Shown here one piece after another: positions 1 to 64,000 of a DNA stretch of 64,000 bases. The stretch comes from Arthrobacter sp. C2. GTDB lineage: Bacteria > Actinomycetota > Actinomycetes > Actinomycetales > Micrococcaceae. Numbering within the stretch: position 1 is the first letter of the stretch; each line of letters opens with the position of its first letter. Below the pieces are notes generated by a model. That model was not told where the DNA came from. It saw only the letters and a program-made list of their open reading frames with translations, and made no database searches. The stretch spans positions 2,294,001 through 2,358,000 of the forward strand of contig CP042428.1 of NCBI GenBank assembly GCA_024207135.1, given 5' to 3'. The position numbers were made by a program, and so were the translations under genes.

Positions 1-13
1 CCATGGATTTCCC

Positions 14-51
14 GGCCCCGGCCCTTCGCACAGAAGGGCCGGGGCCTCTTT
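14..51 (+). terminator. Rho-independent terminator of a gene left of the window
   Basis: Two 13-base arms (14-26 and 34-46) are perfectly complementary around a 7-base loop, and TCTTT follows the stem. This is a standard GC-rich hairpin with a short U tract. It probably ends a plus-strand transcript that enters from outside the window. Confidence 0.8.
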
Positions 52-468
52 CATGCCCAGCGCCAGAGGCGCCCGCTTGGTACCGAGGACCACACGTGCA
101 TCAAGGCCGGAGTCTCCGGCACACCAGGCCGTCGAGCAGTTCGAAGATTATTCGCATACCTCCATTGAAGCGGCCATTCCCATTCGCCAAACAGCCTCAT
201 GTCGCGGCACCAGCGGGCACTTGTTCGACGAAAGCCGATTTTGTCGTGACGATTTGTTAAGCACCCGCCTTGCCTCCGTGGTGCGGCTTCGGGAAGACTC
301 ATCAGCAGAATCACGAGTTCCCGCCATTCACGACCCTGGTCGGCGGGACGGCAACCCTCTTCGTCATAGCGGGGTGCTCCAGGTGAAGATTCGACGCCGC
401 CCAACCGGGCCGGCGTAAGTATGGCGTCGTGCGAGCGCATGCGCCAACCACGAAAGGATCCGTTTCCC
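52..468. other. Intergenic region, no gene recognised
   Basis: Short frames exist on both strands, but none has a recognisable product, a good ribosome binding site or typical codon use. The stretch presumably carries the promoter of the OsmC-like gene at 469. I see no clear -35/-10 pair. Confidence 0.5.
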
Positions 469-1014
469 ATGTCCGAAACCCTGATCGAAGACACCCTGGA
501 CTCCGTTCGCGCCGAGAAGCTCACCGCAGCCGGCACCGCGTGGGGCGAGCGCATCTCGCAGAACACCGCCAGCGCTGCCCTGACCTTCAAGGCCAGCGGC
601 GTGTCCACCGGATCGGTCTCCAGCGAGATTACCGCCGGCAAGCACCGCTTCATCGTCGACGAGCCCGAGGCACTGGCCGGGGACGACGTTGCAGCCAGCC
701 CCGTCGAGTTCGCCTTGGGCGCGCTGATCTCCTGCCAGGTTGTGGTCTACCGCCTCTACGCGCACCAGTTGGGCCTGAAGATCGACTCGCTGGAAATCAA
801 CGCCGATGCGGACCTGGATGTGCGCGGGCTGTTCGGCATCGAGAAGACCGTCCGCCCCGGCTTCGGCGAGGTCCGCCTCACCGTGAAGATCCAGGGCCCG
901 GAAACCCGCGAGCGCTACGAAGAGCTCCAGGCTGCCGTGGACGAGCACTGCCCGGTTCTGGACATCTTCACCAACCCGACGCCGGTGAGCGTCGAATTGG
1001 TCACCGCAAGCTAG
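469..1014 (+). CDS. OsmC family protein
   Basis: The 181-residue protein belongs to the OsmC/Ohr superfamily, small thiol-dependent peroxide-handling proteins of the cytoplasm. Two cysteines sit where the family has its reactive pair: C89 in the segment LISCQVVVY and C161 in EHCPVLDIF. The HCPV-type motif is typical of the YhfA-like OsmC subgroup rather than Ohr proper. I chose the ATG at 469 because AAAGGA lies just upstream and the family alignment begins about there; an in-frame ATG at 421 has no ribosome binding site. The gene stands alone, between an upstream terminator and a hairpin shared with the convergent lipoprotein gene. Its substrate cannot be told from sequence. Confidence 0.88.
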   Translation: MSETLIEDTLDSVRAEKLTAAGTAWGERISQNTASAALTFKASGVSTGSVSSEITAGKHRFIVDEPEALAGDDVAASPVEFALGALISCQVVVYRLYAHQLGLKIDSLEINADADLDVRGLFGIEKTVRPGFGEVRLTVKIQGPETRERYEELQAAVDEHCPVLDIFTNPTPVSVELVTAS

Positions 1015-1034
1015 CGCCACCATGATCCGGCCGT

Positions 1035-1069
1035 GGGCCGGTGCCGATCGAGGGGATCGGCACCGGCCC
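1035..1069. terminator. Bidirectional terminator between convergent genes
   Basis: A 15-bp perfect stem (1035-1049 with 1055-1069) surrounds a 5-base loop in the gap between the OsmC-like gene and the convergent AztD-like gene. It has no strong T run. The position suggests use from both sides. Confidence 0.7.
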
Positions 1070-1104
1070 GCGGCTCTTGGTTTCCACCCGCGCCCGGGTG
1101 CCGG

Positions 1105-2418
1105 TTATCCCTCGGTCGAGGTGATCTCGTTGGGCACCTCGGGCAGGTCGACGGTGCCGGACACCTTGCCGGCCTTCAGGTCCACGAGGTGTAGCTGCTT
1201 GCTTTCCGGCTCGGTGACATAGGCGATTGGGCCGGAAACGTGCACCGCCGGACGCGGCTGCTGCCAGTCGACCGGCTCCTCCCACGCCTCGACCACCGCG
1301 ATGGCCGTCTTTTCCTTGCCCGTCTTCACGTCGTAGACGTGCAGCTTGCCGTCGGTGCCCAGCAGCAGTGCGTCACCCGAGGCGCTGCGGGCCAGGGAGC
1401 GGAACGAGTAGCTGTAGTCGATGTCGATGAGTTTCAGGGAATTGGACGCGGTGTCCGTCAGCGAAAAGGTGCGCGGGCGTTCAAGCTCGGCGTCCTTGTC
1501 CGTCTTGTAGTCCCCGAGCACCACGGTGGAGGCCGCGGATCCGGCCTGGTTGCCGATCCGCCCGTACGCGTCCGGGGCGTCAAGCTTGGCAATCTTGTCG
1601 CCCTTGATGACCAGGATGCCGTCCTCGCAACCCACCACCATGGCCTCGTCCTTGGCGACAGCCTCGCCGTGGACACCCGGGCACTGCGTGGACTCGGACA
1701 CCGTGGTGCGTCGGTGTCCGGCGTCCGGGGCGGAGAGCAGCTTCACCGCGTTGACGGCCTCGGCATTGCCGTCGGTGACCATCAGCGTCCCGTCCCCGCG
1801 CCGCACGGCCACGCCGTGGTGGGCTTCGGGCAGTGCAACGTCGTCGGTGCGCGGCAGTTCATGGTTGGCGAGCTTGGCGGATTCGAAGATGTTGATCTTG
1901 CCGGTGGCGTCGTCAAAGAGGGCTGTGTGCCCGGCATGGACCACCGCGTGCCCGGGCTTCCCGGCCGGGAACACCAGCTCGGTCAGCGACGGTTCGGAGA
2001 CGTAGTGGTGCGAGTGCTCCCCGTGCTTCTCGGACCAGGCCCCGGCATCCAGGACCCTGAATCCCCCGGCGGTGGAGACGAGCACCCGGCGGCCGTCGCC
2101 CGCGGGATTGACGCGGTTGAAACCCGCAAGCTTGTGCTCCGAGAGGACCGAGCCGTCGCGCGCATCGGCAACCAGCAGCCCCCCGTCGTAGGTCAGCACG
2201 AGCCGCGGCGTGGCCGAGCCTGCCTCGGACACCACCGGAGCCGGGGCCGATGGCGCGGCCTCGCTTCCGGGTGCGGCCGTGCCGGGGGCCGCGGAGGCAC
2301 ATCCGGCCAGCAGCGTCCCGGTGGCCAGGACCGCCAGCGCTCCCCACCGCCTGCGCCTGAGACGGACAGTCGAATGGGCAAGGGCAAGGGGCTTGTTGGG
2401 TGTTTTGTGATGTGACAT
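1105..2418 (-). CDS. aztD: AztD-like zinc metallochaperone lipoprotein
   Basis: The 437-residue precursor starts with an arginine-rich n-region and a hydrophobic stretch ending in a lipobox with C40 (LLAGC), so it should be a membrane-anchored extracellular lipoprotein. The rest reads as a beta-propeller of repeated short blade-like segments. It has a histidine-rich loop (EKHGEHSHHY) like that of AztD, the chaperone that hands zinc to the AztABC importer in the family. No AztABC genes lie beside it in this window, so it is an orphan here. Its start codon lies 16 bases from a Zur-like palindrome, which supports a zinc-starvation role. The name rests on the histidine loop, fold pattern and operator; a generic propeller lipoprotein is the alternative. 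Confidence 0.72.
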   Translation of the reverse strand: MSHHKTPNKPLALAHSTVRLRRRRWGALAVLATGTLLAGCASAAPGTAAPGSEAAPSAPAPVVSEAGSATPRLVLTYDGGLLVADARDGSVLSEHKLAGFNRVNPAGDGRRVLVSTAGGFRVLDAGAWSEKHGEHSHHYVSEPSLTELVFPAGKPGHAVVHAGHTALFDDATGKINIFESAKLANHELPRTDDVALPEAHHGVAVRRGDGTLMVTDGNAEAVNAVKLLSAPDAGHRRTTVSESTQCPGVHGEAVAKDEAMVVGCEDGILVIKGDKIAKLDAPDAYGRIGNQAGSAASTVVLGDYKTDKDAELERPRTFSLTDTASNSLKLIDIDYSYSFRSLARSASGDALLLGTDGKLHVYDVKTGKEKTAIAVVEAWEEPVDWQQPRPAVHVSGPIAYVTEPESKQLHLVDLKAGKVSGTVDLPEVPNEITSTEG

Positions 2419-2433
2419 GGCGACAACAGTAAG

Positions 2434-2453
2434 TTAAATGAGAATCATTCGCA
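2434..2453 (-). promoter_or_regulatory. Zur-like operator
   Basis: The arms AATGA (2437-2441) and TCATT (2445-2449) form a palindrome. On the minus strand it reads AATGATTCTCATT, close to the AATGATTTTCATT-like core of Zur boxes. It sits just upstream of the aztD-like start, where bound repressor would block transcription. Fur-family boxes look alike, so Zur rather than Fur is inferred from the zinc-related gene. Confidence 0.65.
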
Positions 2454-2531
2454 AAAGCGAATCTGTTGCATCCCACCCGCCGGCCACGCAGAAGGGCGGG
2501 CGGCACCATGTCCGGCGGGCGCCGGAGGCGG

Positions 2532-2773
2532 CTACCTGCCCATGTCGGTCTCCTTGTAGGGAACGCCCGGCTTGTCGTACGTGGTCCAGATCCCCACCTG
2601 GCGACCTCGGTCCATGGCCCCGGAACGCATGCGTGTTCCGTCGACCCTGAACCATTCCCAATCCCCTGCATTTCCCCCTCCAGCATGAAGCCGCGCGCCC
2701 ACGGGCTGCCGTCCTTGTGGAGCTTTTCAAAGGGTTCCGGTTCCGGCCTGCTTGCCGCGTTTTCCGTGGTCAT
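2532..2773 (-). pseudogene. YwqK/MORN-type protein, frameshifted
   Basis: From an ATG at 2773 the minus strand encodes MTTENAAS followed by HKDGSPWARGFMLEGEMQG. The reading then jumps to another frame, giving DWEWFRVDGTRMRSG and QVGIWTTYDKPGVPYKETDM before a stop at 2532-2534. Joined, the roughly 80 residues match small MORN-repeat proteins annotated as YwqK-family antitoxins (DG-WA-G ... YWEWFR-DGT--RSG ... WTTYD--G-PYK-T). The break lies at a CCCC run near 2663-2666; one extra base there would restore a single frame. It is either a true pseudogene or a homopolymer sequencing error. Such proteins are widespread singletons in actinobacteria, and no toxin gene is adjacent. Confidence 0.72.
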
Positions 2774-2954
2774 GATCGAATCGTGTCGCAGGCCCTGGTC
2801 CGCTCCTCCTCCCAGCACGCGCCCGGGGATCCAAAAAGCATCAAAGAACTCTTTCACTTGGTGGATCCGCTCGGTAGTATCAGCCCCACGTGCCCCCGGC
2901 CTGCGCCATCGGACGGGAACACGCCACTCGTCACTATTCTTGAGGGAGAACCAC

Positions 2955-4700
2955 GTGTCCGAGAAACATCAAATGCGGCGCAGCGCCCTGGTCGCGGCCG
3001 CAGCACTCACGCTCATGGCATCCACCGCCGTAGCCGGGCCGGCCACGGCCGCCCCGGAGAACCCAAGCGCACAGGGACAGGCCAGCAAGCAGGAGAACGC
3101 GCCGTCCACCTCCATCGAGCTGGTGGGCATCAATGACTTCCACGGCCGCATCGAGGCCAACGGCGCCGAGGCCGGAGCCGCAGTGCTGGCCGGAGCCGTA
3201 AAGGACTACAAGTCCAAGAACCGCAACACGCTCTTCGTCTCGGCGGGCGACAACATCGGTGCCTCCACCTTCACGTCCTTCTCCCAGCAGGACAACCCCA
3301 CCATCGACGCATTGAAGGCCGCGGGGCTTGATGCCTCCGCGGTCGGGAACCACGAGTTCGACCGCGGCTTCGACGACCTGCTCAACCGGGTCATCCCCCG
3401 CTATGGCAACGGGGACGCTGCAGCCGGGGCCGACTACGCACTGGGCGCAAACGTGTACCTGAAAGGAACCAAGACCCCGGCGCTGAAGGAATACACGCTC
3501 AAGAAGCTCAACGGCGTCACCGTCGGCCTGATCGGCACCGTGACAGACCAGACCGCCTCGCTGGTCACCCCGGCCGGCATCTCCGGACTGGACTTCGGTG
3601 ACCAGGTCGAGGCGGCCAACCGGGTCGCCGCGCAGCTGAGCGACGGGGACAAATCCAACGGCGAGGCCGACGTGCTGGTGCTGCTCACCCACGAAGGCTC
3701 GTCAAGCAGCAATTGCGCCAGCATCGGCACCGAGGACACCGCCTACGGGGACCTGGTCCGCGAGGCCTCGGGAGAGATCGACGGAATCGTTTCCGGCCAC
3801 ACCCACATCGGCTACTCCTGCGCTTACCCGGTCCAGGGCTGGGCCAAGGGGCTTGAGCGCCCGGTGCTCCAGGCGCACCAATACGGCACCACGCTCGATA
3901 CCCTGAAGATCACCGTCTCCAAGAAGCACAAGCAGGTCACCGGCCTTGAGGGCGGGCTGATCTCGCTGACCACCATCGCCTCCGACGGCACCACGGTGCC
4001 GCGCTTCGAAGCCGTGCCCGGGGTCGCCAAGATCGTCGAGGCAGCCAGTCGGCAAGCCGAGGTCGTCGGCGCCCAGAAGATCGGCAACATCAGCGCCAGC
4101 ATCCTCCGCGGCGGAACCAACGGCTCGGACCGCGGCGTCGAATCCTCCCTGGGCAACCTCGTGGCCGACATGCACCTGTGGGCGACGTCCAACGAGAACT
4201 TCGGCGGCGTCCCCGCACAGATCGCCTTCATGAATCCCGGCGGCCTGCGCGCGGACCTGCTCTACGGCACGGACGGAACCGTGACGTACAAGGATGCGGC
4301 TTCCGTGCAGCCCTTCGGCAACACGCTGTTCACCATGGACTTGACCGGCGCGCAGATCAAGTCGGTGCTCGAGGAGCAGTGGCAGCCCGACGGCGCGAGC
4401 CGACCCAAGCTGCACCTGGGCATTTCCGGGGGCTTCAGCTACACCTACAACCCGAATGCGGCGCGCGGGGAGCACATCGTTTCGATGAGCTACCAGGGGG
4501 AACCCGTCGCCAACGACGCGGTGTTCCGCATTGTCACCAACTCGTTCCTGGCCGCCGGCGGAGACAACTTCTTCACCTTCGCCCAGGGCGCCAACGTGGC
4601 CGATTCGGGCCAGATCGACCTCGTGGCCGGCATCGAGTACTTCCAGGCGCACCCGATGGTTGATCCTGCGCCGCTGGGCCGGGCGCAGGTCGCCCAGTAG
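2955..4700 (+). CDS. Secreted 5'-nucleotidase / metallophosphatase
   Basis: The 581-residue protein has an N-terminal Sec signal peptide (cleavage near residues 30-34). A calcineurin-like metallophosphatase domain follows, with the UshA-family motifs GINDFHG (D61, H63), GDN (98-100), GNHE (131-134), THE (H245) and GHTH (281-284). The C-terminal 5'-nucleotidase domain (about 370-560) carries the substrate-binding pattern ending in FLAAGGDNFF. It should hydrolyse extracellular nucleotides or nucleotide sugars for phosphate and nucleoside salvage. I chose the GTG at 2955 because GAGGGAG lies 6 bases upstream; ATG at 2973 is the alternative. No LPXTG or membrane anchor is seen, so the product is probably released. 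A strong hairpin follows the stop. Confidence 0.92.
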   Translation: MSEKHQMRRSALVAAAALTLMASTAVAGPATAAPENPSAQGQASKQENAPSTSIELVGINDFHGRIEANGAEAGAAVLAGAVKDYKSKNRNTLFVSAGDNIGASTFTSFSQQDNPTIDALKAAGLDASAVGNHEFDRGFDDLLNRVIPRYGNGDAAAGADYALGANVYLKGTKTPALKEYTLKKLNGVTVGLIGTVTDQTASLVTPAGISGLDFGDQVEAANRVAAQLSDGDKSNGEADVLVLLTHEGSSSSNCASIGTEDTAYGDLVREASGEIDGIVSGHTHIGYSCAYPVQGWAKGLERPVLQAHQYGTTLDTLKITVSKKHKQVTGLEGGLISLTTIASDGTTVPRFEAVPGVAKIVEAASRQAEVVGAQKIGNISASILRGGTNGSDRGVESSLGNLVADMHLWATSNENFGGVPAQIAFMNPGGLRADLLYGTDGTVTYKDAASVQPFGNTLFTMDLTGAQIKSVLEEQWQPDGASRPKLHLGISGGFSYTYNPNAARGEHIVSMSYQGEPVANDAVFRIVTNSFLAAGGDNFFTFAQGANVADSGQIDLVAGIEYFQAHPMVDPAPLGRAQVAQ

Positions 4701-4704
4701 ACAG

Positions 4705-4753
4705 GGCAGGCAAAAGCGAGCCTCCACCCGGCGGAGGGTCGCTTTTGCCTGCC
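4705..4753 (+). terminator. Terminator of the 5'-nucleotidase gene
   Basis: Fifteen-base arms at 4705-4719 and 4739-4753 pair perfectly, and the loop holds a further CCTCC/GGAGG pairing. No T run follows. The hairpin begins 5 bases after the stop codon. Confidence 0.7.
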
Positions 4754-5362
4754 GAGACCATTCGGCACGGCGGAATTCCACCTTCATGGACCCGGCGACT
4801 CCCAGGCCAGACACCTCCCCTGCAGCCATCGGGACCCGGAATCCTCCGTGGCAGATCCCGGAACTTCCCAGAGCCACCAGCCAGGTCGCGGGCGCCGCCC
4901 GCCGACGGGGCCCAACGGCTGGCACGATTCCCCTTTTGTGACAATTACGCGTCATAATAGGACGAATCCGCATCATCAAAAGCGGCGTCGCCTTCATGAC
5001 CAGGGGCCCTTGGCCGGCGCTTGAAGACGGCTCATCAGAGTCCGACAGACTCCAGGTCAACGACTGTGGCATGGTCTTGATCCAGTTAGACCATTCGCCG
5101 GGAAGCCGTCTGTGCATCAGCAACGCTGTGTCTTGAGACACGCAAGAGTAAGGTCATTCGTTCCATCATCTGTGGCTCACGGCCCCGGATTCGCACCGCC
5201 GCAGCTCGTGCGCTACTGTCCCCCGGCTCCCAAAACGGCTTCCTTTCCGGCTTTCGCCGTCGACCGCACGGCGACCCCGGGCGCATTGCCCGGACCGGTG
5301 CCGATAGCACCCCGTGGCCCGAATGTGAGCCGGGTCGCATCGATGCCCCCGGGTGGTGTTGC
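4754..5362. other. Intergenic region upstream of permease, no gene recognised
   Basis: About 600 bases separate the nucleotidase terminator from the amino-acid permease. No frame here has both a ribosome binding site and a recognisable protein. I looked for T-box and glycine- or lysine-riboswitch signatures and saw none. A long leader for the permease is possible. Confidence 0.45.
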
Positions 5363-6922
5363 ATGACATCCATGAGCAGAACTTCAACAGAAATCCGGCC
5401 GGCTGCAACGGCGCAACCGGCAGCTTCCCTGGCCAACGGGGCCGACACCGGTCCCGGCAGGCCGGACAACGAACTCAAGCGCGGGCTCAGCAGCCGCCAC
5501 CTGCAGATGATCGCCATCGGCGGTGCGATCGGCACCGGGCTGTTCGTCGCCTCCGGCGGCACGATCTCCCAGGCCGGCCCCGGCGGCGCACTGGTCGCCT
5601 ACGCATTGGTCGGCCTGATGGTGTTCCTGTTGATGCAGTCCCTGGGCGAGATGGCAGCCAAGATCCCGGTCGCCGGTTCCTTCCAGACCTTCGCCACCCG
5701 CTTCGTCTCCCCCTCCTTCGGGTTCGCGATCGGCTGGAACTACTGGTTCAACTGGGCCATCACGGTGGCCGCCGAATTGGTCGCCGCTGGGATCATCATG
5801 GACTTCTGGTTCCCGTCGGTGCCCGGGTGGGTCTGGGCCGGGGTATTCCTGCTCGTGCTCACCGGCCTCAACGCCCTCTCGGCCAAGGCCTTCGGCGAAT
5901 CCGAGTTCTGGCTCTCGCTGATCAAGGTCGCGGCCGTGGTGCTCTTCCTGATCGCCGGGGTGCTGATGATCTTCGGCATCCTCGGGGACAACTCCCCCGG
6001 GCTGAGCAACTGGCAAAACCGCGAGGACGTCTTCCACGGGGGCTGGGTCTCGATCATCTCGGTCTTCATGATCGCCGGGTTCTCCTTCCAGGGCACCGAG
6101 CTGGTCGGCGTGGCCGCCGGCGAGGCGAAGAACCCCCGGCGCGAGGTCCCCCGGGCCATCCGCAACGTCTTTTGGCGCATCATGATTTTCTACATCGGCG
6201 CCATCTTCATCATCGGCTGCCTGGTCCCCTTCACCGACCCGAGCCTGCTGGCCTCCGGCGAGGCCGACGTCGCGGCATCCCCGTTCACCCTGGTCTTTTC
6301 CCGCGCCGGCATTGCCTTTGCCGCGGCGCTGATGAACGCGGTCATCCTCACCGCCATCCTGTCGGCGGGCAACTCCGGGCTGTATGCCTCCACACGCATG
6401 CTTTATTCCATGGCCCACGACGGCAAGGCACCGAAGATCTTCGGTCGGACCAACTCGCGCGGCGTGCCGATTCCCGCGCTGCTGGCCACCGCCGCGGTGG
6501 GACTCTTCGGGTTCCTCTCCGCCATCGTCGGCCAGGGCGCCGCCTACGCCTGGCTGTTGAACGTCTCGGGCCTGTGTGGCTTCATCGTCTGGGCCGGGAT
6601 CGCGATCTCGCACTACCGCTTCAGGCGCGGCTTCCTGGCCCAGGGCAACAAGGTCAGCGACCTGCCGTACCGCGCTTCGTTCTTCCCCATCGGGCCGCTG
6701 CTGGCGTTCGCGGTGCTGATCCTGGTGATCGCCGGGCAGAACTACGAGGCGGTCCTTGCCGGGCGGGGCATGGAGGTGCTCTCCTCCTACATCGGCCTGC
6801 CGATCTTCCTGGGACTGTGGCTCGTCCACCGCTTTGTCACCAAGTCCAAGGTGGTGCCATTGCTCGAAATGGACCTGGCCGCGCCGCAGGACGTCGAAGA
6901 CGAGCTCGCCTCCAAGGCGTAG
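5363..6922 (+). CDS. Amino-acid permease (APC superfamily, AAT family)
   Basis: The 519-residue protein has about twelve hydrophobic segments. It carries the AAT-family opening ELKRGLSSRHLQMIAIGGAI followed by GTGLFVASG, which marks helix 1 and its substrate-backbone-binding break. A proton-coupled uptake role for an amino acid is expected in the cytoplasmic membrane. Residues around GWNYWFNWAI resemble lysine/aromatic-type members, but the substrate is not decidable. The first ATG (5363) and a second at 5372 are both possible; neither has a strong ribosome binding site. The gene stands alone, with a small hairpin shared with the convergent exporter gene. Confidence 0.9.
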   Translation: MTSMSRTSTEIRPAATAQPAASLANGADTGPGRPDNELKRGLSSRHLQMIAIGGAIGTGLFVASGGTISQAGPGGALVAYALVGLMVFLLMQSLGEMAAKIPVAGSFQTFATRFVSPSFGFAIGWNYWFNWAITVAAELVAAGIIMDFWFPSVPGWVWAGVFLLVLTGLNALSAKAFGESEFWLSLIKVAAVVLFLIAGVLMIFGILGDNSPGLSNWQNREDVFHGGWVSIISVFMIAGFSFQGTELVGVAAGEAKNPRREVPRAIRNVFWRIMIFYIGAIFIIGCLVPFTDPSLLASGEADVAASPFTLVFSRAGIAFAAALMNAVILTAILSAGNSGLYASTRMLYSMAHDGKAPKIFGRTNSRGVPIPALLATAAVGLFGFLSAIVGQGAAYAWLLNVSGLCGFIVWAGIAISHYRFRRGFLAQGNKVSDLPYRASFFPIGPLLAFAVLILVIAGQNYEAVLAGRGMEVLSSYIGLPIFLGLWLVHRFVTKSKVVPLLEMDLAAPQDVEDELASKA

Positions 6923-6941
6923 CCCGGCCTCGTCGGCCGGG
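6923..6941. terminator. Short hairpin between convergent genes
   Basis: CCCGGCC (6923-6929) and GGCCGGG (6935-6941) pair around a 5-base loop directly after the permease stop. The facing gene ends at 6946. It is short and lacks a T run. Confidence 0.5.
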
Positions 6942-6945
6942 GAAC

Positions 6946-8184
6946 CTACTGCACGCGCTGCGGGGTTCCCCGGCGATAGCCGCTGGCCACGACACCGAGC
7001 CAGAGCTGGATTCCGGCAACGAGAATCAGCAGCAGCAACGGCAAGGTCCAGTCGCCGCTGAGAGAGTACAACAGGCCCATGCCGAACGGCCCGCTGGTGG
7101 CCACCAGGTACCCGACCGCCTGGGCCAGGGTGCTCATTGCGGTGGTTTCTTCGGAGGTGTCCCCGCTGTAGGAGATCACCAGCAGCACCAGCGGGAACAC
7201 GGAGAACCCGATTCCCATGGCCACCGCGCACAGCCAGGCGAACGAGAGCGGCAGCCACACCAGGCCCGCCAGTCCTGCGGCGACCATGACCGAACACATG
7301 ATGAAGGCACCGCGCAGCTTGCCGTGCTTGTTGACGAGCCAGAGGGAAAGCATGGTTGCGGGGATCGTCATGGCCTGCAGCGCCCCCAGGATGATCCCGG
7401 CATCGGCGGGCGACATGGACCGCGAGATCAGGATGCTGGGCAGCCAGCTCATCATGGCGTAGGCCATCAGTGCCTGGACGGTGAAGAGCCCGGTGATGAC
7501 CATCCCGCGCCGGGTGCGGATGAGCGAGAGCGGGCTGACCCCCGATGGCGACGGCGCGGCGGCGCGGTCCGCGCGGGCCATGACCATGAACGGCAGGAAC
7601 GCCAGCACGGCGGCCACCGCCAGGAAGCTCCAGGTGGCAAGCCCCATGGTCGGCGAGCCGGCGGCCACCGCCAGGGGGACGCTCAGTGCCGAGGCGGCGG
7701 TAGCACCCACCGACATGGTGATCGTGTACAGACCGGTCATCATCGAGGTCTTCTGGGCAAAGTTCTCGCGGATAAACGACGGCATGGCAACATTGCACAG
7801 CGCAATGCCGCACATGGCCGCCACCGTTCCGGCCAGCAATGCCCACGTGGTCGGCAATGCCCTGAATGCCAGCCCGGCGGCAAGCACGCCCAGCGCGAGC
7901 AGTATCGTTCCGGAGAGGCCAAGGCGCCGGGCCAGCCACGCCGTCGCCATCCCGGCGACGGCAAAAACCAGGGTGGGGATCGATGGCAGCAGCGCCGTGA
8001 CGAACGGGCCATAGCCCAGGAATTCCTGCAGGTCCAGGAAAAGCGGTGAAGCACTGGTGATGCCCGCACGCAGGTTCAGCCCGACCAGAATCACGGCGAG
8101 TAACGACAGCAACATGAACCCACGGGACGCCGGCCGCAGAACCTTGAGCGGACTGTCGGCTGCCGGATTTTCCATCTTGGACAT
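6946..8184 (-). CDS. CynX/NimT-type MFS transporter
   Basis: The roughly 412-residue protein has twelve predicted membrane segments. Its first helix carries LVGLNLRAGITSASPL, the hallmark of the CynX/NimT branch of the major facilitator superfamily (cyanate and 2-nitroimidazole transporters and many uncharacterised exporters). Three in-frame starts lie close together: GTG 8190, ATG 8184 and ATG 8175. TAATCT ends 10 bases before ATG 8184, so a leaderless transcript is possible. The gene follows a TetR gene on the same strand with a 131-base gap, so shared transcription is uncertain. The substrate is unknown. Confidence 0.85.
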   Translation of the reverse strand: MSKMENPAADSPLKVLRPASRGFMLLSLLAVILVGLNLRAGITSASPLFLDLQEFLGYGPFVTALLPSIPTLVFAVAGMATAWLARRLGLSGTILLALGVLAAGLAFRALPTTWALLAGTVAAMCGIALCNVAMPSFIRENFAQKTSMMTGLYTITMSVGATAASALSVPLAVAAGSPTMGLATWSFLAVAAVLAFLPFMVMARADRAAAPSPSGVSPLSLIRTRRGMVITGLFTVQALMAYAMMSWLPSILISRSMSPADAGIILGALQAMTIPATMLSLWLVNKHGKLRGAFIMCSVMVAAGLAGLVWLPLSFAWLCAVAMGIGFSVFPLVLLVISYSGDTSEETTAMSTLAQAVGYLVATSGPFGMGLLYSLSGDWTLPLLLLILVAGIQLWLGVVASGYRRGTPQRVQ

Positions 8185-8315
8185 GCTCACAGATTACTGG
8201 GCAAGCCCTTGCGGGAGACGGCGAACCGGGGGCAAGGTTGCTCACATCGACGCGGCGCTACTTACCTTGGGTTTCCGCCCGAAGGGAAATCGCGCGGCAA
8301 CCCCGCGGACCAGGC

Positions 8316-8921
8316 CTACCTGGCTTGCGATCCCGCCGGAAGCCACAGCTGCGCCTGTTCCCCGGCTGCTTCCAGGGTGGACAGTGCCTCGCCCAGATTC
8401 ACACGCGCCATGAGCAGGGCGCCCATGGTCAGCCCCGCGACGATACGGGCCCGGGCAAGAACCATCGCGTCGGTTTGCGTCGGGTCGGCTGCGCGCAGGG
8501 CGCCGGCAACGCCGTCCCGCAATTCGACCTGGTACCCATCGATCAACAGCCTCAGCGCCTCGTCGTTTCCCGCGATGCCCGCCGCAGTGTTCAGCAACAG
8601 GCATCCTCGGTTTGTGGTCTGGTCCGCCGTCTTCTCCAAGGCATCGGACAACGAGGTCAGGTAGGTCGAGATGCCCTCGGCAGGGTGTGCCGGGTTGTGC
8701 AACAGGGTCAGGCGAGGTCGCAGGATCGTATCCATGTAGTCCTGGATCACCGCGTCAAAGAGTCCCCGCTTGGAGCCAAAGCCGTGATAGATGCTTGAAC
8801 GGCCAAGTCCCGTGGCGGCCTCAAGATCCGCGATGGATGTGGCGTCGAATCCCTTGTCCCAAAATACGCGCCGGGCATCGCCAAGCGCCTTGCTGGTGTC
8901 GAATTCTTGCGTTCTGGCCAT
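8316..8921 (-). CDS. TetR/AcrR family regulator
   Basis: The 201-residue protein has the TetR N-terminal helix-turn-helix (ALGDARRVFWDKGFDATSI, then GLGRSSIYHGFGSKRGLF) and a variable C-terminal ligand domain. ATG 8921 is chosen because it gives the usual family start (MARTQEFD); an upstream in-frame extension to 8987 would run through the operator. A large dyad lies between it and the divergent DUF1304/CurA-type genes, so it probably represses them and itself. The C-terminal region resembles regulators of quinone- or electrophile-responsive reductases, but the inducer is unknown. Confidence 0.88.
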   Translation of the reverse strand: MARTQEFDTSKALGDARRVFWDKGFDATSIADLEAATGLGRSSIYHGFGSKRGLFDAVIQDYMDTILRPRLTLLHNPAHPAEGISTYLTSLSDALEKTADQTTNRGCLLLNTAAGIAGNDEALRLLIDGYQVELRDGVAGALRAADPTQTDAMVLARARIVAGLTMGALLMARVNLGEALSTLEAAGEQAQLWLPAGSQAR

Positions 8922-8941
8922 GAGACCCGGATCCCCCTGCT

Positions 8942-8987
8942 TTGTGTAACGGTCATTCCAGTATATATTGGAACGAGCGTTACACAA
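8942..8987. promoter_or_regulatory. Symmetric operator for the divergent TetR gene
   Basis: The arms TTGTGTAACG (8942-8951) and CGTTACACAA (8978-8987) are perfect inverted repeats. A second inner pair, TTCCA (8956-8960) and TGGAA (8969-8973), shares the same centre at 8964.5. The core TATATAT between them could include a -10 element. Nested half-sites on one axis fit binding by one or two TetR dimers. Confidence 0.8.
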
Positions 8988-9015
8988 TCACTCATTCAAC
9001 CTAGGGGCGCACCAG

Positions 9016-9405
9016 ATGCTGCTGACAACCATGATTTTCTCCGGACTGGCCGCGGCAATCCATGTGTACATCTTTGTATTGGAGTCCCTGCGCTGGGACC
9101 TCCCCTCCACACGCAAGGCGTTCGGCATCAAAACGGACGCCGAGGCAAGCGCGACCAAGCCGCTGGCCTTCAACCAGGGGTTCTACAACTTGTTCCTGGC
9201 CGTTCTCACGGTCCTCGGCATGGTTCTGGTGATTGCTTCGTCCACGACCGTCGGAGCCACGTTGATCTTTGCAGGCACCGGCTCGATGGCGGCAGCGGGG
9301 ATGGTCCTGCTCTTTTCCTCGCCCAAGCTTGCCCGCGCGGCGATCCTCCAGCTCACGGCTCCCACCCTGGCCATCATTTTTGGCCTGTTTGCCTTCGCCC
9401 GCTAA
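9016..9405 (+). CDS. DUF1304 family membrane protein
   Basis: The 129-residue protein has four hydrophobic segments and the DUF1304 signature: HVYIFVLES near the N terminus, then FGI and NQGFYNLFLA. It is an integral membrane protein of unknown function, often found near electrophile- or solvent-responsive regulators. ATG 9016 is preferred over an in-frame ATG at 8968, which lies inside the operator. GGGG lies upstream at the normal distance. The gene is followed after 39 bases by a CurA-type reductase, and the pair is probably one transcript controlled by the divergent TetR protein. Confidence 0.85.
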   Translation: MLLTTMIFSGLAAAIHVYIFVLESLRWDLPSTRKAFGIKTDAEASATKPLAFNQGFYNLFLAVLTVLGMVLVIASSTTVGATLIFAGTGSMAAAGMVLLFSSPKLARAAILQLTAPTLAIIFGLFAFAR

Positions 9406-9444
9406 GTCCCCCCAAATTCCTCTCTGCATAGGAGCCTCGATTAC

Positions 9445-10455
9445 ATGTCCACTTCCACCAGCACCCAGATCCACCTCGCCAGCCGCCCCACCGGGTGGCC
9501 TACGGACTCGAACTTCTCCACCGTCACGGTGGAACTGCCCGACCTCGCCGAGGGCGAGATCCGGGTGGCCAACGAGTTCATTTCCGTTGACCCTTATATG
9601 CGCGGGCGCATGAACGACACCAAGTCATACGCTGCGCCGTATGCCCTCGACGAAGTCATGACGGGTGGAGCGGTAGGCCGCGTGGTCGAATCCCGCGCCG
9701 AGGGATTCAGCATCGGCGATCCGGTGCTTCACCAACTGGGATGGCGGGACCGCTCCCAGGCCGGGGCAGGCAACTTCCGCGTGGTCCAGGACATTCCCGG
9801 CCTGCCGCTGTCGGCCTACCTCGGCATTCTGGGCATGACGGCCTTCACCGCCTATATCGGGTTGACCGAAATCGCTGGCCTCAAGGACGGCGACACGGTC
9901 TTCATTTCCGGCGCAGCCGGGGCCGTCGGCAGCGCGGCAGGCCAGATTGCCCGCCTCAAGGGCGCCAAGCGTGTCATCGGCTCCGCCGGCAGCGCGGCCA
10001 AGGTCGATCTGCTGACCGAAAAGTACGGCTACGACGCCGCCTTCAACTACAAGGACGGACCGGTCCGCGGGCAGTTGCACGAAGCGGCGCCCGAAGGCAT
10101 CGACGTGTATTTCGACAACGTGGGTGGTGAACACCTGGAGGCTGCACTGGATGCGTTCAACCCCGGCGGCCGGGGCGCCTTGTGCGGGGCCATCTCCGTC
10201 TACAACGCGACAGAGGCCCCCGCGGGTCCGCGAAACATGAGCAACATGGTTACCCGGGGACTAACCCTCAAGGGATTCACCGTGGGGAACTATGCCGAAC
10301 ACTACCCGGCGTTCATGACCGACATGTCCGAATGGATTGCGCAGGGGAAGATCGTCTTCGACGAGACCGTCGTCGAGGGCCTGGACAACGCGGTGCAGGG
10401 GTTCCTGGACCTCATGCGCGGCGCCAACACCGGCAAGATGGTCATCAAACTCTGA
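9445..10455 (+). CDS. NADP-dependent oxidoreductase (CurA/YncB, zinc-less MDR)
   Basis: The 336-residue enzyme belongs to the leukotriene B4 12-hydroxydehydrogenase-like branch of medium-chain reductases. It has the SVDPYMRGRM segment near residue 50, the GMTAFTAY helix, the nucleotide-binding loop GAAGAVGSAAGQIARLKGA (about 155-173), and YFDNVGG. No structural or catalytic zinc ligands are apparent. The family reduces the C=C bond of alpha,beta-unsaturated carbonyl compounds with NADPH, for example curcumin or 2-alkenals. It follows the DUF1304 gene and probably detoxifies an electrophile sensed by the divergent TetR protein. A palindromic hairpin overlaps the stop. Confidence 0.9.
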   Translation: MSTSTSTQIHLASRPTGWPTDSNFSTVTVELPDLAEGEIRVANEFISVDPYMRGRMNDTKSYAAPYALDEVMTGGAVGRVVESRAEGFSIGDPVLHQLGWRDRSQAGAGNFRVVQDIPGLPLSAYLGILGMTAFTAYIGLTEIAGLKDGDTVFISGAAGAVGSAAGQIARLKGAKRVIGSAGSAAKVDLLTEKYGYDAAFNYKDGPVRGQLHEAAPEGIDVYFDNVGGEHLEAALDAFNPGGRGALCGAISVYNATEAPAGPRNMSNMVTRGLTLKGFTVGNYAEHYPAFMTDMSEWIAQGKIVFDETVVEGLDNAVQGFLDLMRGANTGKMVIKL

Positions 10456-10474
10456 GCGGCGCCGGCGCCGCTCA
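10453..10474. terminator. Bidirectional terminator overlapping both stop codons
   Basis: TGAGCGGCGCC and GGCGCCGCTCA form a perfect 22-base palindrome that contains the TGA of the reductase gene and, on the other strand, the TGA of the FadR-type gene. The two genes converge here with overlapping ends. Confidence 0.7.
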
Positions 10475-11206
10475 GAGCTGCCTGGACTCCGTGTAGAACC
10501 ACTCGATGTGCTCGCGCAGGAGCCTGGCGGCCAGCGGGCCGTCACCGTCCGCAACCGCCTGGTGGATGCCGTGGTGTTGGGCTCGAAGGACCTTGGCGAT
10601 CTTCTGCCAGGCGGCGTCGCTGGCCACGGACTCGCTGACGTAGTCGCTGATCGACAGGCGCAGCGATTCCATCATGGCCTCGATGACGGCGTTGCCGGCA
10701 AGCGATGAGAGCAGCACATGGAATTGGGAGTCGAGGTCGTGGAATTCCTCGCGGTCAAGGCCCGGCACGTCCATGGCCTCAAGCAGCTCGGCGGTCCGCC
10801 GCAACACCGCGGCGCTGCGTTCGGGGTCGCTGGCCAGGTCGGCGGACTCGGCCGCCCAGGTTTCCAGCAGGATTCGGGATTCGACGATGTCGGCAACGGA
10901 AAGCTGGCGCGAGGCAACATGAAGCCGCAGTGTCGCCGACAGTCCCACCGCGGGATCGGAAATGACGACGGCGCCGGAGTTGGGCCCGGACCCGGTGGAA
11001 GTGCGCACCATGCCCATGGCATCGAGGATGCGGATGGCATCCCTGACCGATGCCCGGGAAATGCCGTGGGTTTCGGCCAACGAGCGTTCGCCGGGCAACT
11101 GGTCGCCGATCTTGAGCTTTCCCGAGCGAAGGTCGGCCTCGATGGTGGTTAGGACCGTCTCGTAGGCCCGGGCCGGCTGCGGCGAATTCCTGGTTGTGCT
11201 TTTCAC
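10472..11206 (-). CDS. lldR: FadR-family GntR regulator of lactate genes (LldR-like)
   Basis: The 244-residue protein has a GntR winged helix (GDQLPGERSLAETHGISRAS, then VRDAIRILDAMG at about 35-66) and an all-helical FCD ligand domain (about 95-225) with the metal/acid-binding pattern of FadR-type regulators. The start is GTG 11206. It lies downstream of the lactate permease gene on the same strand. Three TGGTNNNACCA sites, the motif known for LldR-type FadR proteins, occur in the divergent lctP/lutABC promoter region, which points to lactate-responsive repression. The name is inferred from family plus context. Hairpins separate it from lctP, so it may have its own promoter. Confidence 0.82.
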   Translation of the reverse strand: MKSTTRNSPQPARAYETVLTTIEADLRSGKLKIGDQLPGERSLAETHGISRASVRDAIRILDAMGMVRTSTGSGPNSGAVVISDPAVGLSATLRLHVASRQLSVADIVESRILLETWAAESADLASDPERSAAVLRRTAELLEAMDVPGLDREEFHDLDSQFHVLLSSLAGNAVIEAMMESLRLSISDYVSESVASDAAWQKIAKVLRAQHHGIHQAVADGDGPLAARLLREHIEWFYTESRQL

Positions 11207-11298
11207 TGCTTCTTGTCCCCATGGTTATTGCTCATGTTTGGCCCCTTGGCCAATCAACGAATCATCCAAGCCTAATGGGTTGCGAAGCCGGACGCGCC

Positions 11299-11359
11299 CC
11301 CGTGGATCGGCGATACTCCTCGCCGATCCACGGGACCGCTTGCCGGCCGTCGCGGCCGG
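11299..11359 (-). terminator. Two hairpins downstream of lctP
   Basis: A 15-bp perfect stem (11299-11313 with 11320-11334) and a smaller one (CCGGCC 11343-11348 with GGCCGG 11354-11359) lie just after the lactate permease stop. Neither has a T run. They probably end or attenuate lctP transcription ahead of the regulator gene. Confidence 0.6.
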
Positions 11360-11375
11360 TCTTGCCGCGTCCGCT

Positions 11376-13115
11376 TTAAGGGGTCGGCAACATCCAGCCC
11401 AGGATCGGCGTGGACTGCAGGTACACCAGCACGCACAGCACCAGAAGCATGCCCACGGACCAGCCGGCGACCTTCTTCAGGATGACCGATTCCTTGCCTT
11501 CCATGCCCACCGCGGTGGCGGCGATGGCCAGGTTCTGCGGGGAAATCAGCTTGCCGACGACACCGCCAGAGGTGTTGGCGGCGACCAGCAGGTTCGGATC
11601 GATTCCGGCGTTGATGCCGGCAGTCTGCTGCAGCTTCGCGAACAGGGCATTGGCCGAGGTGTCGGAACCGGTGACGGCAGTGCCGATCCAGCCCAGGATC
11701 GGGGACAGGAACGCGAAGAAGGCGCCGGTTCCCGCGAGCCAGGTGCCGATGGTGATGGTCTGGCCCGACAGGTTCATGACATAGGCCAGGGCCAGGACGG
11801 AAAGGATTGTGGTGGCGGCCCAGCGCATGTTGTAGATCGTGCGCCCGATTTCCAGGACGGCATCCGACACCTTGATCTTGTACTTGCCGCCTGCGTCGTT
11901 CAGCGAATAGACGATCGCGACAATCAGGCCGGTGAACAGCAACAGGGTTCCGGGATTGGAAAGCCACTGGAAGTTGTAGATCGTCGAGGAAACAGGGTTT
12001 CCTTCGCCGTCAAGCACGTGGCCGTAGAGCATGGGCCACTTGATCTTGACATCGGTGGCGGCCAGCGCGCCCGGGACGTTCACGCCCAGCTTCCAGAGCT
12101 TGGCAATGCCGAAGACGACGATGACCAGCAGGTAGGGGAAGAGCGCCAGGAAGGTCGGGCCCGCGTGAAGTTTTTGTTCGTGTCCGTGGTAGGCGGTGGC
12201 CGAACCGGAGACGGCCTTGCCGCCGTCGCCTGCTTGATCCGCGCCCTGGGCAGCTTCGCCCACAAGAACGCGGGCGCGTGCCTCGTCGCGGCCCTTCGGG
12301 GTCCAGAACCGCAGGAAGATTACCGCTGCTCCCAGACCTGCCAGCGACGCGACGATGTCGGTGAGTTCATAGGAGAAGTAGGTGGCGCAGAGAAACTGCG
12401 CGACGGCGAAGGAGCCGCCGATGACCAGCGCTGCGGGCCAGACTTCCTTGACGCCGCGTTTTCCGTCGAGGATGAACAGCAGCAGGGTTGGGACGAAGAT
12501 GGCCAGCAGCGGTGCCTGGTGGCCGACGATGGCACCGATGTGGTTGGCGTCCAATCCTGTCAGGCCGGCGGCGGTGGTGATGGGAATGGCCACGGCGCCG
12601 AAAGCGACGGGGGCGGTGTTGGCTACCAGGACCGCGGCAGCGGCACGCAGCGGGGCCATGCCCAGGGCCAGGAGCATCGTGGCGGTGATGGCCACCGGAG
12701 CGCCGAACCCTGCCAGCGCTTCGAGCAGGCCGCCGAAGCAGAAGGCGATCAGGATGGACTGGATGCGCACATCCCCGCCGCCGATCACGTCGAAGACGCG
12801 GCGCAGGTCCTCGAACCGCCCGGAGACGACGGTGACCTGATAGAGCCAGATCGCCATGATGACGATCCAGACTACGGGGAAGGCGCCAAAGACCGCACCC
12901 ATGACCCCTGACATCAGGGCCATGCCCGCCGGCATCTTGAAGACAAAGATGGCGACCAAGATGGCAACGAGCAATGAGGCCAGGCCGGAGACGTGCGCCT
13001 TGGCCTTGACCACGGCCAGCATGATGAAGAACGTCAACAACGGCAACAGGGAAATGATGGCGGAAAGCGCAATGCTTCCGGCCAGCGGATCTGTGGATGG
13101 TGTGAAAGTGTCCAC
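11376..13115 (-). CDS. lctP: L-lactate permease
   Basis: The 579-residue polytopic protein matches the LctP/GlcA family of lactate/glycolate proton symporters. Family segments include GGLLEALAGFGAPVAITATM, NTAPVAFGAVAIPI and, near the C terminus, TGSDTSANALFAKLQ. About a dozen membrane helices are interrupted by a polar cytoplasmic loop around residues 280-320. The start is GTG 13115 with GAAGGAC upstream. It is divergent from lutABC, which oxidises lactate, and is preceded by two LldR-type operator sites. Uptake and oxidation of lactate are therefore probably co-regulated. Confidence 0.93.
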   Translation of the reverse strand: MDTFTPSTDPLAGSIALSAIISLLPLLTFFIMLAVVKAKAHVSGLASLLVAILVAIFVFKMPAGMALMSGVMGAVFGAFPVVWIVIMAIWLYQVTVVSGRFEDLRRVFDVIGGGDVRIQSILIAFCFGGLLEALAGFGAPVAITATMLLALGMAPLRAAAAVLVANTAPVAFGAVAIPITTAAGLTGLDANHIGAIVGHQAPLLAIFVPTLLLFILDGKRGVKEVWPAALVIGGSFAVAQFLCATYFSYELTDIVASLAGLGAAVIFLRFWTPKGRDEARARVLVGEAAQGADQAGDGGKAVSGSATAYHGHEQKLHAGPTFLALFPYLLVIVVFGIAKLWKLGVNVPGALAATDVKIKWPMLYGHVLDGEGNPVSSTIYNFQWLSNPGTLLLFTGLIVAIVYSLNDAGGKYKIKVSDAVLEIGRTIYNMRWAATTILSVLALAYVMNLSGQTITIGTWLAGTGAFFAFLSPILGWIGTAVTGSDTSANALFAKLQQTAGINAGIDPNLLVAANTSGGVVGKLISPQNLAIAATAVGMEGKESVILKKVAGWSVGMLLVLCVLVYLQSTPILGWMLPTP

Positions 13116-13182
13116 TGGGCGTCCTTCGCGTTGGGAGTGGAGCGCGGATAAGGGGTTTGCGGTGGATGCCTGTAGACATCCG

Positions 13183-13207
13183 TGGTCGGACCACTATGGT
13201 CCGACCA
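13183..13207 (-). promoter_or_regulatory. Pair of LldR-type operators upstream of lctP
   Basis: TGGTCGGACCA (13183-13193) and TGGTCCGACCA (13197-13207) are two copies of the FadR-family TGGTNNNACCA motif, three bases apart. Together they form a larger inverted repeat. They lie about 70 bases upstream of the lctP start codon. Confidence 0.8.
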
Positions 13208-13277
13208 CAACAGCATAACCCAGGATCCGGCCCGATGGTGAGTGGTGTCACAGAAATTTTTCGCCATGCGCACTCGC

Positions 13278-13316
13278 TGGACGTGGGCCCGATCACGCCA
13301 TAGTATGGTCAGACCA
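13278..13316 (+). promoter_or_regulatory. lutABC promoter with LldR-type operator
   Basis: TGGACG (13278-13283), a 17-base spacer and TAGTAT (13301-13306) form a plausible promoter. TGGTCAGACCA (13306-13316) begins at the last base of the -10 hexamer and would cover the transcription start, so bound repressor should block initiation. The lutA start follows 39 bases later. Confidence 0.72.
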
Positions 13317-13355
13317 CATCATATCCTCGGCACAGCACGCCGGAAGGGCCATTGA

Positions 13356-14153
13356 ATGAAAATCGCACTTTTCGCCACCTGCATCGTTGATGCCATGTAC
13401 CCGCAAACCGCTCGTGCCACGGTCAAGATCCTTGAACGACTGGGCCACGAGGTCATCTTCCCCTCCGGCCAGGCATGCTGCGGCCAGATGCACATCAACT
13501 CCGGTTACATGGACGAGGCACTTCCGGTGGTGGCCAACCACGTGGCGGCCTTCGAGGCCGAAACCTACGACGTTGCGGTTGCACCGTCCGGGTCCTGCGT
13601 AGCCTCGGTCAAGCACCAGCACCCCATCCTTGCCGAACGCTGCGGCGACGCCGCGCTGAAGGCACGTGCCGAGGCCGTGGGCGCCAAGACCTACGAACTC
13701 TCCCAGCTTTTGGTCGACGTCCTGGGCGTCACCAATGCCGCCGAACAGCTCGGTTCGCACTTTGCGCACAAGGTCACCTACCACCCCTCCTGCCACGGCA
13801 TGCGCTCGCTGCACCTGGGCGACCGCCAGCTGGACCTGCTCAAGAGTGTCGGCGGCATCGAGGTTGCCGACCTGCCCGAGGCCGACCAGTGCTGCGGGTT
13901 CGGCGGAACCTTCTCCATGAAGAACGCCGACGTGTCCTCGGCGATGCTCGAGGACAAGGCCAAGAACATCGAATCAACCGGCGCCTCGCTGTGCTCCGGC
14001 GGAGACGCCTCCTGCCTCATGCACATCGGCGGCGGGCTCTCGCGCACCAAGTCCAACACCACCACTCTTCACTTTGCCGAGATCCTGGCCAGCACCATGG
14101 CCGAACCTGTCTCCGTGACGGGCGAGGTATTCGTAGGAAAGGGAGGCAAGTAA
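13356..14153 (+). CDS. lutA: Lactate utilization protein A, (Fe-S)-binding
   Basis: The 265-residue protein is a LutA/GlpC-type cysteine-rich protein with two CCG-domain motifs: ACCGQ at residues 40-44 and QCCGFGG at 178-184. Supporting cysteines are C81 and C146. LutA works with LutB and LutC in the cytoplasm as a nonflavin complex oxidising L-lactate to pyruvate. The ATG at 13356 is preceded by GGAAGGG. The stop codon TAA directly abuts the ATG of lutB, so the three genes are one operon. Regulation by an LldR-type protein is indicated by an operator overlapping the promoter. Confidence 0.93.
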   Translation: MKIALFATCIVDAMYPQTARATVKILERLGHEVIFPSGQACCGQMHINSGYMDEALPVVANHVAAFEAETYDVAVAPSGSCVASVKHQHPILAERCGDAALKARAEAVGAKTYELSQLLVDVLGVTNAAEQLGSHFAHKVTYHPSCHGMRSLHLGDRQLDLLKSVGGIEVADLPEADQCCGFGGTFSMKNADVSSAMLEDKAKNIESTGASLCSGGDASCLMHIGGGLSRTKSNTTTLHFAEILASTMAEPVSVTGEVFVGKGGK

Positions 14154-15659
14154 ATGAGCAACGTCTTCATGGGAATGCCGAGCCTTCCGGTTTTCGGCGA
14201 CGGCAACCTGCACATCGACGAGCCGTTCCCGGCCGCGGCGCACCGCGAACTGGGCAACACCCAGATGCGCGCCAACCTGCGCCACGCGACCCACACCATC
14301 CGCGACAAGCGCCTCAAGGTCGTGGGCGAACTTCCCGACTGGGAGGAATTGCGCGATGCCGGAGCGGCAACCAAGAACCTGGTCATGGCGAACCTGCCGG
14401 CCCTGCTTGAGGAGTTCGAAAAGAACTTCACCGCCCGCGGCGGAATCATCCACTGGGCCCGCGATGCCGACGAGGCCAACCGCATCGTCTCGGACCTGAT
14501 CAAGGAACAGGACACCGACGAGGTCGTCAAGGTCAAGTCCATGGCCACCCAGGAGATCGGGCTCAACGAGTACCTCGAGGAGCAGGGCATCTCCGCCTTC
14601 GAGACCGACCTGGCCGAGCTGATCGTCCAGCTGGGCCACGACAAGCCCAGCCACATCCTGGTCCCGGCCATCCACAAGAACCGCAGCGAGGTGCGTGACA
14701 TCTTCCTGGCGGAAATGCCGAATGTGGACCCGAACCTGACCGACGAGCCGCGCCTGCTGGCCATGGCCGCGCGCGAGCACCTGCGCCGCAAGTTCCTCTC
14801 CGCCAAGGTCGCGGTCTCCGGGGCCAACTTCGCCCTGGCCGACTCCGGCACGCTGGCGGTCGTCGAGTCCGAGGGCAACGGGCGCATGTGCCTGACCCTG
14901 CCCGAAACGCTGATCACCGTCATGGGCATCGAGAAGCTGCTGCCGGGCAAGGAGGACCTCGAGGTCTTCATGCAGCTGCTGCCGCGCTCCTCCACCGGCG
15001 AGCGCATGAACCCGTACACCTCCCTGTGGACGGGCGTCACCGAGGGCGACGGACCACAGAACGTGCACCTGGTGATGCTGGACAACGGCCGCACCGCCGC
15101 ACTGGCCGACAAGTACGGGCGCACCGCGCTGAACTGCATCCGCTGCTCGGCCTGCATGAACGTGTGCCCGGTCTACGAGCGCACGGGCGGCCACGCCTAC
15201 GGCTCGACGTACCCGGGACCCATCGGCGCGATCCTCACCCCGCTGCTCACCGGCATCAAGTCCGAGGAGAACAGCTCGCTGCCCTACGCTTCCTCGCTCT
15301 GCGGTGCCTGCTTCGACGCCTGCCCGGTGAAGATCAACATCCCCGAAATCCTGGTGCACCTGCGCGGCGAGGACGTGGATTCCAAGCGCGGCGAGAAAAA
15401 GCTGCCCAGCCAGATGGACCTGATGATGAAGGGTGCCCAGTGGGCCTTCTCCTCCGGAAAGCACCTGGGCCTGCTGGAAAAGGGCCTGCCCCTGGGCAAG
15501 CTCGCCGCCGGACGCGACAAGAAGATCAAGCGGCTTCCGGGAATCGCCGCAGGCTGGACCCGGTCCCGCGACATCCCCGCTCCCCCGACGCAGTCCTTCC
15601 GCGACTGGTGGAAGAAAGACCACCGGCCCGCAGCAGCCACGACCGAGCAGGAGAAATAG
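14154..15659 (+). CDS. lutB: Lactate utilization protein B, iron-sulfur subunit
   Basis: The 501-residue protein has an N-terminal LUD domain and a ferredoxin-like region. The first cluster motif is C328-x2-C331-x2-C334-x3-C338-P; the second is C383-x2-C386-x3-C390-P. This is the LutB/YkgF layout with two [4Fe-4S] clusters, carrying electrons from lactate. The N-terminal part contains the characteristic HWARDADEAN and KSMATQEIGLN segments. The gene starts immediately after the lutA stop and ends five bases before lutC. No frameshift or missing ligand is seen. Confidence 0.94.
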   Translation: MSNVFMGMPSLPVFGDGNLHIDEPFPAAAHRELGNTQMRANLRHATHTIRDKRLKVVGELPDWEELRDAGAATKNLVMANLPALLEEFEKNFTARGGIIHWARDADEANRIVSDLIKEQDTDEVVKVKSMATQEIGLNEYLEEQGISAFETDLAELIVQLGHDKPSHILVPAIHKNRSEVRDIFLAEMPNVDPNLTDEPRLLAMAAREHLRRKFLSAKVAVSGANFALADSGTLAVVESEGNGRMCLTLPETLITVMGIEKLLPGKEDLEVFMQLLPRSSTGERMNPYTSLWTGVTEGDGPQNVHLVMLDNGRTAALADKYGRTALNCIRCSACMNVCPVYERTGGHAYGSTYPGPIGAILTPLLTGIKSEENSSLPYASSLCGACFDACPVKINIPEILVHLRGEDVDSKRGEKKLPSQMDLMMKGAQWAFSSGKHLGLLEKGLPLGKLAAGRDKKIKRLPGIAAGWTRSRDIPAPPTQSFRDWWKKDHRPAAATTEQEK

Positions 15660-15664
15660 CCACA

Positions 15665-16303
15665 ATGAGCGCCAAGGAAGAAATCCTCTCCCGCATCACC
15701 TCCGCCCTGCGCGATGCCCCGACGCCGGAGCCGATCCCCCGCGAGTACCGCACCACCTCGGACATGCCGCTGGCCGAGCTCATCGAACTGCTGGTCGACC
15801 GGCTCGAGGACTACAAGGCGCACGTCGACGTCGTGGATTCGGCGCAGCTTTCGGCAACGATTGCCGACCGGCTCAAGGACGCGACCAGCTTTGTGGTGCC
15901 GCACGGCATCGACGAGACCTGGCTGGCCGATGCCACGCCGGACGGCGACGCGCGCCGCCGCACCGACGCCCCCGGCGCGGTGCTGGGCATCCCGGAGCTG
16001 GATTCCACCGACGCGGTGCTGACTTCATCGGCCGTCTCCATTGCCGAGTCCGGCACCATCGTGCTTGACGGCACACCCGACCAGGGCCGCCGTGCGATCT
16101 CGCTGGTCCCGGACCACCACGTGTGCGTGGTTCCGGCGTCCACGATCGTGCGTCTGCTGCCCGAGGCCCTGCCGCGCATGGACATCACCCGTCCGCTGAC
16201 CTGGATCTCCGGGCCCAGCGCGACCAGCGACATCGAGCTCGAGCGCGTCGAGGGCGTGCACGGCCCGCGCCGGCTGGACGTCATCATCGTCAAGGGGCTG
16301 TAG
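15665..16303 (+). CDS. lutC: Lactate utilization protein C
   Basis: The 212-residue protein is a LUD-domain LutC/YkgG homologue. The conserved C-terminal stretch GPSATSDIELERVEGVHGPR is present, as is the SIAESGTIVLD segment. It is the third subunit of the lactate oxidation complex. I chose ATG 15665, five bases after the lutB stop; an in-frame open extension reaches far upstream inside lutB but is a shadow frame. A strong terminator follows, so the operon ends here. Confidence 0.93.
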   Translation: MSAKEEILSRITSALRDAPTPEPIPREYRTTSDMPLAELIELLVDRLEDYKAHVDVVDSAQLSATIADRLKDATSFVVPHGIDETWLADATPDGDARRRTDAPGAVLGIPELDSTDAVLTSSAVSIAESGTIVLDGTPDQGRRAISLVPDHHVCVVPASTIVRLLPEALPRMDITRPLTWISGPSATSDIELERVEGVHGPRRLDVIIVKGL

Positions 16304-16318
16304 GCTCCACCACACACT

Positions 16319-16366
16319 CCAAGAGGTGGCCCCCGGGTGGTTCCGGGGGCCACCTCTTGGCCTTTT
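16319..16366 (+). terminator. Terminator of lutABC
   Basis: Eighteen-base arms (16319-16336 and 16343-16360) pair perfectly around a 6-base loop and are followed by CCTTTT. This is one of the clearest terminators in the window. Confidence 0.92.
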
Positions 16367-16528
16367 CCGCACGGTCGCGCGAGCCGGCGCCCGCCGATCA
16401 CTCCCTTCCCGATGGCCTTGGTGGCCGCGTCGGCCCCGGCCCGGGTGGGCGTCACGTCCGCGATCGCGGATCCAGCGCCGGCTTCACCCGGTCACACGTC
16501 CTGTCAATCGTGGGTTCGGATCCTGCAG

Positions 16529-17344
16529 CTAGGCTCCCCCGACATCGCGGCGGCGCAGCGCGAAGACGGCGAGCGCAACGAAAAGCATGTTCAGGCCCGC
16601 CAGTCCCCACAACGCGCTCCAGTCCACGCCGTTGGCCACGGGCTGCCCGCCGAGCGCCCAGTGGTACGGGGAGAAGGCGTGCATCCACTGCAGGTCCTCG
16701 CCCTGGTTGCCCAGCGCGTTGAGCATGTAACCCCCGACCGCCACCAGGGCGCCGGCCGCTGTTCCGTGGGTCCGGTGCCCACCCGCGGCCCCGCCCAGCA
16801 GCGCCGCGGTGCCGCCGAGCAGGACCAGCAGCAGGAATTGCGCCACCGCCTGGAAGAGCGTTCCGGCGTCAAGTCCCAGCTCCGAGGGCCCGTTCAGCGC
16901 CAGCACCCCCGCATAGATCACCGCCATCAGGAAGGCCATGCGCAGCAGCAGCGCCAGGGACCGTTCCAGGACCACCTGGGTGCGCGTCACCCCGTGGGCG
17001 AGCGTGAGCTCGAGCAGGCCAGCATCCTCGTCCTCGCCGATGGCTGCCGCCCCGGTGCCGATGGCCACGGCCGAGGAGAGCATGAATCCCAGCAGGCCGA
17101 AGAAGGTCGCCTGGGCGTATCCGGCGCCCGTCGCGATCTGGTCGTAGTTCAGCGCCCGGATCAGCTCCTCGGGCAGGGAGGCGAGCAGTTTCGCCATGTC
17201 CGGGCCGGCCATGGACGGGTAGAGCGGAAGGTAGAGCGCCAGCACGGACAGGAGCACCAGGGCCCAGATGAGCGTGGAACGCCAGGTGTCCAGCAGCGCC
17301 TTGCCCGTCAGCGGAAGGAACGGGCGGCGGGCGGCGGGCGTCAT
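16529..17344 (-). CDS. ABC transporter permease (ABC-2 type exporter)
   Basis: The 271-residue protein has about six hydrophobic segments. It has a cytoplasmic start (LTGKALLDTWRSTLIWALV), a large extracytoplasmic loop after helix 1, and a cytoplasmic EDEDAGLLELTLAHGVTRTQ segment typical of ABC-2 permeases that pair with separate ATPases. Its ATG overlaps the stop of the upstream ATPase gene by four bases (ATGA), indicating translational coupling. The pair resembles actinobacterial drug or lipid exporters of unassigned substrate. Half-size exporters usually dimerise. Confidence 0.85.
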   Translation of the reverse strand: MTPAARRPFLPLTGKALLDTWRSTLIWALVLLSVLALYLPLYPSMAGPDMAKLLASLPEELIRALNYDQIATGAGYAQATFFGLLGFMLSSAVAIGTGAAAIGEDEDAGLLELTLAHGVTRTQVVLERSLALLLRMAFLMAVIYAGVLALNGPSELGLDAGTLFQAVAQFLLLVLLGGTAALLGGAAGGHRTHGTAAGALVAVGGYMLNALGNQGEDLQWMHAFSPYHWALGGQPVANGVDWSALWGLAGLNMLFVALAVFALRRRDVGGA

Positions 17345-18288
17345 GGCCGCGGCTCCCCCGCGCGATGGCGTCCGTTGCCGGGAGGTGAGCCGTAGAGCTC
17401 GAGCACCGCTTCCTCCAGGTCCGGTTCCTCAAGGACCAGGTCGAGCACCTCGATCCCGGCCAGGGCGTGCAGGAGCGCACCGACCTCGCCGGAGAAACGC
17501 GCCTCGAGTGCGCCGGCTCCTTCGCCGAGCCGTTCGGTGTCCAGCAGCTGAAGGCCGGGGAGCGGTTCCAGTGCCGCTCCAAGCGTCTCGGGGACCGTGG
17601 CGGCCACGATGCGCAGCCGGCGACGGGCACCTGCCCGCAGCTCTTCGACGGTGGCGGTGCGTACGATCAATCCGTCGCGCAGGATCGCCACGCGGTCCGC
17701 CGCCTGTTCGATCTCCCCGATCAGGTGGGAGGAGAGGAAGAGCGTCTGCCCGCGCCCGCGGGCATCCTCGACCATCCCGAGGAACTCCCGCTGCATCAGC
17801 GGGTCCAGTCCGGAGGTGGGTTCGTCGAGGATGAGCAGCTCCGGATCGTGCATGAATGCCTGCACCAGTCCGAGTTTCTGCTTGTTGCCCTTGGAGAGCT
17901 TGCGCGACTGCCGGTCCAGCTCGAGTCCCAGCCGTGAGGCGAGTTCCTCGACCCGGCCGGGGGCCACGGGTCCGCTGATGGCGGCAAAGTGGTCCATCAT
18001 CCTCCGCCCGGTGATCCGCCGTTCCAGGGCGAGTTCGCCCGGCAGGTACCCGATGCGGCGGCGGATCTCCGGGCCCGCGCGGCGCGGATCGGCGCCCAGC
18101 ACCCGCACCTTTCCGGCCGTGGGCCTGATGATGTCCAGCAGGCAGCGCATGGCGGTAGTCTTGCCGGCACCGTTGGGCCCGATCACCCCGAAGACGCTGC
18201 CGCGGGGGATCTCGAAGTCAATGCCGCGCAACGCCTCGCGGTGGGCGAAGCGCTTGGCAAGGCCCTGCACCTCGATGACGTTCTCCAT
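17341..18288 (-). CDS. ABC transporter ATP-binding protein
   Basis: The 315-residue ATPase has Walker A GPNGAGKT (37-44), a signature LSKGNKQK in place of the common LSGGQ, Walker B LLILDEPTSGLD, and a switch histidine (LSSHLIGEIEQ). The LSKGN signature and a C-terminal extension of about 90 residues are typical of DrrA/CcmA-like exporters. ATG 18288 is preceded by AAGGGAAG; a longer frame to 18408 has no ribosome binding site. It overlaps the permease gene downstream, and together they should form an exporter. Confidence 0.9.
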   Translation of the reverse strand: MENVIEVQGLAKRFAHREALRGIDFEIPRGSVFGVIGPNGAGKTTAMRCLLDIIRPTAGKVRVLGADPRRAGPEIRRRIGYLPGELALERRITGRRMMDHFAAISGPVAPGRVEELASRLGLELDRQSRKLSKGNKQKLGLVQAFMHDPELLILDEPTSGLDPLMQREFLGMVEDARGRGQTLFLSSHLIGEIEQAADRVAILRDGLIVRTATVEELRAGARRRLRIVAATVPETLGAALEPLPGLQLLDTERLGEGAGALEARFSGEVGALLHALAGIEVLDLVLEEPDLEEAVLELYGSPPGNGRHRAGEPRP

Positions 18289-18441
18289 GCAGCTTCCCTT
18301 CCCGGGTTTCCCGATTCGGGGCTCCCCCCCAGCCTCATTCTCGTCCCTGCGCCCGATCAAAGCCAGAGGCCCGCACGCCATGGGCCGAGGTTGCGCGGCC
18401 GGCGCCATCGTACAGGGTCCGTTCCGGCGCCTGCGCGGGCG

Positions 18442-19266
18442 CTACCGGGGCGAAGGCGGCTGGTCCCGGTCCACCCCGGGGCCGCCGGCCACCTCGCCCA
18501 GCCGCTCTTCCAGCAGTTTGGCGGTGCGCGCGGTTTCCCCGAGCAGGCCCGCGTCGAACACCTCCCGGAAACGGGATTGCGGGATGGCCACGCTGATGCC
18601 GCAGACCACCTCGCCGTCGGCATTGGTGATGGCCATTCCCAGCGCGCTGACCCCCTCTTCGGTCCCCTCGAAGTTGGCGGCGAACCCGCGATCCCGGACG
18701 AATCCGAGTTCGCGCACCAGGGCGGCGTAGTCAGCCTCATTGAGTTTGCGCGCGGTGGCCGTTTCCCCCCGGTAAAGCTGCTCAAGCTCGGGCGGGTCGA
18801 GCCGGGCCAGCATGGCCTTTCCGGCCGAGGCCCGGTGGGCGGGCAGCACCGTCCCCTGGCGGTCGCCGACGCGCACCGGCCGGGAACCCTCGACGGTGGA
18901 CAGGAAGCGGACTTCCCCGCCCACGCGCACCATCAGGTTCACGGTTTCCCGCACCGTGGCCGCCAGGTCCTCCAGCAGCGGCTGGGCCAGTGCACGCAGC
19001 TCGCTGATCCTGCCGTGGCCGGCCGGTCCGGCCCCGAGCGCGGGACCGGGAACGTAACCGCGGCCCCTCGCGCGTTCGGCAAAGCCGCGATAAATGAGCA
19101 TGGCCAGCAGGCGGTGGACGGTGGAGGGCGAGACGCCGAGCTCGGCGGCCGCGTCCTTGAGCCGGACGGAACCATGGTCGCGCAACAGCTCAATGAGCTT
19201 CAGGGCGTTGTCGACCGCGTCGATGGGGTAGCGGGGGATCTCGCGGCTTACCCGTAATTTCTGCAC
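18442..19266 (-). CDS. IclR family transcriptional regulator
   Basis: The 274-residue protein has an N-terminal IclR helix-turn-helix (AVDNALKLIELLRDHGSVRL, then ELGVSPSTVHRLLAML) and a C-terminal effector domain with LPAHRASAGKAMLARL. The start is GTG 19266. On the minus strand a TATAAT ends 7 bases before this GTG, so the mRNA is probably leaderless. A dyad over the start codon may be its own operator. It is divergent from an aromatic-acid-type transporter gene, and IclR proteins often control such genes (PcaR/PobR type). It probably senses an aromatic or hydroaromatic acid. Confidence 0.88.
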   Translation of the reverse strand: MQKLRVSREIPRYPIDAVDNALKLIELLRDHGSVRLKDAAAELGVSPSTVHRLLAMLIYRGFAERARGRGYVPGPALGAGPAGHGRISELRALAQPLLEDLAATVRETVNLMVRVGGEVRFLSTVEGSRPVRVGDRQGTVLPAHRASAGKAMLARLDPPELEQLYRGETATARKLNEADYAALVRELGFVRDRGFAANFEGTEEGVSALGMAITNADGEVVCGISVAIPQSRFREVFDAGLLGETARTAKLLEERLGEVAGGPGVDRDQPPSPR

Positions 19267-19303
19267 ATCAGAATTATATGCGCCGTCACACTGAGACCGG
19301 CAA
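19255..19303. promoter_or_regulatory. Leaderless IclR promoter and dyad operator
   Basis: On the minus strand TTGCCG (19303-19298) and TATAAT (19278-19273) are separated by 19 bases, and the GTG start (19266) lies where transcription should begin. An inverted repeat, TTCTG (19259-19263) and CAGAA (19269-19273), imperfectly extended to AATTTCTG/CAGAATTA, covers the start codon and the -10. Binding there could repress both divergent genes. Confidence 0.62.
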
Positions 19304-19314
19304 CACTTGTACCT

Positions 19315-20613
19315 ATGACTTTTTCCACAACGAGCGCCGTTGCGGGTCCCACCGGACAGAAGACCGGCGATTCGGCACAGCCGTCACAGCCCAGGAACAT
19401 TTCAAACCGCAAGGCCGTGCTGGCCATTGTGACCTGTTGGCTGTTGGTGGTTTTCGACGGGTACGACCTCATCGTGTACGGCACCGTGCAGTCATCCCTG
19501 CTGGCGATCGACGACTGGGGCCTGACCCCGACGACCATGGGCACCATCGGCTCGCTGGCCTTCGTGGGCATGATGATCGGTGCGCTCGGGGCCGGACGGC
19601 TGGCCGATGTGCTGGGTCGGCGCCGGACCATCCTGGCCTGCTCGATCCTCTTCTCCACCCTCACCATCCTGTGCGCCTTCGCCCCGAACCCCCTGGTCTT
19701 CGGCGCCCTCCGCCTGCTGGCCGGAATCGGCCTGGGTGGCCTCGTTCCCTCAGCCAACGCGATGGTGGCCGAACTGGTGCCGGACCGCTGGCGCTCGACC
19801 ATGGCCACGTTGATGATGTCGGGTGTGCCCATCGGCGGTTCGATCGCCGCCGTCACCGGCATCTGGGTCATCCCGGCCTTCGGCTGGGAAGCGATGTTCC
19901 TGATTGCCGTCATCGCGCTGGTCGTGGTGGTGCCGATGGGCTTCCGCTACCTGCCCGAAACCCTGTCCTTCAAGCACCGCAGCGGGCCGGGCGCGCGCCG
20001 CGGTTCCGGTTTCGGCCAGCTGCTCCGCGCCCCCTATGCCCGTGCCTCGGTGCTCTTCGCGGTGGCCTCGCTGGCCATCCTCTTCGCCTGGTACGGCCTG
20101 GGCACCTGGCTGCCCAGCCTGATGGAACAGGCCGGGTACGACCTGGGCTCGGCCCTGACCTTCGCGCTGGCCCTGAACCTGGGCGCCGTGGCAGGCTCCG
20201 TCGTCACGGCCTGGGCCGGTGACCGCTTTGGCGCCGCCCCCGCCGCGGCCGCCGCGGCCCTGGTGGCTGGGATAGGCCTGGCCGTCATCATGACCACTCC
20301 CCCGGTCGGCGTCGTCTACGCGATGTTGATCCTCGCCGGCGTGGGCACCCACGGCACCGCTGCGCTGCTGATCGCCGCCGTCGCCAACCACTACCCGGAA
20401 CGCCTGCGCGGCACCGCGCTGGGCTGGGCAATGGGCATGGGCCGAATCGGCGCCGTCGCAGCCCCGCAGGTTGGCGGACTGTTGTTGGCCTCCGGGCTCG
20501 GCGTCAACTCGAACTTCCTCGTCTTCGCCTTGGGAGCGGGCCTGGCCGCAGTCCTGTTCGCCGTGATCACCTTCCGCGTCAAGCCCGTGGCCGACCCAGC
20601 CGAACAGCACTAG
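19315..20613 (+). CDS. MFS transporter, aromatic acid:H+ symporter type
   Basis: The 432-residue protein has twelve predicted helices. It carries the AAHS/PcaK-type motif VVFDGYDLIVYG in helix 1 (the D-G-Y-D acidic signature) and the loop 2-3 motif GRLADVLGRRRTI. The family takes up 4-hydroxybenzoate, protocatechuate, benzoate, shikimate or similar acids. No catabolic genes for a specific aromatic acid adjoin it. The cyclohexanecarboxylate-type operon lies just downstream on the other strand, so a role in importing that acid is conceivable but unproven. Divergence from an IclR gene suggests substrate induction. A terminator follows. Confidence 0.87.
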   Translation: MTFSTTSAVAGPTGQKTGDSAQPSQPRNISNRKAVLAIVTCWLLVVFDGYDLIVYGTVQSSLLAIDDWGLTPTTMGTIGSLAFVGMMIGALGAGRLADVLGRRRTILACSILFSTLTILCAFAPNPLVFGALRLLAGIGLGGLVPSANAMVAELVPDRWRSTMATLMMSGVPIGGSIAAVTGIWVIPAFGWEAMFLIAVIALVVVVPMGFRYLPETLSFKHRSGPGARRGSGFGQLLRAPYARASVLFAVASLAILFAWYGLGTWLPSLMEQAGYDLGSALTFALALNLGAVAGSVVTAWAGDRFGAAPAAAAAALVAGIGLAVIMTTPPVGVVYAMLILAGVGTHGTAALLIAAVANHYPERLRGTALGWAMGMGRIGAVAAPQVGGLLLASGLGVNSNFLVFALGAGLAAVLFAVITFRVKPVADPAEQH

Positions 20614-20630
20614 CCGCCGCGAAATGCCAT

Positions 20631-20678
20631 GGCCCGGGCGGCCTTCCCCTCCGCGGGGAACGGCCACCCGGGCCTTTT
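20631..20678 (+). terminator. Terminator of the MFS gene
   Basis: GGCCCGGG (20631-20638) pairs with CCCGGGCC (20667-20674), with inner GGCC/GGCC and CCCC/GGGG pairings, and is followed by TTTT. The position is right after the MFS stop. Confidence 0.82.
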
Positions 20679-20834
20679 GGCATGTCCGGGGGCAAGGGAT
20701 ACGTCCGGTCGCGAGTCCACCGGGACTCGGTCGCTCTGACCAGGGTGACTGCGCCCGGACGCATGTGGCATTGGCGGCCCCGCCGCCTGGTCACGGGGCT
20801 TCCCAGGCAGACATCAATACACCGGCCGGCCCGG

Positions 20835-21293
20835 TCACGGTCGGGTTCGGAGCCGTTGGGCCGATTCCCCGGACGGGACCCATTTGACGATGTGGGTTGC
20901 GAGGGCCACGAGGTCCCCGTCGACACGCGCCTCGACCTTGGCTGAAGCGCGCCAGCCAACGGGGTCGTAGGACTCGAACTCGTGGTGCACGTGCAACGTC
21001 TGCCCGGGGAAAACAGGCTTGATGAAGCGAATGCGGTCATAGCCCAAGGAGACCGGGACAAGGCCATGAGGCCGGGCATCCTCAAGGGCCCGTCCGGCGG
21101 CAGTGGACATGAACCCGACCACGAGTGCCCCATGGACGTGGCGGGTTCCGTACACCGAAGAGTTCATGTACTCCTCGTCGGTGTGATTGGCCGCGAAGTC
21201 ACCGGTGATCCCGGAGAAGAGCACCATGTCGGTTTCCGTGATGGTCTTCCTAAAGACTGTCACGGCACCAACTTCGATTGGGTTCTCGTCCAT
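20835..21293 (-). CDS. MaoC-like (R)-specific hydratase
   Basis: The 152-residue hot-dog-fold protein carries the hydratase-2 motif GDFAANHTDEEYM with the catalytic pair D32 and H37. Such enzymes hydrate 2-enoyl-CoA thioesters to (R)-3-hydroxyacyl-CoA. ATG 21293 is preceded by AAAGGAG; upstream in-frame extension is unsupported. It is the last gene of the eleven-gene CoA-thioester operon, 107 bases after the SDR gene. A short GC hairpin (21379-21395) lies near the start of that gap. It may handle an intermediate of pimeloyl-CoA or ring-substituted substrates. No clear terminator follows it. Confidence 0.86.
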   Translation of the reverse strand: MDENPIEVGAVTVFRKTITETDMVLFSGITGDFAANHTDEEYMNSSVYGTRHVHGALVVGFMSTAAGRALEDARPHGLVPVSLGYDRIRFIKPVFPGQTLHVHHEFESYDPVGWRASAKVEARVDGDLVALATHIVKWVPSGESAQRLRTRP

Positions 21294-21400
21294 GCTGTGG
21301 CTCCTTTGCCATGGAATGATGATTCTTCTCTGGTGGTTCCTGGTGGTGACACGGATCTTGGCTGCTGAAAACAGTCGAGGCGACACCGTGTCGCCCCGGA

Positions 21401-22195
21401 TCACATGGTCAGTCCGCCGGAAACGGAGAGCACCTGCCCGGTGGTGTATCCGGCCTCCGCCGAGGCAAGGTGAGCCACCGCTGCGGCAACCTCGTCGGCT
21501 CGTGCAGGCCGGCCCTTCGGGACGGCCTTGAGCGTTCCGTTCATGACCTTGCCGGTGAAACCTTCGTCCGCCAGCATTCCTGCGAGCAATAGCGTATCGG
21601 TGGGGCCCGGCGAAACCACGTTGATGGATATGTCCTTGCGGGCCGTCTCACGCGCAACGGATCTGGCCATTCCGGCCAGTCCGGCCCGGGCAGCAGAGGA
21701 TGCGGCATCGCCAAGCGTCCCGGCCTTGCCGCTGTCCGAGCCAATCAGCACGATCCGCCCGAAGCCGGCCTCGAGCATGCCGGGCAGCACGGCCCGGACC
21801 AGCAGCATTGGTCCGTAGAGCTCGGTGTCCAGGATTTCGTGGAGCATGTCCGGCTCGGTGTCCTTGAGCACCTTCAGTGCGTGTCGGTGGCCGGTGGTGA
21901 CGATGAGCGTATCTATTCCGCCCAGCGCCTTGGCGGCTTCCCCTCCTGCTCCGGCGATGGCTTCAACCGCTGCCGCGTCCACTGCGTCCAGACGGGCACG
22001 GCCGGCCCAGCTTCCAGAAGGCAGCCGGTCCCCCACAGCGGCGGCCCCTTCGCCGTTCCCGTGGAATGTTCCGAAGATTCGGGCTCCCGCGCCGGCCAGT
22101 CGCTCGGCGATCGCGGCCCCGATTCCGCCGGTTCCCACCAGCAGCACTTTGCGTCCGGCGTACTCACCGTTTTCTTGAGATGCTCTCTGGGTCAT
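21401..22195 (-). CDS. SDR-fold protein lacking the catalytic Tyr and Lys
   Basis: The 264-residue protein aligns with SDR oxidoreductases and most closely by eye with the BadH-like protein of the same operon. It has a glycine-rich nucleotide loop (GTGGIG, residues 21-26, one residue shorter than usual), Ser153 of the IGSD segment, SPGPTDT and the C-terminal GQVLSVSGGLTM. The YxxxK motif is replaced: the Tyr position is S166 and the Lys position is R170. The tetrad Asn position is E125, and NNAG is TTGH. Normal SDR chemistry is therefore unlikely. ATG 22195 has AAAGGA upstream. It could be a non-catalytic partner or have an altered reaction; it is intact, without frameshift. Confidence 0.8.
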   Translation of the reverse strand: MTQRASQENGEYAGRKVLLVGTGGIGAAIAERLAGAGARIFGTFHGNGEGAAAVGDRLPSGSWAGRARLDAVDAAAVEAIAGAGGEAAKALGGIDTLIVTTGHRHALKVLKDTEPDMLHEILDTELYGPMLLVRAVLPGMLEAGFGRIVLIGSDSGKAGTLGDAASSAARAGLAGMARSVARETARKDISINVVSPGPTDTLLLAGMLADEGFTGKVMNGTLKAVPKGRPARADEVAAAVAHLASAEAGYTTGQVLSVSGGLTM

Positions 22196-22229
22196 GGCGT
22201 TGTGTCCTTTGGTTGTATTTCCTTGTTCT

Positions 22230-23495
22230 TTAGAAGGCCGAATGCCCGGTGATTTTTCGGCCAATCAGCAAGGACTGGATGAACTCGGTGCCTTCATAGG
22301 TATGGACCACTTCCATGTCCGTCAGGTGCCGGGCCACGTGGAAGTCCAGGAGCAGGCCGTTGCCGCCCATCAGGTCCCGGGCTTGGTTGGCGATGGTGCG
22401 GGCCTTGTTGGCCGTGTGCATCTTGGCAATCGAGGCCATGGTGCCGGTCCACGCCCCGCTTTCCTGCAGTTCTGCCATCCGATAGCAGATCAGCTGGATC
22501 GCGCTCAATTCCGCGAGCATGTCGGCCAGGGTGTTCTGCACCAGCTGGGTGTTGCCGATTGGCTGGCCGAACTGGTCGCGGACCCGCGTGTAGGCAACCG
22601 CTGCTTCGAAGCAAGCAAGTGCATGGCCCAGCGATTCCCAGGTGGCTCCGCCGCGGGTGCTTGCCAGCACCCGCGAGGTGTCGCGGAAGCTATTGGCCCC
22701 GGGCAGCCGGTTGCTCTCTGGAATGGCGAGGTTTTCGAAGACCATGTCCGCCTGGAGGATTGCGCGTTTGCCGATCTTCCCATCAATGGTGCGGGCGTTG
22801 AACCCGGCAGGCATGGTGCTGGGATCGGTCGGATCCTCGCGTTCCATGACGAAGCCCTTGACCTCGCCGTCGGCTACGTCGCGGGCCCAGATGATCACCA
22901 GATGCGCCATGGAGCCGTTGCCGATCCAGCGCTTGGCACCGTTAATGACCCAGTTCTCACCTTCGCGGCGGGCGCTGGTTTCCAGCTGGGCCGAGTCGGA
23001 GCCGCGGCGTGGTTCGGTCAGCGCGAAGGCGCCGATCTTCTCAAGCTTCACCATGCCGGGAAGCCAGCGTTCTTTTTGGTCTTCGGAGCCGAGCATGTTG
23101 ATGGTTCCCATGCTCAGGTTGGCCTGCACCCCAAGGAAGGTGTTCACCGAACCGTCGCCGCGCGCCAGCTCGGCGGTTGCCAATCCCGCAGCCAGCCGGG
23201 AAAGGCCGGCGGCCCCGTGGTCCTTGATCACGCCGCCGACAAGTCCTGTCGCCGCCAGGCCCGGAAGCATCTCATAGGGGAATTCCGCCCGTTCCCAGTA
23301 GCCGTTGATCTTCGGCAGGACTTCGGCATTGACGTATTGACGCATCTTCGCACGTGCGTCTTTGGCGTCCTGCGGCAGATCCGCATCCAGCAGGAAGTAG
23401 TCGGTATCCAGCGGGGTGTTCAGTTCTTTGCGAAGCGCCAGCAGATACTCGTCGCTTTCGTCAAAGTCTGGAAAGCCCCCGTGCGTCTCACTCAT
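22230..23495 (-). CDS. Acyl-CoA dehydrogenase
   Basis: The 421-residue flavoprotein has the acyl-CoA dehydrogenase layout: FALTEPRRGSDSA at the flavin-binding turn, NGAKRWIGNGS, and near the C terminus TYEGTEFIQSLLIGR with the usual catalytic glutamate of the YEGT motif. It should introduce a 2,3-double bond into an acyl-CoA, passing electrons to ETF. The start overlaps the stop of the upstream 3-hydroxyacyl-CoA dehydrogenase gene by eight bases. In this operon it may act on pimeloyl-CoA or a downstream dicarboxylyl-CoA. The substrate is not decidable from sequence. Confidence 0.88.
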   Translation of the reverse strand: MSETHGGFPDFDESDEYLLALRKELNTPLDTDYFLLDADLPQDAKDARAKMRQYVNAEVLPKINGYWERAEFPYEMLPGLAATGLVGGVIKDHGAAGLSRLAAGLATAELARGDGSVNTFLGVQANLSMGTINMLGSEDQKERWLPGMVKLEKIGAFALTEPRRGSDSAQLETSARREGENWVINGAKRWIGNGSMAHLVIIWARDVADGEVKGFVMEREDPTDPSTMPAGFNARTIDGKIGKRAILQADMVFENLAIPESNRLPGANSFRDTSRVLASTRGGATWESLGHALACFEAAVAYTRVRDQFGQPIGNTQLVQNTLADMLAELSAIQLICYRMAELQESGAWTGTMASIAKMHTANKARTIANQARDLMGGNGLLLDFHVARHLTDMEVVHTYEGTEFIQSLLIGRKITGHSAF

Positions 23496-24351
23496 AGTCG
23501 TACCAGCCCTTGCCTGATTTGCGGCCGAACTGGCCGGCTTCATACTTTTCTTGCAGCAGCGGATGCGGCAGATCTTTGCTGTCGCCGGTTTGTTCGAAGG
23601 CCGCCTGGCGAATCAGATAGGTCACGTCCAGGCCCACCAAATCCATCAGCTCGAAAGGTCCCATCGGATATCCCAGTGCGTCTTTGGCCGCTGTGTCGAT
23701 ATCTTCCAGGCTGGCCACCTCGCCCGCGAGCAAGGCAAGTGCCTCATCGCGCACCGCACCCATCAGCCTGTTGGCTACGAAACCGGGAATTTCCTTGTTC
23801 AGAAGAATTGGGGATTTGCCCATGTCGCGCACCACTTTGCTGACGGTTTCCACCGTGCGATCACTAGTCCGTTCATGGCGCACAATTTCCACGGCCTTCA
23901 TCACCAATGCGGGATTGAAGAAGTGCATGTTGCATACCTGCTCGGGACGCCCGGTAGCGTCTGCGACGGTGGAAGATCCCAGAGTTGAGGAATTCGTGGC
24001 CAGGATCGCGTGCTTCGGGGTCAGCTCGTCGAGCTGGCTGAAAATCGATTTCTTGATCTCCAGCTTTTCGGTGGCCGCCTCGATCACCAGCTCCGCGTTG
24101 GCTGCCGCAGGTTCCAGTTCGGTGGTGAATTCCAGGCGTCCCCACGCGTCCTCGGCTTCCGCCGAGGTCAGCCTGCCCTTGGAAATGCGGCCGTCCAGCC
24201 ACTTTCGCATGTCCTGCTCGGCGGCTTTCACCGACTCGGCGCTGATGTCATAGACCTTGGTGGTGAATCCTGCGACGGCAGCGCTCATCCCGATCTGCCT
24301 GCCCATGGCTCCGGAACCGACCACAAGAATTTCCTTGACCGAACTTTCCAT
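23488..24351 (-). CDS. 3-hydroxyacyl-CoA dehydrogenase
   Basis: The 287-residue enzyme has the N-terminal NAD-binding loop GSGAMGRQIG, the ATNSSTLGSS segment and the catalytic-histidine motif NMHFFNP, followed by the C-terminal helical domain (RLMGAVRDEALALL). This is the 3-hydroxybutyryl-CoA dehydrogenase type. It oxidises (S)-3-hydroxyacyl-CoA to the 3-keto form. An alternative GTG start at 24360 overlaps the upstream stop as GTGA; I prefer ATG 24351, which suits family length and lies 12 bases after AGGGG. In the operon it probably serves beta-oxidation after ring opening. Confidence 0.88.
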   Translation of the reverse strand: MESSVKEILVVGSGAMGRQIGMSAAVAGFTTKVYDISAESVKAAEQDMRKWLDGRISKGRLTSAEAEDAWGRLEFTTELEPAAANAELVIEAATEKLEIKKSIFSQLDELTPKHAILATNSSTLGSSTVADATGRPEQVCNMHFFNPALVMKAVEIVRHERTSDRTVETVSKVVRDMGKSPILLNKEIPGFVANRLMGAVRDEALALLAGEVASLEDIDTAAKDALGYPMGPFELMDLVGLDVTYLIRQAAFEQTGDSKDLPHPLLQEKYEAGQFGRKSGKGWYDYE

Positions 24352-24356
24352 GTGCG

Positions 24357-25163
24357 TCACCGCCCCTGGAATTCTGCCGGACGCTTGCCCAGGAACGCGG
24401 CAACACCCTCGGCCTTGTCTGCTGTGGTGTAGAGCAGGGTCTGGGCCAGCAGTTCGAGCATCTGCCCGGTCTTCTGGTCAGTTTCGGCTCCCTGCTTGAT
24501 CACCATCTTGGCCAGGCGTACGGCCAACGGTCCCTTGCTAGCGATCGTCGCGGCGGTGTCGCGGACGGTTGCCAGCAGCCGCTCCCCCGGGACCACGCTG
24601 GTGACCAGGCCGAAGCGCTCGGCTTCCCCGGCGTCCAGCAACCTGCTGGTCAACACCATTTCCACGGCTCGGCCGGTGCCGACCAGCCGGGAAAGCCGTT
24701 GGGTGCCGCCGGCGCCGGGAAGCACTCCGAGGCTCGGCTCCGGCAGCCCGAAACGTGCCCCTTGTGCGGCGATGCGGATATCGCAGCTCATGGCCATTTC
24801 CAATCCGCCGCCCAGCGCGATGCCGTTCAGCGCGGCGATGGTTGGCTTGGGGTACTCCTCAATCTTGTCGAAGAGACGCTGCATCGCTCCGGCCAATCCG
24901 TAGGCGACGTCATAGTTCGCCAGCTGGCTGATGTCTGCGCCGGCAACGAAGGCTTTCTCGCCCGAGCCGGTGAAGGCCACCGCGCGCACCTGGTCGTCTT
25001 CCTCCCACACGTCCAGGACGCTGCGGATTTCGGCGAGCACCGTCTTGGACAGCGCATTGCGAACTTCGGGACGGTTGATGGTGATCAGGCCCAGGCCCTC
25101 GACCACCGAGGCGGTGATGGTTTCGAATCCCGCCGGTTGGGTCTCTTGCGCCGTGTGAGTCAT
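24357..25163 (-). CDS. badK: Enoyl-CoA hydratase, BadK-like
   Basis: The 268-residue crotonase-fold enzyme keeps both catalytic glutamates of true hydratases, in GGGLEMA and LPEPSLG, and the oxyanion-hole segment KAFVAGADI. It should hydrate an enoyl-CoA, here plausibly cyclohex-1-ene-1-carboxyl-CoA to 2-hydroxycyclohexanecarboxyl-CoA, as BadK does in Rhodopseudomonas. ATG 25163 follows the stop of the upstream acyl-CoA dehydrogenase gene by seven bases, with GGGGA between. Generic beta-oxidation enoyl-CoA hydratases look the same, so the specific name rests on the BadH/BadI/AliA context. Confidence 0.8.
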   Translation of the reverse strand: MTHTAQETQPAGFETITASVVEGLGLITINRPEVRNALSKTVLAEIRSVLDVWEEDDQVRAVAFTGSGEKAFVAGADISQLANYDVAYGLAGAMQRLFDKIEEYPKPTIAALNGIALGGGLEMAMSCDIRIAAQGARFGLPEPSLGVLPGAGGTQRLSRLVGTGRAVEMVLTSRLLDAGEAERFGLVTSVVPGERLLATVRDTAATIASKGPLAVRLAKMVIKQGAETDQKTGQMLELLAQTLLYTTADKAEGVAAFLGKRPAEFQGR

Positions 25164-25170
25164 CGTCCCC

Positions 25171-26391
25171 CTACTTTCCCGAGGCCGTGAAGGCCCCAAT
25201 GCCGGTCAACTTGCGTCCCAGGATCAGCGTGTGGATCTCGTCGGTGCCCTCATAGGTTCGCACCGATTCCAGGTTGTTGGCATGGCGCAGCGGCGAGTAG
25301 TCCAGGGTGATGCCATTGCCGCCAAGCATTTCGCGCGCCTCGCGGGCGATCTTGATGGCCTCGCGGCAGTTGTTCAGCTTGCCCACCGAGATCATCGTCG
25401 GATCCAGCGTTCCGGCATCCTTGGCCCGGCCGATCTGCAGTGCCAGCAGGTAGCCCTTGTTGATCTCCAACGCCATGTCCGCAAGCTTCGCCTGGGTCAG
25501 CTGGAATCCCGAGAGCGGGGTGCCGAATTGCAGGCGTTCGCCGGAATAACGCAATACCTCGTCGAAGGAATCCCGGGCCGCGCCCATGGCGCCCCAGATG
25601 ATGCCGTAGCGGGCCTCATTCAGGCAGGCGAAGGGCCCCTTGAGTCCGATCGCCGAGTCTTCGGGAAGGATCGCTTCCGCCGGCAAACGCACGTCGGCCA
25701 GGGTGATGTCGCACTGCACCGAGGCCCGCATGGACAGCTTCGGCTCGATGGCCACGGCCGTGAAGCCGGGGGTGTTGGTCGGGACAATGAAGCCACGCAC
25801 CCCGCGGGCGTCCCCGGGCTCGCCGGTCTGCGCCCAGATGATCGCCACGTCGGCGATCGTGGCCAGGCCGATCCAGCGCTTGGCGCCGTTGAGCACCCAG
25901 TCCCCGGACGCGTCGCGCACCGCGTGGGTGGCCATCGATGCCGGGTCCGAACCCGCCGTTGGTTCGGTGAGCCCGAAGCAGCCGATGATCTCACCTTTGG
26001 CCATGCCCGGCAGCCAGGTTTGCTTCTGTTCCTCGGAGCCGTGCTTGTGAATGGCGCTCATGGCCAGCGAGCCCTGCACTGAGACGAAGGTGCGCAGGCC
26101 CGAGTCTCCGGCTTCCAGCTCGGAGGCGGCCAAGCCATAGTCCACTGCCGAGCGGCCTGCACAACCGTAACCCTGCAGGTGCATGCCCAGAAGCCCCAGC
26201 TTCGCCATCTCCGGCACTATTTCGCGCGGGAAGACGGCCCGCTCGTACCAGCCGGCGATGTTTGGACGGATGTGTTCGTCGACCATCGTGCGCACCTCGC
26301 GCACCAGCTGCCTTTCGGGCTCGCTCAACTGGCCATCCAGCCCGGTGAGGTCAACGGTGCCGAACACCGATGCTGTTTTTACCTGTGTCAT
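25171..26391 (-). CDS. gcdH: Glutaryl-CoA dehydrogenase-like acyl-CoA dehydrogenase
   Basis: The 406-residue protein resembles glutaryl-CoA dehydrogenase along its whole length. Signatures are LQGYGCAG, FGLTEPTAGSDPASM, GPFACLNEARYGIIWGAMGA, EMLGGNGIT and NLESVRTYEGT with the catalytic Glu. The family oxidises and decarboxylates glutaryl-CoA to crotonyl-CoA, the expected last step when pimeloyl-CoA is shortened by one beta-oxidation round. A GTG at 26397 overlaps the aliA stop (GTGA); the ATG at 26391 is the more conventional start. A non-decarboxylating pimeloyl-CoA dehydrogenase is the alternative. Confidence 0.82.
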   Translation of the reverse strand: MTQVKTASVFGTVDLTGLDGQLSEPERQLVREVRTMVDEHIRPNIAGWYERAVFPREIVPEMAKLGLLGMHLQGYGCAGRSAVDYGLAASELEAGDSGLRTFVSVQGSLAMSAIHKHGSEEQKQTWLPGMAKGEIIGCFGLTEPTAGSDPASMATHAVRDASGDWVLNGAKRWIGLATIADVAIIWAQTGEPGDARGVRGFIVPTNTPGFTAVAIEPKLSMRASVQCDITLADVRLPAEAILPEDSAIGLKGPFACLNEARYGIIWGAMGAARDSFDEVLRYSGERLQFGTPLSGFQLTQAKLADMALEINKGYLLALQIGRAKDAGTLDPTMISVGKLNNCREAIKIAREAREMLGGNGITLDYSPLRHANNLESVRTYEGTDEIHTLILGRKLTGIGAFTASGK

Positions 26392-26393
26392 GC

Positions 26394-28091
26394 TCACTTG
26401 CTTTCATCCTTGGCTGCAGTGGCCGCCGCATGCATCGCGGCGAGTTCCGCGCCGAATTCTTCGGTCAGTTCCTTGCGGATCTTGAATTTCTGGATTTTTC
26501 CGCTGGGTGTGCGCGGGAAGTCCTCGACCACCTTGACCACCTCGGGCCAGTAGGGTTTGGCCAGTCCCTTGGACTCGAGGAATGCGCGCATTTCCGCGAG
26601 GGTGAATTCCCCCGGTTCCTTGAGCTGGACGACCACTCCGCCGACTTCCTGCAGTCTCGGATGCGGGATCGCGACCAGCGCCACCGCGTTGATCCGCGGG
26701 TGTTCGTAGAGGATGTTCTCCACGTAGGCGACCGGGATGTTCTCCCCGCCGCGGATGATGATGTCCTTGGTGCGTCCGGACAGGCGCAGGTAGCCGTCCT
26801 CGTCCAGGCTTCCCAAATCGCCGGTGTCGAACCAGTCCCCGTCGAATTCCTCGAGGGTCTTCTCCAGCTGTCCGAGGTAGCCGCGGAAGAGGAACGCCCC
26901 ACGGACCTGGATCTTGCCTTCCTCGTTGGTTGCGGCCTGTTCCCCGAGCAGGTTCATCACGCGCACCTCCATGCCGGGCAGTGCCTTGCCGTCGGAGGAG
27001 AGGATCTTCTCCTGCGGGTCCTGCGGGCTGCCCATGGTGACCAGGCAGCATTCGGTCTGTCCCCAGCCGCCGAAGACGTCCAGCGTGGGCAGCTTCGCCT
27101 TGGCCTCGAGCAGGACGGCACGCGGGATGGGTGCGCCCATGCAGCAGAAGCGTGCCAGCGAGCTCATGTCGTGGTTCTCCAGCCCCTCGGCATGCAACAG
27201 GTCCTGCAGGAACGGGGTGGCTCCCGAGGTGTGCTGGATGCCGTGTTTCTCGACCAGGGCCAGGAATTCGGCGGCGTTCCACACCTGCTGTGCCACCAAG
27301 GTTCCACCGAGCATGATCGGCAGGGCCACGCCGTAGAGATAGCCGGTCAGGTGCGCAAAGGTCGAGGCCATGTGAATGACCGAGGAAGAATCCATTCCCA
27401 GTTTGCCGCTCCAGGGAAGGGACCCGGCGAGCACCGTGTTGTGCGAGTGCATGCCGCCCTTGGGGCTGCCCGTGGTGCCCGAGGTGAACATGATCAGCGC
27501 CAGGTCGTCGGCATCCGGACGCCGTTTGGCGAGCTCTGCCGCGGCAAGGGGGTGCTCGGCGCCCCGGGCCAACAGGTCGTCGAACCCGATGACCCCCGCC
27601 CGTGCCTCGCTGGGCCCGACCACCACGCAGTGTTCGAGGTCCGGCAGGTCCCCGCGTAGCCGTTCGACCATGGCAGCATGGTCGAACTTGCGGAAAACGG
27701 CGGGAACGAAGATCACCTTCGTGCGTGCCTTGGCCGCCATGAAACCGATCTCGCGGTCGCGAAAGATCGGAACCAGCGGGTTGGTGACGGCGCCGACGCG
27801 CTGCGCCGCCAGGTGCGCAACGATCCAGTGGTGTCCATTGGGCAACTGGACGGAGACAACGTCCCCGGCGTTGACGCCCAGGTCCGCCAAGCCACCCGCC
27901 GCGTCCTCCACCATCCGGGCCATGTCCTGGTAGGTGTAGGTGCCCGAGGCGTCAATATGGGCGGTTTCCTGCGGGTGGCTGGCCACCGCATCATCGAAGT
28001 AGTCGATGAGCAGGCGGTCCTTCCAGAATCCTTGGGACTTGAAGCCTTCGGAGGCCTCGGAAAGCTGAAGCATGTCAAACGTGGAGCTCAT
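26394..28091 (-). CDS. aliA: Cyclohexanecarboxylate-CoA ligase-like AMP-binding protein
   Basis: The 565-residue protein is an ANL-superfamily adenylating enzyme. It has the P-loop-like motif MFTSGTTGSPKGGMHSH (about 205-221), GGWGQTEC, the hinge GDWFDTGDLG, RTKDIIIRGGENI and the C-terminal catalytic lysine motif PRTPSGKIQKFKIR. This subgroup includes AliA (cyclohexanecarboxylate-CoA ligase). It should activate a carboxylic acid to its CoA thioester using ATP, providing entry to the pathway encoded around it. It lies 30 bases after badH and overlaps or abuts the next gene. A medium-chain fatty acid ligase is the main alternative. Confidence 0.82.
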   Translation of the reverse strand: MSSTFDMLQLSEASEGFKSQGFWKDRLLIDYFDDAVASHPQETAHIDASGTYTYQDMARMVEDAAGGLADLGVNAGDVVSVQLPNGHHWIVAHLAAQRVGAVTNPLVPIFRDREIGFMAAKARTKVIFVPAVFRKFDHAAMVERLRGDLPDLEHCVVVGPSEARAGVIGFDDLLARGAEHPLAAAELAKRRPDADDLALIMFTSGTTGSPKGGMHSHNTVLAGSLPWSGKLGMDSSSVIHMASTFAHLTGYLYGVALPIMLGGTLVAQQVWNAAEFLALVEKHGIQHTSGATPFLQDLLHAEGLENHDMSSLARFCCMGAPIPRAVLLEAKAKLPTLDVFGGWGQTECCLVTMGSPQDPQEKILSSDGKALPGMEVRVMNLLGEQAATNEEGKIQVRGAFLFRGYLGQLEKTLEEFDGDWFDTGDLGSLDEDGYLRLSGRTKDIIIRGGENIPVAYVENILYEHPRINAVALVAIPHPRLQEVGGVVVQLKEPGEFTLAEMRAFLESKGLAKPYWPEVVKVVEDFPRTPSGKIQKFKIRKELTEEFGAELAAMHAAATAAKDESK

Positions 28092-28121
28092 GGGTGGTTC
28101 CTTCCGTTTACGTGGTCCCAG

Positions 28122-28868
28122 CTAGACCATGGTCAGTCCACCGGAGACCGAAAGGGTCTGTCCGGTGATGTAGGAGGCCTCGTCCGAGGCCAGGAATGCG
28201 ACGGCGTTGGCCAGGTCCTCGGGCTGGGCCAGGCGGCGCAGCGGGATCGACTTTTCCAGGGCGGTGCGCAGCTTCGGGTTTTGCTCGCTGATGGCGGCGA
28301 ACAGCGGGGTGTCTGCCGGGCCGGGGCACACCGCGTTGACGCGGATGGCGTTGCGGGCTAGTTCGCGGGCCAGGGTCTTGGAGAAGGCAACGATGCCGCC
28401 CTTGGCCGCCGAGTACACGGCCTCGCCGGAGGAACCCACACGGGCCGCGTCGGAGCCGATGTTCACGATGGTTCCGCTCTCCTGGCCCTCCATGGCGCGC
28501 ACCACGGACTGGCTGCAATTCAGCGTGCCGTACAGGTTGATGGCGATGACGCGCTCCCAGTCGGCGAACTCGGAGTCGATGAACGGACCGACCTTGTCCC
28601 AGCCGGCGTTGTTCACCAGCACGTCGATGCGGCCGAACTCCTCCTTGACCCCCGCAACCATCGCATCCACGGATTCGCGACTGGTCACGTCCGCGCGGAC
28701 GCCGATCGAGCCGTTGCCCAGCTGGCTTGCGGTTTCCTTGGCGGCTTCTTCGTTGATGTCGCTGACCACGACGGTGGCACCCTCGGCTGCCAGCTTCACC
28801 GCGATACCGCGGCCGATGCCCGATCCGGCACCGGTGACGATTGCGATCTTGTTTTCAAGCTTTCCCAT
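28122..28868 (-). CDS. badH: 2-hydroxycyclohexanecarboxyl-CoA dehydrogenase-like SDR
   Basis: The 248-residue classical SDR has TGAGSGIG (residues 12-19), NNAGWD, NIGSDAARVGSSGEAVYSAAK with the complete Ser-Tyr-Lys set, and ends in GQTLSVSGGLTMV. The NNAGWD and SDAARVGSSGEAVY segments are shared with BadH of Rhodopseudomonas palustris, which oxidises 2-hydroxycyclohexane-1-carboxyl-CoA to the 2-keto thioester. ATG 28868 has GGGAAG upstream. Its position between aliA and aliB strongly supports this role. FabG-type reductases are the general alternative. Confidence 0.84.
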   Translation of the reverse strand: MGKLENKIAIVTGAGSGIGRGIAVKLAAEGATVVVSDINEEAAKETASQLGNGSIGVRADVTSRESVDAMVAGVKEEFGRIDVLVNNAGWDKVGPFIDSEFADWERVIAINLYGTLNCSQSVVRAMEGQESGTIVNIGSDAARVGSSGEAVYSAAKGGIVAFSKTLARELARNAIRVNAVCPGPADTPLFAAISEQNPKLRTALEKSIPLRRLAQPEDLANAVAFLASDEASYITGQTLSVSGGLTMV

Positions 28869-28918
28869 TTTTCTTCCCTCTTCGTCGTATGTACTTGGTG
28901 CCGATGCCCGTGCTTGGT

Positions 28919-30064
28919 TTACGGGGCGAACTCGCGGCCCACGGACTGGCGGGCGATGATCAGCTTCATGATCTGCGCGGTGCCGTCGCCGATCTGCAGG
29001 CCCAGCACGTCCCGCATGCGCTGCTCGATCGGGCGATCGGTCTTGTAGCCGAATTGGCCGTGCAGCAGCAGGCAGGAATTGATCACGTCGTAGGCGGTCT
29101 TCGGGGCCCACCATTTGCACATGGCGGCTTGCGAGGTGTGCGGCAAGCCCTCGTCCTTTAGCCACAGCGTCTGGTAGCAGAGCAACCGGGCCGCTTCGAT
29201 CAGGGTTTCGCTTTCGGCCAGCGGGAAGGCAACCCCTTGGAAGGAACTCAGCGGCTTGTCGAAGGCGTTGCGGCTCTTGACGTACTCCCAGGTCTCCTCG
29301 ATGGTGATCGCGGCGGTACCGATGCACTGCAAGCCGATCAGCGCGCGGGAGAAGTCGAAGCCCTGCATGACCTGCGTGAAGCCCTTTCCCTCGTCGCCGA
29401 TGAGGTTCCCGTCCGGGATCCAAGCGTTGGTGTAGTGCGCGAAACCGCGGGTGACGGCCTTGGTGCCCATGTCATCGACCGCCTCGACTTCGACCCCGTC
29501 GGCATTCAGGTCGGTGAGGAAAGCGCTGATGCCGCGTCCGCGGCGCTGCGCGTCGTCGGTCTTGGCGAACACCACTGCCGCATCGGCCTGCAGCGCGAAG
29601 GAGAGCGACTTGGTGCCGTTGAGCACCCAGCCGCCGCGTTCGCGGCGTGCCTGCAGCGAGGGGTTCCCGGCGTCCGATCCGGCGCCGGGTTCCGAGAGGC
29701 CGATACCCACGATGCCCTCGCCGCTGGTGATGCGCGGAACCCAGGCCTTCGCCAGCTCCGGGGAGGCGTTGCCGGCCAGGATCTGGCCGACCAGCGATCC
29801 AACCACCTGCAGGTAGGCCACGTTGAAGTCGCCGCGGGCGATCTGCTCGGTGATGAGCCCGGAGGTCAGCCGGCGTTCTCCGCGGCCGCCCAGTTCGGTG
29901 GGCAGTTCCGGGGCGATCAGGCCTCGGGCGCCGATCTCGCGGCGCAACTCCGGTTCGATCCTTCGGTCGATCTCGCGCTGCTTGTAGCCCGGCGCGATCT
30001 GCTCGGCGACCAGCCGAGCTTCCTTGACGAACCCCTCTTGGGTTTCGGTGAGTTTAAAGTCCAT
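28919..30064 (-). CDS. aliB: Cyclohexanecarboxyl-CoA dehydrogenase-like acyl-CoA dehydrogenase
   Basis: The 381-residue acyl-CoA dehydrogenase has GIGLSEPGAGSDAGNP, LNGTKSLSFALQAD and the C-terminal LIIARQSVG. At the place of the usual YEGT catalytic motif it reads GDGTAQI, so the catalytic Glu is replaced by D360. The AliB assignment comes from the neighbours: ligase, BadH and BadI. AliB would oxidise cyclohexanecarboxyl-CoA to cyclohex-1-ene-1-carboxyl-CoA. ATG 30064 is preceded by AGGAA. Whether the Asp serves as base, or a different residue does, needs structural comparison. Confidence 0.8.
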   Translation of the reverse strand: MDFKLTETQEGFVKEARLVAEQIAPGYKQREIDRRIEPELRREIGARGLIAPELPTELGGRGERRLTSGLITEQIARGDFNVAYLQVVGSLVGQILAGNASPELAKAWVPRITSGEGIVGIGLSEPGAGSDAGNPSLQARRERGGWVLNGTKSLSFALQADAAVVFAKTDDAQRRGRGISAFLTDLNADGVEVEAVDDMGTKAVTRGFAHYTNAWIPDGNLIGDEGKGFTQVMQGFDFSRALIGLQCIGTAAITIEETWEYVKSRNAFDKPLSSFQGVAFPLAESETLIEAARLLCYQTLWLKDEGLPHTSQAAMCKWWAPKTAYDVINSCLLLHGQFGYKTDRPIEQRMRDVLGLQIGDGTAQIMKLIIARQSVGREFAP

Positions 30065-30099
30065 CGGGACGGTTCCTATCCAGGATGTCGGTGGCGCGG

Positions 30100-30909
30100 C
30101 TAGTGGGAGGTGACGTGGGCGTTGAAGTCCGGTTTGCGCTTCTCCGCGAAGGCGCGGGCGCCTTCCATGCCCTCGGGCGAGACGGCATAGAGGTCCAGTG
30201 CGGACATGGCCATGTTGCTCAGGCCCGCTTGGTGGTCGGTGTCCGCGTTGAAGGACTGCTTCAGGAAGCGCAGCGCGGTCGGGGACTTCTCGGCGATCTC
30301 CGCAGCCCAGGCCTTGGCCTCGTCCATCAGCTTTGCCGGCTCGACCACTGCGTTGACCAGGCCCCAGCGCTCGGCCGTGACCGCATCGTACTGACGGCAC
30401 AGGTACCAGATTTCACGGGCGCGTTTTTCGCCGACGACGCGGGCCAGGTAGGCAGAGCCGAAGCCGGCGTCGAAGGAACCCACGCGCGGGCCTGCCTGTC
30501 CGAACTTGGCGGTTGAGGAGGCGATGGTCAGGTCGCAGAGCACGTGCAGGACGTGTCCGCCTCCGATGGCGATGCCGTTGACCGCGGCAATCACGGGCTT
30601 TGGCACGTCGCGGATCAGCTTGTGCAGGTTTCCGATCTCGAACATCCCGGACTCGCTCGGTCCGTAGTCTCCGGTCTCCGCACGCTGTTTCACGTCACCT
30701 CCGGTGCAGAAGGCCTTTTCCCCGGCGCCGGTGAGGATAACGGCCTGGACCTTGCGATCGGCCCATGCTGCTCGGAACGCGGCGATCAGCTCCTCAACGG
30801 TCTGGCTGCGGAACGAGTTGTAGCGCTCCGGCCGATTGATGGTGATGATTGCGGCCGCGTCCTCGACCTCGTAGCTGATGTCTTCGAATGAACTCACGTT
30901 GATGGGCAT
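30100..30909 (-). CDS. badI: 2-ketocyclohexanecarboxyl-CoA hydrolase-like crotonase
   Basis: The 269-residue crotonase-family protein carries KAFCTGGD, LIRDVPKPVIAAVNGIAIGG, FGQAGPRVGSFDAGFGSAYL and ARVVGEKRAREIWYLCRQYD, and ends in AFAEKRKPDF. These are the segments of BadI, which hydrolytically opens 2-ketocyclohexane-1-carboxyl-CoA to pimeloyl-CoA. MenB (DHNA-CoA synthase) shares several of them, but the C-terminal part and the operon fit BadI better. The hydratase glutamate pair is absent, as expected. ATG 30909 has AAAGGAA upstream. It is the first enzyme gene after the TetR gene. Confidence 0.84.
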   Translation of the reverse strand: MPINVSSFEDISYEVEDAAAIITINRPERYNSFRSQTVEELIAAFRAAWADRKVQAVILTGAGEKAFCTGGDVKQRAETGDYGPSESGMFEIGNLHKLIRDVPKPVIAAVNGIAIGGGHVLHVLCDLTIASSTAKFGQAGPRVGSFDAGFGSAYLARVVGEKRAREIWYLCRQYDAVTAERWGLVNAVVEPAKLMDEAKAWAAEIAEKSPTALRFLKQSFNADTDHQAGLSNMAMSALDLYAVSPEGMEGARAFAEKRKPDFNAHVTSH

Positions 30910-30936
30910 GGCAATTCCTTTCGTGGGATGACGTGC

Positions 30937-31608
30937 TTAGGCCAGGTCGCCGAGCAGGTCCGAATACTGTGAACGGGTTTCGGGGCGCAGCACGCCGGAG
31001 AGCGCCAGCGCAGTGTGGTGGGCAATGAAGTCCTCATGGCTGAAATGCCTGCTGAAGTACCAGTGCTTTAGGGCCCATGAGTGGGCTGTCATTAGCAGCT
31101 GAAAGGCGAATATCCGATAGTCGACCGGGCGGATGAGACCGGCGTCGGCGGCGTCCAGCACGGCCTTGGACAACAGTTTGCCGGTGGTCAATTCAAGCTC
31201 CTTGACGGCGCTCCGACCTGCGGCATCCAGGGTCTTCGTGTCCCTATAGGCCAAGATGGTGCCATCGCGGTTCTCGTCGATCACTTCGCAGTAGCCCTTG
31301 AATGCCGCGGCAATCTGCCGCACGGGATCTTCCACCTCGGTCACCGCAGCGCCTACGCGGTTCGAAAACTCTTCCAGCACCCCCACGATGACGGCCTGGA
31401 CCAGATCCTGTTTGTTGCCGAAGTAGCGGTAAATCAACCCGACGCTGACCCCGGCCGCGTCGGCCACGGACTGCATGGACACCTCTTGTGATCCGCGCTC
31501 CTCCATCAGACGCGCGGCCGCTGCCAGCAATTGCTTCCGGCGCGACTTGGTCCGGGCATCTCGGGCGGCCGCGGTGGCCTCATCGGCTCCCTGCTGCAGC
31601 GTTTTCAT
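30937..31608 (-). CDS. TetR family regulator of the cyclohexanecarboxylate-type operon
   Basis: The 223-residue protein has a TetR helix-turn-helix (RRKQLLAAAARLMEERGSQEV, with GVSVGLIYRYFGNKQDLVQA) and a C-terminal domain resembling acyl-CoA-sensing TetR proteins such as those of the FadR/PsrA/KstR kind. ATG 31608 is preceded by a strong GGAGGAG. It is the first gene of the operon, and the perfect palindrome just upstream is probably its own operator. It should therefore auto-repress and control all ten downstream genes. The inducer is likely a CoA thioester, which is inference. Confidence 0.88.
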   Translation of the reverse strand: MKTLQQGADEATAAARDARTKSRRKQLLAAAARLMEERGSQEVSMQSVADAAGVSVGLIYRYFGNKQDLVQAVIVGVLEEFSNRVGAAVTEVEDPVRQIAAAFKGYCEVIDENRDGTILAYRDTKTLDAAGRSAVKELELTTGKLLSKAVLDAADAGLIRPVDYRIFAFQLLMTAHSWALKHWYFSRHFSHEDFIAHHTALALSGVLRPETRSQYSDLLGDLA

Positions 31609-31656
31609 GTGGCTCCTCCGGCACAGTCCACGGACAATGAATGTTGGTTCACCATG

Positions 31657-31710
31657 AATGAATGATCATTCATTTCCTCCAACTTAGTGACGTGCCACAC
31701 ACTTTGTCAA
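31657..31710 (-). promoter_or_regulatory. Operon promoter with 18-bp TetR palindrome
   Basis: AATGAATGATCATTCATT (31657-31674) is a perfect 18-base palindrome 48 bases from the tetR start codon. On the minus strand a consensus TTGACA occupies 31710-31705. The expected -10 region (TAAGTT or CTAAGT) is weak. The expected transcription start falls next to the palindrome, so repressor binding would block it. Confidence 0.72.
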
Positions 31711-31814
31711 GGGTTCGATTTTGCATAGGCCGCGACGGACAAGCGCCAGAAACGAACCGAACCACCCGGTGTCTACTGGCCCACCACGGGCCTGGGTCGC
31801 CACGACATTCGACA

Positions 31815-31862
31815 AACGCGTCGTTGGCGAGCCCCTCCGCGGGGGCTCGCCAACGACGCGTT
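31815..31862. terminator. Long perfect hairpin between divergent transcription units
   Basis: Arms of 21 bases (31815-31835 and 31842-31862) pair without mismatch around a 6-base loop and are followed on the plus strand by CAAAAAA. The minus-strand flavoprotein gene ends at 31950, so this probably terminates it, although only three T residues follow in that direction. Confidence 0.7.
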
Positions 31863-31949
31863 CAAAAAATGAGCCTCTGGCTCTTGGCCCCGAGGGCCTG
31901 GACGATCCCTGGCAGAATCCATCGATCGCCACCCTCGAGTTGAAGCAGG

Positions 31950-33689
31950 CTATTCCACGAGCTTTCCGACGCTCGAGACTTCCTTGATCAGCGCGGCAAT
32001 TTCCCCAGGGATCTCGGGGATTTCCTCGCGGACGATTCCGGCGGAAGGCGACCACACCAGGTTGACCCGCAGGGAATCGTCCATCTGGGGGTAGTCACTG
32101 CGGTTGTGGCAGCCACGGGTCTCCCGGCGTTCAAGTGCGGCCTCGAGGGTGGCCCGGGCGGCCAACGCGGATCCCTTCAGGTCGAATGCGTGGGCCAGGT
32201 CCTGGTACCCGGCAATGTCGGGGTGGATCCCCACGGCCTCCATCCGCTCTTCGATCGAGTCCAGCTTCGCCAGGCCGGCCAACAGGCCGTCCTCGTCCCG
32301 CACCACGCCCGCATGGTCGGTCATCATGTTCCGGATGGCGCGCTGCAGCTCGCGCACGTTCTCCTGGCCCTCGGCCGCCAGCAGGTCGTCGATCTCGGCC
32401 CGCGCGGTCGCCAGCGCCTCGTGTGAGCGGGGCTGGGAATCCAGCGACGCCGAGTACTTCGCCGCGGCGCGTGCCACGATGCGGCCGAAGACCAGCAACT
32501 CGATCAACGAGTTGCCTCCCAGCCTGTTGGCGCCATGCAGTCCGCTGGAAGCCTCGCCGATGGCGTAGAGGCCATCGACGTCTGTGCTGTGGTCTTCCGG
32601 GCGCACCCAGACCCCGCCCATGGAGTAGTGCGCGGTGGGTGCGATCTCGATGGGCTCGGCGGTGATGTCGAGCATCTGCACCTCCATCATGGTCTGGTAC
32701 ACGCGCGGCAGGCGCTCCATGATGGTTTCGCGCGGCAGGTGCGAGACATCCAGCCAGACGCCGCCGTTCTTGGTGCCGCGGCCCTCCTTGATCTCGGTGT
32801 AGGCGGCCAGCGCCACGCGGTCCCGGGTGGAGAGTTCCTTGCGGATCGGGTCGTAGCGTTCCATGAACCGCTCCCCCAGCGCGTTGCGCAGAATGCCGCC
32901 CTCGCCGCGGGCCGCCTCGGAGATCAGGGTGCCCGCTGCGTTCTCGGGTTCGATGATGCCAGAGGGGTGGAACTGCACCAGCTCCGGGTCGCGCAACCGG
33001 GCCCCGGCATCCACGGCCAGGCGAAAGGCGTCCCCGGTGTTCTCGTCGCGGCGGGAGGAGGTGCGGCGCCAGATGCGGGTGTGGCCCCCGGCGGCCAGGA
33101 TGACCGAGTCGGCGTGGATGAGGTAGCGCTTGCCGGTGTTGATGTCGAAGCCGTAGGCGCCAAAGACCTGGTTGTTCTTCACCAGCAGCCGGGTGACGTA
33201 GACCGAGTCAAGGATCGGGATCTGCAGTTGTTCGGCCCGGCTTACCAGGCTGCGCTGGATTTCCAGTCCGGTGTAGTCTCCGGCAAAAGCGGTGCGGCGG
33301 AAGGTGTGGGCGCCGAAGAATCGCTGGGAGATCCGCCCGTCCTCCTCCCTGGCGAAGCCCATGCCGTAGCGTTCCAGGTCGTGGATTCCCTGGGCCGCGC
33401 CGCGGGCGACTATTTCGACCGTGTGCGGGTTGGCCAGGTAGTAGCTTTCCTTGATGGTGTCGGCGGCGTGCTGCTGCCAGCTGTCGTCCTTGTCCATGGT
33501 TCCGAGGGCCGCGTTGATGCCGCCGGCAGCGAGCGAGGTGTGGGCGTCGTTGCGCGGGCGCTTGCCCACGGCGAGCACGTCGACCCCCATTTCGGCCAGC
33601 TCGATGGCGGCCCGCAGGCCAGATCCTCCGGTGCCGATGACCAGAACGGTGGTGGAAATCTGTTGTTCTTTCGTTGCTCTTGCACTCAT
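31950..33689 (-). CDS. Stand-alone fumarate reductase/succinate dehydrogenase-type flavoprotein
   Basis: The 579-residue protein has the FAD loop VIGTGGSGLRAAIELAEMG (about 17-35), the LAAGGINAALG and FHPSGI segments, TAHYSMGGVWV and the C-terminal NSLIELLVFGR. This is the SdhA/FrdA/L-aspartate oxidase family. The C-terminal helical domain, ending in DDSLRVNLVW, is of SdhA/FrdA length. No iron-sulfur or membrane subunit adjoins it, so it is not a normal complex II operon. It might act as a soluble fumarate reductase-like oxidoreductase or on another dicarboxylate-like substrate. A LysR gene is divergent and probably regulates it. Confidence 0.82.
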   Translation of the reverse strand: MSARATKEQQISTTVLVIGTGGSGLRAAIELAEMGVDVLAVGKRPRNDAHTSLAAGGINAALGTMDKDDSWQQHAADTIKESYYLANPHTVEIVARGAAQGIHDLERYGMGFAREEDGRISQRFFGAHTFRRTAFAGDYTGLEIQRSLVSRAEQLQIPILDSVYVTRLLVKNNQVFGAYGFDINTGKRYLIHADSVILAAGGHTRIWRRTSSRRDENTGDAFRLAVDAGARLRDPELVQFHPSGIIEPENAAGTLISEAARGEGGILRNALGERFMERYDPIRKELSTRDRVALAAYTEIKEGRGTKNGGVWLDVSHLPRETIMERLPRVYQTMMEVQMLDITAEPIEIAPTAHYSMGGVWVRPEDHSTDVDGLYAIGEASSGLHGANRLGGNSLIELLVFGRIVARAAAKYSASLDSQPRSHEALATARAEIDDLLAAEGQENVRELQRAIRNMMTDHAGVVRDEDGLLAGLAKLDSIEERMEAVGIHPDIAGYQDLAHAFDLKGSALAARATLEAALERRETRGCHNRSDYPQMDDSLRVNLVWSPSAGIVREEIPEIPGEIAALIKEVSSVGKLVE

Positions 33690-33767
33690 GTCTTCAACGC
33701 TAGGAACTTGCCCTCGATCCGTCCAATGAATTGTTCGAGTCGTTTCAATGCGTATAGGCTATCGACC

Positions 33768-34709
33768 ATGAACCTGGAACAGCTCCAAAGCTTCGTGGAA
33801 GTCGCACGCACGGGCCATTTCACGCGTGCCGCCGCGCTTCTGCACCTCGCGCAGCCTTCCTTGAGCCGGCAGATCTCCACCCTGGAGTCGGATCTCGGTG
33901 CGGAGCTGTTCCACCGGGCCCGGGGCAACATCACACTCACCGATGCAGGGGAATCGCTACTCCCCCTGGCCAGGCGGATGCTCGCCGACGCGGAATCCGT
34001 CCGCCACGAGATGCAGGAACTCGCGGGCCTCAAAAAGGGGCGGGTGAGGCTAGGTGCGACCCCGACATTGTGCGTCAGCCTGGTTCCGGATGTGCTGACC
34101 GCGTTCCATGCGGCCTACCCCGGCATCGACCTGCACCTGACAGAGCAGGGCTCCCGCGGCCTGCTCGACGAGCTCGCCGGGGGTGCCCTCGACCTGGCGC
34201 TCATCGTCACCTCGGAGGACCGCACGGCCCCCGTCGCCAGCCTGCAGCGCACTCCGCTGCTCACCGAGGAGCTGGTGGTCGTCGCCTCGGTGAACAGCAC
34301 CCACCTTGCCGGACGCGCCTCCCTGACCCTTGCCGAGTTGGCGGAACTGCCGCAGATCACTTACCACCAGAGCTACGACCTGCGGGAGGCCACCTCGCAG
34401 GCGTTCCATGCCGCCGGACTCGCCCCGAACCTGGTCCTTGAGGGGTCTGAAATGGATGCCGTGTTGCGTTGCGTGGAACGCGGACTGGGGGTCGCCGTAG
34501 TCCCTGCCATGGTCATGCTCGATCGGCCGCGCCTGTGTTCGGTGCGGCTCACCGACCCCGGGTTGTCCCGGACGGTCAGCCTCGCCCACCGCAACGATGT
34601 CTCGCCGACCCGCGCCGCCCAGGCCATGCAGGAGATGATTTTTGACACCGCAAACCTCCTGGCGTCGAGCAGCGTCTCAACCCGCGGCTTGGTGACCCGG
34701 GTTTCGTAG
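33768..34709 (+). CDS. LysR family transcriptional regulator
   Basis: The 313-residue protein has a typical LysR winged helix (MNLEQLQSFVEVARTGHFTR, then LAQPSLSRQISTLE) and a PBP-like effector domain from about residue 90 (RLGATPTLCVSLVPDVL). ATG 33768 is just 79 bases from the divergent flavoprotein start, and TATAGG upstream is a possible -10. ATTG-N12-CAAT in the shared region could be a LysR binding dyad. CynR/CatM-like relatives respond to small organic acids. Divergence suggests it controls the flavoprotein gene. Confidence 0.88.
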   Translation: MNLEQLQSFVEVARTGHFTRAAALLHLAQPSLSRQISTLESDLGAELFHRARGNITLTDAGESLLPLARRMLADAESVRHEMQELAGLKKGRVRLGATPTLCVSLVPDVLTAFHAAYPGIDLHLTEQGSRGLLDELAGGALDLALIVTSEDRTAPVASLQRTPLLTEELVVVASVNSTHLAGRASLTLAELAELPQITYHQSYDLREATSQAFHAAGLAPNLVLEGSEMDAVLRCVERGLGVAVVPAMVMLDRPRLCSVRLTDPGLSRTVSLAHRNDVSPTRAAQAMQEMIFDTANLLASSSVSTRGLVTRVS

Positions 34710-34853
34710 TCGTCGCGGTCTGGTCAAACGTGTTGGTTCCAACAGTCCAACCGGCCGCGTTCGGACCCGGAGCCAACTAGGCTTGGAGGTGAACCCATTC
34801 GCAACGTCAACACGTTGCCCCGTGGGCTCCGACGCAACTTTTCGAGGAATCCC

Positions 34854-35669
34854 TTGCCTTTCACCTTGGCTCACCCGGCTGCAGTCTTGCCCTTCCTGCG
34901 ACAACCATTCGTCCCCGTTGCCCTGGTCGCCGGCGCCATGGCCCCGGACGTCCCCTACTTCGCCATGGTGTCTTCCACCAGCGACGCCTGGTACGCACCC
35001 ATGCTCAACGGCGCGAACTCGCACGATTTTTCCCAGATCCTGAGCGTCGGGTTGCCGCTGGCGCTGGTGTTGGCCGGTTTCCTGTGGCTCGTGGTGAAGC
35101 CGCTGCGGTGGGCGCTTCCCGACTCGTGGGTCCCGGACAAGCCGGCGCTCAAGGGCCGCCCGCCGACCAGTGCCCGGGTTGCGTTGTGGACCTTCTATTC
35201 ACTGATGCTCGGGCTCCTCACGCACCTGGCGTGGGATTCCTTCACGCATTCCTACGGCTGGGTAGTGGAACGAGTGCCGTTGCTGGCCAGCGAGCCTGTC
35301 GCCGGAATCGCCGTCTACCGGCTCCTGCAACATGGCAGCACCCTGGCCGGTTTGGCGTTCGTCGTCCTCTGGTACCTCAAACGGCAAAAAGCCTCCGGGC
35401 ATCGGGGGATGAGCGGCGAAGCTAAAGGCAAGAAAGTCCGCGCCCTCCTGCTGGCGCTGTTCCTGGTGGTTCCGGCCGCCATTGCCGCGGCCCTCGGCCT
35501 GGATTCGAAGCCTGTCATGGAGGACGCAGCCAGTGCCGGTACGTTCCTGTGGATCGTCATTACGCGTGGAGGCGCCGCCCTGGTTGTGGCCTTGGCGGCC
35601 TACGCCGTGGTGTGGCACGCGGTGTCAGTGTTCCGGAGGCTTCGCGCCGTCGCCAAGACCCGCGCCTAG
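34854..35669 (+). CDS. DUF4184 family membrane protein, TTG start
   Basis: The 271-residue protein begins LPFTLAHPAAVLPFLRQPFV, the conserved start of DUF4184 proteins. It has about six hydrophobic segments, with MAPDVPYF and LTHLAWDSFTHSYGW as further family motifs. The His/Asp residues around HP, PD and HLAWDSFTH recall metal-dependent membrane hydrolases of the YdjM/DUF457 type, but no activity is established. I chose the TTG at 34854: GAGGAAT precedes it and the family aligns from there. The longer frame from ATG 34815 has no ribosome binding site. The gene stands alone. Confidence 0.82.
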   Translation: MPFTLAHPAAVLPFLRQPFVPVALVAGAMAPDVPYFAMVSSTSDAWYAPMLNGANSHDFSQILSVGLPLALVLAGFLWLVVKPLRWALPDSWVPDKPALKGRPPTSARVALWTFYSLMLGLLTHLAWDSFTHSYGWVVERVPLLASEPVAGIAVYRLLQHGSTLAGLAFVVLWYLKRQKASGHRGMSGEAKGKKVRALLLALFLVVPAAIAAALGLDSKPVMEDAASAGTFLWIVITRGGAALVVALAAYAVVWHAVSVFRRLRAVAKTRA

Positions 35670-35796
35670 CCGCGCGTGGATGGTGGCGTCGTGCATCTTC
35701 CCTTGCTATGTTGAGGGTGACCGACGCCGGCTTCCCTGCAGAGTGGAAGACATCCTTTCTCCGGCGCTTCGCCTGATGGGTAAGGAAGTCGCCACC

Positions 35797-36288
35797 ATGA
35801 CGGACACCACCGTTTCCGCAAAAAACCTCGCGTCTGCCGTTGCCATTGCCGCCGACAACGTCCGCAATGCGGGCGGGCCTTTCGGGGCCTTGGTCGTGAC
35901 CGCAGACGGATCACGCTTCGAGGGGGTCAACCGCGTCACGGCCAACAACGACCCCACCGCCCACGCCGAAGTCACCGCCATCCGCGCCGCATGTACAGCG
36001 CTAGGAACTTTCGACCTCACCGGCGCGGTGTTGTACTCCAGCTGCGAGCCCTGCCCGATGTGCCTTGCCTCGGCCCTCTGGGCCCGTGTCTCGCGTGTGG
36101 TCTTTGCCGCCGACAGGCACGAGGCGGCGGAGGCCGGCTTCGACGACGCGGCCTTCTACGAATACTTCGAGGGCAGCGAGACCGAACGCTCCCTCCTGAT
36201 GTCGGTCGAACGCATGCCCGAGGGCGGGTTCGACCGCCACGAACCATTCACCCTGTGGGCGGGGCTCGACACCCGCATCGAGTACTGA
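35797..36288 (+). CDS. Nucleoside/guanine deaminase (CMP/dCMP deaminase family)
   Basis: The 163-residue cytidine-deaminase-fold enzyme has the zinc motif HAE (56-58) and CEPCPMC (83-89), giving ligands H56, C86 and C89 and the proton shuttle E58. Length and the C-terminal extension match bacterial guanine deaminases (GuaD of the Bacillus type) better than TadA. It should hydrolytically deaminate guanine or a related base for purine salvage. TAAGGAAG lies at the right distance before ATG 35797. No purine operon adjoins, so the substrate is not certain. Confidence 0.86.
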   Translation: MTDTTVSAKNLASAVAIAADNVRNAGGPFGALVVTADGSRFEGVNRVTANNDPTAHAEVTAIRAACTALGTFDLTGAVLYSSCEPCPMCLASALWARVSRVVFAADRHEAAEAGFDDAAFYEYFEGSETERSLLMSVERMPEGGFDRHEPFTLWAGLDTRIEY

Positions 36289-36300
36289 CCCTTCCATGGC

Positions 36301-37285
36301 TTAAGTCAAGAGGGCTGGCAGCTTTCTGAAGAGTTGCCTGGCGGTGAATCGTGTGATGCAGCGGCGGATCTCTCGAAGGCTCCTGCCTTCGGCGGTCCGC
36401 CGGTTGACATATGCGATGGTGGTGGCATCGAACTTCATTCAGGTTCGGAAAATGGCGTGCAATGCGTGGTTCAGTTGCCGTTCGCCGTGGCGGTTCAGTC
36501 GGTGCCGGACGGTGTTGCCCGAGAAGGCAGGGATGGGGCTCGTCCCGGCCAGTACGGCGAATGCGGCTTCCGAACGGGCCTTCCCCTGGTGCGAGTAGGA
36601 GATGAGCACCCGGGCCGCGGATACCTGACCGATCCCGGGAAATTCCGGGGGCCGGCGGCCATCATGCCGACGATTTGCTCAAGCTCGGCCTTGTTCTGGT
36701 CCCGCAGCACCTGGAACTGAAGGAGGGCAGCGGTGAGGCGCTTGGCCTCGGCGCGGGCGATCCGGGCGGGCAGGTCGTCCTCGCGTGGGCCCGCCCGCGG
36801 CTGATGCCGAGGATCTGCTCGTCGGTGAGGACGCGGCGGGCATCGACGCCCATATCCATCGTCCGCAGCAGCGCGGTGAGCATCAGCCGGTCGGCGGTAC
36901 CCTGGCGTTCCATGATGCTCCGGGCGTTGAGGAGGATCCGCAGGGCTTCACGGGCGCCCTCGGCTCGGGGTTCCAGCAGGGCTTCCACGTCCACTCCGAG
37001 CACCGTGCGGGCCGCCGCCAGCGCGTCGATGTATGATTTTACGTTTCCGGCGCGGGTGAGCCCGGCACCGTAGGACTTGGCACCCGCGATGGCCACAAGG
37101 GTCTTGCCGGGTTCGCTGCGCCGGTCGATCCACGCGTCGGCGCGTTTGAGACCCGCAGGGCTGGTGGGGAACGTAGCCGTATCCACGACCTGGCCGGTGT
37201 CGGCCGTGAGGATGGGGCAGATGTTGGTGCGGGCATGGGCGTCCACGCCGACGATGTTCGTGTATTGCTCCCGGACTGCGTTCAT
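36301..37285 (-). pseudogene. Decayed IS110-family transposase
   Basis: The minus strand from ATG 37285 encodes an IS110-type N-terminal DEDD domain (VGVDAHARTNICPILTADTG) that runs in frame to about 36760. The C-terminal transposase_20 part then continues in other frames: AELEQIVGMMAAGP around 36660-36700, and GQVSAARVLISYSHQGKARS, then LNRHGERQLNHALHAIFRT after about 36640. A TGA at 36441-36439 interrupts this last frame before MKFDATTIAYVNRRTAEGRS, and the natural end is TAA at 36301-36303. There are therefore at least two frameshifts and one nonsense codon. The element cannot be active. No clear terminal repeats are seen, which is normal for IS110. Confidence 0.85.
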
Positions 37286-37746
37286 GGCAGTGGTTTCCTT
37301 CCCAAGGCAGGGATCTGGTTGGCCGGCCGGGTGGGTTCGCGCCGAGGCAGATCTCTAACGAGTCACGTTCCCCCGGGAAACGGCGGGACAGACAATCTCC
37401 TATCAGGCCATAATGCGAGCCAGAACTGGCCTCACGGGCAGGGCGGACGAGTCAGCCGCAGGACACTGCCTCCAGGCAGGTCAGATACGTAGCGAGTCTC
37501 GCCCGGTCCAAGGTTTCCATTCTGACAGCCAGCCTCAGGCTTGCCACTACCCATTAGAAATCCTTCTATTTCTCCGTCGCGCTTGGCAACAGTTTCGTCC
37601 ATCTCGACAGCACATGCGGCGGTTCCGGTTCACCATGCAATAGGGCTTCATGACGTCATGAAACCGCATGTCACGTAATGCTTTTCAAACAGTTGGAAAT
37701 ACTGGATAGCGTGTCCCTGAATCATTCAAAAACATGGGGGAAATTC
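37286..37746. other. Intergenic region between IS110 remnant and secreted protein
   Basis: No gene is recognised. The first hundred bases may be the non-coding left end of the decayed IS110 element. The last part is visibly AT-richer than most of the window and should hold the promoter of the gene at 37747. Confidence 0.45.
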
Positions 37747-38901
37747 GTGAAAAAAATAGTTTCATTACTAGCGTCAGGTGCACTGGTATTTGGGTCCTTG
37801 GCGCTTGGAGGGCCAGCTGCCGCCGCGCCTGCAAGCATGACAACAGTCGTTGGCGCTACGCTGTCGGTGTCGGCACCCAATGTCATGATCGCCGGGGCCA
37901 AAAAGGCCAAGTCACCGAAAATTTCCACCGGCAAGAAGAAAACCACAAATACCAAATCACCGAAGAAGTCCGTTCAAACGGTCAAGCTGCCGGTTTTGGG
38001 CAATTCGACGGCCAAGAATCGCAAGGTTTTCACAAAGTACGCGAATGACATGGTCAAGGCCGAACTGAAGTCCTTCAACTCGGCACGCCAGCAGGGCTGC
38101 GGCAGGACCCAGACAGCTTCGTTTGTTGCGGCCCCGTCCAAGACTGCCATCTACAAAAATCGCTATGCTTCGGTAACCATGCACTTCTCCTCGTACGTTT
38201 GCGGCGCTTCGGCATGGAGCAACGTCAGGTCCTTCACGCTTGATCTAAAAACCGGCAAGAAGGTTGGGATCGGAACTTTCGTGGCGCAGGACGACATCAC
38301 CACCAAGGTTGCTGTCTCACGTGGATTCGCAAAGTCGAAGAACACCTGCGTCAACGATTTGATACCCGTAGCTTCCAAGTCCGACTACGGCTACTACATT
38401 CCTCGCCCCGCGGCATGGGATGTTTCGGCCAAGGGTATCCGGTTCCACTACGAGAAGTACGCGATCGGCCCCGGCGCGTGTGGAAACCCCAGTGTCCTGC
38501 TGCCATGGAACGAGGTATCCACCTCGAAGGCGATGAAGGGCAAGATCACGAACCGCACGTATGTATCGGGCGTTCGGTACGACAAGAAGTCAAAGATGTA
38601 TGTTGGACAGTTGGCATTCACCTCGGTGCAAGGCAGCAAGTTAACCGTTGCCCAATCGGTTCTCAACGGCGGTGGCGAGTGCATGCATGGAGTACGCAGC
38701 GGCAGGACGGCAACGCTCGGTTCCGCTTTCGGCGGTTCCTGGAAGCAAACCCTCAAGTTGAAGAGCACCGGAACGAATCCCAAGTTCGATACAGCGGGTT
38801 TCGGCAAGGGATGGCGCGAAGCCAACACCCAAGACCTTAAGGCAATCAAATATACGGTTGGTGGCAAGGTTCCCTCGGCCCGCAGCCTATGCGGTGCCTA
38901 A
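37747..38901 (+). CDS. Lysine-rich secreted protein with RsiV-like region
   Basis: The 384-residue protein has a Sec signal peptide (KKIVSLLASGALVFGSLALG, cleavage near AAAAP). A low-complexity lysine/serine/threonine stretch follows (about 50-80). The globular part has segments resembling DUF3298/RsiV-type domains: SFTLDLKTGKKVGIGTFV and, later, GIRFHYEKYAIGPGACGN then VLLPWNEV. The C-terminal 100 residues are not recognised. Cysteines are spread through the extracellular part. GTG 37747 follows GGGGGAAA. Codon use is less GC-rich than neighbours, and an IS110 remnant adjoins, which hints at acquisition. No sigma factor gene is next to it, so an anti-sigma role is not implied. A strong terminator follows. 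Confidence 0.75.
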   Translation: MKKIVSLLASGALVFGSLALGGPAAAAPASMTTVVGATLSVSAPNVMIAGAKKAKSPKISTGKKKTTNTKSPKKSVQTVKLPVLGNSTAKNRKVFTKYANDMVKAELKSFNSARQQGCGRTQTASFVAAPSKTAIYKNRYASVTMHFSSYVCGASAWSNVRSFTLDLKTGKKVGIGTFVAQDDITTKVAVSRGFAKSKNTCVNDLIPVASKSDYGYYIPRPAAWDVSAKGIRFHYEKYAIGPGACGNPSVLLPWNEVSTSKAMKGKITNRTYVSGVRYDKKSKMYVGQLAFTSVQGSKLTVAQSVLNGGGECMHGVRSGRTATLGSAFGGSWKQTLKLKSTGTNPKFDTAGFGKGWREANTQDLKAIKYTVGGKVPSARSLCGA

Positions 38902-38914
38902 CGAATAGAAAATG

Positions 38915-38964
38915 AGCCGTGGTCCGGGTGGTTGAGCGCAGACTCCACCCGGACCACGGCTTTT
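38915..38964 (+). terminator. Terminator of the secreted protein gene
   Basis: Seventeen-base arms (38915-38931 and 38945-38961) pair perfectly around a 13-base loop, followed by TTTTCT. This is a strong intrinsic terminator, 13 bases after the stop. Confidence 0.92.
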
Positions 38965-39498
38965 CTGTGAAGACATGATTCAGGGATGAAGCGTCTGCAA
39001 CTCCCTGTCATTTCCCGGTACCGGGGCCGCCTGGGCAATGATTCGTGAGACACGTGCCCCAGGGCTTCTCCGTGTCCCACACCGAAGCCGGGATTCCGGA
39101 AGGGGTCTTGGCTGGTCCCACCGCCTTCGGTGCCACGGTGTTCCGTCCCCTAACCGAAGCATGGGCGGCCTTGTTGTCCGCCTGCGCCCAGTTTTCTCTC
39201 TGCCGTGAGACGGTCCCGCCCGGCGATGGTGTGCTTGGCAATGTTTAACGATTTACGCGAAGGAACCTTTCCGAGGCAACGGAGCAACCTTTCCGGAATT
39301 ACTTACATGACGTAACTGTGCCCTGAGCAGATGGCCACACTCCGATGAAAGTTGCCTGTCGATCCACCTTCGCCCCAGGGACTTGAGGTGAAGAATCCTG
39401 GAACGTCCTTCTCCCTGGAACCGCCGCAATTCAGGTCATGGCACCCCGGGGCCGGCCGGGCCGCTCAACAACTGGCAGGTGCCAGGCCTGTCGAACAC
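38965..39498. other. Intergenic region without a recognised gene
   Basis: Short frames occur on both strands, but none looks like a protein. The stretch contains one copy of a diverged repeat (39343-39420) and leads into the parS-like hairpin. I see no other structure. Confidence 0.5.
39343..39420 (+). repeat. Diverged repeat, copy A
   Basis: CGATG-x3-GTTGCCTGT followed by TGAGGTGA-x4-TCCTGGAACG and CCTTC-CCTGG occurs here and again at 44163-44228. The spacing between the two blocks differs (about 24 versus 12 bases). The copies flank the osmoprotectant transporter operon. Confidence 0.55.
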
Positions 39499-39542
39499 AA
39501 CCGGGCCTGGTTGGTTTCACGTGAAACCAACTAGGCCCGGTT
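39499..39542. other. parS-like site inside a long hairpin
   Basis: GTTTCACGTGAAAC (39514-39527) equals the 14-base core of actinobacterial parS sites bound by ParB. It lies exactly at the centre of a 44-base inverted repeat with 22-base arms (39499-39520 and 39521-39542) and a single mismatch. The hairpin is also placed where a terminator for the opuC-type operon would be (the last gene ends at 39564). Both uses are possible; a zero-base loop is odd for a terminator. Confidence 0.65.
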
Positions 39543-39563
39543 GTCTTGCCGATGTACGTATGG

Positions 39564-40556
39564 CTACGGCTCGGAAATAAATCCGTTCTGGACCATCCAC
39601 TCGAAGGCGACGTCCGCGGGTTCGCGGCCCTTGACGTCGACCTCGAGGTTCATGGCCTGCAGCGCCTCGTCGGTGAGCAGCGGGGCGATCTTGGCGAAGA
39701 CCTCCTCGATGCCCGGGTACTTCTCGGCGAACTTCCCGTAGAACACCGGTGCCACGTTGTAGGCGGGGAAGTATCCCAGGTCGTCTTCCAGGACGGTTAG
39801 GTCTAGTGCCTTGATGCGGCCATCGGTCGTGAAGACCTCGCCGAAGTTGCATGCGCCTTCGTCTGTTGCGCTGTAGATGGCACCGGTGTCGTAGAGCCCG
39901 ACGTTCGTGTCGGGAACGGAAGCCGGATTGCCGCGCTCGAGCCCGTAGAGCTCCAGCATCGGGTTCAGCCCGTCGGAACGCGAGTTGAACTCCGCGTCTA
40001 CGCAAAACGTGAGGTCCTTGGGCGACAGGTCCTTGAGCTGGGACAGCTTGGAGATCCCGCCCAGGTCCCCGACCGCTTCGCTGCGCACGGCCATGGCGTA
40101 GGTGTTGTTCATCGGCGCGGGATCGCCCCAGATGATCCCGTTGCCCAGGTCCTGGTCGTGCACCGATTGCCACATCTTGGCCTGGTTGGCGATGCCGTCC
40201 TCGTGTCCCAGGTAGGTCATCCAGGCGGTGCCGGTGTATTCCCACATCATGTTCGCCTGGCCCGAATGGATCAGCTCCCGGGCCGGTTGGCTGCCGGGAA
40301 CGTTCGTCAGGTCGTTGACCTTGAATCCTGCGGCCTGTCCGGCCAACACGGCGATCTTGCCCAGGATCAGCTGTTCGGTGAACGCCTTGCTGGTCACAGT
40401 CATGGTCGCGTCCTGCGGCAGGTCCGGAAGCGGGCTGATGCTGCCCGGACCGGCTGGCGGCACGTACGAGGCAGCGGAGGAAAGTCCGCATCCGGTCAGC
40501 AGCACGCCGGCCGCGGCCAGGAGTGCCGTCGATTTAATCCATTTTGTTTTCTTCAT
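39564..40556 (-). CDS. opuCC: Osmoprotectant ABC transporter, substrate-binding lipoprotein
   Basis: The 330-residue precursor has a lipobox cysteine at C23 (LLTGC) and an OpuAC-type periplasmic-binding fold. Segments include VTSKAFTEQLILGKIAVLAG, ANMMWEYTGTAWMTYLG and EVFTTDGRIKALDLTVLEDD. It should bind glycine betaine, choline, carnitine or a similar quaternary ammonium compound outside the cell. It is the last gene of a four-gene operon. AAAGGACTC precedes the ATG, which is two bases after the permease stop. The exact ligand cannot be assigned, although the family aromatic cage would be checked first. Confidence 0.9.
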   Translation of the reverse strand: MKKTKWIKSTALLAAAGVLLTGCGLSSAASYVPPAGPGSISPLPDLPQDATMTVTSKAFTEQLILGKIAVLAGQAAGFKVNDLTNVPGSQPARELIHSGQANMMWEYTGTAWMTYLGHEDGIANQAKMWQSVHDQDLGNGIIWGDPAPMNNTYAMAVRSEAVGDLGGISKLSQLKDLSPKDLTFCVDAEFNSRSDGLNPMLELYGLERGNPASVPDTNVGLYDTGAIYSATDEGACNFGEVFTTDGRIKALDLTVLEDDLGYFPAYNVAPVFYGKFAEKYPGIEEVFAKIAPLLTDEALQAMNLEVDVKGREPADVAFEWMVQNGFISEP

Positions 40557-40558
40557 GC

Positions 40559-41341
40559 CTAGAGTCCTTTCGGCCGGGCCAGCTGTTCAACGACGCGGCC
40601 AAGCCAGTCGATGAGCAGCGCCAGCAATGCCACCAGCAGGGAACCGGCAATCAGCACCACCGTGAGGTTCAGGTTCACGCCGGTGACGATCAGGATGCCC
40701 AGCCCGCCGCCATTGATGAAGGCGGCCAGGGTCGCGGTGCCGACCAGCAGCACCAGGGCGGTGCGGATGCCCGAGAGCATCACCGGGACGGCCAGCGGGA
40801 GCTCGACCTTGAAGAGGACGGCCATGGAGCTCATGCCCATGCCGCGCCCGGCCTCGACGAGCCGTTCGTCGACCTGCTTGAGCCCCACCATGGTGTTGGT
40901 CAGCACCGGCAGGATCGCATAGAGCACCAGTGCCACCACGGATGCCCAATAGCCAAAGCCCAGCCAGAACGCCAGCAGGACGACCAGCCCGATGGCCGGG
41001 GCCGCTTGTCCGATGTTGGCCACGGCCATCACCGGGTTGGTGAAGCGGCGCATGGAGGGCCGGGTGAGCACGATGCCCAGCGGGATCGCGATGACCAGGA
41101 CGATCAGGGCGGCGACGACCGTGAGGTTCAGGTGCTCGACGGTGTAGCCCCAGAGGACCGACGGGGCCAGCGTGGTGCGTTCGGTGGCGCTCAGGTCGGC
41201 GTTGGCCAGCCACATGGCCACGGCGGCCAGCGCCGCCACGATTCCGAGCAGTTGCAGGGCCAGCACCCGCCAGGGGTGCTCTATGGGAGCGCTGGGCTCG
41301 GTGATTTGTGCCAGATTGGATCCAGCGGCGAGCGTGCTCAT
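40559..41341 (-). CDS. opuCD: Osmoprotectant ABC transporter permease
   Basis: The 260-residue protein has about six membrane helices and the BPD_transp_1 coupling motif in the segment VEAGRGMGMSSMAVLFKVEL (E-A-x3-G), with PLAVPVMLSGIRTALV after it. This is the OpuC/ProW permease family. Its ATG overlaps the ATPase stop by four bases. An N-terminal extension of about 70 residues, including one membrane segment, precedes the core. It should form the translocation pore with the second permease (42614-43255). Confidence 0.9.
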   Translation of the reverse strand: MSTLAAGSNLAQITEPSAPIEHPWRVLALQLLGIVAALAAVAMWLANADLSATERTTLAPSVLWGYTVEHLNLTVVAALIVLVIAIPLGIVLTRPSMRRFTNPVMAVANIGQAAPAIGLVVLLAFWLGFGYWASVVALVLYAILPVLTNTMVGLKQVDERLVEAGRGMGMSSMAVLFKVELPLAVPVMLSGIRTALVLLVGTATLAAFINGGGLGILIVTGVNLNLTVVLIAGSLLVALLALLIDWLGRVVEQLARPKGL

Positions 41342-42621
41342 CGTGGTTCCTCCGTGCCCTGAGGTTCATCCGGGGCCGCACCGTGAAGCGCGGATTCGGC
41401 GGCGACGGCGTTTTCCACCGCCAGTGCCGGGATGGCGCCGGAGTTCAGCCCGACGGGGGCATCGCCGGCGGCGGACTCCGCATCGGCGTTTGCCTGGGAG
41501 ATCGCCTCCATGATGGTCTTCACGTTGATCACGCCGCGGAACACGTCGCGGCGTCCGGTGACCACCGCGGTTTCCGAGCTGGCCACCAGCATGGTGTCCA
41601 GCGCGTCGTTCAACGTGGCCTGGTCGCCGACCGAGGGCATCGACTCGTCGATGGTGTCGTCGACCAGCTGCAGGCGCGAGAGCTGGCGGCGGGTCAGGCG
41701 GCGCACCGGTCGGCGGCGCGAATCCAGGATCACGGCATGGGAGGCACCGGCACCCTGGAGGCGGGAGAGCACGTCGCTGGCCAGCTCGCCGGCGGTGGCG
41801 GTGATGGCGTCCATGAGCTCGACCTGGTTTACGCGGGTGAGGGTGAGCTGCTTGAGGCCCGCGCCGGAGCCGATGAAGTTCTCCACGAACTCGTTGGCGG
41901 GGTTGGCCAGGATGCGTTCGGGGGAATCGTACTGGACCAGCTGGGCGCCCTCGTCGAAGACGGCGATCCAGTCGCCGAGCTTTACCGCCTCGTCGAAGTC
42001 GTGGGTGACCATCACGATGGTCTTCTGCACCTCGGACTGGATGTTCAGCAGTTCGTCCTGCAGACGCTGGCGGGTGATCGGGTCCACCGCGCCGAACGGC
42101 TCGTCCATGAGCAGCACCGGCGGATCGGCGGCCAGCGCCCGGGCCACGCCCACGCGCTGCTGCTGCCCGCCGGAGAGTTCCTTCGGATAGCGGTCGCGGT
42201 AGATGGCCGGGTCAAGCGAAACCAGTTCGAGCAGCTCGTCGATGCGGGCGGCGATCTTGTCCTTCTTCCAGCCCAGCATCTTCGGAACAATCGCGATGTT
42301 GGCTGCAACCGTCATGTGCGGGAAGAGGCCGCCGGCCTGGATGACGTAGCCGATGCGGCGGCGCAGGGTGTCGCCGTCCATCTTGGTGACGTCCTCGCCG
42401 TTGATCACGATCTTGCCGCCGGTGGGTTCGATCAGGCGGTTGATCATTTTCAGCGTCGTCGTCTTGCCGCAGCCCGAGGGACCGACGAACATGACGATGC
42501 TTCCGGCGGGAATTTCCAGGGTGAGTCCGCCGACAGCCGGCTTGGTTTGGCCGGGGTATTGCTTGGTGACTTCGTCAAGCAAGATGGATGCGCCAGTGAT
42601 GGCGTCAGAGGATTCAGACAC
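41338..42621 (-). CDS. opuCA: Osmoprotectant ABC transporter ATPase with CBS domains
   Basis: The 427-residue ATPase has Walker A GPSGCGKT (47-54), the Q-loop region GYVIQAGGLFPHMTV, the signature LSGGQQQRVG, Walker B VLLMDEPFGAVD and the switch histidine MVTHDFDEA. The C-terminal part (about 280-390) reads as paired CBS domains, the OpuA/OpuC sensor of ionic strength. A short acidic, alanine-rich tail follows. The start is the GTG at 42621, preceded by GAGGT and overlapping the permease stop by eight bases; no ATG is available near the family start. Confidence 0.9.
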   Translation of the reverse strand: MSESSDAITGASILLDEVTKQYPGQTKPAVGGLTLEIPAGSIVMFVGPSGCGKTTTLKMINRLIEPTGGKIVINGEDVTKMDGDTLRRRIGYVIQAGGLFPHMTVAANIAIVPKMLGWKKDKIAARIDELLELVSLDPAIYRDRYPKELSGGQQQRVGVARALAADPPVLLMDEPFGAVDPITRQRLQDELLNIQSEVQKTIVMVTHDFDEAVKLGDWIAVFDEGAQLVQYDSPERILANPANEFVENFIGSGAGLKQLTLTRVNQVELMDAITATAGELASDVLSRLQGAGASHAVILDSRRRPVRRLTRRQLSRLQLVDDTIDESMPSVGDQATLNDALDTMLVASSETAVVTGRRDVFRGVINVKTIMEAISQANADAESAAGDAPVGLNSGAIPALAVENAVAAESALHGAAPDEPQGTEEPR

Positions 42622-43255
42622 GGATACCTCGCGGGGTGGTAAGTCGGCCGATGCCGAGCAGAATGAGATCAATAATGAAGGCCAAGATGACCACGCCGAT
42701 GACACCGACGAGCACGGATTCCAGGGACTTGGCACCGCCCAGGCGGGAGAGTCCGGAGAAGATGAATCCGCCGAGGCCGGGGCCCAGGGCATATGCGGCA
42801 ATGGCTGCCACGCCCATGACCATCTGGGCCGATACCCGGATTCCCGACAGGATAACGGGCCACGCCATGGGAAGTTCGATGGTGGCCAGGGTGCGCATGC
42901 GGCTCATGCCAATGCCGCGGGCGGACTCGACGACGGAGGGGGAAATCCCGGCCAGGCCGACGATGGCGTTTCGCACGATGGGCAGCGCGGCAAAAAAGGT
43001 GACCACGAAGACGGCCGGGGTGACGCCAAACCCGATGGGTGCGATCAACAAGCCGATCGCGGCGAAGGATGGAACCGTCAGGCCGATGGCAGAGACACCA
43101 TTGGCCAGGGAGGATAGAGACTTATTGCGGTAAACCAGCGCCGCGATGACCACGGCGATAATCGTTGCGAGGATCAGACACTGCGCAACGAGCGAGAAAT
43201 GCTGCCATGAGGCAAACAATATTTGGCGGTACCTTTCGCCAATAAATTCAAACAC
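42614..43255 (-). CDS. opuCB: Osmoprotectant ABC transporter permease
   Basis: The 213-residue permease has five to six helices and the coupling segment VESARGIGMSRMRTLATIEL, with PMAWPVILSGIRVS following. It begins MFEFIGERYRQILFASWQHF, as in OpuCB proteins. The start is GTG 43255; an out-of-frame ATG overlaps it at 43257. It is the first gene of the opuC-type operon, and the following ATPase start lies inside its last codons. No convincing promoter is seen in the AT-richer upstream region. Confidence 0.88.
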   Translation of the reverse strand: MFEFIGERYRQILFASWQHFSLVAQCLILATIIAVVIAALVYRNKSLSSLANGVSAIGLTVPSFAAIGLLIAPIGFGVTPAVFVVTFFAALPIVRNAIVGLAGISPSVVESARGIGMSRMRTLATIELPMAWPVILSGIRVSAQMVMGVAAIAAYALGPGLGGFIFSGLSRLGGAKSLESVLVGVIGVVILAFIIDLILLGIGRLTTPRGIRV

Positions 43256-44463
43256 ATCAAAACCTGCTTCACTTTGGTTACGTAGCCTGCTCTCGTCGGC
43301 CCGAACGACCTTGGATACCTAGCAAACATACGTGAATCATGGCCTCGTATCTAACTGAGAGGTGCCGTTCGGCGGCATTCTGATTACTCCGAAATTGGCG
43401 GATTTTTGTTGAATGTTTCCGTTGATCACCGCATTTAGATCGACTCCAGATAGCAACAATGAGTGCCTGGAGATCCTTGCCTACGTTGGGCAGATAATCG
43501 ATTTGAGCCTTCGGGCCACTGCTCCCGCCGCTCCCCGTTTCGGGCGGCGTCCCCCAGCTGCGGGACAGCCGCTTTTTGGCTCCCGATTCCATGCATAGAC
43601 AGTAACGAGCCTCACACCAAATCGCGGGCGATCCACGCCTTTCCCGGCACCTGACCGAAGCCATTTTGGGCCGTGGCGCTGTTTTCTGCACCCACATCGC
43701 TCAAACTGGCTTGTGGTTGCGCGAATTATTGCCGCGATCCCGGCATTCCGGTGCAGGAACGGGGTTCCGGGCATCGGCCCGACCCGACCCACGGACGGTT
43801 CCGTGTCCGGTTGCCGCGCACTGCCTGGCGAGCACCCGACCAGCCTGATTCACCCAGCTTCACTGACGCGAAATTGGTGTCAGCGCGCCAGACGGACAAG
43901 GTCCCCGGGCACCAAATGCATTGATCCCGGGCAACACATCTCCGATTCCATTTGGCTCAATCCAGGCACGTCGGGATGGCCATGTTCGGGCAAACCCGCA
44001 ACGATTCCTGTAGGTTCAATATGGGCCTTTCACTGCTCAATTCAGGGCATCTGAATGACCGAGAATATCTTTCATTTCGGTGCATGAATGTTCATACTCA
44101 TTCGACGATTTTTCGACTCCCCGGATGTTCCCGAAAAGCTGGCTGGGTGGGCCACCCGGCTTCGATGGACGTTGCCTGTGGGTCGTTGGCATGAGGTGAC
44201 GATTCCTGGAACGCCCTTCCCCTGGCACAGCCGGCTCCCCGGCTTCGCACGACGCAGTGTTCTCCCCCGGAAGGCTCCCCTGCCATCACGTCCAGTCCAA
44301 CCTTGCAGCGTTCCTGGCGAATCCGGCGGCATTCGGTCCTGCCTGCACCGTCGGGCACATTGACGGGATTTTCCAGACCGTGTTAGACATGAGACCTATG
44401 TGCCCGCCATTTGCGCTGTTCATCGGGCACTTCGCCGCTGGACCTCTTTATAAGGAAATAGCC
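43256..44463. other. 1.2-kb region without a convincing gene
   Basis: Several frames of 60-140 codons exist on both strands but have poor codon use, no ribosome binding sites and no recognisable products. The base composition is less GC-rich than coding neighbours. The region holds the upstream control sequences of the opuC-type operon (left end), copy B of the diverged repeat and, near the right end, TTGACG (44361-44366) with a weak -10 about 18 bases later (TAGACA) that could drive the 44464 transcript. Confidence 0.5.
44163..44228 (+). repeat. Diverged repeat, copy B
   Basis: This copy reads CGATG-x3-GTTGCCTGT, then TGAGGTGA (44192-44199), TCCTGGAACG and CCTTCCCCTGG. It matches copy A at 39343-39420 over the blocks described there, with a shorter internal spacer. 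Confidence 0.55.
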
Positions 44464-44628
44464 GTGGAAAACCTCACCCCCTCAAATTCGAAGCTCTCCA
44501 CGTTGCACAACCACCGTTCGGCAAGTCCCACCACCGAGGGACATGCCACCACCAACAAGCGATGCCAGTCGGTTTGCCCGGCAGCAAACGGCCAAAATGC
44601 CGTTTCCCTCGCCCACGTCTCCCTCTGA
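44464..44628 (+). CDS. Short coupled ORF (54 aa) before the amidohydrolase
   Basis: A GTG at 44464 follows AAGGA (44452-44456) at ideal spacing and opens a 54-codon frame rich in Ser, Thr, Asn and Ala (MENLTPSNSKLS at the start, AVSLAHVSL at the end). The stop TGA (44626-44628) overlaps the ATG of the amidohydrolase gene as TGATG. That layout is typical of translational coupling. I do not recognise the product. It may be a leader peptide whose translation allows entry to the next gene, which itself lacks a ribosome binding site of normal form. A chance frame is the alternative. Confidence 0.5.
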   Translation: MENLTPSNSKLSTLHNHRSASPTTEGHATTNKRCQSVCPAANGQNAVSLAHVSL

Positions 44629-46238
44629 TGCGGGCCCACGAGGTGCGCCCAACCGCTGTACGCACCGCTATCACCCACACCCGGGTCCTCGACGGCACCG
44701 GAAATCCCGAATACCTGGGCGACATCGTGCTGGAGTCAGGGCTCATTGCGGGCATATTCCCGGCAGGATCATTCAAGGACGACGGAGCCACCGTCCTCAT
44801 TGACGGGGCCGGGCTGGTGGCCTGCCCCGGATTCATCAACCTGCGAGGTACCTCGGACACCGCCCCGCTGACGGACCCGGCACGTCACTCGGCACTCACC
44901 CAGGGCGTCACCACCGAGGTTCTTGGCCAGGACGGGGCACACTGCGCCCCGCTCACCGATGCTTCGGCATCGGTACTGCGCAACCATTTTTCCGGCTTAG
45001 ACCCAGATTGGGCGGACCGCGACGTGGAGTGGCGCACCGTTGGCCAATACCTCGACCATCTCGATTCCGGCACCGGCACGAACACCGCCTACCTGGTGCC
45101 AAAGAACGCCGTGCGCGCCCTGGCCACGGGAAGCCCAGCGGTTGCGCCCGGCGCGCAGCAGCTCGTCGCCGAGGTCAAGGCCATGGCCGATGCCCTGGAG
45201 CAAGGAGCCGTGGGCCTGTCGTCTTCCGCTCCGGGTGATTCGGCAACACCGGCAGAGACCGCCGAGCTGGAGGCGCTGTGCGCTGCGGTTGGCGCCTACG
45301 GCGGGTATTGGGCGCCGGACCTGGATTCCTTGGCCGTTCCCGCCGCCGAGTCCGCCACCCGGTCCGTTGAGTTGGCCGCCAAGACCGGTGTGCCGGTGCA
45401 CCTGACGCACCTTGCCGCGGACAGGGCAGGCGCTGCAGACCTGTTGGCCGTACTTGACCGGGCCCTCAAGGCGGGGGTTGACCTGTCCTGCGATTCCCAC
45501 CCGTACCTCGAGAACCCCGGCATGCTGGCCTCGCTGCTGCCCGGCTGGGCCCGGGACGGGCAAGACGAAGATGTCCTGGCACGGCTCGATGACCCCGAGG
45601 CTGTTGCACGGATCAGCTCCGATCTGGAAGCCTCGGGCATCGACTGGGATGCGCTCACCATTGCCTTCGTGTGCTCCGGGCAGCTAGCGATGCTCGTGGG
45701 CCAAAGCATTGCGCGCATCGCAGCGATCCAGTCATCGGATCCGGTCACCACCCTGGCGCGGATCCTGCACACGGATTCGCTGGCCACCGGCGTCCTGTAC
45801 GCCGCGGGCACCGAGGAAGACCTTCGGGCCATCTTGGTCCACCGCACGCACACCGGTGCCGGCGTCGGCTTCGGCTCGGACACCGCCGGGCATCCCGGTG
45901 TGTGGGGAAGTTTTCCACGCTTTGTCGGCGCCCTCGCCCGCGAGGCCAAGGCCATGGACCTTCCCGCGGTCATCCACCAGCTGACAGGCCGTCCGGCCCA
46001 GCGCCTGCGCCTGTCCAACCGCGGGGTGCTGGCGGCCGGAAACGCCGCCGATGTGCTCGTCTTCGACCCGGATGCCATTATTGACATGGCCACCTTTGCC
46101 GATCCACGGCAACCGGCGGCAGGAATCAACCACGTGTTCGTCAACGGCGTGCCCGCCGTTTCCGAGCACCAACCCACTTCGGCCTTGGCCGGCCGCGCCT
46201 TGCGCCGCGGCACGGAAGGAACCACGCAATCCTTATGA
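44628..46238 (+). CDS. D-aminoacylase-like amidohydrolase with altered metal site
   Basis: The 536-residue protein follows the N-acyl-D-amino-acid deacylase family pattern: THTRVLDGTGNPEYLGDI, CPGFINL, GVTTEVLGQDG, PVHLTHLAADRAGAADLLA, CDSHPY, GFGSDTAGHPGVWGSFPRFV and a C-terminal beta-sandwich ending in FVNGVPA. The usual metal-binding HxH after PGFID is missing: R73 and T75 occupy those places in NLRGTSD. The distal Asp of GSD is kept. ATG 44628 overlaps the stop of a short upstream ORF, and the stop overlaps the next gene (ATGA). It may work on a different amide or lactone, with one metal, or be inactive. The neighbours suggest a sugar-acid or N-acyl amino-acid pathway. Confidence 0.78.
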   Translation: MRAHEVRPTAVRTAITHTRVLDGTGNPEYLGDIVLESGLIAGIFPAGSFKDDGATVLIDGAGLVACPGFINLRGTSDTAPLTDPARHSALTQGVTTEVLGQDGAHCAPLTDASASVLRNHFSGLDPDWADRDVEWRTVGQYLDHLDSGTGTNTAYLVPKNAVRALATGSPAVAPGAQQLVAEVKAMADALEQGAVGLSSSAPGDSATPAETAELEALCAAVGAYGGYWAPDLDSLAVPAAESATRSVELAAKTGVPVHLTHLAADRAGAADLLAVLDRALKAGVDLSCDSHPYLENPGMLASLLPGWARDGQDEDVLARLDDPEAVARISSDLEASGIDWDALTIAFVCSGQLAMLVGQSIARIAAIQSSDPVTTLARILHTDSLATGVLYAAGTEEDLRAILVHRTHTGAGVGFGSDTAGHPGVWGSFPRFVGALAREAKAMDLPAVIHQLTGRPAQRLRLSNRGVLAAGNAADVLVFDPDAIIDMATFADPRQPAAGINHVFVNGVPAVSEHQPTSALAGRALRRGTEGTTQSL

Positions 46239-46870
46239 ACACTCCGGAAATGATCGAGCTGCTCCACCGGGACAAAACCCTGGCGGTGGTGCGAACCGAG
46301 GCCATCACCGACGCCGCAGCACTCTGCGGCGCGCTGGTCGCCGGGGGCATCAACGCGGTCGAATTCACCTTCACGACCCCCGACATGCTCACCCACCTGG
46401 CCCGGGCAGCCGACACCACCGAAATGCACGGCGCCATCGTCGGAGCCGGCACCGTGCTGCACGCCGACCAGGCGCGGGCCGCCATCGACGCGGGGGCGCG
46501 GTTCATCATCGCCCCCGGCATCCGCCCGGAGGTGGCGGAGGTCGCCGCGCAGGCCGGGATCCCCTTCTGCCTGGGCGCCATGACCCCCACCGAGGTCGCG
46601 ATGGCCCTTGACCTGGGCAGCGCCATGGTCAAGATCTTCCCCGCCGCAACGATGGGCTCGCGCTACCTGTTGGATCTGCAGGAACCCTACCCCGGGGTGC
46701 GGCTGCTGCCCACCGGCGGGATCACCCTGGCCAACGCCAACGAGTTCCTCGACGCCGGGGCGCTGGCCGTATGCGTCGACTCCGCGGTCCTTCCCGGGGC
46801 CCTGGTGGCGGCCGGCCAGTACGAGGCCATCACCGGGCTCGCCGCCGAATTCACCGCGGCACTGCACTAG
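46235..46870 (+). CDS. eda: KDPG/KHG-type aldolase
   Basis: The 211-residue class I aldolase has the Eda family elements AVVR near residue 19, GINAVEFTFTTP, IVGAGTVLHADQA, APGIRPEV and MVKIFPAATMG, where the lysine should form the Schiff base. TGGITLANANEFLDAG binds the phosphate or carboxylate end. It would cleave a 2-keto-3-deoxy sugar acid or 4-hydroxy-2-oxoglutarate to pyruvate and an aldehyde. It overlaps the amidohydrolase gene by four bases, so the two are translated together. The Entner-Doudoroff partner Edd is not here, so a dedicated catabolic variant is likely. Confidence 0.87.
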   Translation: MNTPEMIELLHRDKTLAVVRTEAITDAAALCGALVAGGINAVEFTFTTPDMLTHLARAADTTEMHGAIVGAGTVLHADQARAAIDAGARFIIAPGIRPEVAEVAAQAGIPFCLGAMTPTEVAMALDLGSAMVKIFPAATMGSRYLLDLQEPYPGVRLLPTGGITLANANEFLDAGALAVCVDSAVLPGALVAAGQYEAITGLAAEFTAALH

Positions 46871-46945
46871 GATCGCTGCTTCCGGCGGATGACAAGGTGC
46901 GTCACAGGTGGCGGCGGGCGGTTGCAGGTGTGATGGGATAGGCCC

Positions 46946-47794
46946 ATGAAACTTGCTACGTTGCGCCGGCCCGGCGCCACCGACCAGACCTTTGCCGCGC
47001 TCATTGAGGGAGATGCCGCGTTCGAGCTTTCGGGCTTCGACGACGTCGGTGCATTCCTAGGCGCACCGGAGGAAGCCCGTCTTGATTCGTTGGATTCCGC
47101 CGTCGATTTCGGCACCGCGATTCCGCTGTCGGAGGCCGACTACGCCCCGCTGATCGTGAACCCGGCCAAGGTCTACTGCATCGGGTTGAACTACCGGAAC
47201 CACATCGCCGAGGTCGGCAAGGAGGAACCGAAGTTCCCCACGATCTTCACCAAGTTCGCGTCCTCGCTGACCGGTGCCAACGACGGGATCGAGATCCCGG
47301 CCGAGGACCACCGCATCGACTGGGAGGGCGAGCTGGCGGTCATCATCGGCGAGCCCGGGCGGCGCATCGCCGAGGCCGATGCGCACCAGCACATCGCCGG
47401 ATACGCGGTCTCCAACGACGTGTCCATGCGCGGGTACCAGGGCCGCACCACCGAGTGGACGCAGGGCAAGTGCTGGGACGCGGCTTCCCCGCTGGGCCCC
47501 TGGCTGGTCAGCGCCGAGGACTTCACCCAGGGCGCGAAGATCACCACGCGCGTGAACGGCGAGGTCGTCCAGGAGGATTCCACCGCCGACCTCGTCTTCT
47601 CCCCCGCCGCGCTGGTGGCATACCTGTCGGTGTTCAACGAGCTGCGCCCGGGCGACGTGATCCTCACCGGGACCCCGGCCGGCGTGGCCCTGGGCCGGCG
47701 CAACGAGGCCGGACGCCACCCGTGGCTGAAGGCCGGGGACGTGCTGGAAACCTCCATCGAGTCCCTGGGCACCAGCCGCAACGTCTTCAGCTAG
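46946..47794 (+). CDS. Fumarylacetoacetase-family hydrolase
   Basis: The 282-residue protein matches the FAH/HpcE superfamily: KVYCIGLNYRNHIAEVGKEE, then PAEDHRIDWEGELAVIIG with the acidic metal ligands, GYAVSNDVSMRGYQ, and GDVILTGTPAGVALGR. Members hydrolyse or decarboxylate beta-diketo or 2-keto acids using Mg or Mn. It lies 75 bases after the aldolase gene and may share its transcript. Reaction candidates include 2,4-diketo-3-deoxy sugar acid hydrolysis or fumarylpyruvate hydrolysis; sequence alone does not choose. Short hairpins follow its stop. Confidence 0.88.
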   Translation: MKLATLRRPGATDQTFAALIEGDAAFELSGFDDVGAFLGAPEEARLDSLDSAVDFGTAIPLSEADYAPLIVNPAKVYCIGLNYRNHIAEVGKEEPKFPTIFTKFASSLTGANDGIEIPAEDHRIDWEGELAVIIGEPGRRIAEADAHQHIAGYAVSNDVSMRGYQGRTTEWTQGKCWDAASPLGPWLVSAEDFTQGAKITTRVNGEVVQEDSTADLVFSPAALVAYLSVFNELRPGDVILTGTPAGVALGRRNEAGRHPWLKAGDVLETSIESLGTSRNVFS

Positions 47795-47802
47795 TTCCGC
47801 AC

Positions 47803-47830
47803 GGCGCGGCCGCAAATCTTGGGCCGCGCC
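47803..47830 (+). terminator. Terminator-like hairpin after the FAH gene
   Basis: GGCGCGGCC (47803-47811) pairs with GGCCGCGCC (47822-47830), extended outward by TTCCG/CGGAA. It starts 8 bases after the stop codon. No T run follows. Confidence 0.62.
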
Positions 47831-47887
47831 ATCCGGAACGCGTAACACCGCATGGATTCCCGGGCCGCGGATCGTAGGCTAAGGCCC

Positions 47888-48352
47888 ATGACCTTTACGA
47901 CTTGCGACCTCTTTGACGCCGACGAATCCCTGCAATCGGTGTCCCTGCCGTTTGAAAACCTCGGCGCGCACCCGCGCTTCAGCGGACCGGTCCGCACGGT
48001 CCGCTGCTACCGCGACAACGGCCTGGTCAAGTCGCTGCTCAACTCCCCCGGCGACGGAGCGGTGCTGGTGGTTGACGGTGCCGGATCCCTGGAGTCCGCC
48101 CTGATGGGCGACATGATTGCCGCCGCCGCTGTCACCAACGGCTGGGCCGGGGTCGTGATCTTCGGGGCAATCCGCGACCGCGTGGCCCTGGCGGGCACCG
48201 CGCTTGGCATCAAGGCCCTGGGCTCGAACCCGCGCAAGAGCGCCAAGGACTCCGTCGGAGCGGTGGACATCCCCGTTCAATTCGGCGGAGCCACCTTCAC
48301 CCCGGGAGCCACCCTGTATTCCGACGAAGACGGAATCCTCGTCACCGGCTGA
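47888..48352 (+). CDS. RraA-like protein (HMG/oxaloacetate aldolase family)
   Basis: The 154-residue protein matches RraA/4-hydroxy-4-methyl-2-oxoglutarate aldolase family members: TCDLFDAD at the start, GDGAVLVVDGAGSLESALMG, then VIFGAIRDRVALAG with the conserved Arg-Asp, and FTPGATLYSDEDGILV. In actinobacteria it is often a general housekeeping singleton, either an RNase E modulator or a pyruvate-forming class II aldolase. ATG 47888 gives the family start; the frame from 47852 lacks support. It follows a terminator-like hairpin, so co-transcription with the FAH gene is uncertain. Confidence 0.87.
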   Translation: MTFTTCDLFDADESLQSVSLPFENLGAHPRFSGPVRTVRCYRDNGLVKSLLNSPGDGAVLVVDGAGSLESALMGDMIAAAAVTNGWAGVVIFGAIRDRVALAGTALGIKALGSNPRKSAKDSVGAVDIPVQFGGATFTPGATLYSDEDGILVTG

Positions 48353-48580
48353 CCATGTTCGGGGCTTCGCGTCCCGGCAGCCGGTTTCCCTTGCCGAAGC
48401 GGCGACCGGGCGTTGACGATGGATCGGTGTGTGGCGACCGCCCCGATTATTCCCGGCTATGCCCTCCGGGCAATCCAACGCCCGTTCCCGGCCGTGGCCA
48501 TGGTTCTTCGGTAGACTCAAGCACAAGGGCAAAGCCGGAACATGCGCTTCGCTGTCCACGAACGGAAGAACAGGTCAAAC

Positions 48581-49231
48581 ATGAAGATCACGATCATTGG
48601 CGGCCACGGCAAGGTCGCGTTGCTGGCAGCAGCGGAACTGGCACGGCGCGGGGACTCCGTCACCTCGATCATCCGCAACCCGGACCACGTTGCCGACATC
48701 GCCGCCACCGGCGCAACCGCCCTGGTGCTGGATGTCGAAAACGCCTCGGCCGCCGAGATGGCCGAGGCATTCAAGGGCTCCGACGCGATTGTCTGGTCCG
48801 CGGGGGCCGGCGGCGGAAACCCCGACCGCACCTATGCGGTGGACCGCGACGCGGCCATCCGCTCCATGATCGCGGCCGAGCTCGCCGGCATCGCGCGCTA
48901 CGTGATGGTCTCCTTCCTCACCGCCGACGCCGAACACCTGGTGCCGCTCGATGACCCGTTCTACCCGTACATGGCCGCCAAGATCGCCGCCGACGAGCAC
49001 CTGCGCGCGAGCTCGCTGGACTACACGATCCTGGGCCCCGGGGCACTGACCCTGGCCGAACCCACCGGGCTGCTCCGCCCGGACCCGGACCCGGCATCCG
49101 ACACCTCGACCTCCCGGTCCAACACGGCCTTGGCCATCGTGGCCGCCCTGGACGAACCGGCAAGCGTCTGCAAAACCATCAACTTCACCGACGGTACCGT
49201 CCCGGTCGCCGAGGTCGTCGCCCGAGCCTAG
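48581..49231 (+). CDS. NAD(P)-binding protein, atypical SDR
   Basis: The 216-residue protein has a Rossmann N terminus MKITIIGGHGKVALLAAAEL with GGHGKV in place of GGTGFIG, then IIRNPDHVADIAATGA. A YMAAKIAADEHLRAS segment supplies Y and K of the active-site pattern, followed by LDYTILGPGALT. This is the NmrA/SDR_a5-like group also called YwnB or BVR-B type. Substrates are mostly unknown. ATG 48581 is the usual family start. It stands alone with a strong terminator overlapping its stop. Confidence 0.85.
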   Translation: MKITIIGGHGKVALLAAAELARRGDSVTSIIRNPDHVADIAATGATALVLDVENASAAEMAEAFKGSDAIVWSAGAGGGNPDRTYAVDRDAAIRSMIAAELAGIARYVMVSFLTADAEHLVPLDDPFYPYMAAKIAADEHLRASSLDYTILGPGALTLAEPTGLLRPDPDPASDTSTSRSNTALAIVAALDEPASVCKTINFTDGTVPVAEVVARA

Positions 49232-49275
49232 TGCCGCGCCCGCGCCCGGTTCATTGACAGGCGCGGGCGCGGCAC
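49231..49275 (+). terminator. Terminator after the atypical SDR gene
   Basis: Sixteen-base arms (49231-49246 and 49260-49275), very GC-rich, pair perfectly around a 13-base loop. The left arm begins on the last base of the stop codon. There is no T run. Confidence 0.72.
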
Positions 49276-49321
49276 GCAGGATGGGGCATAAGCCACCCGA
49301 ACCGCTCCTGGGAGTATCGCC

Positions 49322-50875
49322 GTGAACGCTGCAGTTCCAAACGCCACCCTGTCCGTCGCCGCGATCCTGGCCGAGGGCGCCAGGCGCCACGGCGAGCTGC
49401 CGGCCATCACCCTGGGCGGAGCCAGCACCAGCTACCGGGAGCTCTGGGACCAGACCCGCGCCTACGCCGGAGCGCTGCGCGAGGCCGGGGTCAAGGACGG
49501 GGACAGGATCGCCATCCTGATCCCGAACGTCACCGACTTCGCGCGCGTCTATTACGCGGTGCTGTCCCTGGGAGCGGTGGCTGTGCCCATCCACGCGCTG
49601 CTCAAGCGCCACGAAATCGAATACGTGCTCACCGACGCCGAGGCCAGGCTGATGGTGTGCGCCGCCCCGCTGCTGGTCGAGGGCGCCGCGGGAGCGGTTG
49701 CCGCCGGCGCCGAGGTTATCACCGTCCTGTCCCCCGAGGCCGGGGAGTTCGACCGGCTCGAGGACCTGGCCCGGGAGGCGGCCCCCATCGACACCTACCT
49801 GCCGCGCGGCCCGCTGGACATTGCCACGATCCTGTACACCTCGGGGACCACGGGCAAGCCCAAGGGCGCCCTGGGCACCCACTTCGCCCTGGTCGAGCAG
49901 GTCAACGTGCTGCTGCTGAACACCTTCGACATGCGCCGCGGCGACAAGATCTTCGGTGGGCTGCCGCTGTTCCACACCTTCGGGCAGACCGTGGCGCTGA
50001 ACACCGGATTGCGCGCCGGGGCCGAGATCCTGTTGCTTCCCAAGTTCACCGGCGAGGCCGCCCTGTCCATGCTGCTCGATGAGGGTGTGAACATCTTCAT
50101 CGGGGTCCCGACCATGTACGTGGGGCTGCTCGCTGCGGCCAAGGCCCGGCCGGAACCTGCCCCGGCACTGCGCTATGCGGTCTCCGGGGGCGCCGCGCTG
50201 CCGCTGGCCATCCTCGATGGCTTCCGCGAGCACTTCGGCGCCACCATCCACGAGGGGTACGGGCTGACCGAGACCTCCCCGGTGGCCTCCTTCAACCACG
50301 TGGGCATCGAGCCGCGGCCCGGCACCGTGGGCCAGGCTGTCTGGGGTGTGGAAATCGAGGTGGCCCGCCCCGAGGTCCACGATTGCATCGAGCTGCTGGG
50401 AGAGGGCGAATTGGGCGAGCTGGTGGTGCGCGGGCACAACCTCTTCTCCGGGTACCTGAACCGGCCCGAGGCCACCGCCGAGGCCATGGTCGATGGCTGG
50501 TTCCGCACCGGGGACCTGGGCACCAAGGACGCCGAGGGCTACATCACCATCGTGGATCGGAAGAAGGACATGATCCTGCGCAACGGCTACAACGTGTACC
50601 CGCGGGAGGTCGAGGAGGTGCTGATCGCCCACCCGGAGATCACCAACGTGGCGGTCTTCGGGGTGCCGGACGAGGCGCACGGGCAGGAAATCGTGGCGGC
50701 GGTGACGCTGGTGGCCGGAAGCCTGCTGGATGCCACGGCCATCATCGATTACGCGCAGGAGCGGCTGGCCGCCTACAAGTATCCGCGGCTGGTCGAAATC
50801 GTGGTCGAATTCCCGTTGGGCCCCAGCGGGAAGATCCTCAAGCGCGAGCTGGTGTCCCGATACCTCGAGGATTAG
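49322..50875 (+). CDS. Long-chain/aryl acyl-CoA ligase (ANL superfamily)
   Basis: The 517-residue adenylating enzyme has the motif ILYTSGTTGKPKGALGTH (about 168-185), GYGLTETSPVASF, the hinge GWFRTGDLG, DRKKDMILRNGYNVYP and the C-terminal catalytic lysine in GPSGKILKREL. The FHTFGQTVALN segment is typical of FadD13/LcfB-like acyl-CoA synthetases. It forms acyl-CoA from an acid, ATP and CoA. GTG 49322 is preceded by GGGAG. It is not in an operon with the CoA-thioester block at 21-31 kb and may serve general fatty-acid metabolism. It ends 12 bases from the convergent methyltransferase gene. Confidence 0.88.
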   Translation: MNAAVPNATLSVAAILAEGARRHGELPAITLGGASTSYRELWDQTRAYAGALREAGVKDGDRIAILIPNVTDFARVYYAVLSLGAVAVPIHALLKRHEIEYVLTDAEARLMVCAAPLLVEGAAGAVAAGAEVITVLSPEAGEFDRLEDLAREAAPIDTYLPRGPLDIATILYTSGTTGKPKGALGTHFALVEQVNVLLLNTFDMRRGDKIFGGLPLFHTFGQTVALNTGLRAGAEILLLPKFTGEAALSMLLDEGVNIFIGVPTMYVGLLAAAKARPEPAPALRYAVSGGAALPLAILDGFREHFGATIHEGYGLTETSPVASFNHVGIEPRPGTVGQAVWGVEIEVARPEVHDCIELLGEGELGELVVRGHNLFSGYLNRPEATAEAMVDGWFRTGDLGTKDAEGYITIVDRKKDMILRNGYNVYPREVEEVLIAHPEITNVAVFGVPDEAHGQEIVAAVTLVAGSLLDATAIIDYAQERLAAYKYPRLVEIVVEFPLGPSGKILKRELVSRYLED

Positions 50876-50887
50876 GCCGCGCGCCCG

Positions 50888-51508
50888 TCAGCGCCGGATG
50901 GCCGTGCCCAGGCTCAGCGCGGATTCGAAGCGCGGGGCCCCGGGCAGGTAGAAGGAGTCCAGCTCGGTGATCTCGAAGCCCGCTTCCCGCAGCATCCCCT
51001 CCACGGAACGAGTGAGGTGGCAGCCGCCGGCCAGCGCCTTCTGGACGGGCTCGAACCTTTGCTGGAAGCGCGCAACCTTTTCATCGGGCGCCAGTCCGTG
51101 CTCGAGGAAGTGCAGCCCTGCCCCGGGTTTCAGCACCCGGTGGATCTGCGCCAGCGCCGCGCCCGCGTCAGGGACGGTGCACAGCGTGAACGTGCTCAGT
51201 GCTGCATCAAAACCGCCGTCCTCTTCGGTCAGCGATTGGCCGTCGAGCGATCCGCGCAGGATCCTCGTGGCCGAGGAGGCACGCGCCGGGGCCGAGAGCC
51301 GCCAGGCGGTGTCGGAGGGTTCGACGGCGACCAGCTCGGTGACGGACCGCGGGTAATGTGGCACGTTGGTCCCGGAGCCGAACCCCAGTTCCAGCACCTT
51401 CCCGCGCAGCCCGGTGCATGCCCTGGCGCGTAGCGGGGCCAGCGAGGCATTGCCGCAGGTGTACGCGACCAGGCGCGGCAGGATGTGCTTTTCGTAGAGG
51501 CTGGCCAT
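50888..51508 (-). CDS. Class I SAM-dependent methyltransferase
   Basis: The 206-residue protein has the SAM motif I VLELGFGSGTN (about 38-48), motif II AVEPSD and VLKPGAGLHFLEHG further on, as in UbiE/Methyltransf_11 proteins. The N-terminal YEKHILPRLVAYTCGN is seen in a group of small cytosolic methyltransferases of unknown substrate. ATG 51508 is preceded by GGTGGA; an upstream extension to 51667 would cross the terminator of the preceding gene. Transcribed separately from the lyase gene. Confidence 0.84.
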   Translation of the reverse strand: MASLYEKHILPRLVAYTCGNASLAPLRARACTGLRGKVLELGFGSGTNVPHYPRSVTELVAVEPSDTAWRLSAPARASSATRILRGSLDGQSLTEEDGGFDAALSTFTLCTVPDAGAALAQIHRVLKPGAGLHFLEHGLAPDEKVARFQQRFEPVQKALAGGCHLTRSVEGMLREAGFEITELDSFYLPGAPRFESALSLGTAIRR

Positions 51509-51599
51509 CAGGATCCACCGCGCAGGCGGGTCCTTGGTTCCGGGTTCATGCCTCAAGTCTCTGCCCGTGCGCCGTGGGACACAAGGACGCGGCAAACAG

Positions 51600-51640
51600 C
51601 TCGGCCCCCGTGCCGGAGGAACTCCGGGACGGGGGCCGAG
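51600..51640 (-). terminator. Terminator of the CitE-like gene
   Basis: CTCGGCCCCCGT (51600-51611) pairs with ACGGGGGCCGAG (51629-51640), with an inner GGAG/CTCC pair. It lies 15 bases after the stop of the minus-strand lyase gene at 51655. Confidence 0.75.
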
Positions 51641-51654
51641 GGAAAGAACGGGGT

Positions 51655-52500
51655 TTAGGCGTTCCACAATCCGTAGGAATCGGCCAGATCGGCGATCTTC
51701 TGGGCACGGGCCAGACGCGGCAGGTAGGAACCGTCGCCCACCGAAGCCCCGGCGGCGTGCGCCTCGAGCATTTCGTGGGCCCAGGACAGCTCGTCGATGC
51801 TCGGCGAGAGGCCAAGGTTGATCTCGTCGACCTGCGTGCGCGAGAGCGCCAGCTTGCCGGTCATGCCCATCGAGGCGGTCACGGCGGAGTCGGCCAGGAC
51901 CTCGGCGGCATCCGCGCCCGGGGCAGGGGGTCCGTCGATCGCGCCGGGAAGCTTGCCCACACGCGAGGCCACCACGAGCTTGCCGCGGGCGTAGGCCAGG
52001 GCCAGCGGGTCGCCGGAGACGCCGGTGTCCTTGCGGAAGTCGTTGACGCCAAAGGCCAGGCGGAAGGTGCCGGGGGCCGAGGCGATGGCGGTGGCGTTCT
52101 CGATGCCGAGCGCCGTTTCAACCAGGGCGAGCACCGGGGTGCCGGCCTGCAGGCGCATGGCCGTGTAGGTGACCTGCTCCGGCTTCTCGGTCATCGCGAG
52201 CATGACCCCGCGCAGGCCCGGAGCCTTGGACAGTTCGGCCAGGTCCCGGGCCCAGAAGTCGGTGTCGATTCCGTTGACTCGCACCCAGGCGGTCATGCCC
52301 GTGGACAGGGCCTCGACCACGGCGTCGCGTGCGGCATCCTTCTTGTCATCCGGAACGGCTGCTTCCATGTCGAAGATCACCGAATCGGCCTCGGACGCGA
52401 GCGCCGGGCCGAAGTCCTCGGGCTTCGAGGCGTTGACTAGCAGCCAAGAGCGGGAAAGTTTTGCTGGAAGGTTAGCTGCGCGACGATTACGGAATGCCAT
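51655..52500 (-). CDS. HpcH/HpaI aldolase/citrate lyase beta-like protein
   Basis: The 281-residue TIM-barrel protein belongs to the CitE-like group: RSWLLVNASKPEDFGPALAS, SVIFDMEAAVPDDKKDAARD with the acidic metal ligand, WVRVNG, ALVETALGIEN and FGVNDFRKDTG. Members cleave or form malyl-CoA, citramalyl-CoA or similar thioesters using Mg. It is of short CitE length. The ATG at 52500 has GGAGG too close for normal use, so the true start may be slightly downstream. It is divergent from the cycA-type gene and monocistronic, with a terminator after it. Confidence 0.83.
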   Translation of the reverse strand: MAFRNRRAANLPAKLSRSWLLVNASKPEDFGPALASEADSVIFDMEAAVPDDKKDAARDAVVEALSTGMTAWVRVNGIDTDFWARDLAELSKAPGLRGVMLAMTEKPEQVTYTAMRLQAGTPVLALVETALGIENATAIASAPGTFRLAFGVNDFRKDTGVSGDPLALAYARGKLVVASRVGKLPGAIDGPPAPGADAAEVLADSAVTASMGMTGKLALSRTQVDEINLGLSPSIDELSWAHEMLEAHAAGASVGDGSYLPRLARAQKIADLADSYGLWNA

Positions 52501-52710
52501 GCCTCCAGCCTACCGACAACGCATGCCAAGGTACCAACGCGAACGGCGCCGCGAGCCTTCCATGTCGCGAAAGCGCGTCAAACCCCTGATTGATGCCCGT
52601 ACGCGTCGAGAATGTTTCACGAACAGCGTCAAATAGGCGTATCGTTTTTTCGGCACTGTATCGGCCGTCACGTGCAACTACGCACATATCTCCACAAGGA
52701 AGCACGCCCC

Positions 52711-54174
52711 ATGACAGAAAAAACCCTTGATGCGACCCAAGGTGGCGGGAATCCGCCACTGGAACGGGCCCTTTCCAATCGCCACATCCAGCTCATGGCC
52801 ATCGGCGGCGCCATCGGCACCGGCCTGTTCATGGGCTCGGGAAAGACCATCTCGGCGGCGGGGCCTTCGGTCATTTTCGTCTACATGATCATCGGATTCA
52901 TGCTGTTCTTCGTCATGCGTGCCATGGGCGAGCTGCTGCTGAGCAACCTGAAGTACAAGAACTTCGGCGACTTCGCCGGGGACATCCTGGGCCCTTGGGC
53001 CGCCTTCTTCACCGGCTGGACCTACTGGTTCTGCTGGGTCGTCACCGGCATCGCCGACGTCGTCGCCATCGCCCACTACGTCGCCTTCTGGTGGCCCAAC
53101 CTGGCGCTGTGGATCCCGGCCGTCACCTGCATCCTGGTATTGCTGGCCCTGAACCTGCCCACGGTCCGCGCCTTCGGCGAGACCGAGTTCTGGTTTGCCC
53201 TCATTAAGATCGTTGCCATCCTGGCCCTGATCGTCGTCGGTCTGGTCATGATCATCGTGAGCTTCGAATCCGACGGCGCACGCGCGTCCTTCACCAACCT
53301 GTGGTCCCACGGAGGCATGTTCCCCACAGGCTTCATGGGCTTCGTGGCGGGCTTCCAGATCGCCGTGTTCGCCTTCGTCGGCATCGAGCTGGTCGGCACT
53401 GCGGCGGCCGAGACCAAGGACCCGGAAAAGAACCTGCCCCGGGCGATCAACTCCATCCCGATCCGTGTGCTGCTCTTCTACGTCGGTGCGCTGATCATCC
53501 TGATGTCGGTGCGCCCCTGGACCAGCTACTCCGCGGACGAATCGCCTTTCGTGGGCATGTTCGCCCTCGCCGGTCTGGTCGGTGCCGCCGGCGTGATCAA
53601 CTTCGTGGTGCTGACCTCCGCCACTTCCAGTGCCAACTCCGGGATCTATTCCACCTCTCGCATGGTCTACGGGCTGGCCCGCGAGGGAGACGCGCCCAAG
53701 GCGTTCGGCAGGCTCTCGAGCCGCAAGGTCCCGAAGAACGCGCTGATCTTCTCCTGCATGTTCCTGCTCGCCGGCGTGGCCCTGCTCTACGCCGAGGGTT
53801 CCGTGGCCGAGGCCTTTACCCTGGTTACCACGATCTCGGCACTCTGCTTCATGTTCGTGTGGACCATCATCCTGGTCAGCTACATCGTCTACCGTCGTCG
53901 CCGCCCGCATCTGCATGAGGAAAGCAAGTTCAAGATGCCTGGAGGCTCGTACATGACCTACGTGGTGCTGGCCTTCTTTGCCTTCATCATCTGGGCACTG
54001 ACCACCCAGCCCGACACCCTTGCGGCCCTGCTGTTCACCCCGGTCTGGTTCGTTGCCCTGGGCATCGGCTACATGGTCGTGCGCCGGAACCCGCAGCACA
54101 TGGCCATCCGCGCAGAACACAACGCCAAGGTCGTGGCCGAGCATGCCGAACGCCGGGCCCGCCTGCGGGCCTGA
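52711..54174 (+). CDS. cycA: D-serine/D-alanine/glycine-type permease (CycA-like)
   Basis: The 487-residue APC/AAT permease has twelve helices and begins LERALSNRHIQLMAIGGAI then GTGLFMGSG, as in CycA. Further family segments are MRAMGELLLSNLKYKNFGDF, GWTYWFCWVVTG, TAAAETKDPEKNLPRAINSI and NSGIYSTSRMVYGLA. It should import glycine, D-alanine or D-serine with protons. ATG 52711 has AAGGAAG upstream; a longer frame to 52612 is unlikely. The 210-base gap to the divergent lyase gene shows no riboswitch I can identify. A hairpin follows the stop. Confidence 0.9.
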   Translation: MTEKTLDATQGGGNPPLERALSNRHIQLMAIGGAIGTGLFMGSGKTISAAGPSVIFVYMIIGFMLFFVMRAMGELLLSNLKYKNFGDFAGDILGPWAAFFTGWTYWFCWVVTGIADVVAIAHYVAFWWPNLALWIPAVTCILVLLALNLPTVRAFGETEFWFALIKIVAILALIVVGLVMIIVSFESDGARASFTNLWSHGGMFPTGFMGFVAGFQIAVFAFVGIELVGTAAAETKDPEKNLPRAINSIPIRVLLFYVGALIILMSVRPWTSYSADESPFVGMFALAGLVGAAGVINFVVLTSATSSANSGIYSTSRMVYGLAREGDAPKAFGRLSSRKVPKNALIFSCMFLLAGVALLYAEGSVAEAFTLVTTISALCFMFVWTIILVSYIVYRRRRPHLHEESKFKMPGGSYMTYVVLAFFAFIIWALTTQPDTLAALLFTPVWFVALGIGYMVVRRNPQHMAIRAEHNAKVVAEHAERRARLRA

Positions 54175-54193
54175 CTTCGGTGCGCACGCCTTG

Positions 54194-54240
54194 GGCGGCG
54201 GATGGTATTTCCCGTGTTGCGGGAGAACCGCTCCGCCGCC
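54194..54240. terminator. Hairpin between cycA-like gene and DUF4262 pair
   Basis: GGCGGCGGA (54194-54202) pairs with TCCGCCGCC (54232-54240), with an inner CCCG/CGGG stem at 54211-54223. It lies between convergent genes ending at 54174 and 54288. Confidence 0.65.
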
Positions 54241-54287
54241 TGGTGAGCGAGCCGCCCGTGGACGACGGTCTCCCCTGGCCCGGACCT

Positions 54288-54728
54288 TCAGTTGAGGCAG
54301 ATCGGCTGGGTGCTCTTGCGCTCGGTCGGGTTGGGGTCACAGGGGGCGACCTGCAGCAAGGCAAAGTTTGGGCCGTAGAGGTCAAGCGCCACGTCGCACT
54401 GCACCTTGTAGAGGGATTCGGGGATCAAGCGGACCCACTGCCCGTGGAATTCGAAAACGTCGCCTTCCCCATAGCCCCCGCCCCGTTGCAGCAACATTCC
54501 AGCCAAGTGGTGCATCAAGCCCGGGGTCCCTTCGGGAAACTCGGTGAAGTCCTCCATCCCGGCAATCAGCTCAGGCAACCCCTTCTCCGTCAGTCCGACC
54601 GTGTAGCAAACGTGTTGCCGGAGTTCGGAGTCCGCGTCGATGACCCTGCCGTAGCCTTCCCGGCGAATCAAGTCGCGAATCGGTTGCAGGAACGCCACGT
54701 CCTCCGGATCCCCCGCTGGTCCAAACAA
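54288..54728 (-). CDS. DUF4262 family protein, second of a tandem pair
   Basis: The 146-residue protein has the DUF4262 features HVCYTVGLTEKGLPELIAGM, FEFHGQWVRL and VALDLYGPNFALLQVAPCDP. The function of the domain is unknown. The start is inferred: TTG 54728 lies ten bases after AGGAGG, and upstream of it no other start fits between the two genes. It is read 20 bases after the first DUF4262 gene on the same strand. The two proteins are clearly distinct, so the tandem is not a recent duplication. Confidence 0.75.
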   Translation of the reverse strand: MFGPAGDPEDVAFLQPIRDLIRREGYGRVIDADSELRQHVCYTVGLTEKGLPELIAGMEDFTEFPEGTPGLMHHLAGMLLQRGGGYGEGDVFEFHGQWVRLIPESLYKVQCDVALDLYGPNFALLQVAPCDPNPTERKSTQPICLN

Positions 54729-54748
54729 CTTCTTCAGGCCTCCTGTTC

Positions 54749-55222
54749 CTAGCGTTTTCGGGCCGCGACCGGGCCGTACCCGGCCGGCGTGGAAACGGGT
54801 TTGAAGAGGAGCGCCGGGGTGGCCGGCGGCACCTCGCGGTCCATGAAATGGATTTCCAGCACCCGGGTGGCGTGCCCGTACCTGGCGTAGGCGCCAAGGG
54901 CGTACTTGGTGGCCCCGTGCATGGTGGAGAAATACAGCAGCCTCCCGTCCACCCAATTTGAGGTGTGCCCGTTGTCGAAGTGTTCGTGGCGGTCGATCAC
55001 CGATGAGACGAAGCCGGTGAACATGGTGTTGGTGTCGGCCATGTCCAGCCCGCGGACCAGGAACTCCGGTTCGCCAAGCTTGGTCAGCCCCATGGTGTAG
55101 CCGAAGCACCGACGCGGGTTCGGGTCCTCCACGTAGTGGAAGGCCCAGCCGTGCTGTTCGATCAGGTTGTTGATGTGGCGTTCGACTTCCGCGGCCGACC
55201 ACCCATCGCACTGGAGGCACAT
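54749..55222 (-). CDS. DUF4262 family protein, first of a tandem pair
   Basis: The 157-residue protein begins MCLQCDGWSAAEVERHINNL. It has the DUF4262 core HGWAFHYVEDP, CFGYTMGLTKLGEPEFLVRG, the STMHGATKYALGAYARYG region and a proline-rich end. The leading CxxC is not part of most DUF4262 proteins. ATG 55222 is preceded by GGAGCAGGA. The function is unknown; the domain is common as singletons in actinobacteria and in some predicted defence or toxin-neighbour settings. Co-transcribed with the second copy. Confidence 0.82.
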   Translation of the reverse strand: MCLQCDGWSAAEVERHINNLIEQHGWAFHYVEDPNPRRCFGYTMGLTKLGEPEFLVRGLDMADTNTMFTGFVSSVIDRHEHFDNGHTSNWVDGRLLYFSTMHGATKYALGAYARYGHATRVLEIHFMDREVPPATPALLFKPVSTPAGYGPVAARKR

Positions 55223-55419
55223 GGTTCCTGCTCCTTGGTCCACTAGGATCTTTCGTTGACACCACCCAGTGTTCGCCGTTCCCCGATGCGGTGGGGCGCT
55301 TTTTGAAAATTGTGGATAACTTCCTGCGCCCACGACAACGGCGGCTCCAAGGTCCCCGCCCGTGGGTCCTTGAAGCCGCCCCGTGTGAAGCACGGTTGGA
55401 TTTTATTGCGGGTCTGCGG

Positions 55420-56670
55420 CTATTCAGCTACCGGAACAGCCGAGAGCAGGCGTTCAATCAGTTCACCCGGCGCCGCTCCATTGGCCACGTAGTCGCCCAC
55501 GGCTTGTTGGCGGTACTTTGCCGGGTTGTGGGAGGAAACGGTGCGGGCATTGCGCCAATGCCTGTCCAGGGCCCGGCCAGATGCCGTGGCCGAAGCCCCT
55601 CCGACCTCAAACAATTTCCCTGTGCAGCCGAGCACCGCGTCTATGACAGTGCCTTGGACACCGAAGACGTGGGCGTCGGCTGCGGCCAGCAGATCCCGGG
55701 CCTCGAACCCTACATCCATCGCAGTGCTGGCGCCGTCGAGGCTCGCGGCCGCTCCAAGCACCGTAGAACGCACCGAGGCCACAGTCCCAAAGCATTCCCC
55801 GAGCACCTGCAACGCCACCGGGTCCTGACGGGCCGGAACCGCCGGGTTGAACAGGTTGCGGCTTCTGCCGCGAACAAAGTCCGTCACTTCGCCCAGTGCC
55901 GCGGCGGCAATGCCGGCCAGTGCTGCCAAATGAACCAGCTGGTAGGTGGCGTGCAGAACGGATCCATGTGGTGCTGCGGCATTCCGCGGGGTCAGGTTTG
56001 CCGGATCCACGGCGACATCAGTAAAGACGGTGGTTCCGGATCCGGTCAGTCGTTGACCGAAACCGTCCCAGTCGTCGATGGTATTCACCCCGGAGTGCGA
56101 CGTTGGCACCTGCACCGTGACGGGGGTTTCTTGGTCTCCGTCACGGTGCACCGCACTCACCAGGATCCAATCCGCGAATATCGATCCCGTGGTGTAGTAC
56201 TTCGTGCCGTTGAGCAGGAGCTGCCCGTCACGCTCGGTTACTTCCGTGGCCTGCTGGGCGAAGACGCCGGTGCGCTCGCTCTCCGCGTTGCCCACCAGCT
56301 CACCCTCCGTGATCCGCGTAAACCAGGTGCGACGGAACTCGTGATTGCGATGGCTCCTGGTGAATTCGACGAACCCGATATGGCCGCGCAGGGCCTGCAC
56401 TATGTTGGAATCGGCAGCACCGAGGTCCACCAGCAAGGAGAAGAATTGTTGGTGGCTCGCGCCGAATCCGCCGTGCTCTCGTGGCACCCGCAGCCTCCCG
56501 AAGCCAGCGGCCAAAAGATCACGAATCTCCGCAAAGGGTAAACGGCGCTCCCGTTCGCGTTCGATGGCACCGGCCGCGATGCGCTCAAATATCGGCCCGA
56601 AGATGCCCACCAACTCGGCTGTTTCCGCCTGGGCAGAAATGGGGTTTGCTATCAACTGGGTGTCAGCCAT
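55420..56670 (-). CDS. Acyl-CoA dehydrogenase-fold monooxygenase (DszC/SfnB-type)
   Basis: The 416-residue protein has the acyl-CoA dehydrogenase fold in the form used by flavin-dependent DszC, SfnB and related enzymes: RLRVPREHGGFGASHQQFFS, ESERTGVFAQQATEV, NGTKYYTTGSIFADW, DDWDGFGQRLTGSGT and, C-terminal, RNARTVSSHNPAKYRQQAVG. The usual catalytic Glu motif YEGT is absent, as in the monooxygenases. It probably uses reduced flavin to oxygenate a sulfur or other heteroatom compound. The start overlaps the preceding LLM monooxygenase gene by eight bases, and it closes a six-gene operon. Confidence 0.83.
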   Translation of the reverse strand: MADTQLIANPISAQAETAELVGIFGPIFERIAAGAIERERERRLPFAEIRDLLAAGFGRLRVPREHGGFGASHQQFFSLLVDLGAADSNIVQALRGHIGFVEFTRSHRNHEFRRTWFTRITEGELVGNAESERTGVFAQQATEVTERDGQLLLNGTKYYTTGSIFADWILVSAVHRDGDQETPVTVQVPTSHSGVNTIDDWDGFGQRLTGSGTTVFTDVAVDPANLTPRNAAAPHGSVLHATYQLVHLAALAGIAAAALGEVTDFVRGRSRNLFNPAVPARQDPVALQVLGECFGTVASVRSTVLGAAASLDGASTAMDVGFEARDLLAAADAHVFGVQGTVIDAVLGCTGKLFEVGGASATASGRALDRHWRNARTVSSHNPAKYRQQAVGDYVANGAAPGELIERLLSAVPVAE

Positions 56671-58060
56671 GTGCGAGCACCGGTTCCTTTCCACCTAACC
56701 GGTTAGGACCGAAAGCACCCCGGTATGCGGCTCCCGGGTGGTTCTTGGGCAACCTGTCCCGTCCAAAGATCTTGTTTCGCAGCGTGCCCGGTTCGTAGGC
56801 GGTCTTCGCCAGCCCGCGGGTCTGGAGCGTGGGAAGGATGCGTTCGTTGAATTCCAGGTAGGTGTCGGGCAGACGCCAGTTGATGACGTTGATGCCGTCA
56901 ATTCCCGCCTGCTGCCAGGTCGAGAGCTGGTCGGCGATTTCGTCGGGGGTCCCCGCCACGACACCGCGTTCGATGCGGTTCTTGGCCAGGTCGGCGAGTG
57001 TGGGTTCACGGTCGGGTATCGCGGCGCGCAGCCAATCGACGAATCCTTGTCCCCCGTTGTTGGGGATGTTGCGCAGCTCGGTGTCCTGGGGCAGCCGGGA
57101 GCCGTCGGGCAGGATCCCCAGCGAGGAATGGGTCAGGTAGCCCACCACCGAGGTGTGTCGCTCGAGCTCCTCCCGCTTGGCTGCGACTTCCGCATGGGTC
57201 GAGCCGACAATGAAGCTGATGCCCTGGAAGAACTTGAGGTCCTCTGCCCGGCGCCCGGCACGGACCACTTCGGCCCGGGCGTTGTCGGTGTGGAGCTTGG
57301 CACCGGCCGGGTCGGGCGGGCCGATGAACACCGCCTCGGCATGCTTGGCGGCGAAGTTGATGCCGCGCGGGGAGCCGCCGGCCTGGAAGAGCAGCGGGGT
57401 GCGCTGCGGCGACGGAGACGGCAGGTGCGGTCCCTCCACCTTGTAGCGGGCACCGACGTGGTTGATCTTGTGGATCTTGGACGGATCCGAGTAGCGTCCG
57501 CCGGCTTTGTCCACCAGCAGCGCCCCTTCGTCCCAGGATCCCTCCCAGAGCTTGTAGGCGACATCCAGGTATTCATCGGCCCAGTCGTAGCGGGCGTCGT
57601 GCTCCACCAGTGCGTCGTAGCCGAAGTTGCGGGCCGCATTTTCCTGGGTGCTGGTCACGATGTTCCACGCGATGCGCCCCTTCGAGATGTGGTCGAGGGT
57701 GGAGACCTGGCGGGCGAAGTTGAACGGATGGTTCTGCATGACGTTGGAGGTGTAGGCCAGCCCGATGTCCTTGGTGGCCACGGCCAAGGCACCAAGCAGC
57801 ACCGCGGGGTCGTTGGACGGGATCTGCAGGCCCTCGTGCACGTTGTCCGCGTATTGGCCGTCGGCCGGGCCGTAGAGCCCTGTGACATCCGCGAAGAACA
57901 TCGCGTCGAACAGACCCTCCTCCAGGGTCTTGGCCAGCTCGATCCACAGGTTGACGTCGTTGAATTCGTGCTGCCGGGCCTCGGGGTGGCGCCACTGGCC
58001 GTGGTGGATGTGGCTGGCGGTGTTCATCAGGAAGGCGTTGAAAAGCAGGGGCTTGCTCAT
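56663..58060 (-). CDS. NtaA/DmoA-family FMNH2-dependent monooxygenase
   Basis: The 465-residue luciferase-like monooxygenase begins LLFNAFLMNTASHIHHGQWR and carries FDAMFFADVTGLYG, GRIAWNIVTSTQENAARNFG, FQAGGSPRGINFAAKHAEAVF and GTPDEIADQL, all typical of the NtaA/SnaA/DmoA/SoxA family. These oxygenate nitrilotriacetate, dimethyl sulfide, dibenzothiophene sulfone and similar molecules with FMNH2. It overlaps the ABC ATPase gene before it and the DszC/SfnB-type gene after it. A paralogue starts at 63708; over the visible 97 residues the two are about 73% identical. Confidence 0.9.
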   Translation of the reverse strand: MSKPLLFNAFLMNTASHIHHGQWRHPEARQHEFNDVNLWIELAKTLEEGLFDAMFFADVTGLYGPADGQYADNVHEGLQIPSNDPAVLLGALAVATKDIGLAYTSNVMQNHPFNFARQVSTLDHISKGRIAWNIVTSTQENAARNFGYDALVEHDARYDWADEYLDVAYKLWEGSWDEGALLVDKAGGRYSDPSKIHKINHVGARYKVEGPHLPSPSPQRTPLLFQAGGSPRGINFAAKHAEAVFIGPPDPAGAKLHTDNARAEVVRAGRRAEDLKFFQGISFIVGSTHAEVAAKREELERHTSVVGYLTHSSLGILPDGSRLPQDTELRNIPNNGGQGFVDWLRAAIPDREPTLADLAKNRIERGVVAGTPDEIADQLSTWQQAGIDGINVINWRLPDTYLEFNERILPTLQTRGLAKTAYEPGTLRNKIFGRDRLPKNHPGAAYRGAFGPNRLGGKEPVLAHG

Positions 58061-59787
58061 GCTGTGATAGTCCTTGTCGTGTTCTCATTGATCTCGAGAC
58101 GGGGCAGCGACGCAAGAAGTTCTTGCGTGTAGGGATGCTCCGGTTGGTTGAAGATCTGGTCTGCGGTTCCCTGTTCGACGGCCTTGCCGTCCTTCATGAC
58201 CAGCACCCGGTCGCTCATATGGTGGATGACGCCCAGGTCGTGCGAAATGAACAGGTAGCTCAATCCCAGTTGCGCCTGGAGGTTGGTCAGGAGATCAAGT
58301 ACCTGTGCCTGGACCGAGACGTCCAGGGCCGAGACTGCCTCGTCGAGCACGATGACCTCGGGTTCCGGCGCCAGTGCCCGCGCGATGGCCAGGCGTTGGC
58401 GCTGTCCACCGGAGAGTTGCAGCGGATGCTTCTCCAGGTGTTCCACCTGCAGTCCGACCTGGCCGGCGAGTTCCGCCACCCGCTCGCGCCGTGTTTGGGC
58501 GGTGGTGAAGTCTTGTGGGTCCAGTGCGTCCACCAGGATGCGTTCCGCGTTCCAACGAGGGTCGAAGGAACTGAGCGGGTCCTGGTACACCACAGTGACC
58601 CTGCGGCGGCGCGGACGACGCTGATTGGTGCTCAGTGAGGACCATGGCTCGCCATCGAGCAGCACTTCCCCGGTGTCCGGTGCCAGCATGGCCAAGGCCA
58701 GCTTGGCCGTGGTGCTCTTTCCGGACCCCGATTCGCCGACAATGCCCAAGGTTTCCCCGGCGGCCAGGTTGAACGACACGTCGTGGACCACCTCGCGGCG
58801 GATCCCGTCGGGACCGTCGTAGGACTTCCCCAGGCCGCGGGCCTCGAGAACCGGCCCGGAGTTCTCCGCACGGACCCTACGTGGTCGGTCACTGGTGGCT
58901 ATGATGCCCGAACGCCCCTCCTTGGTCAGCGGGGTGCCCTTGGTGTGCGCCGAGGGCACCGCGTCCAGCAGCGCGCGGGTGTATTCATGTTGCGGGTTGC
59001 CCAAGACCTCGCGCACGGGGCCCTGTTCAACGATGGCGCCTCCTCGCATCACGGCCACGTCGTCGGCCAGCCGGGAGACCACCGAGAGATCGTGGCTGAT
59101 CAGGATGATCCCGGTTCCGCGGGCCTTCATGGCCGCCAGCAGATCAAGCACCTGCGCCTGTACCGTGACATCCAGTGCGGTGGTGGGTTCGTCGGCAATC
59201 ACGAGCGCCGGATCCAATGCAATCGCCGAGGCGATCAGCGCGCGTTGGCGTAGGCCGCCGGATAGCTCGTCGGGACGCTGTCGGGCACGCAGGTCCGGTT
59301 GCGGCACGCCCACGCTATCCAACAATTCGATGGCCTTGCGTCGGCGGGACGCCGCGTTGCCCCAACCGTGTAGGCGCAAGGCCTCCTCGATTTCCTTTCC
59401 CACCGGGCGAAGGGGATCCAGGGAGACCAGGGCATCTTGGAGAATGAATCCAATGTCCTTTCCCCGCACCTGTCGCCATAACCGTTCCGAAAGGGTGAGT
59501 GCGTCCTGGTTTGCGACTTCCAGTTGGCCGGCTTCGACGACGGCGTTGCGACCTGGCAGGCCCACCAGGGTACGGGCGGTCACCGATTTACCGGAACCGG
59601 ACTCACCCACGATGGCCAGGCAGCGACCGGCCGACAACTCCAGGGACACATTCTTCACAACGTGGTTGATCTTCTGGTGTCGGCCGGTGCCGACGGCAAA
59701 GGACACATTGAGATCGCGGACGGCAAGCAGCGTCCGGTTCGCGGATGGCGCGAGCGCGGAAACGGGTTTTTCGACAAGTACGGTCAC
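58057..59787 (-). CDS. Peptide-type ABC transporter, fused double ATPase (DppD-DppF)
   Basis: The 576-residue protein contains two complete ATPase domains of the Opp/Dpp family. The first has GESGSGKS (about 60), LSGGLRQRALIASA and DEPTTALDVTVQAQ. The second has GESGSGKS (about 360), LSGGQRQRLAIARA and DEAVSALDVSVQAQ. In the classical system these are separate DppD and DppF proteins. The start is GTG 59787, overlapping the permease stop as GTGA. It should power import through the two adjacent permeases. The cargo is probably the substrate of the monooxygenases in the same operon rather than peptides. Confidence 0.9.
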   Translation of the reverse strand: MTVLVEKPVSALAPSANRTLLAVRDLNVSFAVGTGRHQKINHVVKNVSLELSAGRCLAIVGESGSGKSVTARTLVGLPGRNAVVEAGQLEVANQDALTLSERLWRQVRGKDIGFILQDALVSLDPLRPVGKEIEEALRLHGWGNAASRRRKAIELLDSVGVPQPDLRARQRPDELSGGLRQRALIASAIALDPALVIADEPTTALDVTVQAQVLDLLAAMKARGTGIILISHDLSVVSRLADDVAVMRGGAIVEQGPVREVLGNPQHEYTRALLDAVPSAHTKGTPLTKEGRSGIIATSDRPRRVRAENSGPVLEARGLGKSYDGPDGIRREVVHDVSFNLAAGETLGIVGESGSGKSTTAKLALAMLAPDTGEVLLDGEPWSSLSTNQRRPRRRRVTVVYQDPLSSFDPRWNAERILVDALDPQDFTTAQTRRERVAELAGQVGLQVEHLEKHPLQLSGGQRQRLAIARALAPEPEVIVLDEAVSALDVSVQAQVLDLLTNLQAQLGLSYLFISHDLGVIHHMSDRVLVMKDGKAVEQGTADQIFNQPEHPYTQELLASLPRLEINENTTRTITA

Positions 59788-60659
59788 GGCTGTGATCCTT
59801 CAAGCTTGGTCTGGAGGTGGCGTCCCAACGAGGTTGCCGCCAGGGCGAGGGCGACGATGGCAAGGCCTGGCATGACCTCGAGCCACCACGCCTTGGTGAT
59901 GAACATTCGTCCGGCATCCAGCAGGGCGCCCCACTCGGGGGACGGCGGTGCCACGCCCAAGCCCAGGAAGGCCAGTCCGGATGCCCAGACGATGGACTGT
60001 CCCACGCCCAGGGTGACCACCGCGATGAGCGGCCGCATGGCGTTGGGGAAGACATGTTGGCGAAGTACCCGCCATCGGCTATGTCCCAGCGCGTGGGCCG
60101 CTTCGACGTATCCGGAGTTGCGTACGGCCAATACCTGTCCGCGGATCATGCGCGCATAGCCCGGGGCCGTTCCCAGCCCCACGGCGACGATCTGCGTGGT
60201 GACGCTTGGTCCGTAGATCGTCACAAAGAGCATGGCGAGCAGCAGCACGGGGAACGCAAAGAGCACTTCCAGGCCGCGGTTGATCAGGCCGTCGGCAAAC
60301 CGGCCGCCGAGCCCGGCAGTGACGCCGAGGACCGTGGCAATCCCAATGGCCAGTCCCGTGGCGCCGAGCCCGATCAGCAGGGATTCTCGGGTTCCGTACA
60401 CCACCCGGGTGTAGAGGTCGCGTCCCGACTGGTCGGTGCCGAACCAATGGTCGGAACTGGGTGCCTGCAGTGCGGCTCCCAGGTCGATGGCCAGCGGGTC
60501 GGCTCCGGTCAAAAGCCTCGGGGCCAGTGCGGCAATCACGAAGAATGCCAGAACGGCCGTGCTGATGACCGCTGCCACAGGGATACCGCCAAGCAGCGAG
60601 GCGATGGAAGTCCGGGTGTTGGTTCCGGGTTTTCCGGGCGTAAGTGTCGTGGTGCTCAT
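59784..60659 (-). CDS. Peptide-type ABC transporter permease (DppC-like)
   Basis: The 291-residue permease has about six helices and the DppC N-terminal extracellular segment PLAIDLGAALQAPSSDHWFG, then TDQSGRDLYTRVVYGTRESL. The coupling segment EAAHALGHSRWRVLRQHVFP lies in the last third. It pairs with the DppB-like protein encoded before it, with overlapping stop and start (ATGA). It ends where the ATPase gene begins. Confidence 0.9.
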   Translation of the reverse strand: MSTTTLTPGKPGTNTRTSIASLLGGIPVAAVISTAVLAFFVIAALAPRLLTGADPLAIDLGAALQAPSSDHWFGTDQSGRDLYTRVVYGTRESLLIGLGATGLAIGIATVLGVTAGLGGRFADGLINRGLEVLFAFPVLLLAMLFVTIYGPSVTTQIVAVGLGTAPGYARMIRGQVLAVRNSGYVEAAHALGHSRWRVLRQHVFPNAMRPLIAVVTLGVGQSIVWASGLAFLGLGVAPPSPEWGALLDAGRMFITKAWWLEVMPGLAIVALALAATSLGRHLQTKLEGSQP

Positions 60660-61681
60660 GATTTCTTCAACCTCGGATCAATCAGGGTATATGCAATGTC
60701 CACCAACAGGTTTGCCAGCACGTAGATGACGGCCACAAGGATCACGATTCCGCAGACCACCGGAAGGTCCCGGGAGTTCACCGCGGTGACAAGGACCTTG
60801 CCCAAGCCGGGCCTGGTGAAGATGCTTTCGGCAATCACGGCGCCGGAGAACAGGGAACCCAATGCCCACCCGCTCAGGGTGATGCCCGGGAGCACCGAGT
60901 GGCGCAGCACGTGACGTAGGCGAACCCCGGTGTCCCCCATGCCGCGCATCCTTGCTGTCAATGCGAAGGGCTGGTCCATGCCCGACTCGAATTCGGTACG
61001 AATCACTTGGCCGAGGAAGCCCGCCAATGGGATTCCCAGTGTCAGCGCAGGCAAGAGCAGTCCGCCGATCCCGGTGCCGCCAACCACCGGGAAGAGTCCC
61101 AGGTTCAAGGCGAAGACAACCAGCAGGATGACCCCGAGCCAGTATTGGGGCAGGCCGGCGGCCAGGGCTTCAAGCCCTGACGCCACGGAGGAAAAGAATC
61201 GGTTCCGTTTCGCGGTGCCGACAATCACTAAAGTGGAGATGACCCAGGCAATCAGCAGGGAGGTAAACGTCAGCACGATGGTCGGGGCGATCTGGTCGCC
61301 GATCACCTCGGTGACGGGTTTGTGCAGCTGGTACGAGATGCCCAGGTTTCCTGTGGCGAGGTCTCCCAGGAACCGGAAGTACTGCACGAAGAGCGGATCG
61401 GTGAAGCCGTATTTCTCGTTGATGGGTGCCAACTCAGCAGCAGTTCGTTCCTGGATCTGCCCGTTGAGCTGGTTTAGCAGAAGGGTGGCCCTGTCCCCCG
61501 GCAGCAAGGACTGGATGAGGAAGGTGAACGTGGCTGCCGCCCATACGACTCCCGCCGCTGTCAGCAGCCTGGTGCCCAGGCTGCGCAGGCCTGCAATGGC
61601 GTGCCTGTCGCGCCGCCGCGGGCTGCTTGCCGGGTCTGTACCCGGTGCGAGGCCGTTCTCTCGTGTTTCAAGGATGCTCAT
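60656..61681 (-). CDS. Peptide-type ABC transporter permease (DppB-like)
   Basis: The 341-residue permease is of the DppB type: a first helix after a long N-terminal tail (LLTAAGVVWAAATFTFLIQS), LPGD, a long periplasmic loop, LPQYWLGVILLVVFAL, and the coupling region TARMRGMGDTGVRLRHVLRH. The N-terminal tail of about 35 residues is longer than usual. It starts six bases after the binding-protein stop and overlaps the DppC gene. Confidence 0.9.
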   Translation of the reverse strand: MSILETRENGLAPGTDPASSPRRRDRHAIAGLRSLGTRLLTAAGVVWAAATFTFLIQSLLPGDRATLLLNQLNGQIQERTAAELAPINEKYGFTDPLFVQYFRFLGDLATGNLGISYQLHKPVTEVIGDQIAPTIVLTFTSLLIAWVISTLVIVGTAKRNRFFSSVASGLEALAAGLPQYWLGVILLVVFALNLGLFPVVGGTGIGGLLLPALTLGIPLAGFLGQVIRTEFESGMDQPFALTARMRGMGDTGVRLRHVLRHSVLPGITLSGWALGSLFSGAVIAESIFTRPGLGKVLVTAVNSRDLPVVCGIVILVAVIYVLANLLVDIAYTLIDPRLKKS

Positions 61682-61687
61682 GACGGT

Positions 61688-63361
61688 CTATTCGGTGAAG
61701 TAGGCGTCGTGGAACACCGGCTCGCCCTGAGAGGCTTCTAGCCAGATGTCCTTGAGCTTGGGGTTGCTCGCCACCGAGGAAGTCTGTGTGTACAGGCCCA
61801 CGGCAACGGCCTGGTCACTGAGCAATTGCTGGGCCTGCCCGTAGAGTTTGTTCGCCTCGGCCGTGGTCTTCGCCGAGTTGGCCTTCAAGATGATGTCCTC
61901 GATCTCGGCATTGTTGTAGAACGTCGTGTTGGCGGGGTTTGGTTTTTTCTCGGTGTTCTGGCGGAAATTAATGTGAAGGATCCCTGCATGTGGGCTCGTC
62001 CAATAGCCCAGCTGGGCGTCGTAGCTGTCGGGCGTGGAGAACTGTCCCGAGAACAACTCGGCCTGCGTTGCCGGTACCAACGTGACCTTGAATCCGGTGG
62101 CCTTCACTTGTTCCTGCAAGTTCTGCAGGGCGGTGGCACCTTCGGCCGTGACGATGGAGTTCAGGCCAAAGACGATCTTTACTTCCAGTTCCTTGCCGTC
62201 CTTGGTGCGGGTTCCTTCCGCGGAGCGTTCGGTCCAGCCGGCCTGGTCCAGGAGCGTGTTGGCCTTTGCCGCATCAAACGGGTAATCGACAGCGACATCC
62301 GGGTTGTATCCGGGGGTGCTGCTGCTCACCGTTCCATTGCCTTCGAAAGGTACAACGCCGAGGAACGCCGAGTCCACCACTGCCTTGCGGTCGGCGCTGT
62401 AGGCAAATGCCTGGCGGACCTTCACATCGGTGAATGGACCTTCAACGGTGTTCAGCGAAAGGGTCACCGGACGGCCCGGTGTCAGGTATTGCTGGACGTC
62501 GAATTGCGACTTGGCCGTGTCGAAGTCAACGGTCGGCACCTCGCCGATGGCGTCTGATTCTCCGCTGGCCAACGAACCAAAGCGGGAGGTGTTGTCCTGG
62601 ATGAATGACCAGACAACCGAATCGACGTAGGCCGGTCCTTGGTGCTTCGCATTTTGCGGTGCTGAGTTGTACGCGTCGTTGCGGTTGAACGTGATCGATT
62701 GGCCGCGCTTCCATTCACCGACGGTGAAGGGACCGGAACCGATGGGAGCCTCGCAATTTTCGGCTTCGGAACGCGTTCCGAGAGCCGTCGGGGATTGGAT
62801 GCCAAAGTAGCCCTGGCTGAGCGCGGAGAGAAATGGCGTGAATGGATCGCTGAGCTTGACTTCGAGGGTCTTCGCATCGATCGCACGACTGGAGGAATAG
62901 TAGTCACCGATGTGGGCTTGGACCGTTCCGTTGCCGCCTGCCTGCCAGAATTCGAAGTTGTCGCTCACAGCCTGGGCGTCCAACGGTGTCCCGTCAGTGA
63001 ATTCCAATCCGGGCTTCAACGTAAAGGTCCACGTGAGCTGGTCTTCGCTCACTTTCCACTTTTCGGCCAACCACGGAACGATCGATCCGTCCTCGGTCTG
63101 AGACACCAGGGAATCGAGCACCTGGCGGGAAAGGAAAGCCTGCTGGACCCAGCCGCCGTAGACGCATGCAGGTTCCTGCAGGTGGGCGTACCGGATGGTT
63201 CCGCCATCCACTTTTTCGCCGGTACCTGCGTTGGCGGCCGGCGTTGTCTGGCCTCCGCATGCTGCCAGGAGCAGGGAGAGCGCTGCGGCGGAGGCAGCTG
63301 CCCCCACCTTGACAGTCTTGGAACGGGAAGTCGGCTGGTACGCCGGCTGGCGGTTTTTCAC
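61688..63361 (-). CDS. Peptide-type ABC transporter substrate-binding lipoprotein
   Basis: The 557-residue precursor has a basic N terminus, a hydrophobic stretch and lipobox C35 (LLLAAC). A cluster-C (SBP_bac_5) fold follows: WKVSEDQLTWTFTLKPGLEF near residue 100, then GSGPFTVGEWKRGQSITFNRN and VRQAFAYSADRKAVVD. GTG 63361 is preceded by GCAGGAG at proper spacing; the longer frame to 63505 has no such signal. It is the first gene of the transporter/monooxygenase operon. DppA-like proteins bind many solutes beyond peptides, so the ligand is inferred only from the monooxygenase neighbours. Confidence 0.9.
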   Translation of the reverse strand: MKNRQPAYQPTSRSKTVKVGAAASAAALSLLLAACGGQTTPAANAGTGEKVDGGTIRYAHLQEPACVYGGWVQQAFLSRQVLDSLVSQTEDGSIVPWLAEKWKVSEDQLTWTFTLKPGLEFTDGTPLDAQAVSDNFEFWQAGGNGTVQAHIGDYYSSSRAIDAKTLEVKLSDPFTPFLSALSQGYFGIQSPTALGTRSEAENCEAPIGSGPFTVGEWKRGQSITFNRNDAYNSAPQNAKHQGPAYVDSVVWSFIQDNTSRFGSLASGESDAIGEVPTVDFDTAKSQFDVQQYLTPGRPVTLSLNTVEGPFTDVKVRQAFAYSADRKAVVDSAFLGVVPFEGNGTVSSSTPGYNPDVAVDYPFDAAKANTLLDQAGWTERSAEGTRTKDGKELEVKIVFGLNSIVTAEGATALQNLQEQVKATGFKVTLVPATQAELFSGQFSTPDSYDAQLGYWTSPHAGILHINFRQNTEKKPNPANTTFYNNAEIEDIILKANSAKTTAEANKLYGQAQQLLSDQAVAVGLYTQTSSVASNPKLKDIWLEASQGEPVFHDAYFTE

Positions 63362-63707
63362 GGTGGTACTCCTGCTTGTTGATGGGGGGCTTGGCCCAGG
63401 TCTCAAGGATCGAAACTTGTTTGGCGATATGTCTGAGACAGTTCTATCCGTGAGGCGGAGCGCGGCGCCAGCACCTAGACGTGGCTCCTTTGCATGGGTT
63501 CTCATCCCTCAACGCTGCGTCACATCGCGACATCGAGGACGCTTCACAAACCTGTCATATCGTCACAAGAGGACTTGTGACGACCCGGCACTTCGTAATC
63601 TTCCGGGCCCGGGTTCGCGACTGCAAACATCGATGCAGACCAGCATTGCCGGGGGCGCCAAGCCACCAACGTTCAAGATTTCTCGTGGACCAATAAGGAG
63701 TTACACC
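63362..63707. other. Divergent intergenic region of the monooxygenase genes
   Basis: These 346 bases separate the minus-strand transporter operon from the plus-strand monooxygenase gene. TGTCTGAGACA near 63430 is a small palindrome on the operon side, and a larger inverted repeat lies at 63560-63583. I find no gene and no riboswitch that I recognise. Confidence 0.5.
63560..63583. promoter_or_regulatory. Inverted repeat, probable operator
   Basis: TCGTCACAAG (63560-63569) and CTTGTGACGA (63574-63583) are perfect 10-base arms around AGGA. The repeat lies midway between the divergent monooxygenase gene and transporter operon. A regulator binding there could control both, but no regulator gene is present in the visible part. 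Confidence 0.6.
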
Positions 63708-64000
63708 GTGAGCAAGCCACTTCACTTCAACGCATTCGTCATGAATACGACCAGCCACATCCACCATGGCCAGTGGCGCCGCCCGGACGCGGGCCAGACC
63801 GAATTCAACGACGTCAACACCTGGATCGATCTGGCCCAGACGCTCGAGGCGGCCAAGTTCGACGCCATGTTCTTTGCCGACGTCTCGGGGCTGTACGGGG
63901 ATTCGGACGCGGACTTCGACGTCTACGCAAACGAAGGCCTGCAGATCCCGTCCAACGATCCCACGGTGCTCCTTGGGGCACTCGCGGTCAGCACCAAGCA
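63708..64000 (+). CDS. NtaA/DmoA-family monooxygenase, partial at window edge
   Basis: A GTG at 63708 preceded by AAGGAG (63694-63699) opens a frame beginning VSKPLHFNAFVMNTTSHIHH and continuing through FDAMFFADVSGLYG to the edge. By ungapped alignment, 71 of the 97 visible residues equal those of the monooxygenase at 56663-58060. Its 3' end lies outside. It is divergent from the transporter operon, so the same substrate class is likely. The duplicate suggests two successive oxygenations or two related substrates. Confidence 0.88.
   Translation, partial: MSKPLHFNAFVMNTTSHIHHGQWRRPDAGQTEFNDVNTWIDLAQTLEAAKFDAMFFADVSGLYGDSDADFDVYANEGLQIPSNDPTVLLGALAVSTK

Follow-up and report, generated by a model that had tools for sequence, protein, structure and literature searches.

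A probable cyclohexanecarboxylate operon of Arthrobacter sp. C2 carries a conserved, catalytically damaged member of the BadH family

Clusters of bad and ali genes with TetR regulators have been published for Rhodococcus and Corynebacterium (covered sections of PMC5906575 and PMC9795900). The chcpca cluster of the aerobic actinobacterium Rhodococcus aetherivorans BCP1 shares with the locus described here BadI, BadH, AliA, glutaryl-CoA dehydrogenase (GCDH), AliB, an enoyl-CoA hydratase and TetR. Unlike our locus, it has two TetR genes, both towards the end of the cluster, and its Table 2, compared by description, contains no 3-hydroxyacyl-CoA dehydrogenase, second GCDH-like dehydrogenase, second short-chain dehydrogenase (SDR) or MaoC protein (covered sections of PMC5906575). 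The bad-ali-aab clusters of Aromatoleum and Rhodopseudomonas encode the same upper pathway, and Aromatoleum also has a linked pimeloyl-CoA β-oxidation set and a CHC-CoA-responsive repressor; in contrast to the TetR of our locus, the regulator of these clusters is the MarR-type BadR with a CAAN4TTG operator (covered sections of PMC9795900). The proteobacterial BadI and BadH proteins fall in tree groups separate from the actinobacterial ones. The preliminary description had presented the ring-degradation route as news for an actinobacterium; since Gram-positive bad-ali-TetR clusters are already published, the pathway reading is sound, but it is not new.

Eleven open frames, all on the minus strand, fill positions 20835–31608 of the window, the whole 64,000-nucleotide stretch of DNA that was analysed (open reading frame listing). 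Likely ATG starts were set for 8 of them, and the intergenic spacings from the TetR to the MaoC gene are 27, 35, 50, 30, 2, 7, 5, −8, 34 and 107 bp. Pfam and NCBIfam together returned a TetR, two crotonases, three acyl-CoA dehydrogenases, two SDRs, an AMP-ligase, a 3-hydroxyacyl-CoA dehydrogenase and a MaoC domain. The TetR gene runs in the same direction as the others, as published for Gram-positive clusters, and homologues of AliA, AliB, BadH and BadI stand together in the one operon. Two assignments of the preliminary description are corrected: AliB lies at 28919–30064 and GCDH at 25171–26391. The features are:

31638..31672, minus strand: tandem operator of two TGAA-N6-TTCA sites (genome motif scan, relatives)
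30937..31608, minus strand: TetR-family regulator, operon gene 1 (PF00440, PF17932)
30100..30909, minus strand: BadI-like putative ring-opening hydrolase, 2-ketocyclohexanecarboxyl-CoA to pimeloyl-CoA (profile scores, own tree group)
28919..30064, minus strand: AliB-like cyclohexanecarboxyl-CoA dehydrogenase (TIGR03207)
28122..28868, minus strand: BadH-like 2-hydroxycyclohexanecarboxyl-CoA dehydrogenase, N-S-Y-K intact (TIGR03206, BadH tree group)
26394..28091, minus strand: AliA-like cyclohexanecarboxylate-CoA ligase (TIGR03208)
25171..26391, minus strand: GCDH, decarboxylating type by residues (PDB matches, residues)
24357..25163, minus strand: BadK-like enoyl-CoA hydratase (crotonase family)
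23488..24351, minus strand: 3-hydroxyacyl-CoA dehydrogenase (PF02737, PF00725)
22230..23495, minus strand: acyl-CoA dehydrogenase, candidate pimeloyl-CoA dehydrogenase (PDB match, without the GCDH arginine)
21401..22195, minus strand: pseudo-BadH, a degenerate SDR (BadH-family tree, residue changes, C-terminal tail)
20835..21293, minus strand: MaoC-type hydratase, GD-x4-H motif (PF01575, 55.8 bits versus a cut-off of 27)
20675..31948, no strand: segment of 11,274 bp with operator and operon (gap versus genome G303)

The operon is very probably an actinobacterial bad-ali cyclohexanecarboxylate cluster with most of the lower pathway built in. In the NCBIfam scan, AliB scored 480.2 bits with TIGR03207 (cut-off 575.35; next family 231), BadH 308.5 with TIGR03206 (431.2; 268) and AliA 514.1 with TIGR03208 (792.3; 395). 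These are the best matches of the three proteins, but no operon member reached the equivalog cut-offs of TIGR03206, 03207, 03208 and 03210, and the BadI-like protein scored slightly higher with MenB models. A Sinomonas locus scored about as the window did against the four equivalogs; in a Tardiphaga cluster, scanned as BLAST-matched stretches whose end residues may be missing, AliA exceeded its cut-off and the other three were 2–28 bits under. The BadH-like protein (model pLDDT 85.6) falls inside the BadH group of the tree. The crotonase met no cut-off among the 25 families listed by NCBIfam; it belongs to the crotonase family and is a candidate BadK. A MaoC orthologue occurs in 6 of 51 loci, and a proteobacterial locus outside the 51 (L093) has a match at 52%; we take the GD-x4-H of the MaoC protein to be the motif of R-specific hydratases.

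The full set of 11 genes, in unchanged order, is found in 5 of the 51 loci (Sinomonas), and four more have 10 of the 11, so the operon is not a chance grouping. The 51 loci (L037–L087, two of which, L085 and L086, are not actinobacterial by title) belong to the best 80 kept of 487 relatives; presence and absence depend on the chosen identity thresholds, and contig ends truncate some of the loci. In certain bad-ali loci, the flanks contain no hydratase, GCDH, MaoC or pseudo-BadH. Window positions 20674 and 31949 have their matches in G303 21 bp apart, and the 11.3-kb operon segment is missing from the other searched genomes of the genus. By this sequence comparison, the operon was acquired as an 11.3-kb segment. 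No direct repeats of at least 8 bp were found in the 100 bases compared per insertion edge. A plasmid source was rejected, as pseudo-BadH had no plasmid match at E 1e-40, the AliB matches in 46 plasmid records were all below 60% identity, and no plasmid record covered 80% of the first six genes at the DNA level. An MFS gene at 19315–20613 was considered as the operon's importer and rejected: near the operon only 26% matches occur, in two loci (L040 and L043), and the gene is present in G303 and G306, which lack the operon.

What is new here is the conserved, catalytically damaged BadH-family member within the operon, separated from the BadH-like gene by five genes. The catalytic Asn-Ser-Tyr-Lys of pseudo-BadH reads Glu, Ser, Ser, Arg in 10/10 sequences, the changes of Asn to Glu, Tyr to Ser and Lys to Arg are present in all 11 copies found, and the TGxxxGIG and NNAG motifs are altered, yet the gene evolves under purifying selection and its product retains the C-terminal tail of BadH. 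The gene is present in 10 of the 32 loci having BadI, AliB, BadH and AliA, and in none of the 19 others; it was not found in the otherwise matching operons of Tersicoccus, Micrococcus and Microbacterium. Phylogeny places pseudo-BadH in a 10-row clade (100/100) inside the BadH family, which, pseudo-BadH included, forms a 58-row group (100/98) versus 14 own-genome SDRs, a grouping that carries a long-branch warning. Within it, pseudo-BadH is sister, on a long branch, to the proteobacterial and not the actinobacterial BadH. Up to 19 loci (including L040) are missing from the tree, which includes 14 of the genome's 23 SDRs. By sequence, pseudo-BadH thus belongs to the BadH family by descent. In a profile search of 396 genomes, BadH-type motifs were present in each of the seven matches ranking next. 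Pseudo-BadH itself ranks 16th of 30 own-genome matches to the operon BadH (38%), and over aligned positions 1–186 it is overall no nearer to BadH than the genome's other SDRs are. Its nearest solved structures are FabG chains, and a Foldseek search with its model (pLDDT 76; weak at residues 198–227 and at the C-terminus) led to SDRs of the FabG type and others.

BbsCD of anaerobic toluene degradation is reportedly a heterotetramer with inactive SDR subunits that oxidises a 3-hydroxyacyl-CoA. Like our operon, it pairs an active with a degenerate SDR; the substrate differs. BbsD (7pcs_B) was 18th of the 60 solved chains listed for the window BadH, and BbsC was not among the 60 listed for pseudo-BadH. 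By this analogy, pseudo-BadH would most likely be a non-catalytic subunit assembled with BadH. We suggest more tentatively, as a possibility that falls somewhat short of even, that some actinobacterial cyclohexanecarboxylate operons may use a heteromeric BadH, made of an active SDR and a dead BadH-family scaffold or specificity subunit. Less likely, pseudo-BadH is a re-tooled enzyme that uses the invariant GHRH, Glu125, Ser153 and Arg170. In support of that, G102-H103-R104-H105, E125, S153, S166 and R170 are invariant in 11/11 sequences, and the gene is under purifying selection (dN/dS 0.09–0.20 in 7/7 pairs). However, the SDR catalytic and cofactor motifs, Ser excepted, are changed, whereas the BadH-type C-terminal tail is retained in 10/10. 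Moreover, the thiolase is the sole pathway step without an operon gene, and an SDR fold would presumably not provide one. Among the papers listed in literature searches, none on a pseudo-BadH was found. In the covered text of PMC9795900, the only paper that a search on Sinomonas cyclohexanicum returned, the words SDR, MaoC and short-chain dehydrogenase are absent, but its Figure 6 draws unknown-function genes that may include such genes; the covered text of PMC5906575 lacks the words MaoC and short-chain dehydrogenase, and its figures may already draw such genes.

Gene content, order, families, residues, operator and insertion are read from sequence; all the reactions, the nature of the inducer and the association with BadH are inferred. 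AliA would convert cyclohexanecarboxylate to cyclohexanecarboxyl-CoA, and AliB would convert this to cyclohex-1-ene-1-carboxyl-CoA, which the crotonase (or MaoC) would hydrate. BadH would oxidise the resulting alcohol, and BadI would open the ring to pimeloyl-CoA. An oxidase-4-like dehydrogenase, the crotonase or MaoC and the 3-hydroxyacyl-CoA dehydrogenase would lead from pimeloyl-CoA to 3-oxopimeloyl-CoA, from which a thiolase encoded elsewhere in the genome would release glutaryl-CoA. GCDH would decarboxylate the latter to crotonyl-CoA, to be finished by the crotonase, the 3-hydroxyacyl-CoA dehydrogenase and a thiolase; the one crotonase could serve the ring, pimelenoyl-CoA and crotonyl-CoA steps.

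For the protein at 25171–26391, the top PDB chains are named glutaryl-CoA dehydrogenase (3swo, 493 bits; 1sir, 376 bits). Its best NCBIfam match was a FadE model (238 bits, cut-off 600), and it missed NF045552, glutaryl-CoA dehydrogenase Acd (188.7 versus 470). Equivalents of Arg94 and Glu370, which we take to be the key GCDH residues, are present; a Thr follows the Arg, as also in a second own-genome copy at 3802200 (77%). GLRTF and TYEGT occur in 21/21 copies listed (20 relatives and one own-genome copy). The protein at 22230–23495 is near GCDH too, but its top PDB match is acyl-CoA oxidase 4 (2ix5, 323 bits), and Asn replaces Arg94 in the window and in 15/15 relatives listed, for which it was rejected as a GCDH; it may be the pimeloyl-CoA dehydrogenase. 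Both residue comparisons cover the matches of at least 300 aa. If the GCDH-like enzyme of the preliminary description was the gene following the 3-hydroxyacyl-CoA dehydrogenase (22230–23495), its residues oppose this; 25171–26391 is the better candidate.

None of the 10 Thiolase_C matches of the 4.56-Mb genome falls in the window, which holds no thiolase. Four relatives (L042, L047, L058 and L060) carry thiolase genes in the fetched operon flanks, and among 8 of the 10 own-genome thiolases the closest to these is a PcaF-like gene at 1.817 Mb (75.6, 69.5, 53.6 and 66.3% identity), which may be the missing thiolase. The tandem operator has no second occurrence in the genome and so gives no indication that the distant thiolase is co-regulated.

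It is improbable that the operon serves another alicyclic acid, such as cyclopentanecarboxylate or a substituted cyclohexanecarboxylate. In Rhodococcus, the homologous cluster responds to cyclohexane- and cyclopentanecarboxylate, with stronger induction by cyclopentanecarboxylate (covered sections of PMC5906575), and the ligase and dehydrogenase scores lie well under the equivalog cut-offs; the operon's GCDH and 3-hydroxyacyl-CoA dehydrogenase genes, however, would fit the shortening of a C7 dicarboxylyl-CoA to glutaryl-CoA.

The BadI-like protein missed the cut-offs of badI (328.7 bits versus 467.6, NCBIfam), menB (331.6 versus 342.7) and PRK07396 MenB (350.3 versus 380). In the tree, 27 actinobacterial BadI-like copies form one group (93/82) apart from 28 MenB (97/99); the BadI and BadH groups consist of proteins from AliB-linked loci. 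In the best tree, from which up to 17 near-duplicate loci were omitted, proteobacterial BadI groups with MenB (93/76); a union of actinobacterial and proteobacterial BadI without MenB is not the best tree, but the AU test does not reject it (p-AU 0.416). It is very improbable that the BadI-like protein is a second MenB and that the operon has another purpose. In favour of this, PRK07396 beats badI, and a clade of actinobacterial BadI with MenB is not rejected by the AU test (p-AU 0.448), the first tree having favoured it weakly (89/60). Against it, Met235 and Leu238 are common to the operon protein and proteobacterial BadI where MenB has Gly and Thr, and the tree position outside MenB and a separate MenB at 1822241–1823026 (377 bits, above the cut-off) led us to reject the protein as the housekeeping enzyme. 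Phylogeny places the BadI-like protein outside the MenB group and the BadH-like protein within the BadH family. Of the preliminary description, the eleven-gene minus-strand operon, whose order recurs in relatives, its TetR regulator, degenerate SDR and MaoC protein, and the lack of a thiolase in the window were borne out, and family scores and GCDH residues support its AliA–AliB–BadK–BadH–BadI-type ring degradation joined to glutaryl-CoA and crotonyl-CoA steps.

The TetR protein met no NCBIfam equivalog cut-off. It is preceded by TGAA-N6-TTCA sites at 31659–31672 and 31638–31651, with starts 21 bp apart, the outer of which extends to TGAATGA-N4-TCATTCA (31655–31672); we take the extended site to resemble that of Bacillus FadR. 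A CTTGAC (−35-like) box begins 103 bp before the TetR start. The tandem operator is the sole match in the 4.56-Mb genome, even at two mismatches, with 0 expected in window shuffles. Paired sites 21 bp apart recur in 15/16 relatives and CTTGAC in 14/16; seven loci whose TetR gene lay too close to an end or on the opposite strand were not counted. TetR is a probable acyl-CoA-responsive repressor, which would act from the tandem operator and be released by an acyl-CoA, probably cyclohexanecarboxyl-CoA; its binding there is testable by a simple binding assay.

If the proposed partnership is true, pseudo-BadH could bring the BbsCD type of pseudoenzyme subunit into the degradation of alicyclic acids. 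Ring opening and most of β-oxidation are packed in one sporadically distributed operon, which would open naphthenic-acid-like compounds to a Micrococcaceae-type bacterium.

The genome containing the window is a single contig of 4.56 Mb, and gene calls confirmed the eleven genes of the preliminary description at 20835-31608, all on the minus strand, with intergenic spacings of 27, 35, 50, 30, 2, 7, 5, -8, 34, and 107 bp. The features, in transcription order, are as follows:

31659-31672, upstream of TetR: outer TGAA-N6-TTCA site
31638-31651, upstream of TetR: inner TGAA-N6-TTCA site
Gene 1, 30937-31608, minus: TetR regulator
Gene 2, minus: BadI-like crotonase
Gene 3, minus: AliB-like acyl-CoA dehydrogenase
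Gene 4, 28122-28868, minus: BadH-like SDR
Gene 5, minus: AliA-like ligase
Gene 6, 25171-26391, minus: glutaryl-CoA dehydrogenase (GCDH)-like enzyme
Gene 7, minus: BadK-like crotonase
Gene 8, minus: 3-hydroxyacyl-CoA dehydrogenase
Gene 9, 22230-23495, minus: second GCDH-like dehydrogenase
Gene 10, 21401-22195, minus: second SDR
Gene 11, minus: MaoC protein

The top NCBIfam models were cyclohexanecarboxylate-CoA ligase for the AliA-like protein (514 bits, next 395; equivalog cut-off of 792 missed), cyclohexanecarboxyl-CoA dehydrogenase for the AliB-like protein (480, next 231; 575 missed), and BadH for the BadH-like SDR (308, next 268; 431 missed), while the BadI-like protein scored ambiguously, with 350 and 332 bits for MenB models and 329 for BadI, missing every cut-off. 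A Sinomonas cluster (L041) scored almost equally. In a Tardiphaga cluster AliA was above the cut-off and the other three proteins fell short by 2 to 28 bits, scored as BLAST-matched stretches from which end residues may be absent. Judged by these scores, the actinobacterial AliA/AliB/BadH/BadI set is a divergent branch outside strict equivalog membership.

Phylogeny did not place the BadI-like protein inside MenB, and the outcome named in the preliminary description as refuting its reading did not occur. In a 72-protein tree the protein lies inside a 27-member actinobacterial BadI group (support 93/82), separate from MenB (n = 28, 97/99) and from proteobacterial BadI (n = 13, 99/100). The best tree pairs proteobacterial BadI with MenB (93/76), and an earlier one paired actinobacterial BadI with MenB (89/60); the AU test rejected neither the union of both BadI groups (p-AU 0.416) nor that of actinobacterial BadI with MenB (0.448). 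Met235 and Leu238 are common to both BadI groups, whereas MenB has Gly and Thr; at several further positions actinobacterial BadI carries the MenB residue. A separate MenB, above its cut-off, is encoded at 1822241-1823026 of the same genome.

AliB was found in 14 of 297 sampled genomes of the order, this genome counted (E 1e-120); within the genus one genome out of 15 has it, and all 15 have the flanking flavoprotein gene. The operon was seen in none of seven fetched relatives (of 14 in the genus), and in one of them, G303, the matches to window positions 20674 and 31949 are just 21 bp apart. This junction and these absences suggest that the 11,274-bp segment, which contains the operator and every gene, arrived as a single insertion; repeated loss is less likely. 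No direct repeats were found at its edges, and its G+C content differs little from that of the flanks (64.1% vs. 65.7%). The adjoining stretch, 18431-20674, is variable too and may be a gene-content hot spot, as its MFS transporter gene (19315-20613) is kept by two of the seven relatives (G303 and G306) and absent at the same site in four; G300 is rearranged. A perfect inverted repeat with 21-bp arms (31815-31862) lies inside the segment, in the space separating the operator from the flavoprotein gene, and is probably that gene's terminator.

An AliB scan of genome contigs, with the best 80 of 487 relatives' loci kept, provided 51 loci (L037-L087) for gene-by-gene comparison. All eleven genes occur in identical order in five, each titled Sinomonas. 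The Tersicoccus operon lacks only the second SDR; MaoC was not seen in the L042, L044, and Corynebacterium lubricantis loci, the Micrococcus Bu38 and Microbacterium ASV49 operons are without the last two genes, and 11 Brevibacterium loci have, within the fetched flanks, just BadI-AliB-BadH-AliA and a TetR gene. In four loci (L045, L046, L023, and L025, from Zhihengliuella, Kocuria polaris, and two more genomes of the family), AliB, BadH, and a GCDH-like gene occur together, and neither a BadI nor an AliA orthologue was found in the fetched flanks; Actinomycetospora L053-L055, which have AliB, BadH, and lower-pathway genes, give only distant BadI and AliA matches. These loci may rely on a different substrate or way of opening the ring. 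The L042 contig is titled Sporosarcina beigongshangi, yet its operon is actinobacterial, with BadI and BadH sister to those of Arthrobacter sp. SDTb3-6; its label or assembly is doubtful. On the Paraburkholderia aromaticivorans plasmid pBN3 (L231), a transposase gene separates badI from aliB within a bad-ali cluster.

The two TGAA-N6-TTCA sites start 21 bp apart, a spacing shared upstream of TetR by 15 of 16 relatives examined (L038 has the first site only), with a CTTGAC box upstream in the window and 14 of the 16. The pair occurs once in the whole genome with two mismatches allowed (0 expected in the shuffled window), which suggests that TetR would have one target, leaving a distant thiolase and a second GCDH outside its control. 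The outer site's longer form, TGAATGA-N4-TCATTCA, is matched exactly by the window and by 8 of the 16 relatives. The Bacillus FadR site has this form, which would fit an acyl-CoA-sensing TetR. The Aromatoleum repressor BadR senses cyclohexanecarboxyl-CoA (PMC9795900).

The second SDR is altered in all ten copies: catalytic Asn, Tyr, and Lys are replaced by Glu, Ser, and Arg, NNAG is gone, and TGxxxGIG is one residue shorter; Ser and a BadH-type C-terminal SVSGGL-M tail are retained. GHRH is invariant across eleven aligned copies. Its top NCBIfam model is BadH (168 of 431 bits). A tree that also included 48 BadH sequences and 14 of the genome's other SDRs places it with nine orthologues in a clade (100/100) within the BadH family (58 rows, 100/98), on a long branch, of a kind that the tree tool flags, sister to proteobacterial BadH (95/82); given this placement, the tree does not support a recent copy of the neighbouring BadH. 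Against close kinship, a comparison of the operon's BadH with the genome ranks it 16th of 30 matches (38%), and FabG chains are nearest to it among solved structures. In favour, its consensus at BadH positions 187-248, though not 1-186, is closer to BadH than are all 14 other SDRs, and in a profile search of 396 genomes from the phylum the next seven matches show motifs of BadH type that retain Tyr and Lys. Neither that search nor one of 394 genomes of the class (E 1e-50) found orthologues beyond the gene itself. Its dN/dS over seven pairs was 0.09-0.20, vs. 0.05-0.17 for BadH, with certain pairs near saturation; these values indicate that selection maintains the gene. Of 32 loci with BadI, AliB, BadH, and AliA, 10 have it, among them Kocuria L050, in whose flanks no GCDH, 3-hydroxyacyl-CoA dehydrogenase, or oxidase-4-like genes were found; none of the 19 loci without that set does. 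This distribution ties it to the upper module. BbsCD, reportedly an SDR heterotetramer containing inactive subunits, is a precedent for an inactive partner, and the second SDR may likewise act in a heteromer; our structure models of the two SDRs are monomers.

For the GCDH-like enzyme at 25171-26391, the nearest solved chains are named glutaryl-CoA dehydrogenase (3swo, 493 bits; 1sir, 376), and the GCDH arginine and glutamate are kept in 21/21 listed copies (20 relatives and a second copy in the genome, C1:3802200-3803348, 77% identical); it is below the NF045552 cut-off (189 of 470 bits). The protein at 22230-23495, whose nearest solved chain is acyl-CoA oxidase 4 and with Asn replacing the GCDH arginine in 15/15 listed relatives, is a candidate pimeloyl-CoA dehydrogenase. 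As described previously, the window has no thiolase: all 10 Thiolase_C matches of the genome fall outside it. The fetched flanks of L042, L047, L058, and L060 contain thiolase genes, and for each of these the best match of eight compared thiolases from this genome is that at ~1.817 Mb (75.6, 69.5, 53.6, and 66.3% identity; only ~42% to those of L053-L055). The top models of the ~1.817-Mb protein are 3-oxoadipyl-CoA thiolases, with cut-offs missed (pcaF, 518 of 597), and it is the best candidate for the absent step.

The bad-ali kind of cluster is itself already known. Rhodococcus and Corynebacterium clusters with TetR genes in the same direction are reported (PMC9795900), and the chcpca catabolic genes of Rhodococcus aetherivorans are induced ~70- to 290-fold by cyclohexanecarboxylate and 180- to 800-fold by cyclopentanecarboxylate (PMC5906575). 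As far as the searched literature texts show, the new elements are the conserved pseudo-BadH, the addition of MaoC, the tandem operator, and the clean insertion.
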